38,858 nt of DNA. Origin: a virus. Of the stretch, positions 1 to 38,858 are shown piece after piece; the stretch's first letter is position 1; every line of letters starts with the position of its first letter. The stretch covers positions 1 through 38,858 of IMG/VR virus record IMGVR_UViG_3300033155_003199; one strand, given 5' to 3'. The position numbers and the translations under genes are program-made. The notes beneath the pieces are model-generated. The model made no database searches, had not been told where the DNA came from, and saw nothing but the letters and a program-made list of their open reading frames with translations.

Positions 1-1
1 T

Positions 2-1651
2 AGAGCAGTTAGAAATATAGAGCTCGAAAGTGGTTCAACCATTGCTTATTCAGGTACGGACAACTTCACGATGACTGAAGGGGTAGTGTATGCCGGGATA
101 AATAGATTTGAGCTGTCCTCCTATGATTCAGCAGCAGCGACTTTTACTCCACTTTACCAGGACGGAGCCGGGGGGTGGACTGAGGGGGCCGCTTCGAATA
201 CGATAGATTACCTGCATTATGATGATGGTGACGGGACACTTGACACCGTTAAGAATAACAAATATGGATGTTTCTGGGTCTACAAACATGTAGAAGACGG
301 TCATGTTTATGTTCTTTATGGCAGAGGTTCTTATACTCTTGCGGAGGCTGAGGAGACCGGCGAACCAACCCGACCCGATCATTTATCCTATTTTGGGCTT
401 CTTATTGGGAAGATAATAGCTCCGCAGGCAGGGGGTAGCTTTACCACAGTGCAGATGGTAACAGATATTTTCTTTTCTGGTGTAGCAGCATCTGTTCACA
501 ATAATCTTGGAGGTTTGCAGGGTGGGACGCTGGCTGAGTATTACCATCTTACGGCAGCAGCAATGACGCAGTTCGGTACCTTGACAAATAATTCGATAGC
601 GGATGCTCTTCATAGGCATAGCGAATTAGTGGCGAGTGACGGGAGCGTAGATCCTGCTGTTAGTGTTGATGCAAATGGCAACATTGGTATAGGGTTGATG
701 GGTGGGGAGCCTGCATTTGATTTAGAGATTGAGAGAGAGGGATCTAATGTCGACTTAGGACTGACAGCCTTTGGTACATATAGACCAGGTATATCAGCTA
801 GGCGGGCACGTGGAACATTAGCCTCACCGTCAGCAGTTCAGAATAATGATCTCCTGCTGTTCTTTGGGGGCCGTGGGTATGGAGCCACAGCATTTTCAGG
901 TATCTCCAATGCGGCAATCTTGTTAAAAGCTGCAGGTATATTTAGTGACTCTTCTTATCCCACAAAGATTAATTTTGAAACCACTGCACCGGGAGCTACC
1001 ATGAGGAGTGAACGAATGAGTATTGCTCCTGATGGCAAGGTCCTAATCGGAAGGTTAGTCACCCCATCTGACTTATTGCAAGTCCAAGGGAATTTTAGGG
1101 CAGGAGCAGTAAATAGTAATAGTGAGGGTTTTCTGGCATATAGTGCAACACCTACTCATATATTTTCACTTACTCGACAAAATGTAGTGGCTAATGCAGA
1201 CGTAGCCCTTTCCGGTTTTAGCGGATTTGGAGTTGCTGTTAATAAGACTGCTCCTGAGACGGGAGGGGACTATGCACTTTATGTAAAGTCGGGCGGCAAC
1301 GTCGGCGTAAATGATTTAATTCCATCTGAAAAACTAGATGTCGGAGGAAATGTCAGAGCTGATGATTATTTAGAGTATTCTAAGCCGTTACCTACAGGGA
1401 ATGCTATGGCAGTTATTTTAGGAATGAAGAATAAAAAAGATGGGACTTTAGATCATTCTACATTCCCCGAGTATAAAACTAAAGAAATAGAAATTGCAGA
1501 AGTAAAAGATGAAGATGGGAAAGTTATTGAGGAAGCAAAGACAATAATTAAAGAAAGTATATCCCTGTCGTTACAAGTAAAATATTTAATAAAAGCAGTT
1601 CAGGAATTGGATGTAAGAATAAATACTGCCTCTGAGGCAAAGGAAAAATAA
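2..1651 (+). CDS. Tail fibre / receptor-binding structural protein, 5' partial
   Basis: The frame is open from base 2, so the gene continues left of the window; the first ATG (71) is internal. At least 549 residues are present. The N-terminal part is the beta-rich attachment type common in phage fibres. A central HNNLGGLQGG ... EYYHLT segment is typical of tail-fibre repeats. IGIG and SEKLDVGGNVRA motifs followed by DYLEYSKPL resemble the region that precedes intramolecular-chaperone or trimerisation ends of fibres, but no clear S74 endosialidase chaperone with its catalytic pair is seen. The C-terminus is helical and charged. The stop overlaps the next ATG (TAATG). The protein probably sits on the virion surface. 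The gene starting at 38631 looks like its missing N-terminus. Confidence 0.75.
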   Translation, partial: RAVRNIELESGSTIAYSGTDNFTMTEGVVYAGINRFELSSYDSAAATFTPLYQDGAGGWTEGAASNTIDYLHYDDGDGTLDTVKNNKYGCFWVYKHVEDGHVYVLYGRGSYTLAEAEETGEPTRPDHLSYFGLLIGKIIAPQAGGSFTTVQMVTDIFFSGVAASVHNNLGGLQGGTLAEYYHLTAAAMTQFGTLTNNSIADALHRHSELVASDGSVDPAVSVDANGNIGIGLMGGEPAFDLEIEREGSNVDLGLTAFGTYRPGISARRARGTLASPSAVQNNDLLLFFGGRGYGATAFSGISNAAILLKAAGIFSDSSYPTKINFETTAPGATMRSERMSIAPDGKVLIGRLVTPSDLLQVQGNFRAGAVNSNSEGFLAYSATPTHIFSLTRQNVVANADVALSGFSGFGVAVNKTAPETGGDYALYVKSGGNVGVNDLIPSEKLDVGGNVRADDYLEYSKPLPTGNAMAVILGMKNKKDGTLDHSTFPEYKTKEIEIAEVKDEDGKVIEEAKTIIKESISLSLQVKYLIKAVQELDVRINTASEAKEK

Positions 1652-1911
1652 TGAATAAAGAAGACAGGATCAAACAAGTAGAACAAGAGATTGAGCAATT
1701 CGATTATCTGAGAATGAAAAAGATGGAGCTTGCACAGCAAACCCAGTCGCAGTTGCAGAAAGATCTTTCAGATATTCACGATGGCATACTTACCCGCCGG
1801 GGTGAAATCATCTGCCTGCAAAGATTGATAGCAGAGGAAAAGGAAGCTGAGAAAAAGAAAGTAGAGGAAAAAAAGCAGAGGAAAACAAAGGGAAAAAGCC
1901 GAGGAAAATAG
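1651..1911 (+). CDS. Small coiled-coil protein downstream of fibre
   Basis: 86 residues, translationally coupled to the fibre gene through a TAATG overlap. The first 65 residues form one long amphipathic helix with heptad character. The tail is a lysine/arginine/glutamate-rich stretch of about 20 residues ending KGKSRGK. Such small coiled-coil proteins next to fibres can be fibre chaperones or accessory virion proteins, but I recognise no named family. The coupling and position are the only functional clues. Confidence 0.6.
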   Translation: MNKEDRIKQVEQEIEQFDYLRMKKMELAQQTQSQLQKDLSDIHDGILTRRGEIICLQRLIAEEKEAEKKKVEEKKQRKTKGKSRGK

Positions 1912-2694
1912 ATGAGCCTGACGTTACCAAAAGCATGCTCGATGGGAGGTTCCCAAACTGGCCTGGTTGGTACTATAGGTGTCACCCTGCTCAACCCGGA
2001 TGGTACCGTTCACACTGCAAGGACTACAGCTGGCATATTTGAGATCGGAGGCGGATGTTATGGGGTAGAGATAGCCTTCCCCGATAACTGGGCCGGAGCG
2101 CTTAAGTGGGATACTGGTGGAGGCACGCCTGTTTATGCCTGCGAGGAATATACAACCGATGGCCTGGCAGATGCAATTTTGGAGGACACAGATGACTTGC
2201 AAACGAATCAAGGCAATTGGGCAACGGCAACCAGTGTCGCGTTGTCAGCTCAAGGCAAATTAGATGTCAATACTGAATGTGACACAGCTCTGTCCGATTA
2301 TGGAGCAAACACCACGGTTCCCGACGCCGCAGGAGTACTTCCAACAGCAATTGAGATCAGGCAGGAGATGGATGCTAACTCGACAAAGATGGCGCCTTCA
2401 CAAAATCTTGGCGACTATAAAGCATCTGGATTTAGCACCCACAACGCCGCTGATGTCAAGACAGCTATGGAAGCAGTAGGCTCAAAGCTTACAGAGGTAA
2501 AAGCAAAGACGGATACCATTGACTGGGCTGACATAACATTTCTCAAGAATATCGAGGGTGGGAAATGGAAAGTAACCGCGAATCAGATGATCTTTTATCA
2601 AAGTGATAACACAACGGAAGTAGCCAGGTTCAATCTATTTGATGCAAGCGGAGATCCTGCAATTTCTGGTGTGATGGAGAGAGTTCGAGTATGA
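1912..2694 (+). CDS. Phage structural protein (uncharacterised, fibre-adjacent)
   Basis: 260 residues, starting directly after the preceding stop. The N-terminal about 85 residues look beta-rich with an Ig-like or carbohydrate-binding feel (repeated GTIGVTLLNPDG, GGGCYGVEIAFP). The middle is helical, with ATSVALSAQGKLD and HNAADVKTAMEAVGSKL. The C-terminal 45 residues (GKWKVTANQMIFYQ, VARFNLFDASG) resemble the end domain of accessory structural proteins seen in many environmental phages. It overlaps the next tiny gene by ATGA. I assign it to the virion by position and composition, not by a named family. Confidence 0.6.
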   Translation: MSLTLPKACSMGGSQTGLVGTIGVTLLNPDGTVHTARTTAGIFEIGGGCYGVEIAFPDNWAGALKWDTGGGTPVYACEEYTTDGLADAILEDTDDLQTNQGNWATATSVALSAQGKLDVNTECDTALSDYGANTTVPDAAGVLPTAIEIRQEMDANSTKMAPSQNLGDYKASGFSTHNAADVKTAMEAVGSKLTEVKAKTDTIDWADITFLKNIEGGKWKVTANQMIFYQSDNTTEVARFNLFDASGDPAISGVMERVRV

Positions 2695-2852
2695 GCATGA
2701 TCTGTACGAGGGGTTTCGGTGAAAGTCAATCGGGGCATGCTGCTATCTGTACTCGTGGATACAGCTTAGCCGTTTTGCCTACTACTGCTTTTGTTTTTAT
2801 CAGAAACACAATTCAACAGGCTTTTAAGCGGGTGAAATTGTCTGATGGTTAA
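2691..2852 (+). CDS. Tiny protein with FxRxxIxQxFKR motif
   Basis: 53 residues, start overlapping the previous stop (ATGA). It contains two ICTRGF/ICTRGY-type segments and ends with FVFIRNTIQQAFKRVKL. The same FxRxxIxQxFKx motif occurs twice in the next tiny gene. No known family. The tight overlaps on both sides and the shared motif argue that it is translated. Confidence 0.5.
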   Translation: MSMICTRGFGESQSGHAAICTRGYSLAVLPTTAFVFIRNTIQQAFKRVKLSDG

Positions 2853-2988
2853 CCCAAAGTATGTGGTTACGAGGGGTGATATTTCCCTGGTTTTTACTCG
2901 TGATTCAATTACTCAAGTCTTCAAGCCTAGTTTTCGTACAGTCACCTTTATCCGATCTGCGATTAGCCAAGTATTTAAACGGCCATAA
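2845..2988 (+). CDS. Tiny protein with duplicated FxRxxIxQxFKx motif
   Basis: 47 residues, overlapping the previous gene by 8 bases. It opens with a VVTRGD segment like its neighbour. It carries VFTRDSITQVFKP near residues 16-28 and TFIRSAISQVFKRP at the end, two copies of a 13-residue motif found once in the upstream gene. Basic and small; it may be a virion or connector peptide. Function unknown. Confidence 0.5.
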   Translation: MVNPKYVVTRGDISLVFTRDSITQVFKPSFRTVTFIRSAISQVFKRP

Positions 2989-3000
2989 AGAGGAAAGAAA

Positions 3001-3309
3001 ATGAGTAATTCAATTGTCAAACAGATCTGGGAAGAGTTCACGATAGCCGGAGATTTCACCGATCAGGCAAGCACTGGGGAAACAGCGGTGCTTTCAGGTA
3101 GCGAGGTGGCCGTTGAGGATAAAGATGGTACGGACGTTAGCACTACTCTTTTAGATCAAAGCACAATAGCAGTCGATGGAACTCAGCTTCTTATCAGGTT
3201 AAGAGCCGGGATTAATACCGCAAGTCCTTACAAGGTAACCTTCCGCATCCTAACCTCTCTGGGAAACCAATGGGAAATTGATGTCAGTGTACGAATCAGA
3301 GAAATGTAG
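3001..3309 (+). CDS. Small beta-rich phage structural protein
   Basis: 102 residues with a good AGAGGAAAG ribosome site. The sequence is acidic and beta-rich with an Ig-like alternation (EVAVEDKDGTDV, YKVTFRILTSLGNQWEIDVSVRI). Similar small single-domain proteins sit beside fibre and connector genes in environmental phages. It lies between the fibre cluster and the interrupted start of the terminase gene. Likely virion-associated; no catalytic motif. Confidence 0.55.
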   Translation: MSNSIVKQIWEEFTIAGDFTDQASTGETAVLSGSEVAVEDKDGTDVSTTLLDQSTIAVDGTQLLIRLRAGINTASPYKVTFRILTSLGNQWEIDVSVRIREM

Positions 3310-3314
3310 AGATA

Positions 3315-3374
3315 ATGTCTATCACTGATTTTCTTGCCGGAGTAATTCGTTATGCTGAACGAATTCTTAATTAA
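3315..3374 (+). pseudogene. Stranded 5' fragment of terminase large-subunit gene
   Basis: A 19-codon ORF whose translation, MSITDFLAGVIRYAERILN then stop, aligns with the first residues of TerL at 4170 (MKNFLNGVVRFAEKIENF): F, L, G, V, R, A, E and I are identical, with I/V, Y/F and R/K conservative. It ends two bases before the promoter of the homing-endonuclease gene. I infer that the endonuclease cassette landed near codon 18 of the original terminase gene and that the downstream copy of the start replaces this one. Confidence 0.55.
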
Positions 3375-3376
3375 TC

Positions 3377-3405
3377 TTGACTAAGATCAATATCTGAGCT
3401 AAAAT
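3377..3405 (+). promoter_or_regulatory. Sigma70-like promoter of HNH cassette 1
   Basis: TTGACT, 17 bases, TAAAAT. It lies directly after the stranded terminase fragment and upstream of a hairpin leader and the HNH gene. The other two full HNH genes have equivalent promoters. Confidence 0.6.
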
Positions 3406-3409
3406 AAAA

Positions 3410-3447
3410 CGAGAGAATACAGGAAGGAGATCCTGCATTCTCTCTCG
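3410..3447 (+). other. Stem-loop in leader of HNH cassette 1
   Basis: Arms CGAGAGAATACAGGA and TCCTGCATTCTCTC pair over about 14 bp with one A/C mismatch around a six-base loop. There is no U-tract after it, so it is more likely an mRNA leader structure than a terminator. A good TAGGAGGA ribosome site follows before the ATG at 3479. Confidence 0.6.
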
Positions 3448-3478
3448 CCTCAATATTACCTATATAGGAGGAAATATC

Positions 3479-4162
3479 ATGGCTAATCGGAACATAACTC
3501 CAAAGGGACGCTATTTCAAGAATATTACCGGCCAGAAATTTGGCAGATTGACGGCTTTAAAACCAACTCCAGAACGACAGGGAGGATATATCGTTTGGGA
3601 ATGCCGTTGTGACTGTGGAATTATTCGCAAAATAAGCTTAAGTTCTCTCACCAAGGGACATACCAAGAGTTGTGGGTGTCTTGGCCGTGAACGTCGGCTA
3701 GCTGCTAATATAAAGCATGGCATGAGCAAAAGTAGAATCTATCATACCTGGGTGAAAATGCATCAGAGATGTTCGAATCCTCACTATTCCGGTTTTAAGA
3801 ACTGGGGCGGCAGAGGCATTAAAGTCTGTGCTCGCTGGCATAAGTTTGAGAATTTCTATGAGGATATGGGTGACTGTCCTAGAAATAGATCCCTAGACAG
3901 AATCAACAATGATGGTGATTATGAGCCTTGTAATTGTCGGTGGGCCACAAGTCATGAACAAAATACGAATTGCAGGCCCAAATCTTCAGGACCTAACAAA
4001 CAAAAAAGGTTTAGAGCATGGAGATTAGATCAAATGGTCCAGTATCTTAGCAATAATCAAACTCAGTTTGCTAGAGAACATAAATTAAATTCTTCTCTTA
4101 TCTCAGCTTGTCTTCATAATAAGAGAAAGCAACATAAAGGTTGGATTTTTAGTCTCATCTAA
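3479..4162 (+). CDS. HNH homing endonuclease 1 (zinc ribbon + HNH + C-terminal DNA-binding region)
   Basis: 227 residues. The N-terminus has a FGRLTAL motif and a zinc-binding CRCDCG ... SCGCL set (about residues 42-66). The central HNH nuclease region runs from IYHTWVKMHQRC through YGGRGI-like WGGRGIKVC to SLDRINNDGDYEP and CNCRWAT. The C-terminal TQFAREHKLN ... GWIF segment resembles the small helix-turn-helix repeats used by homing enzymes for target recognition. Such proteins nick or cut a specific target so that their own gene is copied into cognate alleles. The gene has its own promoter and leader and sits at the very start of the terminase gene, which begins 7 bases after its stop. Confidence 0.85.
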   Translation: MANRNITPKGRYFKNITGQKFGRLTALKPTPERQGGYIVWECRCDCGIIRKISLSSLTKGHTKSCGCLGRERRLAANIKHGMSKSRIYHTWVKMHQRCSNPHYSGFKNWGGRGIKVCARWHKFENFYEDMGDCPRNRSLDRINNDGDYEPCNCRWATSHEQNTNCRPKSSGPNKQKRFRAWRLDQMVQYLSNNQTQFAREHKLNSSLISACLHNKRKQHKGWIFSLI

Positions 4163-4169
4163 TTTTCTG

Positions 4170-5618
4170 ATGAAAAATTTCCTGAATGGCGTTGTAAGAT
4201 TTGCTGAAAAAATCGAAAATTTCCAGCTCCGTCCTTATCAGGCGCAAGTTTTAAGGGAAGTCACCAGGCGCCTGATCACCGGCCAGGGCGGTATACTTAC
4301 GAACTTATGGGCTCGTAAAAGCGGTAAATCGGAGACTATCAAGGCAACCATCCTCTCCCTTATGTCCCTGCTACCAGAAGCTGCAAAGTCGCCCCCACTT
4401 CTTGAACAATTCCCCCATCTATCTACCTTCAAAGACGGTTTCAACGTAGCTATCGCCGGTCCGAAGATGGATACGGCTGCCATTACCTTTAAGAGAATCC
4501 GTCGGCAGGGCCGGACGAAGAAATTCATAAGCATTCTCAACGAACTGAACTTGGAAGTCGAGGTCTCTAACTCCATGTTCTTTGAGCTTTCCAACGGTTC
4601 AATGGCTCAGGCCTTTTCCGGATCTGAAACGGCAAGCTCGGAGGGGCCGGACGCTCACCTCCTCTACTTAGATGAAGCCCAGCTCCTGTCTCCGTTTTCT
4701 TCTTACAAGATCTTACGTCCTATGGTTGCCGCCTGTAATGGCCCAATCCTTCAATCAGGAACACCCGGCCGTAAGAAATGTCCATTCTTGAGCGATATCG
4801 AGTTCAACATAAGGAAAGATCCGGCTGCTCATCAAAGTGTCCCCTACACAGATGTCACTCCCTTCAGCGAACCTTATGCAACGTTCATTGAATCCGAAAT
4901 GGAGAGATTGCCCGGCGGCAGAGAGAATCCATTCTTTAGAATGAACTATCTCCTGGAGTGGCTGCTCGCCGTCGGCCGTTTTGTAGATCCCAACCTCTTC
5001 TTAACCTTGGCCAAGGCCAAGCGAGGAGAAGACGCAGACATTCTTTATGGCGGAATAGACTGGGGAAAGGCCGGTAGCTCCACGACCGTAACTATCATGG
5101 GCAGGCAAGGAACATGCAAGAAGGTTGTTGATCTTCTCAGACTCAGAGAAAGTAGCTATGACAAACAGTTCGAATACCTGGTTCCATTTCTGAAGAAGTA
5201 TTTCGGCCGAAAAATGTTAAAGGTTGCATCTGAAACCAACGCTGCAGGAGCACCCAACACCGAAAGGTTGCAGAGAATCTTTGGGAAAAATAGAATCGTT
5301 GAGTACTTTACTTCAGCGGCCTGGAAGGATAAAGTATTCACAGAACTTCAAACGGAAATCGAAGGCAAACATTTCAGCTACTTTCAGGACGATTCCGAAG
5401 AAGCCATCTTTTTTGAGAAAGAGTTCCTGGATGCTGAACAGGAAGTGAGGGGAAACTTGCTATCCGTACACAAACCAGATGAAGAAGGTTCGAGTGATGA
5501 CTTTCTGATCTCGACAGCGAACGCCAACATTCTGTTTCCCGTCAAGGTTGTAGGCCATATCTCTGGACAATCTTCTGGGAAGAAGCGGGCTTCTGTTCGA
5601 GGGATCAGCGACTATTAA
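4170..5618 (+). CDS. terL: Terminase large subunit (ATPase-nuclease DNA packaging motor)
   Basis: 482 residues, a normal length for a complete TerL. The ATPase domain has Walker A ARKSGKSE (about 48-55) and Walker B LLYLDEAQ (D168, E169). The C-terminal RNase H-like nuclease has IDWG (D297), ASETNAAG, and SSDDF (D443/D444) as likely metal ligands. It translocates DNA into the prohead through the portal and cuts genome units. The first about 18 residues look like a replacement copy of the start stranded at 3315, so this start may be recent. The nearest small-subunit candidate is at 38087. Confidence 0.93.
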   Translation: MKNFLNGVVRFAEKIENFQLRPYQAQVLREVTRRLITGQGGILTNLWARKSGKSETIKATILSLMSLLPEAAKSPPLLEQFPHLSTFKDGFNVAIAGPKMDTAAITFKRIRRQGRTKKFISILNELNLEVEVSNSMFFELSNGSMAQAFSGSETASSEGPDAHLLYLDEAQLLSPFSSYKILRPMVAACNGPILQSGTPGRKKCPFLSDIEFNIRKDPAAHQSVPYTDVTPFSEPYATFIESEMERLPGGRENPFFRMNYLLEWLLAVGRFVDPNLFLTLAKAKRGEDADILYGGIDWGKAGSSTTVTIMGRQGTCKKVVDLLRLRESSYDKQFEYLVPFLKKYFGRKMLKVASETNAAGAPNTERLQRIFGKNRIVEYFTSAAWKDKVFTELQTEIEGKHFSYFQDDSEEAIFFEKEFLDAEQEVRGNLLSVHKPDEEGSSDDFLISTANANILFPVKVVGHISGQSSGKKRASVRGISDY

Positions 5619-5638
5619 TTAATAAATAGGGGGCTATT

Positions 5639-5896
5639 ATGAGTTTAAATTACATTGATCGTAGCAACGATGAAGAGATTATTGATATAGTACGTTTTGT
5701 AATGGATAACGGTACAGGCAGAGCCGAAACTGCTCATGAACATATCCTGATAAAATTGTTACAATTGCGGAAAACCCCTATGACTTGTTTTGAGTTTGAT
5801 CAAGAGAAAGTAGATTTCCATTTTGAACAATGGAAGAATTCTAAAGATAAAACAAGAACCGATGGCTGGGGGCAAATCCAAAAGATTGGATCGTAG
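5639..5896 (+). CDS. Hypothetical protein after TerL
   Basis: 85 residues behind an AGGGGG ribosome site, 20 bases after TerL. Mostly helical and acidic at the start (NDEEIIDIVRFVMDNG), with a C-terminal WKNSKDKTRTDGWGQI segment. I recognise no family. It belongs to the end of the late unit. Confidence 0.5.
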   Translation: MSLNYIDRSNDEEIIDIVRFVMDNGTGRAETAHEHILIKLLQLRKTPMTCFEFDQEKVDFHFEQWKNSKDKTRTDGWGQIQKIGS

Positions 5897-6131
5897 AAAT
5901 TAGTTTCCAGCTATTGTCATGCGCCGGTGCAAAAGAGGCCTGGGTATGCACGGGAACTGGACGGCACGGATCAAGCCAAGCCCGGAATTAACTATTGCCA
6001 GTTCTATACTATCCAAGACGTTCCGTGCGGCGGTTCTTGGAGACGCTTGATTATTTATTTCCCGGAAAGGGTTAACATGGAACTAGAGAATGGATGTTAA
6101 TTAAGACTTTTATATTGAACAGGGGGTTATC
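5897..6131. other. 235-base gap without a convincing gene
   Basis: A 43-codon ORF can be read from the ATG near 5930 but has no ribosome site and an unremarkable basic sequence. The segment is more GC-rich than its flanks. I see no terminator in it. The next gene has its own AGGGGG site. Confidence 0.3.
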
Positions 6132-6314
6132 ATGAGTTCAGAAGACAGAACTGACTCGCTACTGGTTGCAGAAGATTGTTTGGCTAAATTGACTATAGCA
6201 ACGCACAAAATAGAGGAGCTAAAAGAGCTTGCTATCTGGATGACTGGTTGCGGTTATGACTTTTGCCAGCACGAGTATTTTGTCAAGAAAAGGGATGAAC
6301 TACTAAAAACATAA
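6132..6314 (+). CDS. Hypothetical small protein, paralogous N-terminus with next gene
   Basis: 60 residues after an AGGGGG ribosome site. It opens MSSEDRTDSLLVAEDCLAKL, closely matching MSSEGRTNTLLGIQGVVKAL of the next gene, so the two share a duplicated N-terminal helix. The rest (ELAIWMTGCGYDFCQHEYFV) contains two cysteines and a histidine. Function unknown; late-unit distal position. Confidence 0.5.
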   Translation: MSSEDRTDSLLVAEDCLAKLTIATHKIEELKELAIWMTGCGYDFCQHEYFVKKRDELLKT

Positions 6315-6338
6315 ACCAACCGATAGGAGGTTATCATC

Positions 6339-6566
6339 ATGAGTTCAGAAGGCAGAACGAACACTTTACTTGGAATCCAAGGCGTGGTTAAGGCTTTAGC
6401 AAGTATTCGTAGCGTCGTAGTTCGAGCAGTTGCCGATGGACATATTTCGAAGGAAGAAGGAATTGAAATCGTTGTTCAGTCAGCCTCAGCCATTATCACC
6501 GAAGGAATTCAAGTAGGATTGGCTATTGCTTCGGACAAGGTTAACTCAAATAATCCCGGAGTTTAA
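6339..6566 (+). CDS. Hypothetical small helical protein at end of late unit
   Basis: 75 residues with a strong TAGGAGG ribosome site. N-terminus paralogous to the preceding protein. The remainder is alanine/isoleucine-rich amphipathic helix (VVQSASAIITEGIQVGLAIA), without a clear transmembrane span. It is the last gene before the terminator at 6597. Confidence 0.55.
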   Translation: MSSEGRTNTLLGIQGVVKALASIRSVVVRAVADGHISKEEGIEIVVQSASAIITEGIQVGLAIASDKVNSNNPGV

Positions 6567-6596
6567 GGAAAGACTGCATACTTCTTGATTAGGGGC

Positions 6597-6650
6597 TGGA
6601 TGCTTTGCCCGACGAGAATAAGGGCTTAGAGGGTAAGGCATCCATTTTAT
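6597..6650 (+). terminator. Intrinsic terminator closing the late unit
   Basis: Arms TGGATGCTTTGCCC (6597-6610) and GGGTAAGGCATCCA (6631-6644) pair over 14 bp with two G-U wobbles, followed by TTTTAT. The stem is also followed by further Ts. It lies 30 bases after the last late gene and before the long non-coding region. Confidence 0.8.
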
Positions 6651-7160
6651 CGTTTTAACATGCAATCTTTCTTTCCATGTTCCCACTGTAATTCGTTTCA
6701 GTCCCAAGTATTGTTCTCAGTTTCAGTACTGACAACTAGGCGTAGAATATCCTGAAAACGTCTTAGAAGGTCTTTAATATACATTTATAAGCATATATAT
6801 AGGTATATATCGGACGAAATGCACTAAATCAGGTCGGGAAAAAACAGGGTAAAAAGGGGAAAAAGGGGGTAAAAAGGGGTAAAAAGGGGTAAAAAGGAGG
6901 CTAATTTAAAATTTTAGAAAAAAGAAAACGCAGCTATGGTGATATGATGAGTCCCGTACGTAAGATGATGGGGGTGGATAGGGGCGCGGACAGAGGCGGA
7001 TAAGGGCGGATGAGGTGTATAGAAGACGTACAGAAGGCGGATAGGGATGTGTAGGAGGCGGATAAGAGCGCATGGAGGCATGCAGAGATGTACAGGAGCG
7101 ATATGAACGTACATAGGCCGCCCTGAATGTGTATAGGATAACAGGAGGGGCCGTACAAGG
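6651..7160. repeat. Non-coding AT-rich then purine-rich low-complexity tract
   Basis: 6770-6820 is AT-rich with TATATATAGGTATATAT. From about 6838 to 6900 a 10-base unit GGGGTAAAAA is repeated about five times. From 6960 to 7130 the + strand is strongly G/A-rich with degenerate copies of AGGCGGATAAGGG. The minus-strand ORFs seen here are proline/serine/tyrosine-rich translations of this repeat and overlap in several frames, so I do not call them genes. Confidence 0.6.
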
Positions 7161-7161
7161 C

Positions 7162-8422
7162 ATCGGATGGTCGCTCCTGGACAGACTCATCCAACAGAGA
7201 CTGCCCCTCCGCTCCGCATTATATTCAAAGCAAAGAGTAGCGGGTGGTCGCTCCACAACAGACTGATATTACCCAGACTGTTATTCCGCTCCCTCAATTG
7301 TATCAGTACAAAGAATAATCGGATGGTCGCTCCGTCAGTAAGTCTTGCAGTCACTCTCCATAGACTTCAGCTCTCCCCAACTCTCAGTTGAGCAACGGCA
7401 AGATCTACGGACTCCGCTCCATGATTATATTCAAAGCAAAGAGTATAGCGGATGTTCGTTCCAGAACAGATCCTTCCCCAAAAAGCAGGTAAAGGAACTG
7501 TTCTTCCACTCCACGATTGAAAGTAAGTAACACGAATGAGAGTATCCTTCAGCGCTGCGAGATTATACCCGTCTTAATAATATCAAGTATTTACAAATAA
7601 GCCGGTAACACGAATTTATCTCCATAACCCAATAATTCCAGTTAAGAGATACCGATATGACCTCGCTCAAAGATGTTGCGACTGTTTCCTTCGTATAACG
7701 ACACTATGTAGGCTCTGAAAACCTTAAACCCCCTGTCCATGCATAGCGGATTTCTATTCCCCGTCACTTCGTATAACGACACTATGTAGGCTCTGAAAAC
7801 CTATCCATCCTATGGGAAGTCGCTACAGGGCAGCACCCGCCCTGGTATAAACCCACCAGGCCATGTCCTCTCCTTCCGCTCCACTATTATATCAGAACCA
7901 CTGAAAGAATCGTAACGTAACGTCATTAAGCTCTTGGGCCAGTCTTTCTCAGCAAGAACCCGCTGAGAAGACGCGCCCTATAATCCACTTATATTCTTCA
8001 TCCATGGTAAAAACAATCGGTAAGTCGCTCCAGAACAGCATCTCTTCCGGCAAGGAACCGCCTCCAAAGAGCCTGTTCTTCCACTCCATTATTTGATATC
8101 AGAACGAAGAATGAAAAGAATAATCGGAAAATTGTCTGTCACAGTTCTTTGCATGTTCCGGCCGTCACAGAACCAGGTTGCATAAAGCCGCAAGTTCCTG
8201 TGCCGGCCTACACAAGCAAGAACTTTTGTGCCAGGCAATTCGATCATATCGAACCAAAGAGAATAACCATCAAATCATCGGATTTGCTTTGGCACAGTTC
8301 TTTGCTTGCTCCGGCTGGCACAAGACCAAGTTGCATGAAGCCGCAAGTCTTTGTGCCAGCCTACACAGCCAGCAAGAACCGGATGTGCCAAAGCAACACG
8401 ATTCATATCAAATCAAAGATAA
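7162..8422 (+). repeat. Array of about eight imperfect structured repeats
   Basis: Each unit begins with a version of ATCGGATGGTCGCTCC (7162, 7238, 7318, 7445, 8015 and weaker at 7743, 8122, 8274). It then contains an inverted repeat, and closes with CCGCTCC or CCACTCC followed by a version of ATTATATTCAAAGCAAAGA. The inner stems differ in sequence but keep pairing (AACAG/CTGTT, AGAACAG/CTGTTCT, TTGCTTTGGCACA/TGTGCCAAAGCAA). Conserved flanks with compensated stems suggest structured RNA or a DNA hairpin array. No gene is credible here. Confidence 0.6.
7689..7802. repeat. Two identical 36-bp direct repeats
   Basis: Identical 36-base copies at 7689-7724 and 7767-7802, beginning CTTCGTATAACG and ending GGCTCTGAAAACCT, separated by 42 bases. 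They lie inside the structured repeat array and look like a recent duplication. The dimensions resemble a two-repeat CRISPR array, but two copies without cas genes do not establish that. Confidence 0.7.
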
Positions 8423-9052
8423 ACCAAAGGATTCCCACCCAACCACGTCTATTCGTCTTCGTCTGTCTTTCCTGCCCGCGCGTTCGTCCGTGCTAATCCC
8501 ACGCACTTTTTCCCTATCTTTTTACAATCTATTACATAAAATCTATCTACATTATTTTTCTAATCTACTATAATTTATTTATATAAATTTTCTAACTCAC
8601 CATCTCTTTTAAAACCAATCAAACCAACATTTCAGTTAAGTGTTTACAGCCCGCCCAAGCCGCTGGCGCTCCAGGCGCCGGCCGGGAAAGGTATTCTGCG
8701 CATTTAACCTGACGTCAGTGCTCCCTTTCCCGGACGCCTTCCGGCCAGTCGGCTGCGTGCGTTCTGTCTCTCCAAGCTTTTCAGTTAAATACAGCACAAA
8801 CCAAACCCGAAACTAACGGGAGAGAGGGAATTCCTTCTATTCTCAAATCTAAATACCAAGCACCTCCGGACTTCCAAGACCGCGTCTTTGGTACTTGCGG
8901 CTTAATTATAGGGTTTTCCGTTCTTGCTCGTCTCTGAGCTGCGCCCTAGCGCCCCATGTATCTCCGTCTCATTTCGTCTGAGTTCTTACTTTCTAGGGTG
9001 GGTTGGGCGGGGCGGGCAAGCTCGGGCGGTTAAGCTCGGGCTGGGTGGGGGG
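8423..9052. other. Non-coding AT-rich segment followed by GC-rich inverted repeats
   Basis: 8510-8630 is AT-rich with repeated ATCTAT/ATCTAC words. 8631-8788 is bounded by two direct copies of TTCAGTTAA. It contains GGCGC-TCCAG-GCGCC, a CCGGGAAAG/CTTTCCCGG inverted repeat (8682-8690, 8725-8733) and the palindrome CTGACGTCAG (8709-8718) near its centre. An AT-rich stretch beside a cruciform-like block is a plausible origin or packaging region, but that is inference. No coding signal is convincing. Confidence 0.45.
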
Positions 9053-9100
9053 TTCGGGGGTTCGGGGGTTCGGGGGTTCGGGGGTTCGGGGGTTCGGGGG
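9053..9100 (+). repeat. Six tandem copies of TTCGGGGG
   Basis: A perfect 8-bp unit TTCGGGGG repeated six times and followed by TTGGGCC. The G-runs at fixed spacing could form G-quadruplexes on the + strand. Nearby sequence (9000-9050) is also G-rich. Confidence 0.85.
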
Positions 9101-9121
9101 TTGGGCCTCCGAGGCGGGGGT

Positions 9122-9346
9122 TCAGCTCCACAAACTCCGTTGGGCTGTTTTCTGCTGCTGAGCGCTCCGCCTGTTTTTTCCTGCCAGCCGTTTTTTCTGG
9201 TAATTCCAGGTGGGTGCAGGATCCAGCCGGCTCAGTGTTTTTTTCTGCTCCTGCCAGGCGCTCACAAGGCGCATTCTCAGTTCAGGGTTTGTGGTGTGTG
9301 TCATGGCATCTTCAATTTTCTGCAAGTTTTTTCTTGTTGTTTCCAT
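9122..9346 (-). CDS. Possible small minus-strand helical protein
   Basis: 74 residues beginning METTRKNLQKIEDAMTH, with the composition of a real helical protein (RMRLVSAWQEQKKTLSRL). The opposite-strand ORF is cysteine/phenylalanine-rich and implausible. A weak TAAGG precedes the ATG. A 26-codon minus ORF with a better AGGAAG site lies upstream. No family recognised. If real, it is one of very few leftward genes and would be a candidate early or regulatory product. Confidence 0.3.
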   Translation of the reverse strand: METTRKNLQKIEDAMTHTTNPELRMRLVSAWQEQKKTLSRLDPAPTWNYQKKRLAGKNRRSAQQQKTAQRSLWS

Positions 9347-9615
9347 GCCTTATTTATTGCAAGCTTTGTGCCATGTTTTCTGACGCAAGCTGTAGGTTTT
9401 GGGCGGTTTTTGGTGGGCGTGCGCTCACATCGCAACAATAATTGTCAGTGGCTGTTTCTGGCTAGCTCCGAAGTGCCCATGGTTCTAGGGTTTGCAAGCA
9501 AGGTGCCATTTCTTGTTTTTTGTGACAAATTTTGTCAGTCATCTTCCTGTTTGTCCTCAAAGGCCTGATCTCTTATTTGCTGTTTTGTGAGCTAAGTATC
9601 TGATATCATTGAGTT

Positions 9616-9646
9616 ATCAAGGATTGTTCCACGTGAAACACTTGAT
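9616..9646. promoter_or_regulatory. parS: parS-like centromere site
   Basis: TGTTCCACGTGAAACA at 9625-9640 matches the bacterial chromosomal parS consensus TGTTnCACGTGAAACA at every specified position. It is flanked by an outer inverted repeat ATCAAG (9616-9621) and CTTGAT (9641-9646). It lies immediately upstream of the early promoter. No ParB or ParA gene is visible in the window, so host ParB would be the expected ligand. A regulatory role at the promoter is an alternative. Confidence 0.75.
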
Positions 9647-9650
9647 CTAC

Positions 9651-9678
9651 TTGAGTGGTATGGCACTTGCAGTATAAT
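9651..9678 (+). promoter_or_regulatory. Sigma70-like early promoter
   Basis: TTGAGT, 16 bases, TATAAT (a perfect -10). It lies 5 bases downstream of the parS arms and about 110 bases before the first early gene, with only leader sequence between. The overlap with parS means ParB binding could affect it. Confidence 0.6.
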
Positions 9679-9787
9679 AATGTAAATAGTGAGCCGAGAG
9701 AGATCGGACCAATCAAGCGACTTCCTCTGTAAATAGATAGCAGGGGTTCTTAAAAAAAGGGTAAGCTAAAAAATAGGAGGAAAAAAG

Positions 9788-9970
9788 ATGAAATTAGGAG
9801 ATGGAATTGAAACATTGATTGTCGCCGGCGAAATCCGGCACTGGAATCCGGCAACAAGATTGTACGAAAGTGGAGAAATTCGAGATGAACGCTTTGCGGT
9901 TTCTTGCTATCAAGGGAACTGGAAAGAAGAGCAGGAGCAAGGAAATATCCTCACAAATTACAGAGATTAA
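9788..9970 (+). CDS. First early gene, hypothetical
   Basis: 60 residues with a strong TAGGAGG ribosome site 8 bases before the ATG. Sequence MKLGDGIETLIVAGEIRHWN is unremarkable and no family is recognised. It is the first gene behind the early promoter. Early-first small phage proteins often act on host functions, but nothing in the sequence shows that here. Confidence 0.5.
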   Translation: MKLGDGIETLIVAGEIRHWNPATRLYESGEIRDERFAVSCYQGNWKEEQEQGNILTNYRD

Positions 9971-9975
9971 CCTCA

Positions 9976-10010
9976 ACGCCCCGGGCATTGGCATAAAAAG
10001 GCCTTGGAGG
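9976..10010 (+). repeat. Repeated early leader, copy 1
   Basis: Contains CCCCGGGCATTGGCATAAAAAG followed by GCCTTGGAGG, ending in the ribosome site of the next gene; almost identical to 10198-10230. Related CCCGGG-containing leaders precede the genes at 10928 and 11158. Confidence 0.7.
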
Positions 10011-10016
10011 AATAAC

Positions 10017-10190
10017 ATGAAAAATATTGCCATCGAACAGAAAGGAAACCTTCTTACCTTAATCATCGACTTAAGCAAGTCTCAAGGTCCGAGCAAATCA
10101 GGAAAAACAACCATCATCGCCACCTCTGCCGGAAATCAGGAAATCGGTTCCGGAATCTATCTAGGTGTTAATTGCTATCGGAAAATCTAA
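10017..10190 (+). CDS. Conserved small phage early protein
   Basis: 57 residues from an ATG with a GGAGG site; longer starts in this frame overlap the previous gene and lack sites. The core LTLIIDLSKSQGPSKSGKTT and IIATSAGN is a pattern I recall from small phage proteins near recombination genes (DLS ... GPSKSGK). No nucleotide-binding loop in the strict Walker sense. Role unknown. Confidence 0.65.
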   Translation: MKNIAIEQKGNLLTLIIDLSKSQGPSKSGKTTIIATSAGNQEIGSGIYLGVNCYRKI

Positions 10191-10197
10191 TCTTCGA

Positions 10198-10230
10198 AGC
10201 CCCGGGCATCGGCATAAAAAGGCCTGGAGG
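10198..10230 (+). repeat. Repeated early leader, copy 2
   Basis: Nearly identical to 9976-10010 (GCCCCGGGCATCGGCATA, then AAAAGGCCTGGAGG). It supplies the ribosome site for the gene at 10239. Confidence 0.7.
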
Positions 10231-10238
10231 AAATTACA

Positions 10239-10451
10239 ATGTTTTCAGAAGAACTTTTCAAACTTGGAGCAGATCTTGTAAGAGCTCAAGGTACCCGAAT
10301 CAATCCTTTTCCAGCGGTAGCTCCCCGCCCAGAAGAAAGCCTTGAAAATCTACAACTGGAAATTGAAGAAGTGGGAAGCCGACTGGCCAAGTTACAACGC
10401 AAGCATCAGAATCTCACGGGTAGAAGGTATGTTCTCCCACTCAGACTCTAA
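10239..10451 (+). CDS. Hypothetical small helical early protein
   Basis: 70 residues behind the second copy of the repeated leader. The C-terminal half (ESLENLQLEIEEVGSRLAKL) is a coiled-coil helix with a basic end. No family recognised. Confidence 0.5.
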   Translation: MFSEELFKLGADLVRAQGTRINPFPAVAPRPEESLENLQLEIEEVGSRLAKLQRKHQNLTGRRYVLPLRL

Positions 10452-10469
10452 ATAAATTCAGGTGAAATT

Positions 10470-10880
10470 ATGAAATTAATTATATATATCTCATGTCTGG
10501 TAGTAATGATCATTTTAATGTCAGGAGTGGTTCAGGCCGCTCCTGATTGGCAAAGTTCCAAAGAATTCAAGTCGATTCATTCAGCAGATCCCGTTGAAGC
10601 AGCTCTTATTTATCTGGACTGGTATCATGGGAAAAAAGAGCAGATTGTCTCCGCTTACTTACTCGACGGCCAAGAGATCTTTATCATCGCCTTAGTTGAT
10701 ATACAGGGCGCTTACCTGGCAGTTGAACCAACCAGGCCCTTGTTTGCATTCGCGGCCACAGCCGAAGGGGCAGTCCGGGCATTGTTTGAGGAAGATGCAG
10801 AAATCCAGATATGTTTTTATTCCGTGGAAGATATGCGGATAAGGATGAAAACAGGGCCAAGCATTGAACTTTCGAATTAA
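10470..10880 (+). CDS. Exported small protein (signal peptide)
   Basis: 136 residues. Residues 1-24 form a Sec signal peptide: basic start, hydrophobic core LIIYISCLVVMIILMSGVV, cleavage after VQAA. The mature part is about 110 residues, alpha/beta, with no membrane span. An exported protein in an early operon could be involved in superinfection exclusion or envelope modification, but this is inference. SD is weak (CAGGTGAA). Confidence 0.6.
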   Translation: MKLIIYISCLVVMIILMSGVVQAAPDWQSSKEFKSIHSADPVEAALIYLDWYHGKKEQIVSAYLLDGQEIFIIALVDIQGAYLAVEPTRPLFAFAATAEGAVRALFEEDAEIQICFYSVEDMRIRMKTGPSIELSN

Positions 10881-10893
10881 CTTATTTACTCCG

Positions 10894-10910
10894 CCCGGGT
10901 ACATCCCGGG
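10894..10910 (+). other. CCCGGG hairpin in early leader
   Basis: CCCGGG TACAT CCCGGG, a perfect 6-bp stem with five-base loop, directly before the AAAGGGGGAAA ribosome site of the gene at 10928. Confidence 0.65.
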
Positions 10911-10927
10911 CCCCAAAGGGGGAAATT

Positions 10928-11110
10928 ATGCAACTAAAATCGAAAGAACATTACGATCTGCTCTTGCATTTTGAAAAAGATTTCAAAGAAGTGCGTCTTG
11001 ATAAAGAACCTAAAGAATTGTGGGAACACGGGACAATTTATGAGGATGGAATGGTAAACAAATTATTTGACGCTTACAGGAAAGGCTATTCTCTAGGAAG
11101 ATGGGTTTAG
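10928..11110 (+). CDS. Conserved small phage protein
   Basis: 60 residues with a strong GGGGG ribosome site behind a hairpin leader. The sequence (LLLHFEKDFKEVRLDKEPKE, then YEDGMVNKLFDAYRKGYSLG) follows a conserved pattern I know from small phage proteins in replication/recombination clusters. No catalytic motif. Function unknown. Confidence 0.6.
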   Translation: MQLKSKEHYDLLLHFEKDFKEVRLDKEPKELWEHGTIYEDGMVNKLFDAYRKGYSLGRWV

Positions 11111-11157
11111 CCACGCTACAACCAGATAAGGATATTCCGGGCACCAAAGGGGGAAAG

Positions 11158-11328
11158 ATGAAATCATTAGAAGAAATTACTGCAAGCCTGGATTCATTAC
11201 TTGTTCAGCTCGATGCCCTGCGAATAGATGAAGATGATGAAGATCGGCATCTAGCGCTATCAGAAGCTTTCGACTGCTTAGATTATGGGGCGGATCTGAT
11301 GCATCAGGTCCTTAATGAGGGAGGCTAA
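11158..11328 (+). CDS. Small acidic early protein
   Basis: 56 residues. I chose the ATG at 11158 because AAAGGGGGAAAG precedes it at proper spacing; an in-frame ATG at 11101 overlaps the previous gene and has no site. Strongly acidic middle (IDEDDEDRHLALSEAFDCLD). A leader with CCGGGCACC, related to the earlier ones, precedes it. Function unknown; DNA-mimic-like charge is only a composition note. Confidence 0.55.
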   Translation: MKSLEEITASLDSLLVQLDALRIDEDDEDRHLALSEAFDCLDYGADLMHQVLNEGG

Positions 11329-11329
11329 A

Positions 11330-11500
11330 TTGGAAAATTCCAAAAAAATGTACCCAGTTTTTTGTTCATGGTGTCTGAAAAAGGGAATTAAGATGATCAT
11401 CAGCTACTGTGAAGCTGAGCACTCTCACGGCATTTGTCATAAATGTGCTCAGGCTTTTCAAGAGGAAATCAAGAATATCAAAGGAGGCTCAAATGCCTGA
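11330..11500 (+). CDS. Small zinc-finger-like protein
   Basis: 56 residues from a TTG start that has GGGAGG at ideal distance; an ATG at 11315 in frame is possible but overlaps the preceding gene. It has CSWC (about 13-16) and HGICHKC, two cysteine pairs that would bind zinc in a small treble-clef or ribbon fold. Its end overlaps the annealing-protein start by 8 bases, so the two are likely co-translated. Confidence 0.55.
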   Translation: MENSKKMYPVFCSWCLKKGIKMIISYCEAEHSHGICHKCAQAFQEEIKNIKGGSNA

Positions 11501-12383
11501 AAATAACAATATGAAATACTGGGAAAAAGTTTCCGAAGTACCAAAGAATATGCTTCGAGAAATTAAGGCTGGCAGGCTGAAGGGGAAAAGCGATATTAAT
11601 CCAGCCTGGAGAATGGAAGCCATGACCTCTGTTCTTGGACCTTGTGGATTGGGTTGGAAATATACCGTGGACAAGATATGGACCGATCCGGGCCCGGAAG
11701 GTTCTGTGATGGTTTTTGTTCAGATATCTCTCTGTATTGCATGCAATGAAAGGTGGAGTGCACCCATTCCGGGGATTGGTGGCAGTCACCTCATTTCCAA
11801 AGAAAAATCTGGCTTACATGGGAATGATGAAGGTTACAAAATGGCGCTCACGGATGCGCTTTCCGTGGCCATGAAAGCCATTGGAGTAGGCGCTAAAGTC
11901 TATCAGGGCCTCTGGGATGGATCAAAGTATAATAACGTCCCTCCTTCTCCTGGAAACCCGTCGTCAGCTACCACTACCGCCGACAAAACGGATTCTCCGG
12001 CAGCTCTGGAGCTGGCTGATAAGCTGGTTGTTCTCTATGGCGAGGACTCGACTTATCAGGAATTGCAAAAAAGGGGTAAAGATCCTGGAAACCTGGCTAT
12101 CATCAAAGGTTTTTCGGAATCATTATGTACCAAAGTTCGCGCGGCCTTTTCTGCCAGGTTGAAGGTGATTAATGCCAAGGATGAAAAGGAAGGTGTTTCT
12201 TTTCTCGATTCAGCCCTTAACGAAAAACAATTAGTGGAATTCCGAGAAGCTATGCAATCAGCTGCTGCTAAATATTCGCCCAAAGTTCAAGAAGCTCTTG
12301 AGGCTCACTTTGTCAAACTCAAAGGACAAGGACAAGGAAAGGGACAAGAACAAGGACAAGAAGGAGACGGACTCCCTTTCTAA
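11493..12383 (+). CDS. Rad52-like single-strand annealing protein
   Basis: 296 residues from the ATG with AAAGGAGG. The N-terminal GRLKGKSDINPAWRMEAMT, GPCGLGWKY, GGSHLISKE and YKMALTDALSVAMKAIGVG match the Rad52-superfamily phage annealing proteins (Sak/Sak3-like). These anneal complementary single strands during phage recombination. After about residue 155 there is a linker and a second helical region. The end is GQG/EQG-rich and closes EGDGLPF, resembling the C-terminal tip of bacterial SSB (acidic-PF), which is unusual. The downstream exonuclease at 12630 is the obvious partner. Confidence 0.75.
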   Translation: MPENNNMKYWEKVSEVPKNMLREIKAGRLKGKSDINPAWRMEAMTSVLGPCGLGWKYTVDKIWTDPGPEGSVMVFVQISLCIACNERWSAPIPGIGGSHLISKEKSGLHGNDEGYKMALTDALSVAMKAIGVGAKVYQGLWDGSKYNNVPPSPGNPSSATTTADKTDSPAALELADKLVVLYGEDSTYQELQKRGKDPGNLAIIKGFSESLCTKVRAAFSARLKVINAKDEKEGVSFLDSALNEKQLVEFREAMQSAAAKYSPKVQEALEAHFVKLKGQGQGKGQEQGQEGDGLPF

Positions 12384-12446
12384 TCAAACAATTAATTTCA
12401 CCCGGTGCCCTGCCCGGATTCTAAAGCAGGGCAAAGGAAATAAAGA

Positions 12447-12629
12447 ATGTCATCGTTATATATCAAGAATTTTGATCCTGAATTGCATAGGGCATTGAAG
12501 ATAATGGCCTTGCAAGAGAGGAAATTATTGTCAGAGCTGGTGCAAGATTTACTTCACGATGCTTTGCTTTGGCCGGACGCTAGTAGTTCAAAACATAATC
12601 TAGAGAAAAACAAAAGGAGGATTACGTAA
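12447..12629 (+). CDS. Ribbon-helix-helix DNA-binding protein
   Basis: 60 residues behind AAAGGAAA. MSSLYIKNFDPELHRALKIM followed by ALQERKLLSELVQDLL is a classic RHH pattern: beta strand for DNA contact, then two helices (Arc/FitA-like). It probably binds an operator as a dimer. The leader holds a GCCCTGC/GCAGGGC hairpin. No toxin partner follows; the next gene is an exonuclease, so an autoregulator of the recombination operon is more likely than an antitoxin. Confidence 0.65.
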   Translation: MSSLYIKNFDPELHRALKIMALQERKLLSELVQDLLHDALLWPDASSSKHNLEKNKRRIT

Positions 12630-13382
12630 ATGGCTGATAATACTTGTTTCTTGGATATCGAGACCATTCCGTCTTTAGATCCAAACATCAAAGAGAAGAT
12701 CCTGTCAGAGTTAAGTCCGCCGGGTAATATTAAAAAACAATCCACCATTGATGCATGGTGGCGCGAAAAAGGGCCAACAATTGTGGAAGAGAAATTGTTG
12801 GCTACTGCCCTTGATCCAACCTATGGCCAAGTGATTTGTATCTGCTGGGCATTTAACGACAAGCCGGTGCAGGGATTAATCCGAACTCTTGAAATACCTG
12901 AAAAGGATCTGCTGGAGGCATTCTATGGAGTTTTGGAGGCATCAAATACAGATTACCTAGTCTTCGTGGGCCACAATGTTCTGGGATTCGATCTTCCTTT
13001 CCTTTGGAAGCGCTCAATCATCAATTCCTGCCGACCACCAATTGCTCTGCCAAATAGGCGAGGAGCAGATGTTTATGACACCATGACTGAGTGGGCAGGC
13101 TTTAACAAATTCATCAAATTTGACGCTCTTTGCCATGCTCTTGGACTCCCCGGAAAAGAGGGGATGGATGGTAGCATGGTTTTTGACTATGTTAAGCAGG
13201 GACGATACGATGAGATTCTGGCCTATTGTAAACAGGATGTTGAGGGGGTGAGACAGATTTACCGGAGGATGACTTTCAAAAATTGGGTTCCTTCCGACGA
13301 AGATAGCACTACTTTAGCTGATATTGAAAACAAAAAACTTGAAGAAAGCGGGTTTTTCGATAAAATCCAGAAAGAGCTTTAA
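12630..13382 (+). CDS. DnaQ/DEDD-family 3'-5' exonuclease
   Basis: 250 residues with AGGAGG. Motif Exo I is LDIET (D9, E11), Exo II is GHNVLGFDLPFL (about 113-124), Exo III is YCKQDVEG with the last D near 202, giving the four metal-binding acidic residues. It resembles the predicted PolB-like 3'-5' exonuclease family. It would degrade single strands 3' to 5' and pairs with the annealing protein two genes upstream. HNH cassette 2 begins immediately after its stop. Confidence 0.8.
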   Translation: MADNTCFLDIETIPSLDPNIKEKILSELSPPGNIKKQSTIDAWWREKGPTIVEEKLLATALDPTYGQVICICWAFNDKPVQGLIRTLEIPEKDLLEAFYGVLEASNTDYLVFVGHNVLGFDLPFLWKRSIINSCRPPIALPNRRGADVYDTMTEWAGFNKFIKFDALCHALGLPGKEGMDGSMVFDYVKQGRYDEILAYCKQDVEGVRQIYRRMTFKNWVPSDEDSTTLADIENKKLEESGFFDKIQKEL

Positions 13383-13411
13383 TTGACAAACTACTAGGTT
13401 TTTAGTAATAT
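13383..13411 (+). promoter_or_regulatory. Sigma70-like promoter of HNH cassette 2
   Basis: TTGACA, 17 bases, TAATAT, starting on the base after the exonuclease stop codon. It drives the structured leader and the HNH gene. Confidence 0.65.
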
Positions 13412-13416
13412 AAAAA

Positions 13417-13527
13417 TGTTAGAATTTACTGTGGAAATCCTGCAATTAAAAGTAAAATCCCTCAACGCCCAGCCTAGGCTGGAATCTATCACAGTAGATT
13501 CTAACACGTTGAGGGATTTTTTTGTGA
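13417..13527 (+). promoter_or_regulatory. Structured leader with interleaved stems and a terminator before HNH 2
   Basis: Arm A TGTTAGAATTTACTGTG (13417-13433) complements A' (13490-13506, one mismatch). Arm B AAAATCCCTCAACG (13454-13467) perfectly complements B' (13507-13520). The order A-B-A'-B' allows a pseudoknot or two exclusive folds. B/B' encloses the palindrome CCAGCCTAGGCTGG (13469-13482) and is followed by seven Ts, an intrinsic terminator only 8 bases before the ATG. An attenuator or RNA switch controlling the endonuclease is likely. Confidence 0.65.
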
Positions 13528-13534
13528 GAAAGCC

Positions 13535-14191
13535 ATGAAGGCACTTGATTTAACAGGTCGAAAATTCGGGCGTCTTGTAGCAATTAGACCAATAAAAAAA
13601 AGATGTGGACATTATGTTGTTTGGTTATGTAGTTGTAGGTGCGGCAAAAATGTACCGGTAAGCTCTGGCAATCTTTCTTCAGGTAACACAAAAAGTTGCG
13701 GCTGCCTAAAAAGCGAAAGAACAATTATACGTAATACAAAGCACGGATTTGCTTATCATCCTCTTTATGCTGTTCTTGAAAACATGAAGCGTCGTTGCTA
13801 TAATCCAAAAACATGGAACTATAAAAATTATGGTGGAAGAAAAATTACAATTTGTGACGAATGGTTAAACAGCAAAGGGAAGTTCTTTGAATGGGCAATA
13901 ACAACTGGATGGAAAAAAGGTCTTATGATTGAGCGCAGAAACAATAATGGAAACTATAATCCAGAAAATTGTTATTTCGCAACTTCGTTCGAACAAGCCA
14001 ACAATACTCGGCACCTCAAAAAATTTATAGCCTATGGACCTTGTGGTCAAATTGAAATAGCAAAGAATCAAGCTGTTTTTGCTCGAAAATGGGGATTAAC
14101 CAGGGGACAAATTGGCAACTGTCTTTGCAAAAGACGAAATCAGCACAAAGGCTGGATCTTCGAACATTTAACACCATCAGGAGGTGGGTGA
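13535..14191 (+). CDS. HNH homing endonuclease 2
   Basis: 218 residues with the same layout as the copies at 3479 and 26480: FGRLVAI, zinc set CSCRCG ... SCGCL, HNH segment MKRRCYNP ... YGGRKITIC ... IERRNNNGNYNPENCYFAT, and C-terminal FARKWGLTRGQIGNCL ... GWIF. In this copy the usual LDRIDNNG is IERRNNNG and RWAT is YFAT, so catalytic-site residues deviate and activity is uncertain. The ribosome site is weak and a terminator lies just upstream. Insertion is between the exonuclease and the coiled-coil gene. AT-rich relative to neighbours. Confidence 0.8.
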   Translation: MKALDLTGRKFGRLVAIRPIKKRCGHYVVWLCSCRCGKNVPVSSGNLSSGNTKSCGCLKSERTIIRNTKHGFAYHPLYAVLENMKRRCYNPKTWNYKNYGGRKITICDEWLNSKGKFFEWAITTGWKKGLMIERRNNNGNYNPENCYFATSFEQANNTRHLKKFIAYGPCGQIEIAKNQAVFARKWGLTRGQIGNCLCKRRNQHKGWIFEHLTPSGGG

Positions 14192-14218
14192 GGGTCACCC
14201 ACTCTTTAAATTCACTGT

Positions 14219-14244
14219 TAAGGGGTGCAAGTGTGCACCTCTTA
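14219..14244 (+). other. Hairpin in leader of the coiled-coil gene
   Basis: TAAGGGGTGCA, loop AGTG, TGCACCTCTTA: 11-bp stem with one wobble, 25 bases before the ATG at 14269. A smaller GGGTGA/TCACCC stem lies at 14186-14200 over the HNH stop. No long U-tract. Confidence 0.5.
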
Positions 14245-14268
14245 AATTCAAATAAAGGAGGGGTACCA

Positions 14269-15543
14269 ATGTCAGACAAAATGTCGAACGAAATCGTGCA
14301 GTATTCAGTTTCCGATGTTGCCATTATAGAGTTATCCACGAAGTACCAGGGAATGGAAATCAAAGATCGAGAATCCTACCAGGCCGTAGTCACCGGCATT
14401 GCTGAAATCAGATCAATAAGGGTGTCTGTCGAGAAGCGTCGGAAGGAATTAAAGGCTGACGCCATCTCCTGGGGCCGGAAAGTAGACACAGAGGCCAAAC
14501 GGCTTACTGCCCTTCTCCGGCCTATCGAAGATAATCTCAGAAATCTTAAACAAGCCACAGACGACGAAAAGGCCACTATCAAGGCCGAAAAAGAACAGGC
14601 TGAGCAGAACCGGGTTGAGGCTATCAAAGCCAAGATAGCAGCCTTCCCACCCGATATGGCCACCATGCCCAAGCTACTGGGAATGACAGCCCTTGAAATC
14701 AGGGAATTACAGGACGTCTTAAATGAGACTGAAGTAGATATTAAAGTCTTTGAAGAATTCACGCAGGAGGCTATCAAGGCCAAAGAAGAGAAAAAGAACC
14801 TTCTCCAAGGGTACTACATCTCACGCATCCAAACGGACGCAGAAGTTGCCAAACGGAAAGCTGCCGAAGAAGCAGTCAAGGTGGAACTGGAACGTCTTGA
14901 GGAAGAACGACTGGCCAAAATAGAAGCCCAGAGAATTATTGACGAGAAGGCTGAAAAGGAACGAAAGGTTGAAGCCAAACGCTTAGAGGCCCGTCTCAAA
15001 AAGCAAGAGGAGGAACGAAAGGTTAAGCAGGCAATAGAGGATGCTCGCCTTAACAAAATACGGGAGGAACAAGAGGCCGAAGCTCAGAAGCTGCAGGAGG
15101 CCCAGGCCAAAATAGACGCTCAGTATAAAGCTATCCAGGATGAAAAAGATCGCATAGAAAACGAGAGAATTGAACATGAACGAGCAGAACAAGAAAAGTT
15201 GGCTCAAATAGAAAAGGACAGGTTAGCCAAAATTGAAGCTGAAAAACAAGAAGAGGCTCGGATCAAGGAGGAAGCCGAAAAAAAGGTTGCGAGAGAGAAG
15301 GCCGCGGCCGATGAGAAAAAGCGTCAAGCTATTCTCAGGCCGGATAAAGAAAATCTGTCTGTCTATTTTGAAACCGTAACATCAGAATTTAACAATACTG
15401 CTATGCCGGCGCTAAAAACCAAGGAAGGTAAATCACTATTATCTTCTTTCACCGAGAATGTCCAGCAAGAAATCCGCACCTCATCGGCAAGAGCTGCACA
15501 ACTTGGAGTAATTCCTGTCTATGGCGCATCTAATTCTAACTAA
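14269..15543 (+). CDS. Long coiled-coil phage protein of the recombination cluster
   Basis: 424 residues from the ATG with AAAGGAGGGG; longer upstream starts run through the HNH gene in another frame. The N-terminal 90 residues (YQAVVTGIAEIRSIRVSVEK, LKADAISWGRKVD) match a family common beside phage annealing and exonuclease genes (DUF1351-like in character). Residues about 195-380 are an uninterrupted charged coiled coil (EEERLAKIEAQ, KQEEERK). The C-terminus is a small globular segment. Probably a recombination accessory or nuclease modulator. The last 23 bases overlap the next gene. Confidence 0.65.
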   Translation: MSDKMSNEIVQYSVSDVAIIELSTKYQGMEIKDRESYQAVVTGIAEIRSIRVSVEKRRKELKADAISWGRKVDTEAKRLTALLRPIEDNLRNLKQATDDEKATIKAEKEQAEQNRVEAIKAKIAAFPPDMATMPKLLGMTALEIRELQDVLNETEVDIKVFEEFTQEAIKAKEEKKNLLQGYYISRIQTDAEVAKRKAAEEAVKVELERLEEERLAKIEAQRIIDEKAEKERKVEAKRLEARLKKQEEERKVKQAIEDARLNKIREEQEAEAQKLQEAQAKIDAQYKAIQDEKDRIENERIEHERAEQEKLAQIEKDRLAKIEAEKQEEARIKEEAEKKVAREKAAADEKKRQAILRPDKENLSVYFETVTSEFNNTAMPALKTKEGKSLLSSFTENVQQEIRTSSARAAQLGVIPVYGASNSN

Positions 15544-15997
15544 ACGAACTTTCCGGGATGAGCTAACTGCAGGTAACCAGGCAACGGCTGACTTCATTCA
15601 TTCGTTGCCTGCTCTTACAACCATCCATGGAGAATTCAGGAAACAACGTAATCCGCTATTTCATGCCAAATGGTTCGCCTTGGTACAGTTCTTGTATGAT
15701 CATTGGCAACCGGGTGAGCTGCAGGATCCCAAATGGAAAGGCGTCGTTCCTCAAAAGAGTTTTAAACAGTTCCGGAAAGATTTGACGATCTTAGCCGGTT
15801 TCTATCAGGCCTTCTACAGACTGGACGGATCCGTCAGAATCGAAGCAAAGTCGATCTCTTTTGGGAGCATGGATCAGGAAGAGTTTGAGGAATTGTATTC
15901 CAAAATTATTGACGTCGGATTAAGTAAAATATTGCCTCAGAGCTATGATAAGAAACAGCTTGAGGGAATCATCAACGAATTACTGGCATTTACATGA
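15521..15997 (+). CDS. DUF1367-like phage protein
   Basis: 158 residues. The pattern HGEFRKQRNPLFHAKWFALV, FKQFRKDLTILAGFYQ and RIEAKSISFGSMDQEEFEEL is characteristic of DUF1367, a family in phage replication/recombination clusters often near Nin-type genes. Biochemical role not established. It starts inside the end of the coiled-coil gene and its stop overlaps the next ATG, so it is part of a coupled run. Confidence 0.75.
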   Translation: MAHLILTKRTFRDELTAGNQATADFIHSLPALTTIHGEFRKQRNPLFHAKWFALVQFLYDHWQPGELQDPKWKGVVPQKSFKQFRKDLTILAGFYQAFYRLDGSVRIEAKSISFGSMDQEEFEELYSKIIDVGLSKILPQSYDKKQLEGIINELLAFT

Positions 15998-16242
15998 AAA
16001 AACGCTACAAAATTAAGTTCCGATCTACCAGGCATGATAGTATACCGGCAACGGGTTGGTACATCTATTCGAGACGCTTTCCCCGTTATAAGTCAGGGCA
16101 ACCCGGTTTCCGCCGATACCGCATGGCCGGGCCATTTCCAAATAGGAGTGATGCTACTGTAAGGGCGGGGGTTATGGCGATTAAATTTGATGAGTTTGCT
16201 ACGAAATTACGAGCGGCAAAAAATGGTAAGAAAAAAACTTAG
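15994..16242 (+). CDS. Small basic early protein
   Basis: 82 residues, start overlapping the previous stop (ATGA). Very basic, with aromatic and arginine-rich segments (YSRRFPRYKSGQPGFRRYRM) and a lysine-rich end. Likely nucleic-acid-binding by charge. No family recognised. Confidence 0.55.
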   Translation: MKKRYKIKFRSTRHDSIPATGWYIYSRRFPRYKSGQPGFRRYRMAGPFPNRSDATVRAGVMAIKFDEFATKLRAAKNGKKKT

Positions 16243-16336
16243 AATCTATATCCTGGCCATAAAATACTGGTTTCAGGGTGACTCATGGCCTGAAGCGATC
16301 AAGTATGCCGAGGCGCTTGTACATGGGTTCAAATAA
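16223..16336 (+). CDS. Tiny conserved phage protein
   Basis: 37 residues, overlapping the previous gene by 20 bases. LRIYILAIKYWFQGDSWPEA then IKYAEALVHGFK is a pattern I recall from tiny phage ORFs in early regions (ILAI ... GDSW ... A ... GFK). It may be a short amphipathic helix pair. Function unknown. Confidence 0.6.
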   Translation: MVRKKLRIYILAIKYWFQGDSWPEAIKYAEALVHGFK

Positions 16337-16350
16337 GGTAAGGAATTAAT

Positions 16351-16569
16351 ATGAATAATCAAATGCAGGATTTTGCAAGAAGTACTTTAAAGGACGGACT
16401 ACCTAAATTACCGGAGGATTGGCAAATGATGTTCAAAAGGATGTATTCCCCTGATGATTTAAACGCCAATATCGAGGATGTGGTGGATATGGTCCCAGAA
16501 GACAAGCTTGATTGGGCGATGCAACAAGTTCAAAGATCGCTCGACAAACAGGCACAACAAGCCGCTTGA
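16351..16569 (+). CDS. Hypothetical small acidic protein
   Basis: 72 residues behind AAGGAATT. Helical; acidic middle (DDLNANIEDVVDMVPEDKLD) and a glutamine/alanine-rich end. No family recognised. Confidence 0.5.
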   Translation: MNNQMQDFARSTLKDGLPKLPEDWQMMFKRMYSPDDLNANIEDVVDMVPEDKLDWAMQQVQRSLDKQAQQAA

Positions 16570-16617
16570 CTCTGATGGCAAAAGGCTGTCGTAGGTTAGC
16601 AGGGAAAAGAAAACTTG

Positions 16618-16785
16618 ATGATTCTAAAAGACATTGAAGCCAAAATAGCCGAGCTAAAAGAATATGAGTATCAGGCTTGGCAGGCCAAAGATTACCAGGC
16701 CGCTTTGATGTTGCATGGGGCTATTATCCAGTTTGAGCGGTTTCTGGGAGAGGTAGAGGAAAAGGAAAAACATGGGAACACCTGA
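16618..16785 (+). CDS. Small coiled-coil ORF
   Basis: 55 residues starting MILKDIEAKIAELKEYEYQA, helical throughout. It overlaps the HNH fragment gene at 16772 by 14 bases. The ribosome site is weak (AGGGAAAAG). Not recognised. Confidence 0.4.
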   Translation: MILKDIEAKIAELKEYEYQAWQAKDYQAALMLHGAIIQFERFLGEVEEKEKHGNT

Positions 16786-17026
16786 ATATTGGGTGTGGTA
16801 TGGTATGCTCCAGCGATGTGAAAACCCGAAAGTTAAACGCTACAAAGATTATGGGGGACGGGGCATCACTGTTTCTGAAGAATTCCACGACTTCCGTATT
16901 TGGTATGATTATATAGGCCCACGACCCGGACCTAAGTATTCACAAGGGCGAATTGACAAGAGAGGCAATTATGAGCGGGGGAATATTCGATGGGAGATAT
17001 CCCGAGGAGAGGATTATGACCGTTAA
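16772..17026 (+). CDS. Reduced HNH endonuclease-like protein without zinc ribbon
   Basis: 84 residues. It begins at the [14 protein letters not shown] segment that is internal in the three long HNH proteins and keeps YKDYGGRGITVSEEF and RIDKRGNYERGNIRWEIS, the nuclease core. The N-terminal zinc ribbon and C-terminal DNA-binding part are absent. It has GAGGAAAAGG upstream, so it is probably expressed as a mini-HNH rather than a chance remnant. Its ends overlap both neighbours. Confidence 0.65.
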   Translation: MGTPEYWVWYGMLQRCENPKVKRYKDYGGRGITVSEEFHDFRIWYDYIGPRPGPKYSQGRIDKRGNYERGNIRWEISRGEDYDR

Positions 17027-17219
17027 AGAGTTGATAAAGAAACTAAAAACCCTCCCGCAGAACCTGGAGGTAGGCATGGTGCCGTTTGATCAGCCCATGT
17101 GGATGGCAGGCGACTGGGTGGAAACCGTTGAACATATCATCAAATCCGAACACAGCAGTTTCGAAGATGAACGAATGTATGCTCATCTGCCGGATGAGTA
17201 TGTAGTAATACATGGTTAG
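17016..17219 (+). CDS. Hypothetical small early protein
   Basis: 67 residues from the ATG with GAGGAGAGG; a longer frame from 16953 lies inside the HNH ORF and is unlikely. MTVKELIKKLKTLPQNLEVG is a pattern common in small phage proteins (VKELI..L..LPQ...V). Acidic remainder. The solitary CRISPR repeat lies just after its stop on the other strand. Confidence 0.55.
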   Translation: MTVKELIKKLKTLPQNLEVGMVPFDQPMWMAGDWVETVEHIIKSEHSSFEDERMYAHLPDEYVVIHG

Positions 17220-17231
17220 CAAGTCGTTATG

Positions 17232-17265
17232 GTTTCAATCCACGCCCCCGCGCGGGGGGGGCGAC
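17232..17265 (-). ncRNA. Solitary type I-C CRISPR-like repeat (candidate RNA anti-CRISPR)
   Basis: Read on the minus strand it starts GTCGCCCCCCCC and ends GGGGGCGTGGATTGAAAC, 34 bases. That is the type I-C repeat architecture: GTCGC start, C-run/G-run stem (CGCCCCC with GGGGGCG), and the conserved GTGGATTGAAAC 3' handle. The loop is two bases longer than the usual 32-base repeats. Only one copy exists and no cas gene is near. A promoter lies just upstream on the same strand. Single phage repeats of this sort are known as RNA anti-CRISPRs that sequester Cas proteins. Confidence 0.7.
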
Positions 17266-17279
17266 CGGTGTTAGGGCTG

Positions 17280-17309
17280 ATTATCACTGTGCCAGACCAA
17301 ATCAGTGAA
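17280..17309 (-). promoter_or_regulatory. Predicted minus-strand promoter for the solitary repeat
   Basis: On the minus strand: TTCACT (17309-17304), 18 bases, GATAAT (17285-17280). Transcription would start near 17273, about 8 bases before the CRISPR-like repeat, leaving the repeat at the 5' end of the RNA. Confidence 0.45.
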
Positions 17310-17592
17310 GTTTATGGAACCCTGGACGTTGATATTGCATGTATCAGCATTGCCGACCTGGAACCACAAGCCTCATAACAATCGCATGAACGCGGACTCT
17401 GCTATGCTCCGCCGGTTATGCTAAACCGTAATCAGGGGTTGACTTAGGATGGTGGCGGTGGTAAGGTGTGATCATGCTATTGGTTCATTGTAAAATCCAA
17501 CATCAACCGAAGACAATATTTCTCCCTCAGCGCCGAGCAATCGGCATCCTCTATTTATAGTGGACCATAGCAGGCTGGGGGAGAATTCTTTT
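17310..17592. other. Remainder of intergenic region before the initiator
   Basis: No convincing gene. A 36-codon ORF (MEPWTLILHV ...) lacks a ribosome site. A TTGACT at about 17443 has no good -10 partner. The GGGGGAG before 17593 serves the initiator gene. Confidence 0.4.
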
Positions 17593-18309
17593 GTGACTCA
17601 TGTGAAAAATGGCAATTGGGTGCGTATTTGCAAGGCTTTTCTTGATGACTTGCCAATTAACAGATCTTTTTCAGAGATAGAGGCTATTTATTCTCTGCAA
17701 TGTAATGCTGATCCATTTGATCCAAAAACAGTTTCGGTGTCTGGATTAGGTAAGCGGTGGGGCTGGTCTCGGAAGAGAGTGAGAACCTTTTTAAAAAATG
17801 TAGGTGTAGAAATTGTTTATCCAAAACCAACAAAAGAAGTACAGCGGCAGAGGGGACAGATAGGGTTACAGAAAGGGGACAGAAAGGGGACAGAAAGGGG
17901 ACAGAAAAGATTCATAGATTCTAGTGACTTAAAGAAAACAAGGGACAGAAAGGGGACAGATAAGGGACAGAAAGGGGACAGAAAGGGTTCCACTATTAAT
18001 AAGAAGGAAGAAGAAGTAAACCTATTTGAGCAATTCTACAGTGCTTATCCTAAGAAAAAAAATAAGGGCCAGGCCGAAAAAGCTTTTGAAAAAATTAAAG
18101 TGGATAGGCTGCTTTTAGAAATTATGTTATCAAAAATAGACCATGCCAAACAATCACAAGATTGGCAAAAAGAAAAAGGGCAATATATTCCGTATCCGGC
18201 AACATGGCTTAATGCTAAAGGGTGGAAAGATGAAATTGAAGTTTCCGGTTCCCCTCAAACAATCAAAGAAATAATGGCCCAGGATGATGGATTCCCCGTC
18301 CTCAGCTAA
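17593..18309 (+). CDS. Phage replication initiator-like protein with internal iterons
   Basis: 238 residues from GTG at 17593, preceded by GGGGGAG; an in-frame GTG at 17560 is possible. N-terminal winged-helix-like region (SVSGLGKRWGWSRKRVRTFL) as in O-type replisome organisers. The middle is a low-complexity linker of GDRKGT/ERGQK repeats. The C-terminal FEQFYSAYPKKKNKGQAEKA and GQYIPYPATWLNAKGWKD is the helical segment found at the end of many phage initiators. It probably binds the origin and loads the DnaB-type helicase encoded next, whose start lies inside its end. Confidence 0.7.
   Translation: MTHVKNGNWVRICKAFLDDLPINRSFSEIEAIYSLQCNADPFDPKTVSVSGLGKRWGWSRKRVRTFLKNVGVEIVYPKPTKEVQRQRGQIGLQKGDRKGTERGQKRFIDSSDLKKTRDRKGTDKGQKGDRKGSTINKKEEEVNLFEQFYSAYPKKKNKGQAEKAFEKIKVDRLLLEIMLSKIDHAKQSQDWQKEKGQYIPYPATWLNAKGWKDEIEVSGSPQTIKEIMAQDDGFPVLS
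17851..17984 (+). repeat. Iterons phased at 11 bp inside the initiator gene
   Basis: Eight copies of GGGACAG. The A of each falls at 17856, 17879, 17890, 17901, 17945, 17956, 17967 and 17978: spacings of 11, or multiples of 11, except for one base at the first. Eleven is not a codon multiple, so the repeat is kept at DNA level and the protein reads it in rotating frames. This is like the lambda origin inside O. Confidence 0.75.
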
Positions 18310-19609
18310 AATACCACAAGATACAGACGCAGAGAAATCGTTTCTCTGTATCTGCTTAAACAGTGGCATGTTTTATGATGTCAATGCCGATATTTTCTAT
18401 GATTATCGCAACATGGCCATCGTGAAAGCTTGCCACAGCATTATTGCCAAAAGGTTGCCTGTAAGCGCAGTTAATGTTTTGAGAGAATTGAAGGCGGTGG
18501 GAGAAAATTTTGGTGGTACAGTTGTTCCCTATTTAACCGAGTTAAGCCTATTTGAACCTATTTTATTTGATGCAACACGCAAAGAGGCTTTCGATGAATT
18601 GGCTAAGCGGTATGTCCAGAAAATTCAAAAAGCGGCTAAGCTGAGAAAGTTGACGGAAATAGCTTCCGAAGTCTTTACTTTAGCGACAGAGCCTGGAGCA
18701 TCCGCTGAAGATCTGCTTGTTAGAATTCAAGAAGCAAAAACAGAAACGGATGCAGTATCACCGGAAAAATCAACTTTAGTGTCCCTGGAAGATGTATTGA
18801 AACGGACATTATGGGACCTTAAAGAGGTTTTGGACGATTCGGATAAACAAAGAGGAGTCACTACTGGTTTACGAGTACTGGATAATGCAACCGGGGGCGG
18901 TCTTTACCCTGGCGAAATGTGGATTATTAGCGGCCGGCCGGGATCTGGTAAAAGTGCAATGGCCTGGGGAGTTGCGATAAGTGTAGCCAAAACGGGGAAA
19001 AAAGTTCTGGGTGTGTCTCTTGAAATGGGATTATCAGAGCTTGGCCGAAGATTTTTGAGCGCCAAAACGTCTTATCCTGCAACACAGTTCCGTACAGGAA
19101 AAGGTCTTGAGGATAAGCTTATCAACATTTTGAATACAGCAGATGGGATGAAAGATTTACCTCTGTTTTTGGAAGAAAAAGTACAAATTAATGAAATTGG
19201 ATTAAGGCAAGATATCGAGAAAATCAAACCGGATGTTGTTGTCTTGGATTATTTGCAACTCATGTCTGCATCTGGAAAATTCTATAATCGGGAGGGCGAA
19301 ATAGCGAGTCTTAGCCGATTTATGAAATTGGCAGCGATAGAATATGGGCTGACTTTCATCGTGCTTTCGCAGCTCAACAGAGACTTGAAGGGCAGGGCCA
19401 ACAAAGCGCCTCAGTTAACGGATCTTAGGGAATCGGGTGCATTAGAACAAGATGCTGATATTGTAATTGGGCTTCACCGCGAAAATAATGCGACGAGCGG
19501 AGAAGCTGCAATTTACATCCTTAAAAACAGAAATGACAGAATTGGAAAATTTCCAATATATTTTGATGGACCTTCGATGACTTATAGAGACTTATCTTTT
19601 GGAGAATAA
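18284..19609 (+). CDS. dnaB: Replicative DNA helicase, DnaB-type
   Basis: 441 residues. N-terminal helical domain (DTDAEKSFLCICLNSGMFY) as in DnaB. RecA-like domain with TGLRVLDNATGGGLYPGE, Walker A GRPGSGKS (about 218-225), SLEMGLSELGRR, Walker B VVVLDYLQLM (about 316-325), and LSQLNRDLKGR plus LTDLRESGALEQDAD at the end. These are all diagnostic DnaB motifs. It unwinds the fork as a hexamer. It overlaps the initiator by 26 bases, so loader and helicase are co-translated. Start could be either of two adjacent ATGs (18284 or 18287). Confidence 0.92.
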   Translation: MMDSPSSAKIPQDTDAEKSFLCICLNSGMFYDVNADIFYDYRNMAIVKACHSIIAKRLPVSAVNVLRELKAVGENFGGTVVPYLTELSLFEPILFDATRKEAFDELAKRYVQKIQKAAKLRKLTEIASEVFTLATEPGASAEDLLVRIQEAKTETDAVSPEKSTLVSLEDVLKRTLWDLKEVLDDSDKQRGVTTGLRVLDNATGGGLYPGEMWIISGRPGSGKSAMAWGVAISVAKTGKKVLGVSLEMGLSELGRRFLSAKTSYPATQFRTGKGLEDKLINILNTADGMKDLPLFLEEKVQINEIGLRQDIEKIKPDVVVLDYLQLMSASGKFYNREGEIASLSRFMKLAAIEYGLTFIVLSQLNRDLKGRANKAPQLTDLRESGALEQDADIVIGLHRENNATSGEAAIYILKNRNDRIGKFPIYFDGPSMTYRDLSFGE

Positions 19610-19613
19610 AAAC

Positions 19614-19754
19614 ATGGAACCACAGCACATAAAGGAAATCTTACCCAGTATCTTAATCAAAACAGCCAAAAAGCAGGCTGAACGTGAAGGTATTCCGTTA
19701 AAGCAACTCCTTGAGAGGATCGGCAGGGAAATGCCGAGGAGTGGGTCAGAATGA
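19614..19754 (+). CDS. Tiny helical protein after the helicase
   Basis: 46 residues, beginning MEPQHIKEILPSILIKTAKK and containing ERIGREMP. Its stop overlaps the next ATG (ATGA). Position between helicase and release-factor-like gene. No family recognised; real expression is supported mainly by the overlap. Confidence 0.45.
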   Translation: MEPQHIKEILPSILIKTAKKQAEREGIPLKQLLERIGREMPRSGSE

Positions 19755-20098
19755 GAAAATTATTATTTTCAGTCACCAAAAAAGATCTAAAAATTGAGTT
19801 TTTCTCAGGCAAGGGTGCCGGAGGACAGAAAAGGAATAAATGCCAAAATTGTGTTAGAATGACTCATCCTGCATCTGGAAGCAAGGCGACGGGGCAGTCT
19901 AACAAAGAAAGACCCTCAAATATCAAAGAAGCCTTTAAAGGATTAACAACTGACGCAAATTTCAAGTTATGGTTAGCTGAAAAGATAGCAGAAATTCAAA
20001 CAGGAAAAACATTAAAGGAAGAAGTTGAAGAAATGATGAATCCTAAAAATTTGAAGATTGAATTTAGGGACGCAGAAGGCCAGTGGCAGCTTTTTTGA
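19751..20098 (+). CDS. GGQ release-factor-domain protein
   Basis: 115 residues. It carries the RF-1 catalytic domain: IEFFSGKGAGGQKRNKCQN with GGQ at 24-26, then VRMTHPASGSKATGQSNKERP and NIKEAFKGL. The glutamine of GGQ is what hydrolyses peptidyl-tRNA in the ribosome. It lacks the codon-recognition domain of true release factors and the long basic tail of ArfB. The C-terminal KTLKEEVEEMMNPKNLKIEF is shared with phage-encoded homologues. It probably rescues stalled ribosomes or alters termination during infection. Confidence 0.8.
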   Translation: MRKLLFSVTKKDLKIEFFSGKGAGGQKRNKCQNCVRMTHPASGSKATGQSNKERPSNIKEAFKGLTTDANFKLWLAEKIAEIQTGKTLKEEVEEMMNPKNLKIEFRDAEGQWQLF

Positions 20099-20164
20099 AA
20101 CCACCAAGAGAAAGCTAATTTAGGTATGTCGATTTGATTTTGTTTGGTGAGTAGAGGGGACAAA

Positions 20165-20503
20165 ATGAAAAAAAATGATGCCAAGGTACATGCCGCAGAA
20201 AAAACAGAGGGGTGCAACTGCAGTAATCACAAATGCTCGTTTTATGACGAGAAATGTGAACAGAATTGCAGAGCCGGGGATGAAGACGATAACCCTTATT
20301 TACCCTACTGTGGAAGTTATATTCCAGATAAAAAGGTCGATTTTCCCATACTTCGGATTATCGAGAATGAATATTTCAGAAAAGGGGCGGTGATCAAAAT
20401 GAAAAACGATAAAATATGTTTGATAGATGCAGGTGAAGAAATTATCGGCCAGGGGGATACATTCCGAGGATTATTGGAAAATCTCATATTTGTCCTATGT
20501 TAA
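20165..20503 (+). CDS. Cysteine-rich small protein
   Basis: 112 residues from the ATG with AGAGGGGA; upstream in-frame starts lack sites. The N-terminal half is cysteine-rich (GCNCSNHKCSFYDEKCEQNC, then C ... C), suggesting a zinc-bound or disulphide knot. The C-terminal half is a small alpha/beta piece. The end overlaps the next start. No family recognised. Confidence 0.55.
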   Translation: MKKNDAKVHAAEKTEGCNCSNHKCSFYDEKCEQNCRAGDEDDNPYLPYCGSYIPDKKVDFPILRIIENEYFRKGAVIKMKNDKICLIDAGEEIIGQGDTFRGLLENLIFVLC

Positions 20504-20742
20504 ATTATCTGACATACTTATTCTGGTTATTTAGCCTTGTGTTGTTTGCCGGCCTGTTTTTTACGCAGTTTCCGGGAAACGAAATTGTTCAACCAGGTCT
20601 GCCAGCCTCAAACTATGATTACCTACAAACGCGAATGCAGTTTCATGGCTGCCTTGTTCTCACACGTGATCTTGACTCAGGAAACTGGTTTTTCTGGAGG
20701 CATGGTGAACGTTGCTGGATACAAAATCTGCGTAACTATTGA
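20497..20742 (+). CDS. Small membrane-anchored protein
   Basis: 81 residues, start inside the previous gene. Residues 2-22 (LNYLTYLFWLFSLVLFAGLFF) form one hydrophobic membrane segment or uncleaved signal. The rest is soluble with tryptophans. It closes the early run before the portal. Function unknown. Confidence 0.5.
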   Translation: MLNYLTYLFWLFSLVLFAGLFFTQFPGNEIVQPGLPASNYDYLQTRMQFHGCLVLTRDLDSGNWFFWRHGERCWIQNLRNY

Positions 20743-20803
20743 CAGCATTTTTCCCGTCCACTAAGGTAAATCAGTTTATCTGTCCAAGGAGTAAGGTAAA
20801 AAC

Positions 20804-21988
20804 ATGTTCAGTAGACTCAAATCTTTTCTTCCGTTTTCGAAGAAATCCGATCCTGCAAGCAAAGAGCAGGTTAAGCATTCCCCCCCTCCAATGAATATTT
20901 TATCGTCTCAATTTCTTTCCATTCAGTCTCTTTTGGGGATGGCCGAAGAGAACCCGGATGCAATTCTGAAAAGAAAGGGCATTGAGATCTATGACGAAAT
21001 GGAATCGAAGGACCCGCATTTATATGCAGTTTATCAAACCCGAAAGCTGGCGGTTTCCCGCATTCCCTGGACAATTCTTCCAGCTTCCAGCAACAAACGG
21101 GATGTTGAGATAAGAGATTTCGTATTCACGGCCCTAGATGATGCAAGAGGAACTTTCTCTGAAGATATCTTTCAGCTCATGGATGCTATCGGCAAGGGTT
21201 TTTCGGTCCTGGAGATTATATGGAAAACTCTCAAGTCAGGCCGTTGGCAGGGCAAATATTCTGTTGATGAACTCGTTTTTCACCCACAGAAATTCTGGTC
21301 TTTCAAAGATCGTAGACACTCCGATATTCCTGAAAGCCTCATTTTTTTCAAAGAGGATGTTTTTCAAGCCAAACAGGTCCCATGGTCCAAAGTCATTCAT
21401 TACGCTTTTGATGCCCAAGATTCTTTGTATGGTAGGGCAACATTCAAGTCTGTTTACTGGCATTGGTGGTTTAAAAAAGAGGCCTGGAAATGGTGGATTG
21501 TTTTCCTGGAGAAATTCGCCGGTCCAACAGCGATAGGCAAGTATCCAACAGGCTCATCGAAAACAGAACAAGACGCTCTTCTATCGATTCTTGAATCAAT
21601 CCAGCAGGAGACGGCAGTTGTTTTCCCTGATCATCTGTCCGTCGGCTATATGGAGGCCTCTCGAAGCGGCGCGGCTTCATATCGGGAAATGTGTGATGCC
21701 TGTAATGCAGAGATCTCAAAAGCTATTCTTGGCGCTACCCAAACCGTCGAAGAGGGACGAAGAGGCAGCTACGCACTGTCAAGAGCACACTCGCAAGTCC
21801 GGCAAGAGCGAGTGGAAGCAGACGGCATACAAGCCGCCGACACTATCCAACAACAACTGGTAAAACCACTGGTCGACTTCAATTTTATAACCGAAAGCTA
21901 TCCACAGTTTATTTTAAAATATCCAACTGGAACCGTTGACAAGCGTAAAGGGAAAACCATTGATCAGCCTGGTTATATGAAAAAATAA
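20804..21988 (+). CDS. Portal protein, DUF935 / Mu gp29-like
   Basis: 394 residues behind AAGGAGTAAGG. Features: IYDEMESKDPHLYAVYQTRK, LAVSRIPWTI, the dodecamer-forming stem region, and KWWIVFLEKFAGPTAIGKYP, all patterns of DUF935 Mu-like portals; C-terminal helices include SHSQVRQERVEADG-type residues. It forms the ring through which TerL packages DNA. It is the first gene of the late unit, and the NTase-ligase gene follows directly. Confidence 0.88.
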   Translation: MFSRLKSFLPFSKKSDPASKEQVKHSPPPMNILSSQFLSIQSLLGMAEENPDAILKRKGIEIYDEMESKDPHLYAVYQTRKLAVSRIPWTILPASSNKRDVEIRDFVFTALDDARGTFSEDIFQLMDAIGKGFSVLEIIWKTLKSGRWQGKYSVDELVFHPQKFWSFKDRRHSDIPESLIFFKEDVFQAKQVPWSKVIHYAFDAQDSLYGRATFKSVYWHWWFKKEAWKWWIVFLEKFAGPTAIGKYPTGSSKTEQDALLSILESIQQETAVVFPDHLSVGYMEASRSGAASYREMCDACNAEISKAILGATQTVEEGRRGSYALSRAHSQVRQERVEADGIQAADTIQQQLVKPLVDFNFITESYPQFILKYPTGTVDKRKGKTIDQPGYMKK

Positions 21989-21995
21989 TAGAATT

Positions 21996-23870
21996 ATGAA
22001 TTCACTCAGTCTTAAAGCCGAGCTTGCAAGGCTCAGATCCAAGTATACTGCTTGGAAAGCAGTTCATCCCGAACTCCAAAATGAGGAGATGATTAATCAA
22101 TTTCTTTTGCTCAAGGCAAGATTCAAAACCGAAGGCATCGCATTTAAAGACATCAACTCTCCCCTAGATCGAGACAGCAAGTCGCTCCAAGATCTGAGTA
22201 TTATTCCAGAAGTCCCAACTTCCCATCATTTCGCACAGCCCTTTGCACCCGTTCGTCCATCTGGCAAAATTGATGGCAAAACTATTTGTCTTGATGACTT
22301 CCTGCCCTATCTCAAAGATTTCATCATTGCAAGTCCAACATCCTGGATCGTGGGTGGAGCAGCGGAACATGACAATACGAGGGGCGATCTTGATATGCTT
22401 CATATGCTCCCAACGACCAAAGAGATATCCCGTATCATAGATTTCCGTATCTTTCGTATGTTGCCTCCACATCTTGCTGAGCGCATCCATTCTCTTTGGG
22501 AGTCCAGAGGTGCCCGTTCACCTTTTACTGCCTTCCTACCCCTATACAGGCTCAGGTGTGAAAGAATCCCAAGGGCACAGATTGTACCGATGTCAGAACA
22601 AGAGTCGCTCCTAGGACAGGAGCATGAATTGAAACCATCTCCTTTCTCTCCATCATGGCCTGGCGAGTCCCCTCCTCCTAGCTCGTCAGGCCCCTCCTTT
22701 TCCGAAATCCATCTACGTACTAAGGGTACGGAAAAGCAGGAAAGAGAAGCGAATGAAGCTGCAAAAAATGATCAGATTACCTTCGGTGAGTTCTTCGTTC
22801 CCCAGAAACCAACAAGAGGGTATGTTTCAGGACAAGCTCAGACTTTGGAGTTTTTTCTTTCGTTATGGAAAGATGAACAGTTTCCGGTTTACAGTTCAAG
22901 GAAGGCCGATGGAATCAATTCGATCTGGCACATTTCCAAGGCAGGCAAAGTCGTGATGTATACCGAAGATGGCTCCAATGAAACGAGCTCCTTCCCTGTT
23001 ACGATTTTAGAATCAAAGAAACTCGCTCCTGGCCACGATATTATTTTACTTGCAGAAGTTGAATGGTGGCAGAAAGGACATTTCCCCCGTGAATATACTG
23101 CCGGCAAAGTCCATCAGATTCAGCCGGATGAAGAAGGGATTGTGGTAAACGTCTATGATATTGTCTATTTCGATGGTGATATTCACAAAAAGCCTTTTGA
23201 GGAAAGGCAGGAGTTGGCTAAGGGTCTCAAATTTCTTCAACGCTCAGAAACGCCATCACCGAAATTCAAATGGAATCTTATTCCAAATATCAGAAATAAA
23301 GATCGCAAGGCCCTTGAGAAAGAAACGCAAAGACTCAGGGCTATCCCGGGATCGGAAGGGAACGTGGCAAAGCAGGCTAGCGCCTCATATGACTTGACTG
23401 GATCTCGTCCTATGAGCTGGATCAAGTTCCATAATTCTTCTCAGTTTACTGCCATCGTCATTGAGGCCGTCGAGACTAAGACAAAAGGGACATTTAATTT
23501 AAAGTGGGGTTTGCTTCCGGGAAATCTTGCAGTTAAAGAAAGTATTTTAAGAAAAATTAAGGGCAAAGATATCGCGCTGGGTGGGAAAACCTTTGCCATT
23601 ACTGAAGAAGCGATGGGCCGTAGGGGTGATCATATTCTAATTGAGTGTGAAACATTTAACCTGATTTTCGATATGAAATCTAAGACTTATGATATTTCTG
23701 CCTGGGCTCCCCGGTGTCTTGGCAAATCCGATAAAGAAGTCGATTCCATTAAATCGGTTAAGAAACGGGCTATCTCCGATCATGTTTATCAGGGCAAGGT
23801 TATTGATGGAAATGGTAAAGTTCATTATCTTCCGGGAGGAATGTCCGGTGAGGAATGGCAGAGTAAGTGA
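21996..23870 (+). CDS. Nucleotidyltransferase fused to ATP-dependent DNA ligase
   Basis: 624 residues. Residues about 115-134 hold SWIVGGAAEHDN and GDLDML, a polymerase-beta/minimal nucleotidyltransferase signature (GG, then DxD). A proline/serine linker (about 205-240) follows. The second half is a covalent nucleotidyltransferase: KADG with lysine near 303 as the AMP acceptor, LLAEVEWW (motif III), SEGNVAK (motif IV, about 452) and MSWIKFH (motif V). An OB-like domain ends with APRCLGKSDKE. It probably seals nicks or ends, with end modification by the NTase. A ligase directly after a portal is unexpected. Confidence 0.75.
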   Translation: MNSLSLKAELARLRSKYTAWKAVHPELQNEEMINQFLLLKARFKTEGIAFKDINSPLDRDSKSLQDLSIIPEVPTSHHFAQPFAPVRPSGKIDGKTICLDDFLPYLKDFIIASPTSWIVGGAAEHDNTRGDLDMLHMLPTTKEISRIIDFRIFRMLPPHLAERIHSLWESRGARSPFTAFLPLYRLRCERIPRAQIVPMSEQESLLGQEHELKPSPFSPSWPGESPPPSSSGPSFSEIHLRTKGTEKQEREANEAAKNDQITFGEFFVPQKPTRGYVSGQAQTLEFFLSLWKDEQFPVYSSRKADGINSIWHISKAGKVVMYTEDGSNETSSFPVTILESKKLAPGHDIILLAEVEWWQKGHFPREYTAGKVHQIQPDEEGIVVNVYDIVYFDGDIHKKPFEERQELAKGLKFLQRSETPSPKFKWNLIPNIRNKDRKALEKETQRLRAIPGSEGNVAKQASASYDLTGSRPMSWIKFHNSSQFTAIVIEAVETKTKGTFNLKWGLLPGNLAVKESILRKIKGKDIALGGKTFAITEEAMGRRGDHILIECETFNLIFDMKSKTYDISAWAPRCLGKSDKEVDSIKSVKKRAISDHVYQGKVIDGNGKVHYLPGGMSGEEWQSK

Positions 23871-23900
23871 GAACCGACACATATTATAGGAGAAAACAAA

Positions 23901-24269
23901 ATGAAAAAGATTAAGAGCACAAAGATTTTCGTAGTAGCAATGATTATTGGATTTATCTGGGCATTGCCAGCATTCGCTTGGCAAGATCCGTGTAGCGTTA
24001 CTGAAAACTCTTATGAGTATGAAGGATTTGTCCTTGGGGATTGGACACCGGTAGCACCCCTATTTTCTCCTGCTCCGGAATGCGAAGGGACTGTTATTCT
24101 ATTGGCCCCAGATGGCCAGTGGTATTCGTATGCCTACATCGGCAATCGTGGTACTATAACCATAGGTGGAATATTACCCTGCCAAGTGGATAATGATGGC
24201 AACCTGGTATGTAAAGTGGTTACTCAGCCAGAAGAATCAACTTTGTTAATCTTTGATGTGAAAGAGTGA
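23901..24269 (+). CDS. Exported small protein (signal peptide)
   Basis: 122 residues behind ATAGGAGAAAA. Residues 1-25 are a Sec signal peptide (KKIKSTKIFVVAMIIGFIWA, cleavage after AFA). The mature protein is small, acidic and beta-rich with four cysteines, consistent with periplasmic disulphides. It lies between the ligase and a tail-tag protein. Function unknown. Confidence 0.6.
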   Translation: MKKIKSTKIFVVAMIIGFIWALPAFAWQDPCSVTENSYEYEGFVLGDWTPVAPLFSPAPECEGTVILLAPDGQWYSYAYIGNRGTITIGGILPCQVDNDGNLVCKVVTQPEESTLLIFDVKE

Positions 24270-24285
24270 AATAAGGAGAAGAATC

Positions 24286-24492
24286 ATGGCAAAACTACCC
24301 AAGAATCCTGTCAAAGGCAAAAAATACAAGCTTCTTAATCCCAAGACTAAAAGGACTACCTGCTTCATTGCTACCGGCAAGCCAGGTTTCGGGAAATTCA
24401 AGATATGCAAATGTTCAGAACCGGGTTCTAAGGTAGTCAACCCTCGAGTTCCACAGGGTTCAAATTTTCATCCTTCAGTCGGCTGGTATTAA
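24286..24492 (+). CDS. Small basic protein with GSNFxxxxGWY C-terminal tag (1 of 3)
   Basis: 68 residues after AAGGAGAAG. The N-terminal part is basic (KLPKNPVKGKKYKLLNPKTK) with a TTCF/KCSE cysteine pair. The last 18 residues are NPRVPQGSNFHPSVGWY-like and end exactly at the stop. The same tail closes the proteins at 28756 and 28947. It may be a virion peptide or carry a recognition tag. Confidence 0.6.
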   Translation: MAKLPKNPVKGKKYKLLNPKTKRTTCFIATGKPGFGKFKICKCSEPGSKVVNPRVPQGSNFHPSVGWY

Positions 24493-24496
24493 CTAA

Positions 24497-25636
24497 ATGA
24501 AGATCAACACGAACAAACTCTCTACGCTCTTGACACAATTGCATGAGGCCAGAGCCAAATTACATGTCTGGAAACCTGCGGATGAACGGGCAGCACTCGA
24601 ATTAGCTTCCGATGATCTTGAAGGAGAAATAGTAGACTTGCTCAAAGAGGCCGGGCTTTCCAGATTTGAATTCGGGAAATATACTCTTGCTTTGCGCAAA
24701 ACTCCAACGTTTTTCAAGGTTTCCTCTATACCTCGTCTTGTAGCGGCTCTCCGGAGACATCACCTTACCAGGTTTCTTATTCCGGAATATTCAGTCGATC
24801 TCAGGGCACTAAAAGAGTATCTGCTTGCTACTAAAAAAACATTGCCTGGCCTCTCAAAAAAGGAGAACCGACAATCCCTCTATGTTTTCGAAAAAAGCTC
24901 TGAAGATCAAGAATTTCCCCCAGAACTTTTTGTCGTGCATGGAGTTGATGAAAACCTTGCAAGCCCTGCTCTTCACTATAAGCAACTTCTTTCAGATCTT
25001 CGATATCTTGGGAATTCAGCTTATCCAGCGCTGAAGAAGGGTGAAGAGTGGGGAGACTGGACTCTGCCTGAGATCAAGAAATACTTTGCCAAGATAGTAG
25101 ATGCTTTAAGATCAGTGCATTTCCCAATCCTGGAAAAGGAAAAGGATACTTCCTCTTGGTGGCAACTTTACCGGGAAAGTAAAGAATTCATGAAGAGTGA
25201 ACCACCCAAACTGGAAGAAGTCTCTAATTGGGACAATTTGCGGGCCACAGCCTTGAAGATGTCAGAAGATTATGCGGGAATTTACCTTGTTGAACCTCAC
25301 GGCCTACTACTCTATCATGGCGATAAAACTGTTATCGTTAAATCTGTGAAATCTACTTCTCATATCTCAGAACCGCTTTATCTTATTTCAGATGGTTTCT
25401 GCTATGGGCTGATCGAACTTGGTGAACCCTCAGAGATCAAGGATGCTGATGTTTTCAAAACGCTGTACAAGCAACATCATATCAGCGATGGTGAAAGGAA
25501 AGAGTGGTGGTTCGGGAAATGGCCGCTGTTCCGTTACACCGTAAAGTGGATTGAGAAGTATCCCGAGCCGGTAGAGGTTAAAGTTCCATATGGCATTCAG
25601 ACTTTTATCAAACCAGAAAACATCGAGTTTGCTTAG
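24497..25636 (+). CDS. Large uncharacterised protein of the ligase cluster
   Basis: 379 residues. The N-terminal 120 residues are helical with a middle KYTLALRKTPTFFKVSS and a VDLRALKEYLLATKKTLPG segment, reminiscent of Gp157-like phage proteins. The C-terminal 110 residues (YLISDGFCYGLIELGEPSEI, HHISDGERKEWWFGKWPLF, VKVPYGIQTFIKPENI) form a conserved domain I associate with Mu-headed environmental phages beside ligase and phosphoesterase-like genes. It may be a scaffold or DNA-binding part of that set. No catalytic motif. Confidence 0.55.
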   Translation: MKINTNKLSTLLTQLHEARAKLHVWKPADERAALELASDDLEGEIVDLLKEAGLSRFEFGKYTLALRKTPTFFKVSSIPRLVAALRRHHLTRFLIPEYSVDLRALKEYLLATKKTLPGLSKKENRQSLYVFEKSSEDQEFPPELFVVHGVDENLASPALHYKQLLSDLRYLGNSAYPALKKGEEWGDWTLPEIKKYFAKIVDALRSVHFPILEKEKDTSSWWQLYRESKEFMKSEPPKLEEVSNWDNLRATALKMSEDYAGIYLVEPHGLLLYHGDKTVIVKSVKSTSHISEPLYLISDGFCYGLIELGEPSEIKDADVFKTLYKQHHISDGERKEWWFGKWPLFRYTVKWIEKYPEPVEVKVPYGIQTFIKPENIEFA

Positions 25637-25669
25637 GCAATTAGTTAGTTAGTGACGGAGGCAGAAAAA

Positions 25670-25924
25670 ATGGATAAACTTTTAACAAGTGCGGGGGGAG
25701 CTGGAGGTGGAGGACTTCTGGGAGCTGTATTGGCGTGGTTGGGGTTTAAAACCAAGATTCAGAATATCGAGCGACGCATTGATAATTTTTCCGAAGACGT
25801 TAGATACAAAGATACGTGCGAGGAGATTCAAAAAGCACTTAATCGTCGTTTAAAAAACATAGAAAGTTTGCAAAAGGAGTCAAGAACAGACATCAGGACA
25901 ATTTTAAGCAATTCTCGAGGTTAG
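25670..25924 (+). CDS. Holin-like small membrane protein
   Basis: 84 residues from the ATG with GGAGG; the GTG at 25652 is less well placed. One glycine-rich hydrophobic segment (AGGAGGGGLLGAVLAWLGF) is followed by a charged coiled coil. It sits immediately before a peptidoglycan peptidase gene, so a holin or accessory lysis role is likely. Topology is simpler than classical three-span holins. Confidence 0.55.
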   Translation: MDKLLTSAGGAGGGGLLGAVLAWLGFKTKIQNIERRIDNFSEDVRYKDTCEEIQKALNRRLKNIESLQKESRTDIRTILSNSRG

Positions 25925-25926
25925 TT

Positions 25927-26355
25927 ATGATTTCCATTTGGAACCGTATAGACAGATATTTTTCTCCTCAAGAACGATGGGGGCAACCGGAAAAGATCTC
26001 AGGCTTACTTCTCGCGTTGTTATATCAGATTCGGATATCTTCAGGATGGATGATGATCATTCATTGTGGTACTCAAGGCCGACATTGCGAAAATAGCTAT
26101 CACTATAAGGGACTTGCTGTCGATTTCCATTTCAAACCCCCGAATGGCAGCGTCAATCTTCTGAGCCAGGCAGATCATCTATGTCGTTTTTTGGCTGAGA
26201 TGCAGCTTACTGATTCAACTGGACTCGGACTGTATCCTCGATGGCGTCACCCTGGCTTTCATCTTGATGTGCGTGGTTACAAGGCGAGATGGGGGAAGGT
26301 GGATAATCAATATACTTCATTTCAAGAAGCTCTCAATTTTTTGAAGAAATTATGA
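25927..26355 (+). CDS. Endolysin, M15-family peptidase
   Basis: 142 residues, starting 2 bases after the holin-like gene. Motifs SYHYKGLAVDFHF (H59, D66) and HPGFHLDVRG (H112) give the zinc ligands of the M15 D-Ala-D-Ala carboxypeptidase-like fold; RW follows as in phage examples. It cleaves peptidoglycan cross-bridges for lysis. No signal sequence is seen, consistent with holin-dependent release. Its stop overlaps the ATG of the short fragment at 26352. Confidence 0.78.
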   Translation: MISIWNRIDRYFSPQERWGQPEKISGLLLALLYQIRISSGWMMIIHCGTQGRHCENSYHYKGLAVDFHFKPPNGSVNLLSQADHLCRFLAEMQLTDSTGLGLYPRWRHPGFHLDVRGYKARWGKVDNQYTSFQEALNFLKKL

Positions 26356-26375
26356 ATAAACTTATCTCTCACATT
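26352..26375 (+). pseudogene. Probable stranded start of the VRR-NUC gene
   Basis: ATG overlapping the endolysin stop, reading MNKLISHI and then running without meaning through the HNH leader. The VRR-NUC ORF at 27138 lacks a good start and begins [10 protein letters not shown]. Joining SHI to YKNEYEL would give a normal gene coupled to the endolysin. The HNH cassette lies exactly between. Confidence 0.4.
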
Positions 26376-26401
26376 GACATCGCTGCCAAATCCGATATAT
26401 T
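26374..26401 (+). promoter_or_regulatory. Sigma70-like promoter of HNH cassette 3
   Basis: TTGACA, 16 bases, TATATT, beginning within or next to the stranded VRR-NUC start. Confidence 0.6.
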
Positions 26402-26409
26402 AAATAACA

Positions 26410-26443
26410 AAAACGGCACAGGATATAGGTCCCGTACCGTTTT
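26410..26443 (+). terminator. Terminator-like hairpin in leader of HNH cassette 3
   Basis: AAAACGGCAC pairs with GTACCGTTTT (one mismatch), with GGA/TCC inside the loop, and ends in TTTTC. It lies between the promoter and the AAAGGAG ribosome site of the HNH gene, so it may attenuate expression. Confidence 0.5.
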
Positions 26444-26479
26444 CTTACCAACAACCTTATCTGTAAAGGAGATAATGTC

Positions 26480-27151
26480 ATGGCTGATTACAAAATAATT
26501 AAGTTACCAAAAAATTGCAAGAACATTACTGATAAAAGGTTTACACGATTGGTAGCATTGGAACCCACGGATAGAAGGTGTGGGGGTTCTCTAGTCTGGA
26601 GGTGTATGTGTGACTGTGGTACTGAGACTTTTGTATCTTCAAATAGTTTATTAGGAGGACATACAAGAAGTTGTGGTTGTTTATCTCGAGAAATTATGCG
26701 ATCTAGAAATTTAAGCCATGGGTTGTCTCAAACTTCAACTTACAAAATCTGGGCCGGTATGCTTCAAAGATGTGAGAATCCGAAAAGAGCAATATTCAAA
26801 TATTACGGGGGTCGAGGTATCAAAGTTTGTGAAAGATGGCACAAGTTCGAGAGTTTCTATGAAGATATGGGCGAAAGACCCCAGGACCTAACTTTGGAAC
26901 GTATTGACAATAACGGTCCATATATTATCTGGAATTGTAAATGGGCTACGAGAAAAGAACAAAGCAACAACCAGAGAGATAGAAAAGATCAACAGTGGTT
27001 TTGGGGATTCAATATTCGAAGTGGTGAATGGGATGAGGATAACAACCAAACTGAGTTTGCAAGACGACATAATTTAGATAATAGAAGGATCTCCTCCTGC
27101 CTCCACAATCAGCAAAATTATTTCAGAGGATGGACTTTTGCATATTTATAA
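26480..27151 (+). CDS. HNH homing endonuclease 3
   Basis: 223 residues, closest in layout to the copy at 3479. It has FTRLVALEP, zinc set CMCDCG ... SCGCL, HNH core [50 protein letters not shown], and C-terminal [18 protein letters not shown] ... GWTF. All expected nuclease residues appear present. Own promoter, hairpin leader and AAAGGAG site. Its 3' end overlaps the TTG start of the VRR-NUC ORF by 14 bases. Confidence 0.85.
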
Positions 27152-27548
27152 AAATGAGTATGAACTTCAAGCTACTCTTATGCAATGGCTGGCGATACAA
27201 TATCCAAAGGTTTTGGCCCGGTGTGATCTTGGGGGCATTCGTCTTTCCAGGGGGCTGGCAGTGAAAGCAAAGAGACTGAATTTCCACTCACGTGGCTGGC
27301 CCGATATTCTAGTGGCGGAGCCCAGAGGCCCATTTCATGGCCTTTTTATTGAGCTTAAATGTTCCAAAGAAATTTGTTATACAAAGACGGGAAAGCTCAG
27401 AAAGTGTGCACATCTCGAAGAACAACAGAAAATGCTATCTGCCCTTGAATCCCGCGGGTTCAAAGCCTGTTTTTCCACAGGATTTGAAGCAACACGAAAC
27501 CTTATTACGAATTATCTTGGTCAAAAAAATGTTTGTATCCCCATCTGA
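27138..27548 (+). CDS. VRR-NUC domain nuclease
   Basis: 136 residues from a TTG start with no strong ribosome site; the first in-frame ATG would remove YELQATL, part of the domain. Motifs: E at the start of YELQ, GWPDI (about 53-57), FIELK (about 70-74) and EEQQKM, the full PD-(D/E)XK VRR-NUC set. These single-domain enzymes resolve branched DNA or cut structured ends. Its original start seems to be displaced at 26352. Its end overlaps the phosphoesterase-like gene. Confidence 0.8.
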
Positions 27549-28269
27549 AAATAAGATTTGGAAGTGGGTACTCCAGGTTCACGTACGTGGGCGTTCGGCA
27601 CACGGTGATTTGAGACTTCAGATCACTCCTGATGTTTTGTCGGGAATCACCCTAAACTGGATTAAAGGGTTAAAGAAAGCTCCAAAAGATCTTGATGATG
27701 CCAGAAGAATGATCGAAAAGAGGCTTCCAGAGGCCTTTAAGGAACTTCTTGATCCCAATATCAAAATCGTTTCAGAGATCAAGCAACCGGAGCCAGGTGA
27801 GTGGTTGGAGGTTGAAGGGTGGTTTCCGCTCGCCACTATTGGGGCTACCCGTTTCCTTCCAGGTTGTATGATAATCACTGATCAAGGAATTTGTGAATGG
27901 GGAACGCAGAAACCCTACTTCAAAGAGTATTGGCTATGGGGTAAGTATCTCAGGGGCAGATTCATAACCAGGCTTTTGCCAAACGTTTGGCGTAAGAAGA
28001 GCCTGGCCACCGGCGAAATATCGAAAACAGGCCAGGGCCATACCGTCTGGATGTCCACCTTTGTCGATCCTGATCCCCCCTATGTCTTGTCACAGCGGGC
28101 CTACCGAAAATGGTATCCACCTGAAGGCAAGTCATGTCTCCCTAAATATATCCGGAATCAGATCAAGCCTATATTCCGTTACTGGAAGAAGAAGGGCAAG
28201 GAGGCCAAACACGTTCGGGATGCTCTGATTGAAGCTATACGATTAAAAGAAGTAAGGATTAAATTTTGA
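27529..28269 (+). CDS. LigD phosphoesterase-like protein
   Basis: 246 residues from the ATG overlapping the VRR-NUC end. WKWVLQVHVRGRSAHGDLRL (H18, H25, D27) resembles the QxHxARxLHYDLRLE core of the LigD 3'-phosphoesterase domain, with one extra residue between the histidines. GEWLEVEGWFPLATIGATRF and YVLSQRAYRKWYPPEGKS follow. In bacterial end joining this domain cleans 3' ends. The NTase-ligase at 21996 would supply the other LigD-like functions. Assignment is by motif only. Confidence 0.55.
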   Translation: MFVSPSENKIWKWVLQVHVRGRSAHGDLRLQITPDVLSGITLNWIKGLKKAPKDLDDARRMIEKRLPEAFKELLDPNIKIVSEIKQPEPGEWLEVEGWFPLATIGATRFLPGCMIITDQGICEWGTQKPYFKEYWLWGKYLRGRFITRLLPNVWRKKSLATGEISKTGQGHTVWMSTFVDPDPPYVLSQRAYRKWYPPEGKSCLPKYIRNQIKPIFRYWKKKGKEAKHVRDALIEAIRLKEVRIKF

Positions 28270-28297
28270 GTGTAGATTCCGAAAATTGACAGACAGC

Positions 28298-28621
28298 TTA
28301 ATCTTTCAGGTCTGCTATTGGACAATGTGGAATGAATGTCCTGTTACTGGAAGAAGTTAAGGCCATTCGTGGATTGATTACCCTCTTCTTGTTATAATTC
28401 TTTGATTCCGGACACCAATACAATCTTAATCTACCAGTTTTTCGAATACTTCTTTTCCATTCCATCCGTACTCGGACTTCTTTTTCATCACACCAAAGCT
28501 GGAGCGTCTTCTGGCTTTCAAAAACTCGGGTTCGGATACGATAACATCTTAGGCATACAGGCTCTTTCGTTGGATCTTTGTGTCGGCCGCGATTATCTCG
28601 GGGTGGGTTCTCTTGTGACAT
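28298..28621 (-). CDS. Possible minus-strand small cysteine-containing protein
   Basis: 107 residues filling a 486-base gap that has no + strand gene. MSQENPPRDNRGRHKDPTKE is followed by CLRC, WCDE and YWCP cysteines and many arginines, so a small zinc-binding, nucleic-acid-binding protein is plausible. A perfect TTGACA (28655-28650) lies upstream on the minus strand, but the -10 (TATTTA) is weak and would make a nearly leaderless mRNA. Not recognised. Confidence 0.4.
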   Translation of the reverse strand: MSQENPPRDNRGRHKDPTKEPVCLRCYRIRTRVFESQKTLQLWCDEKEVRVRMEWKRSIRKTGRLRLYWCPESKNYNKKRVINPRMALTSSSNRTFIPHCPIADLKD

Positions 28622-28755
28622 AATCCTAAATAAGGGAAAAACCGTTGTCTGTCAAGATAGGCGCAGTTTTTTAATCTTTATCGCTTGCACAGTATTTAAG
28701 GCCATGTTATTGATTTACCAGTCCTTAATCAGATCTTATCTGGAGGTCTCAAAAA

Positions 28756-28947
28756 ATGGCTGCTAAAAAAACCAAAACTTATCCTCGTCCGCCCAAAAAA
28801 TACCCATCTGTTTCGAGCAAATATCCCTATCCCTATCCTTATCCTCGCAGATCCTCTTCTCGTCGCTCAAGAGTAGTTAGAGCTTCCGAGGTTAATCCAC
28901 GAGTTCCTGCAGGTTCAAACTTTTTGCCAGGACACGGGTGGTACTAA
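28756..28947 (+). CDS. Small basic protein with GSNFxxxxGWY C-terminal tag (2 of 3)
   Basis: 63 residues after TGGAGG. Lysine-rich start, YP repeats (KYPYPYPYP), then an arginine/serine patch and the tail NPRVPAGSNFLPGHGWY. Strong positive charge suggests DNA binding or virion interior. Its stop overlaps the next start (TAATG). Confidence 0.6.
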   Translation: MAAKKTKTYPRPPKKYPSVSSKYPYPYPYPRRSSSRRSRVVRASEVNPRVPAGSNFLPGHGWY

Positions 28948-29330
28948 TGGCTAAATCAACAAGATTACGGACGTTTTCCCAAACGATGTCCTATGGCGGG
29001 CCTGGTTCCGGATTTTTTAATCATGCAGGCAGAACAGGCTATATTGGTGGTAGCAAATCGGGCGGCGGTGGTAAGTCGGGCGGTGGTGGTAGCAAGCCAA
29101 AGAAAAAACGAGAGAAATCTCCTTCCAGAAAAGATCTCAGGAAAGGTTCGGATATCATCAGAGATGAAAAAGAGGGCCGCGGCTCACATTGGACACCTGC
29201 AGAAAGAAAGAAAGCACATAAAGATGTAAAATTAGGTGACGATAGAGGGCTTAGTTGGTCTGAATCTCCTCACATCAATAATATCGTTCCTGTAGGTTCG
29301 AACTACAATGTTCAAGTTGGTTGGTACTAA
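28947..29330 (+). CDS. Protein with GGPGSGFF motif and GSNYxxxxGWY C-terminal tag (3 of 3)
   Basis: 127 residues from the TAATG overlap; the GTG at 28938 is less likely. Residues about 16-37 are YGGPGSGFFNHAGRTGYIGG, a motif seen in many phage head-morphogenesis proteins. A glycine/serine linker and a basic helical part follow. The end is VPVGSNYNVQVGWY, a variant of the tail in the two other small proteins. It lies just before the protease/scaffold gene and is probably a head component. Confidence 0.6.
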   Translation: MAKSTRLRTFSQTMSYGGPGSGFFNHAGRTGYIGGSKSGGGGKSGGGGSKPKKKREKSPSRKDLRKGSDIIRDEKEGRGSHWTPAERKKAHKDVKLGDDRGLSWSESPHINNIVPVGSNYNVQVGWY

Positions 29331-29333
29331 GTA

Positions 29334-30674
29334 ATGAGATTCCCATATATTCTTAAAGATAAAGATCCTCGCTTCTTCCAGGAACAAGACAAAGCTTATC
29401 CCTTCGCCGTTCCCGCTGATGAAGTGTATCCAGAATTCCCATGGCCGAAGAGTCTTTGCGAACATGCCCATGAATGTCCGGTCTCCGATGCTCTTACAGA
29501 TCTGGATAAGATATATACCTGCACCTTTGCTACCCAAAATGGATGCCCTCTCTTTCTCACAAATTTTGACGAATTCGCAGAACTTGAAACAGTCAAAGAT
29601 GTTGAGATTTTTGAGATTGGGCAGGAGGCCACCAAAGATTGGACGGATAAAGATCTTGATCAGATTGTAGCAAATGCCCAGCTTGCATCCGTTCACCCAC
29701 CGATGGTGGCACTTGGCCATGACGAAAGCCAGAACCTGCTAAGAAAAGCAGGGCTACCAGCCGCGGGCTGGGTATCAAAAGTTCGTAAGGTTGGCAAAAA
29801 ATTAATCTGTGACTTGTCTGAAGTTCCAAAGCTTGTTGCAGAAGCACTTAGGAAGAAAGCTTATCGTTACATCTCTGCTGAAATATATCCATCATTTCTT
29901 CAAGAAGGAAAAGACTTAGGAAAGGTTTTGCGTCGTATTGCACTTCTTGGCGCAGATATTCCCGTAATCAAAAGTCTTCAGGAAGTGATGGCAAGATATG
30001 ATGAAGATTCATTTGATGAAAGTCAAACAACTTTTTGGACAGGAGCTTGTGATATCATGAACGAAGACGAAAAGAAAAGGGTGGAAGAAGAGGCAGCGGC
30101 CGCAGTGGTTATAGCAGAGGCGGCGGCTTCAGCCGAGGCTGCAGCGCAAACTCAGGCCATAAAGATGGCTGAGACAGATGGGAAGCTGTTGGAATTCACT
30201 GAACAGATGAAGGCGAAAGACACGGAGATTGCAGAATTGAAAGCTGCATCCGAAGCTTTGGCCACGGAACGAAAGGCCGAGAAGTGCGCTTCTCACCTTC
30301 GGGATATCGATCTGTTTTGCGAACAGTTAAAGTCAAGCAAAGGCCTCTCCGCAGCCGTACTTGATGAAGGTGGCGTCAAAGACTTTCTGACTTGCCTGGA
30401 TACCAATTCTTCCATCAAGTTCTCAGAGACGGAAGAGAAAACCGCTTACCAGAAAGGGATTGAAGTCTTTTCCCTAATAGCCGACAAGGCCGTTGAAGGA
30501 ATTCTCACGGTTCCCCTGGGCAGCCTAAAAGAATCTGAGAACCCTGGTTCAGTTCCCAAGGGCACCGATGCCGAGGGTTTTGAAATGGATCAAAAAATCC
30601 GCAAATATGCAGAAGAGCATAAAGTTTCTTATGAAACCGCTTACTCTGCTTGCTACACGGGAGGTAATGTATAA
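29334..30674 (+). CDS. Prohead protease with C-terminal scaffold (Mu gpI-like)
   Basis: 446 residues. The N-terminal 80 residues include four cysteines (EHAHECPVSDAL, YTCTFATQNGC). Residues about 95-220 have PPMVALGHDESQNLLRKAG, LPAAGWV and YISAEIYPSF with ALLGADIPVIKSL, the Mu gpI-type protease pattern. The rest is an alanine/glutamate-rich coiled coil (about 240-320), the usual scaffold. It processes prohead proteins and guides shell assembly. It is followed at once by the decoration and major capsid genes, the canonical Mu order. Confidence 0.8.
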   Translation: MRFPYILKDKDPRFFQEQDKAYPFAVPADEVYPEFPWPKSLCEHAHECPVSDALTDLDKIYTCTFATQNGCPLFLTNFDEFAELETVKDVEIFEIGQEATKDWTDKDLDQIVANAQLASVHPPMVALGHDESQNLLRKAGLPAAGWVSKVRKVGKKLICDLSEVPKLVAEALRKKAYRYISAEIYPSFLQEGKDLGKVLRRIALLGADIPVIKSLQEVMARYDEDSFDESQTTFWTGACDIMNEDEKKRVEEEAAAAVVIAEAAASAEAAAQTQAIKMAETDGKLLEFTEQMKAKDTEIAELKAASEALATERKAEKCASHLRDIDLFCEQLKSSKGLSAAVLDEGGVKDFLTCLDTNSSIKFSETEEKTAYQKGIEVFSLIADKAVEGILTVPLGSLKESENPGSVPKGTDAEGFEMDQKIRKYAEEHKVSYETAYSACYTGGNV

Positions 30675-31120
30675 TGGCAATTTCCCCAGCAATTCCTTGT
30701 GAGGGTATCGACGGCAGCTTCACTGCTGAAACTCAAGACACCGGTTCTTATGATGTCCGTCAGTATATGGGTGTCACGGTCGGTTCAGACGACAACTATG
30801 TTACCCCTCTGGCCAATACATCAACTTCCGGTGGTCCCATTATCTCTGGAGTTGCGCAAGCAGACGCAGATGATGCCGAAAGTGTGAGGATTCGTTTATC
30901 AGGCATTTCCAAAGTAAGGGCTAGCGGAGCAGTAACTCGTGGTGATTATTGTGAATGCATTGGTCACGCCAGTGACGAAAGCCTGAACGGTGCTATGAAG
31001 ACATTAACTGCACTCGCTGATGACGGCATGATAGCCTGTAGGGCGCTAGAAGATGCAGCCGATGGTGAATATTTCAAGGCCATGATTCTTATCCAAGTAC
31101 AACATCCTGCATGGTCTTAA
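30674..31120 (+). CDS. Head decoration / DUF2190-like protein
   Basis: 148 residues, start overlapping the protease stop (TAATG). Small, acidic and beta-rich (YDVRQYMGVTVGSDDNYV, SGISKVRASGAVTRGDYCE), resembling DUF2190 and capsid-cement proteins between protease and capsid genes. It would bind the outer capsid surface. Confidence 0.7.
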   Translation: MAISPAIPCEGIDGSFTAETQDTGSYDVRQYMGVTVGSDDNYVTPLANTSTSGGPIISGVAQADADDAESVRIRLSGISKVRASGAVTRGDYCECIGHASDESLNGAMKTLTALADDGMIACRALEDAADGEYFKAMILIQVQHPAWS

Positions 31121-31152
31121 AGCGTAAGTAAGTAAGTAAGGGAGTTAAAACT

Positions 31153-32091
31153 ATGTTTATTTCAAAAGACAATGAAGCAAAGATCCATCCGGTCTTGACT
31201 GAGCTTTCCATAGCTTACCCACAGTCCGGTCTGGTCGCCGCCAAGTTATGCCCACCCATCGATGTGGGCGACGAGAACGAGGACGGCATCTATTTCCTTT
31301 TCGACAAAGCAAATCTTCAGGGTGGCCAAGACGACATTAGAGCTTTCGGTGTCCGTGCTTCCAGCTTTGATTGGACGCTTGAGGATCAGTCCTACCACTG
31401 TGAAGAGCACTCACTTGAGAAAGCTATTGATTGGCGTGAATTCAAAAAGTTCAAGCGTTATCTCGATCTTGCCAGGACTAGCCAGGAGATCTTGTTAGAG
31501 CTCCTTCTTCTCAATTATGAAGTTCGAGTTGGCGACAAGTATTGCACGGCCGCTAATTATAGCGATAGTCATAAAGTCACTTTATCGGGAACCACACAAT
31601 GGAGTGATTTTGTGAATTCCGATCCCGAGGCCGTTGTCGAGACAGCCAGAGAAGTAGTCGCTCTGGAGGCCGCGGAGCCCAATACCATCGCAATCCCGGT
31701 CAACGTATGGCGAACAGCCCGTCGTAATCCAGCTATTCGCAGTTTAATGAAAGAAGCAGACAATCGTCAGCTAACAGAAGATGGTTTTCCAACAAGGCTT
31801 TTCGGTCTCAACGCCGTGTTCCCGGGTGCCAGACGGAATACCGTGATGCCGGGTGCTGCCGAAAGCATTTCCCGTGTCTGGGGCAAGTATATATGGATTG
31901 GAGTAGTTAATCCTAGGCCTGCTCTCCGTACAATGTCATTTGGCTATACTATGAGAGCAGACGGTATGAAGGTAGAGACCTATGAGGATAAGCCTAAAAA
32001 GTCTGATGTGGTTAGAATACAGCATCAGATTTCAGCTGAAAAGATTGTTTGCCAAAATGCAGGTTATCTGATTTCAGCTGTTATTGCATAG
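31153..32091 (+). CDS. Major capsid protein, HK97-fold (Mu gpT-like)
   Basis: 312 residues behind AAGGGAG. Start MFISKDNEAKIHPVLTELS; middle LDLARTSQEILLELLLLNYE is the long spine helix; AIPVNVWRTARRNPAIRSLM and a beta-rich end follow. Position after protease and decoration genes and the length fit the major capsid protein. A short GTAA tandem precedes it. Confidence 0.85.
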   Translation: MFISKDNEAKIHPVLTELSIAYPQSGLVAAKLCPPIDVGDENEDGIYFLFDKANLQGGQDDIRAFGVRASSFDWTLEDQSYHCEEHSLEKAIDWREFKKFKRYLDLARTSQEILLELLLLNYEVRVGDKYCTAANYSDSHKVTLSGTTQWSDFVNSDPEAVVETAREVVALEAAEPNTIAIPVNVWRTARRNPAIRSLMKEADNRQLTEDGFPTRLFGLNAVFPGARRNTVMPGAAESISRVWGKYIWIGVVNPRPALRTMSFGYTMRADGMKVETYEDKPKKSDVVRIQHQISAEKIVCQNAGYLISAVIA

Positions 32092-32107
32092 ATAGGAGGT
32101 TCTCCCG

Positions 32108-32485
32108 ATGTCCTATAAAATCCTTACCCCCATCATGCATGGTGCTGGGGGTCAAGTTTTCTCTCTTCAACCAGGAGAAATTGTCAAACATGATTTCTTC
32201 CCGTCAAAGCAGGCAGAGCAACTTAAAGAAATCGGAGCAATCAAATTTCTGGTCGCTTTAAGAAATCAGGACTTGAAATCAGATTTTGAAACAACTGAAA
32301 TTCCAACGCTTCGAGATATCAAGTCCATGACAGTGGCCGAGGCCAAGGAATTCCTGAACACAGAAACCAGCGTCACGAACCTTCATAAGTTCCTGGATGC
32401 CGAGATGGCCGGCGGTCACGCTCGAAAAGGTGTGATAGATTTTACCAATATGCGGATCAAGGAATTAACAGGTTATGACGCTTAG
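32108..32485 (+). CDS. Head-proximal structural protein
   Basis: 125 residues behind AGGAGG. N-terminal beta-rich half (GQVFSLQPGEIVKHDFFPSK) and a helical C-terminal half (VTNLHKFLDAEMAGGHARKG) that resembles small LEM/HeH-like helix-loop-helix ends of capsid-adjacent phage proteins. Directly after the capsid gene. Confidence 0.55.
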   Translation: MSYKILTPIMHGAGGQVFSLQPGEIVKHDFFPSKQAEQLKEIGAIKFLVALRNQDLKSDFETTEIPTLRDIKSMTVAEAKEFLNTETSVTNLHKFLDAEMAGGHARKGVIDFTNMRIKELTGYDA

Positions 32486-32549
32486 CCATTAACAATTTAT
32501 GTCGTTCCTGTTTTCTCTATAGGGGACGCGGATTGAAACGAGTAAGATT

Positions 32550-33500
32550 ATGAAAAAATATCTAATAACTTTTTTGCTGGCTTTATTTTGTTTCACTGTT
32601 CTTCCCATATCTTCATCTCAGGCTTTAGTTTGGAGTGAGTATTATCCTGGGAATGTGCTTGTTAACGGTGTTCTCATGTCTGGAGAACAAATTCGTGCTC
32701 TGGGAGCATCTCCATTCGAACTTGAGGGTACAACCTATGACGATTACGATCTAACCATTGCAATCACCGATCCTACAGTCGATCGAACCTTAACGATTCC
32801 AGATGAAAGTGGGACACTGGCCATTATCGGCCATGAAAACTTCAAAGTTAATCCGGTAACATCAGCAGTAGCTGGCGGAGCCGCCAGTGGAACTGCCGGT
32901 GATACAAACGTAATGTCTCTTGGTACCAATATCTTTGAATATACTATCTTAGGTACACAGACAATCACAGCCCCCTCATTAACTTCCGGGGGCCTAAACA
33001 TTTCCATGGATTTAACTGACAATGATGGTGTAGAGATAAATCAGGGCATAACCGAAAGATCCGCTTATGCTTTCACGGCCGGAACGGACGCCTGTTACCT
33101 GAAAGTCAAGTTGTATATCACCGATGCATCGGGTACAGATGACTGCGCAGTTGGATTCCGGAAAGCGGGAGCTTGCAACGCTACCATCGATAATTATCCC
33201 GACATGGCGGCTTTGAACGTAATCAGCGGGGATATTTACACCGAAACCATCCTCAATAGTGGTGCCACTAATTCCACAAATTCCACCGATACCTGGGCAG
33301 ATGCATCAAGCCATACTCTGGAAGTCAGGGTAAGTGCAGCAGGAGTAACTACATTCGAAGTCGACGACATTACTCCCACTGTCATTCAAAGTTTCACCTT
33401 TGATGGTAATGATACAATCGTTCCTTTCTTCTATTTCCTGAATGCTTCAGACGTTGCTGAATCAACTTTGCTGCAATCCTGGGAATGCGGTCCTCAGTAG
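32550..33500 (+). CDS. Exported beta-rich protein in structural region
   Basis: 316 residues. Residues 1-25 are a Sec signal peptide (KKYLITFLLALFCFTVLPIS, cleavage after SQA). The mature part is a typical virion-like beta protein (AITDPTVDRTLTIPDESGTL, DDCAVGFRKAG). Signal peptides are unusual on virion proteins. Either it is exported to the host surface or the assembly includes periplasmic steps. No catalytic motif. Confidence 0.6.
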   Translation: MKKYLITFLLALFCFTVLPISSSQALVWSEYYPGNVLVNGVLMSGEQIRALGASPFELEGTTYDDYDLTIAITDPTVDRTLTIPDESGTLAIIGHENFKVNPVTSAVAGGAASGTAGDTNVMSLGTNIFEYTILGTQTITAPSLTSGGLNISMDLTDNDGVEINQGITERSAYAFTAGTDACYLKVKLYITDASGTDDCAVGFRKAGACNATIDNYPDMAALNVISGDIYTETILNSGATNSTNSTDTWADASSHTLEVRVSAAGVTTFEVDDITPTVIQSFTFDGNDTIVPFFYFLNASDVAESTLLQSWECGPQ

Positions 33501-33514
33501 GCAGGTAAAAGATT

Positions 33515-33724
33515 ATGCCCAACTTAGATAAATCAGGCCCCCTTTCCAAGGGGCCTCTCAGCGGACGTGGCCAAGGATCATGCTCACATCCTGGATATCA
33601 ACCGCGCCGGTCTTCGTCTATCAAGAGTAATCCTGCTCGTGGCCTCGGCCGTGGTCTGGATCCGGGAGGCGGTAGAGGGTGTGGTCGTCTAGGAAGAGGT
33701 TTTACTTCTGGTCCGCCGAAATAA
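33515..33724 (+). CDS. Glycine/arginine/proline-rich protein, DUF5320-like
   Basis: 69 residues. MPNLDKSGPLSKGPLSGRGQ with GSC next resembles the start of DUF5320 proteins (GP-GP-TGRG-C). The rest is GRGLG/GGGRGCG repeats. Disordered by composition. Unusual in a phage. Confidence 0.5.
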   Translation: MPNLDKSGPLSKGPLSGRGQGSCSHPGYQPRRSSSIKSNPARGLGRGLDPGGGRGCGRLGRGFTSGPPK

Positions 33725-33814
33725 TATTTGTTTACAGAACTTGCTTGGGGCAGGCGTCGAAGGTTTGATCCTTTGTCCTGTCCCTTTTTTTTTGAATTCT
33801 ATGGAGGTTTCATC

Positions 33815-34123
33815 ATGAGATTTGTAGGTTTTCCCTCTGCAAATAAGTTAGGAGATGGACGAAAAGCGGTTACAACTGCGGGCACTCGGGCGCCATTGTC
33901 AGCCAGTGCAGTTTCCTGTTGTTGGGTTATCCTTGCTGCTTTTCCGGGGAATACCGGAACGGTGGTAATCGGAAGTAGTGAAGTAGTTGCCAGCTTAGCT
34001 ACCCGTCGAGGAATACCATTGAATAAAGGTGATAGTGTCGGCTTATCAGTCACAGATTTAAACGCTATTTATCTGGATTCTACTGTAAGCGGCGAGGGTG
34101 TAACCTTTGTCTATGGACAATAA
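33815..34123 (+). CDS. Small beta-rich structural protein
   Basis: 102 residues from the ATG with ATGGAGG; a TTG start at 33728 is in frame but has no site. Hydrophobic beta pattern (VVIGSSEVVASLATRRGIPL) ending SGEGVTFVYGQ, resembling small decoration or connector-like proteins. Function unknown. Confidence 0.55.
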   Translation: MRFVGFPSANKLGDGRKAVTTAGTRAPLSASAVSCCWVILAAFPGNTGTVVIGSSEVVASLATRRGIPLNKGDSVGLSVTDLNAIYLDSTVSGEGVTFVYGQ

Positions 34124-34138
34124 TTTCAAGGAGTTGTT

Positions 34139-34492
34139 ATGAAATTTGATTATCCTGGTGCAATTGGAAGAGCTTCTGTGCACGACAGTATATATGAATC
34201 TAATGTTGACACAGGAACGAAAACTGTTGATTCTTTCGCTGACACAGACGCCAAAGCAGCCTTCTGGGTTTATGTCTTGTCCAAGGGAGCCAATGTCAGG
34301 GCAGGTAAAATCATGGCCGCTTGGGATGCTGGAAGCGATGCTATGGTCTACTCTGAGTCCTCCACGACTGATGTTGGAGATACTTCCGATGTTTCATTTG
34401 CGGTAGATATTGATTCAAATATTGTAAGACTGAGGTGTACAGTTCTGAGCGATGATTGGTCTGTGGAAGCAGTTAGAATTTTAACCGGTTAG
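34139..34492 (+). CDS. Small structural protein
   Basis: 117 residues after AAGGAGTTG. Beta-rich, acidic (VDTGTKTVDSFADTDAKAAF; DVGDTSDVSFAVDIDSNIVR). Looks like a virion surface or fibre accessory. Not recognised. Confidence 0.55.
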   Translation: MKFDYPGAIGRASVHDSIYESNVDTGTKTVDSFADTDAKAAFWVYVLSKGANVRAGKIMAAWDAGSDAMVYSESSTTDVGDTSDVSFAVDIDSNIVRLRCTVLSDDWSVEAVRILTG

Positions 34493-34502
34493 GGGAGTTA
34501 AC

Positions 34503-34988
34503 ATGAAAAAACTATTTCTATTTCTCTTTATCTTGATAAACATATTCTTTATGTCCGGGATTTCCTTTGCTGGGCCAACTGTTATTAGAGGTGGGCTTAA
34601 TTTATTTGGCGGGCTTGATGCTGACACTATAAAAGTAGATATCCTACAAGGTTTATCTATCTCAAATGTGACTGTCACAGATGCCAGCATAACCCTAACC
34701 TCCGCCCATTTCGGCAAGTCAGTTCGTATGAGCTCCGCATCAGATTACACAGCTTCTCTTCCAAGTGTAGGAGCAGATGATGATGGTGCAAGGATAAGAA
34801 TCTGCAAAACAGGGGCGGGCAAGGTAACCGTTGTTGCCGCTGACAGTGATCTGATAAACGACTCAGGAGCAGGCGACACAATTTATAATAGCACAGCGGA
34901 AACCTATGCCTTTATTGATCTTGAGTATGCCCATGCGATAACCACTTGGATAGCTACTGGCACGGGGACATGGACGACGACAAACTAA
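34503..34988 (+). CDS. Exported small beta-rich protein
   Basis: 161 residues after AGGGGAG. Signal peptide residues 1-22 (KKLFLFLFILINIFFMSGIS, cleavage after SFA). Mature part beta-rich, with YTASLPSVGADDDGARIRIC and a TWIATGTGTW end, similar to small fibre-tip or decoration domains. Part of the group of exported proteins in this region. Confidence 0.55.
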   Translation: MKKLFLFLFILINIFFMSGISFAGPTVIRGGLNLFGGLDADTIKVDILQGLSISNVTVTDASITLTSAHFGKSVRMSSASDYTASLPSVGADDDGARIRICKTGAGKVTVVAADSDLINDSGAGDTIYNSTAETYAFIDLEYAHAITTWIATGTGTWTTTN

Positions 34989-35002
34989 GGGAGGGAGACA
35001 TT

Positions 35003-35887
35003 GTGAAACGATTTATATGCTTAATATTAATAGCCTTTTTCATTATCAGTCAGATAGCATTTGCAGCCGATGTAACAACTTTTCACTGGGGGTGGCCCCC
35101 GGCCCCATTGCTCAAGACAGGCCAAACCACTTCGTATCACGCTGGAGACGATGGTGATCTGGAGCTTGGGATAGCCCATGATTACACAGTTCTCACCACA
35201 GGGCGGTATGCTGGAAATACAAATGTTACTATAAATTCAAAGACTTATGCTTTCCCTAATGCTTGCGTTCAAGATAATCGAACGGGTAAAATGTGGGCAC
35301 GGACTGTGCCGCAATCTGACATAGGGCCTAACGCAAATGGCAGGCTTTTTTGGGAACAGTACACGCTGGATGCTGAGACTTGCACTTGTGATGCTGTGGG
35401 TAAGACAATTACCGCAGATGCTTTAACACCCTTCGATACAGACGCACTTTGTGCTGGCCGGATATTTACTATACTTGGTTCTGCCACAGGAAACAACGGC
35501 ACTTTTACAGTGGCAAGTATTTCAACTACGGTAATTACTGTTGATGAGGCAGTTATTGATGAGGCGAGCATTTCCCTTAACTTTGCCACCGTTGATGATC
35601 TTATCTGGAATCTTGCTGATGAGGCCAACGCTAATGGTTTAGCTGGGTATAGCGATTGGAGAATTCCGAATATTTTGGAATTGCTAAGCATTGTTGATGC
35701 AGAAGAGTATAATCCTGCAATAGATACATTAACATTTCCATCAACACCCGCTGCCTTTTTCTGGGCATCAACTACTCTTGTACGGGGCGCTACTGATAGC
35801 GCAATTGCTCTATATATGCAGTATCCTGGTACAGGCAGTAAACTTAAAGTAGGCGGAAGATACTGTGTTCGTCTAGTCAGAAATTAA
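35003..35887 (+). CDS. Exported protein with DUF1566 (Lcl_C) C-terminal domain
   Basis: 294 residues from GTG with GGGAGGGAG; the ATG at 34946 lies inside the previous gene. Signal peptide 1-21 (KRFICLILIAFFIISQIAFA). C-terminal GYSDWRIPNILELLSIVD, NPAIDTLTFPSTPAAFFWAS and YCVRLVRN form a DUF1566 (C-type-lectin-like) domain, often ligand-binding on cell surfaces or phage fibres. A surface receptor-binding or masking role is plausible. No reverse transcriptase is near, so diversification by a DGR is not indicated. Confidence 0.65.
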   Translation: MKRFICLILIAFFIISQIAFAADVTTFHWGWPPAPLLKTGQTTSYHAGDDGDLELGIAHDYTVLTTGRYAGNTNVTINSKTYAFPNACVQDNRTGKMWARTVPQSDIGPNANGRLFWEQYTLDAETCTCDAVGKTITADALTPFDTDALCAGRIFTILGSATGNNGTFTVASISTTVITVDEAVIDEASISLNFATVDDLIWNLADEANANGLAGYSDWRIPNILELLSIVDAEEYNPAIDTLTFPSTPAAFFWASTTLVRGATDSAIALYMQYPGTGSKLKVGGRYCVRLVRN

Positions 35888-35899
35888 GGAGTCCAAGAA

Positions 35900-36301
35900 A
35901 TGAAAATATTAATCTCAATATTCACCATTCTTTTATTCGCCGCAACTTCCTGGGCCACAGACTTGAAGCAGGCAACCATGAAACAGCTTGTTGCTGAACG
36001 TCCTGATCTCATAGCAGACATTAAGGCTGGCAAAGATCAGGGAACCTCAACTGTTTCCGTTGTGAAGGACGTCCAAGGCCGAATGAGCATCTGGACTGAA
36101 GAGACCAGGAATCTGAAAGGGGATCTTGTCTCAAAACGTGTAGATAAGTATAGCTACTATCCTACCAATAATGTGGATAAGATAGTGCAGGAGAAATATG
36201 AGGGTAAGAATTTGACTGCAAAGCATGAAATCAAGCATTATGGGGATGGCACACAACCTGATGTTACGACTATAAATATTGGAAGTTTGACTGAGAAATA
36301 A
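35900..36301 (+). CDS. Exported small protein
   Basis: 133 residues after AAGGAG. Signal peptide 1-19 (KILISIFTILLFAATSWA). Mature part beta-rich and charged (STVSVVKDVQGRMSIWTEET, TAKHEIKHYGDGTQPD). No family recognised. Confidence 0.55.
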   Translation: MKILISIFTILLFAATSWATDLKQATMKQLVAERPDLIADIKAGKDQGTSTVSVVKDVQGRMSIWTEETRNLKGDLVSKRVDKYSYYPTNNVDKIVQEKYEGKNLTAKHEIKHYGDGTQPDVTTINIGSLTEK

Positions 36302-36311
36302 ATTTGGTAGT

Positions 36312-36513
36312 ATGGCAACGCTTCAAGAAATACTAAACAAAGCAGGTACTCTTGAGAAAGCTGAGCAGATGGCTCGCTTTCTATCTATCAGATGATAATC
36401 CTGAATATTGGCCCAGCGTAAATACAGCAAACACAGGGCTGTATAATGGCACAATATGAATAACGACAGGTGATTTAAATATTGCAAGACGAACTTTTTT
36501 AGCCGGCGGTGGA
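36312..36513 (+). pseudogene. Interrupted N-terminus of the following gene
   Basis: Starts MATLQEILNKAGTLEKAEQM and stops after 27 codons. A +1 frame shift near 36372 opens YLSDDNPEYWPSVNTANTGL in the frame of the gene at 36514. That frame is then closed by a TGA at 36457. TGA is a working stop elsewhere, so these look like two lesions (or sequence errors) in one gene. Confidence 0.5.
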
Positions 36514-37170
36514 TTGCAATCATCTGGACTGGGAGAATACACTGTGGCTTTGAACTGGACTTCTGTTTTCGACACTACCTTTTGGGAAGGTTGGCGTTCA
36601 GATGCGTATCCTCCGCCTCATTGTACTTGGTGGGATACTGATCACTGGGTTCCGGGAGATTATTTTTATAATATACATCTAAAGGTAACTGGATCGTGGG
36701 CTACTGGATATAGAGCAGATAAGATAAGGCTAACATTGTCAGAGACAATTCCTGCTCCAGTTCAAGTATTTATTAGAGATGCAAGTTTGAATGTCATTGG
36801 GGAGGGAAGTTCACCTTATTATTCTGGAACTGAAATAATTCTTGATTTCGATGGCTGCGGAGATATATACGAAATATATATTCCTACTGGTGATACAACA
36901 ACAACATGTACCAACATCGAGTTTGGTTTACTTCCTTCAGATTTAATTTGGAATTTCTTGGACGAAAAAATCTTTGTTCTTCAGAATCTCGTTAGTTTAC
37001 TCATGCCCTCTCTTTTCGGCCATGGTCTCCATATCCTAAGCCCCGATCCCGTTCTTTTCCAGGAAGTTGCAGAAAAATTAGAGCAAAGAATCCCAGATCT
37101 TTCCTCTGATGAAGATCGGGAAAGTGCAATGAAAATCCTTAATTTTTTCCGAGCGCATTATGGCACTTGA
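36514..37170 (+). CDS. Structural protein ending in the first of three paralogous domains
   Basis: 218 residues, TTG-initiated as given; the true start may be further upstream if the lesions are sequencing errors. Residues 1-145 are beta-rich (YTVALNWTSVFDTTFWEGW; RLTLSETIPAPVQVFIRD), like a carbohydrate-binding or fibre domain. The last about 70 residues (LVSLLMPSLFGHGLHILSPD, PDLSSDEDRESAMKILNFFR) repeat in the next two genes. The end overlaps the next ATG. Confidence 0.55.
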   Translation: MQSSGLGEYTVALNWTSVFDTTFWEGWRSDAYPPPHCTWWDTDHWVPGDYFYNIHLKVTGSWATGYRADKIRLTLSETIPAPVQVFIRDASLNVIGEGSSPYYSGTEIILDFDGCGDIYEIYIPTGDTTTTCTNIEFGLLPSDLIWNFLDEKIFVLQNLVSLLMPSLFGHGLHILSPDPVLFQEVAEKLEQRIPDLSSDEDRESAMKILNFFRAHYGT

Positions 37171-37393
37171 TTGGACAGAAATAGACGACAGAATTGCAAA
37201 GCTTCAGGCTATTCTTGATGTTCTATTGCCCACTTTAGTTGGACATGGCGTCCACGTTTTTTTTTATTCCGGCCAGGATTTTTACTCCCAATCGATTGAT
37301 CAAGTAGATTCCACCTTCCCTTCTCTGTCATCTGATGATAAAGTAATTGGAACACGATTATTGGAATTCTATAGGAGATTCTATTTCAGATGA
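37160..37393 (+). CDS. Paralogous domain protein, copy 2
   Basis: 77 residues almost wholly made of the domain in the previous C-terminus: IAKLQAILDVLLPTLVGHGV, QVDSTFPSLSSDD, TRLLEFYRRFY. Overlaps both neighbours. Helical; a small virion or connector protein. Function unknown. Confidence 0.6.
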   Translation: MALDWTEIDDRIAKLQAILDVLLPTLVGHGVHVFFYSGQDFYSQSIDQVDSTFPSLSSDDKVIGTRLLEFYRRFYFR

Positions 37394-37638
37394 GTGATCA
37401 AGACGATCTCGATCTCAGAACTGAGAAAATTGACAAGCTTTTGAATGACATCGAAGCCCTGTTTCCGTCTCTGTGTGCTCACGGCTTACATATTCTTTCC
37501 ATAGATCCAGCAGTCTTTAATCAGCAGGCAGACATTATCAATTCTCGTCTGCCGGCATTACAAACAGCGGATTATGATCTTGGCATCAAAATTTTAAACT
37601 GGTTCCGCAATACATATCCGAAGAAGGAAAAAAGATAA
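37390..37638 (+). CDS. Paralogous domain protein, copy 3
   Basis: 82 residues: LNDIEALFPSLCAHGLHILS, NSRLPALQTADYDLGIKILN, WFRNTYP. Same domain as the two preceding. Start overlaps the previous stop and its own stop overlaps the next ATG (TAATG). Confidence 0.6.
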   Translation: MSDQDDLDLRTEKIDKLLNDIEALFPSLCAHGLHILSIDPAVFNQQADIINSRLPALQTADYDLGIKILNWFRNTYPKKEKR

Positions 37639-38072
37639 TGGCAACTTATAGTGATGATTCACTGTTAAGAAGATTGTACGTTGATATCAATGACTACCTT
37701 GCTGGCAATTTTGATTTCACGACAGAAAGAGAAGTAGCCTATGCTTGGGTAAATGACAAGCTGAGAGCTACTCTCAGCGTTCCGATTTCTACTCCCTCCG
37801 ATACCGTGAAAATGTGTGAAGCCACTTATGCAGTCTATTTGATACTCCGAGCAAATCAGGTTACCGACTATTATAATTTTCTTAGCCAGGCTGATACGCT
37901 TATAGCTCTATGCCAAAATGAGCAGATGGATGAGGCTCGGAAGGGTGGCCCGGTGTCAAACACGTCTAATATTCAAGTCGAGTTTTCCAGAGGGCGGTAC
38001 GACTCAGATAATCAATTACTTGGCCGCGGTGTTTCTGGGGATGGGGAGCATGGCAGCTTAGATGATTTTTAG
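37638..38072 (+). CDS. Head-tail connector-like protein
   Basis: 144 residues. MATYSDDSLLRRLYVDINDY and TEREVAYAWVNDKLRATLSV followed by TYAVYLILRAN is the helical pattern of Mu gp36/gp6-like adaptors, which assemble as a ring below the portal. The C-terminus is glycine/acid-rich (GRGVSGDGEHGSLDDF). Assigned by pattern and position only. Confidence 0.5.
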   Translation: MATYSDDSLLRRLYVDINDYLAGNFDFTTEREVAYAWVNDKLRATLSVPISTPSDTVKMCEATYAVYLILRANQVTDYYNFLSQADTLIALCQNEQMDEARKGGPVSNTSNIQVEFSRGRYDSDNQLLGRGVSGDGEHGSLDDF

Positions 38073-38086
38073 GAGCAAGAAAGAAC

Positions 38087-38581
38087 ATGGCTAAAAAATA
38101 TCCCAAAGAGACAATCCAGAAAGTAGATGAGCTTCTAAAGGAAGGTTTATCCGCACCAACAATTGCCAAGATGCTCGGCCTCCCACGTGCGGAAACGATT
38201 TCGACTTGGATCAAAAAGTACGGTTTGGGGCCTAACGCTTCTACTGCTGCCAATCATCGCAATAGCAAGTCTTCACTTCCCATCGTTAAAGATCCTGGCA
38301 CACATCGTCGTTCAGCCGATCTGGTTGAGAAAAGTCTCAGTATCTGGCTATCAGTTCAGGACATCATGTTGGAAAGACTCAAGTCAGTGGATTTCAAATC
38401 GGCTGAGGGAATAATTCAGGGCCTGGAAATCTCTGAAAGATGCATCAGTCATCTTGCTTGCATCAAAGAAACTTTCAGCGAATCAGAAATTAATATGAAA
38501 ACAGCCAAAGCTCCCTCCCCTATCATCGGAATTTTGAGCGGGGATGGGGCTGACGTCGCTTCTAAGGAAAGCAAAGAGTAA
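38087..38581 (+). CDS. Probable terminase small subunit
   Basis: 164 residues. The N-terminal helix-turn-helix (YPKETIQKVDELLKEGLSAP, then AETISTWIKKYGL) is the resolvase-like fold seen in small terminases. The rest is helical and could oligomerise. It would recognise the packaging site and stimulate TerL. In a circular view it lies a few kilobases upstream of TerL in the same unit. A transcription regulator is an alternative. Confidence 0.55.
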   Translation: MAKKYPKETIQKVDELLKEGLSAPTIAKMLGLPRAETISTWIKKYGLGPNASTAANHRNSKSSLPIVKDPGTHRRSADLVEKSLSIWLSVQDIMLERLKSVDFKSAEGIIQGLEISERCISHLACIKETFSESEINMKTAKAPSPIIGILSGDGADVASKESKE

Positions 38582-38630
38582 AAAGGTAGAAGGGCATGGG
38601 TATCTTTACAAAAAAGGAAGAGAGGGGCAT

Positions 38631-38858
38631 GTGACAGCAATTAGAGTAATAGATAGCCACCTAGAGCTTGCAGATATAGGTGCCAATACTCATGCTCAGA
38701 TAGATACTGAACTGTCATCCCTGAGAGATGTATCAAGTGCCGCAGATTCTCCTATGATAATAACCGGCGGGGAGATATCTGAGGGGACAGATGCCGGAAC
38801 TTTCAAGGTTGCCGCACTCACTGCTATGCTTAGATCGGCCAACAGCTCTATTGGTGAT
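38631..38858 (+). CDS. Fibre gene N-terminus, 3' partial
   Basis: 76 codons from GTG (preceded by AGAGGGG), open to the window edge. MTAIRVIDSHLELADIGANT and HAQIDTELSSL are the usual beginning of phage fibre/attachment proteins. TGGEISEGTDAGTFKVAALT leads into the beta-rich segment that resumes at base 2. A direct join of base 38858 to base 1 puts a TAG in frame; frame is restored if one T is shared, or sequence may be missing between. Confidence 0.6.
   Translation, partial: MTAIRVIDSHLELADIGANTHAQIDTELSSLRDVSSAADSPMIITGGEISEGTDAGTFKVAALTAMLRSANSSIGD

Follow-up and report, generated by a model that had tools for sequence, protein, structure and literature searches.

A solitary type I-C-like CRISPR repeat in a virus contig is a candidate RNA anti-CRISPR

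A 38,858-base metagenomic virus contig (the whole of which is the window analysed here) carries one solitary type I-C-like CRISPR repeat in the interval between two phage genes, antisense to both, with a predicted hairpin and a complete handle. The best reading, which we put at a probability of roughly 0.6, is that this phage solitary repeat unit gives rise to a short minus-strand RNA that mimics the repeat of a host type I-C system and reduces the number of interference complexes. Phage solitary repeat units acting as RNA anti-CRISPRs (Racrs) were described by Camara-Wilpert et al. 2023 (PMC10651486), who reported 2,103 such units on viral sequences with a pipeline cut-off of 41.1 bits and functionally tested nine candidate Racrs. 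The type I-C RacrIC1 protects phage and confers a strong advantage (PMC10651486). Judged from its sequence, the window repeat is likely a further example of this published class, ordinary within it and no new kind.

Results

A full-length repeat without a second copy

The minus-strand sequence at 17265–17232 is GTCGCCCCCCCCGCGCGGGGGCGTGGATTGAAAC, which corresponds to the widespread 32-nt I-C array repeat GTCGCCCCCCGCGCGGGGGCGTGGATTGAAAC with two inserted C (Table 1). Ungapped alignment to the canonical 32-mer gave 28 matches over 28 nt (100% identity, 51.8–56 bits) at a coverage of 87.5%, just below the 90% that the pipeline uses for a full match. Against an array copy from a Coriobacteriales MAG (L029), the match extends over 34 of 34 nt (100% coverage, 62.6–67.9 bits). 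The repeat is thus full length and no fragment, and it falls within the sequence definition of a solitary repeat unit (a known CRISPR repeat at an identity of at least 90% and a bit score of at least 41.1). It also has repeat-free flanks, with no second or partial copy, and an intergenic position on a mobile element in a cas-free vicinity, as the other parts of that definition specify.

We call the repeat solitary because 100 shuffles yielded zero matches to the 32-nt I-C repeat at three or fewer mismatches, the handle-containing 14-mer GCGTGGATTGAAAC occurs only once across the whole record, and local alignment of the repeat to the 150-nt flanks detected repeat-like sequence no better than in shuffled flanks. 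A preliminary description of this DNA had noted one minus-strand type I-C style repeat and no second repeat in the window, both of which our analysis confirms. The span that it gave, 17232–17309, begins with the repeat (17232–17265), but its end takes in the putative promoter. Its statement that no cas gene is present holds for the ORFs scanned against PHROGs and Pfam, a set that covered part of the small ORFs. Scans of the window with Rfam models and for tRNAs returned nothing. The GC content stays at 41–48% throughout the record, which makes it unlikely that the repeat marks an assembly join.

Table 1. Features at and around the solitary repeat (window coordinates)
Feature	Position	Strand	Basis
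Type I-C-like CRISPR repeat, solitary, 34 nt	17232–17265	minus	Match to canonical 32-mer and to L029 array copy
Predicted hairpin, 7-bp stem and 7-nt loop	17243–17263	minus	RNA fold, −14.8 kcal/mol
5′ handle TGGATTGAAAC, 11 nt, remaining after predicted Cas5 cut at stem base	17232–17242	minus	Sequence; handle length per PMC5965380, PMC3727216
Sequence 3′ of handle that would fill the guide position; antisense to end of upstream gene	17197–17231	minus	Sequence
Candidate sigma-70 promoter TTCACT-18-GATAAT, predicted start about 17273	17280–17309	minus	Promoter scan, not above shuffles
Small phage gene (67 aa) whose end is 12 nt short of the repeat	17016–17219	plus	ORF list; PHROG matches of unknown function from its start codon
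Replication initiation protein, next gene	17560–18309	plus	PHROGs phrog_270, E = 1.4e-21

The repeat lies within a phage gene neighbourhood

Protein profile scans recognised genes for a Mu-type portal, a head protease and a major head protein, together with genes for a DnaB-like helicase, a replication initiator, NinB/Orf and several HNH endonucleases. The repeat occupies the interval between 17219 and 17560, with phage genes on either side, and the genes around it are on the plus strand. No known acr neighbour was recognised beside it. HNH (homing-type) endonuclease genes or fragments number four in this one 39-kb phage (3479–4162, 13535–14191, 16772–17026 and 26480–27151), and the 84-aa member of this set directly precedes the 67-aa gene that neighbours the repeat. 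The replication initiator gene contains direct repeats ACAGAAAGGGG with an 11-nt period at 17857–18012, like phage-origin iterons. Elsewhere in the window, G-rich tandem repeats are found at 6836–6905 and 9035–9113, in a 4-kb stretch poor in convincing genes, and the small phage protein encoded at 19751–20098 contains an RF-1 domain of the peptide chain release factor type.

A 49-aa plus-strand ORF in the ORF list (17229–17378) reads through the repeat, which could accordingly be part of a small gene that resembles a CRISPR repeat by accident. Although the open frame spans the entire repeat, it has no Shine–Dalgarno sequence, its product is without relatives, and coding coincidence does not account for 34 nt that match an established repeat; we rejected this explanation as hardly credible. 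A second alternative is that the repeat works as DNA, as a homology target for phage integration into host CRISPR arrays, a role put forward for such repeats in earlier work cited in PMC10651486. The identity of all 34 bp with an array repeat in a genome (L029) would suit such a site. However, no integrase or transposase was recognised among the proteins scanned, and the published tests show that solitary repeats act as RNA (PMC10651486), making a DNA site very unlikely.

The hairpin and handle are intact and the loop is two bases longer

Folding of the repeat alone paired 17263–17257 with 17249–17243, leaving 17256–17250 as the loop, whereas the canonical repeat folds into the same 7-bp stem with a 5-nt loop. 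The earlier observation that the stem is intact while the loop exceeds the usual length by two bases is therefore borne out. Type I-C Cas5 (Cas5d) leaves an 11-nt 5′ handle after cleavage, and the hairpin keeps one Cas5 bound (PMC5965380, PMC3727216). The cut predicted for the 34-mer (34 − 11 = 23) coincides exactly with the stem base. Compared with a canonical type I-C array repeat, the window copy is identical bar the two inserted C and has the same stem and handle, but it is solitary, 34 nt long and without spacer–repeat periodicity.

We asked how often the C-run varies among 1,374 copies with the same loop context in the fetched loci, a set seeded with a related pattern whose counts are descriptive. 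Six C were present in 1,349 copies, five in 21, seven in one and eight in three. The three C8 copies are the window repeat, one in virus L016, which carries other such repeats as well, and the L029 array copy, which lies near a contig end. The preliminary description had suggested that the longer loop tunes Cas binding; we found no support for this, and the same +2C form in L016 and L029 fits poly-C slippage, which would account for it without invoking tuning. In addition to its C8 solitary repeat, the virus record in question (L016/L178, 57,398 bases) carries a repeat–spacer–repeat pair and, on the opposite strand, one more repeat. Two large virus records, L146 (125,741 bases) and L149 (188,175 bases), contain arrays of at least 13 I-C-like repeats.

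A candidate promoter would leave a short leader

The preliminary description also gave the repeat its own promoter. The TTCACT-18-GATAAT motif is present on the right strand, and 14 nt separate its candidate −10 box from the repeat, similar to the 13–16 nt in viral loci L171, L175 and L190. Statistically, however, it is at chance level: the surrounding 1 kb contains 2 promoter-like sites of similar quality, compared with 1.7 ± 1.4 in shuffles. We consider this candidate promoter plausible and unproven. From the predicted start, the leader would comprise only about 8 nt before the repeat; a terminator was not found for the window repeat. Among 96 other viral solitary I-C-like repeats (described below), promoter sites numbered 10 versus 5.8 in shuffles, and 2 versus 0.55 in the 12–17 register, too weak to be adopted as a general promoter signal.

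Viral solitary I-C-like repeats as a class

Three pattern scans of IMG/VR, filtered for stems of 5 bp or more, yielded 96 distinct viral solitary I-C-like repeats besides the window copy. By crude gene calls, 59 of the 96 are intergenic, compared with about 19% of random positions. The arrangements include positions in sense between codirectional genes (33/96) and positions antisense to both neighbours, as in the window, which form a minority (6/96). The four stem pairs examined were paired in 98%, 98%, 95% and 83% of cases, versus 50%, 81%, 78% and 64% with shuffled partners, in a set pre-filtered for stems of at least 5 bp and of a repeat type that covaries in hosts too.

These data bear on a further alternative, an inert relic, in which recombination took up the repeat from a host array and the copy, no longer expressed, has been drifting, which would explain the two extra C. 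A promoter that does not rise above chance, a C-run unlike that of array copies (C6 in 1,349/1,374; C8 in 3, window included) and the antisense orientation to the surrounding genes would all be expected of such a relic. By contrast, every part needed for Cas5 recognition is intact, neither a second repeat nor cas sequence has left a trace, and viral repeats of this type are enriched between genes. We regard a relic as possible but not probable.

A Shine–Dalgarno sequence with a start codon follows within 45 nt downstream in 26 of the 96 repeats; at random positions the frequency is 11% (binomial P = 1e-5), and on the opposite side of the repeat it is 7/96. Loci were dropped from the class only if their downstream sequence was identical, and relatedness may inflate this P value and that for AAAC below. 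Examples located 10–45 nt upstream of a same-strand Shine–Dalgarno sequence and start codon include L003, L142, L156, L194, L201 and L242. Repeats before start codons may be 5′-leader elements cut by host Cas5. For the window repeat, the corresponding alternative is action in cis on phage RNA, as a site in a transcript where host Cas5 binds or cuts and which controls a phage gene or an antisense RNA to the 67-aa gene. The start-codon bias of the class would favour it, yet the window repeat has no same-strand gene downstream, and the minus-strand 59-aa ORF at 17043–17222, which overlaps the 67-aa gene in antisense, is without supporting evidence. Such action is unlikely here.

AAAC directly after the handle ATTGAAAC is found in 13 of 96 viral solitary repeats, compared with 8 of 1,392 genomic array spacers (Fisher P = 2e-11). 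The loci are L003, L007, L142, L156, L190, L192, L194, L201, L232, L242, L268, L271 and L275, and the motif is sometimes extended as AAACAAAC. The window copy has neither the downstream start codon nor AAAC after its handle.

Relatives and host

DNA similarity search in the phage collection found nothing, and neither the helicase nor a 484-aa protein retrieved relatives when used as seeds; the portal retrieved one. In this nearest relative (L216/L218), the portal is about 58% and the major head protein 71% identical. Its terminase gene adjoins the portal gene, and its available sequence contains no helicase match. In the window, the terminase and portal genes, neighbours in L216, are separated by about 15 kb (5618–20804), a stretch that takes in the replication module and the repeat. 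Because of this adjacency and the absent helicase match, the segment that carries the repeat is not common to the nearest relative. The phage represents a lineage without close relatives in the reference collections.

A repeat of this type would suggest a host with a type I-C system. Of the 1,447 spacers that the type I-C-like arrays of the fetched loci provided, none matched the window convincingly or beyond 19 nt. A search for a close prophage by major capsid protein in about 1,350 genomes (395 from the phylum of G004, 398 from that of G006, 398 from that of G008 and 155 from the class of G005) gave matches of only 28–29%.

Discussion

The case for an RNA anti-CRISPR rests on a full-length repeat without flanking copies, a predicted cut at the stem base and a published functional type I-C Racr; the intergenic enrichment (59/96) and covarying stem pairs of the class add to it. 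Against it stand the chance-level promoter, the lack of a terminator, a host match or a known acr neighbour, and the minority arrangement (6/96). The reading offered in the preliminary description thus remains the best one and fits a class that includes a tested I-C example, without its loop tuning and with a promoter that is not above chance.

A Racr would be produced as a small RNA, frequently from a nearby promoter, in a host with the corresponding CRISPR subtype, and would bind Cas proteins and block interference. In the proposed mechanism, a short RNA transcribed from the minus strand would mimic the repeat of a host type I-C system. The hairpin would be bound by Cas5 (Cas5d/Cas5c, the enzyme responsible for type I-C processing), whose cleavage between 17243 and 17242, at the base of the stem, would yield a 23-nt hairpin piece plus an RNA that carries all 11 nt of the handle. 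The hairpin would retain Cas5, Cas7 and Cas8 might be drawn onto a useless guide, and fewer interference complexes would result.

Like the window repeat, RacrIC1 is a single I-C-type phage repeat that lies between genes, lacks accompanying cas genes and preserves both hairpin and handle. It differs in sharing an operon with acrIC5, which lies 11 nt upstream of it, whereas the window repeat is antisense to its neighbours, has no recognised acr and has a loop 2 nt longer than canonical. With the type I-F RacrIF1, the window repeat shares its solitary state and a predicted promoter upstream. RacrIF1 acts via the RNA upstream of the Cas6f cut, about 70 nt without a handle, and builds a long Cas7 filament there (PMC10651486). 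As the leader predicted here, at about 8 nt, is too short for a RacrIF1-like filament, we favour Cas5 capture, whether by plain titration or together with a decoy that carries the handle; the filament route would be barred unless transcription starts further upstream.

A second mechanistic kind of type I-C Racr is also conceivable, though rather doubtful. In contrast to RacrIF1, which works through its handle-less upstream product, such an RNA would keep the 5′ handle and load phage antisense sequence into a decoy effector. The type I-C PAM is TTC. Since AAC, rather than this PAM, makes up the three bases preceding the guide-position sequence, the decoy would be spared self-targeting.

The start-codon and AAAC biases of the class may matter more than the window copy and are cheap to test at scale. 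If active, the window repeat would add an example of RNA-based CRISPR evasion, and the type I-C mechanism would be testable with a short-leader construct.
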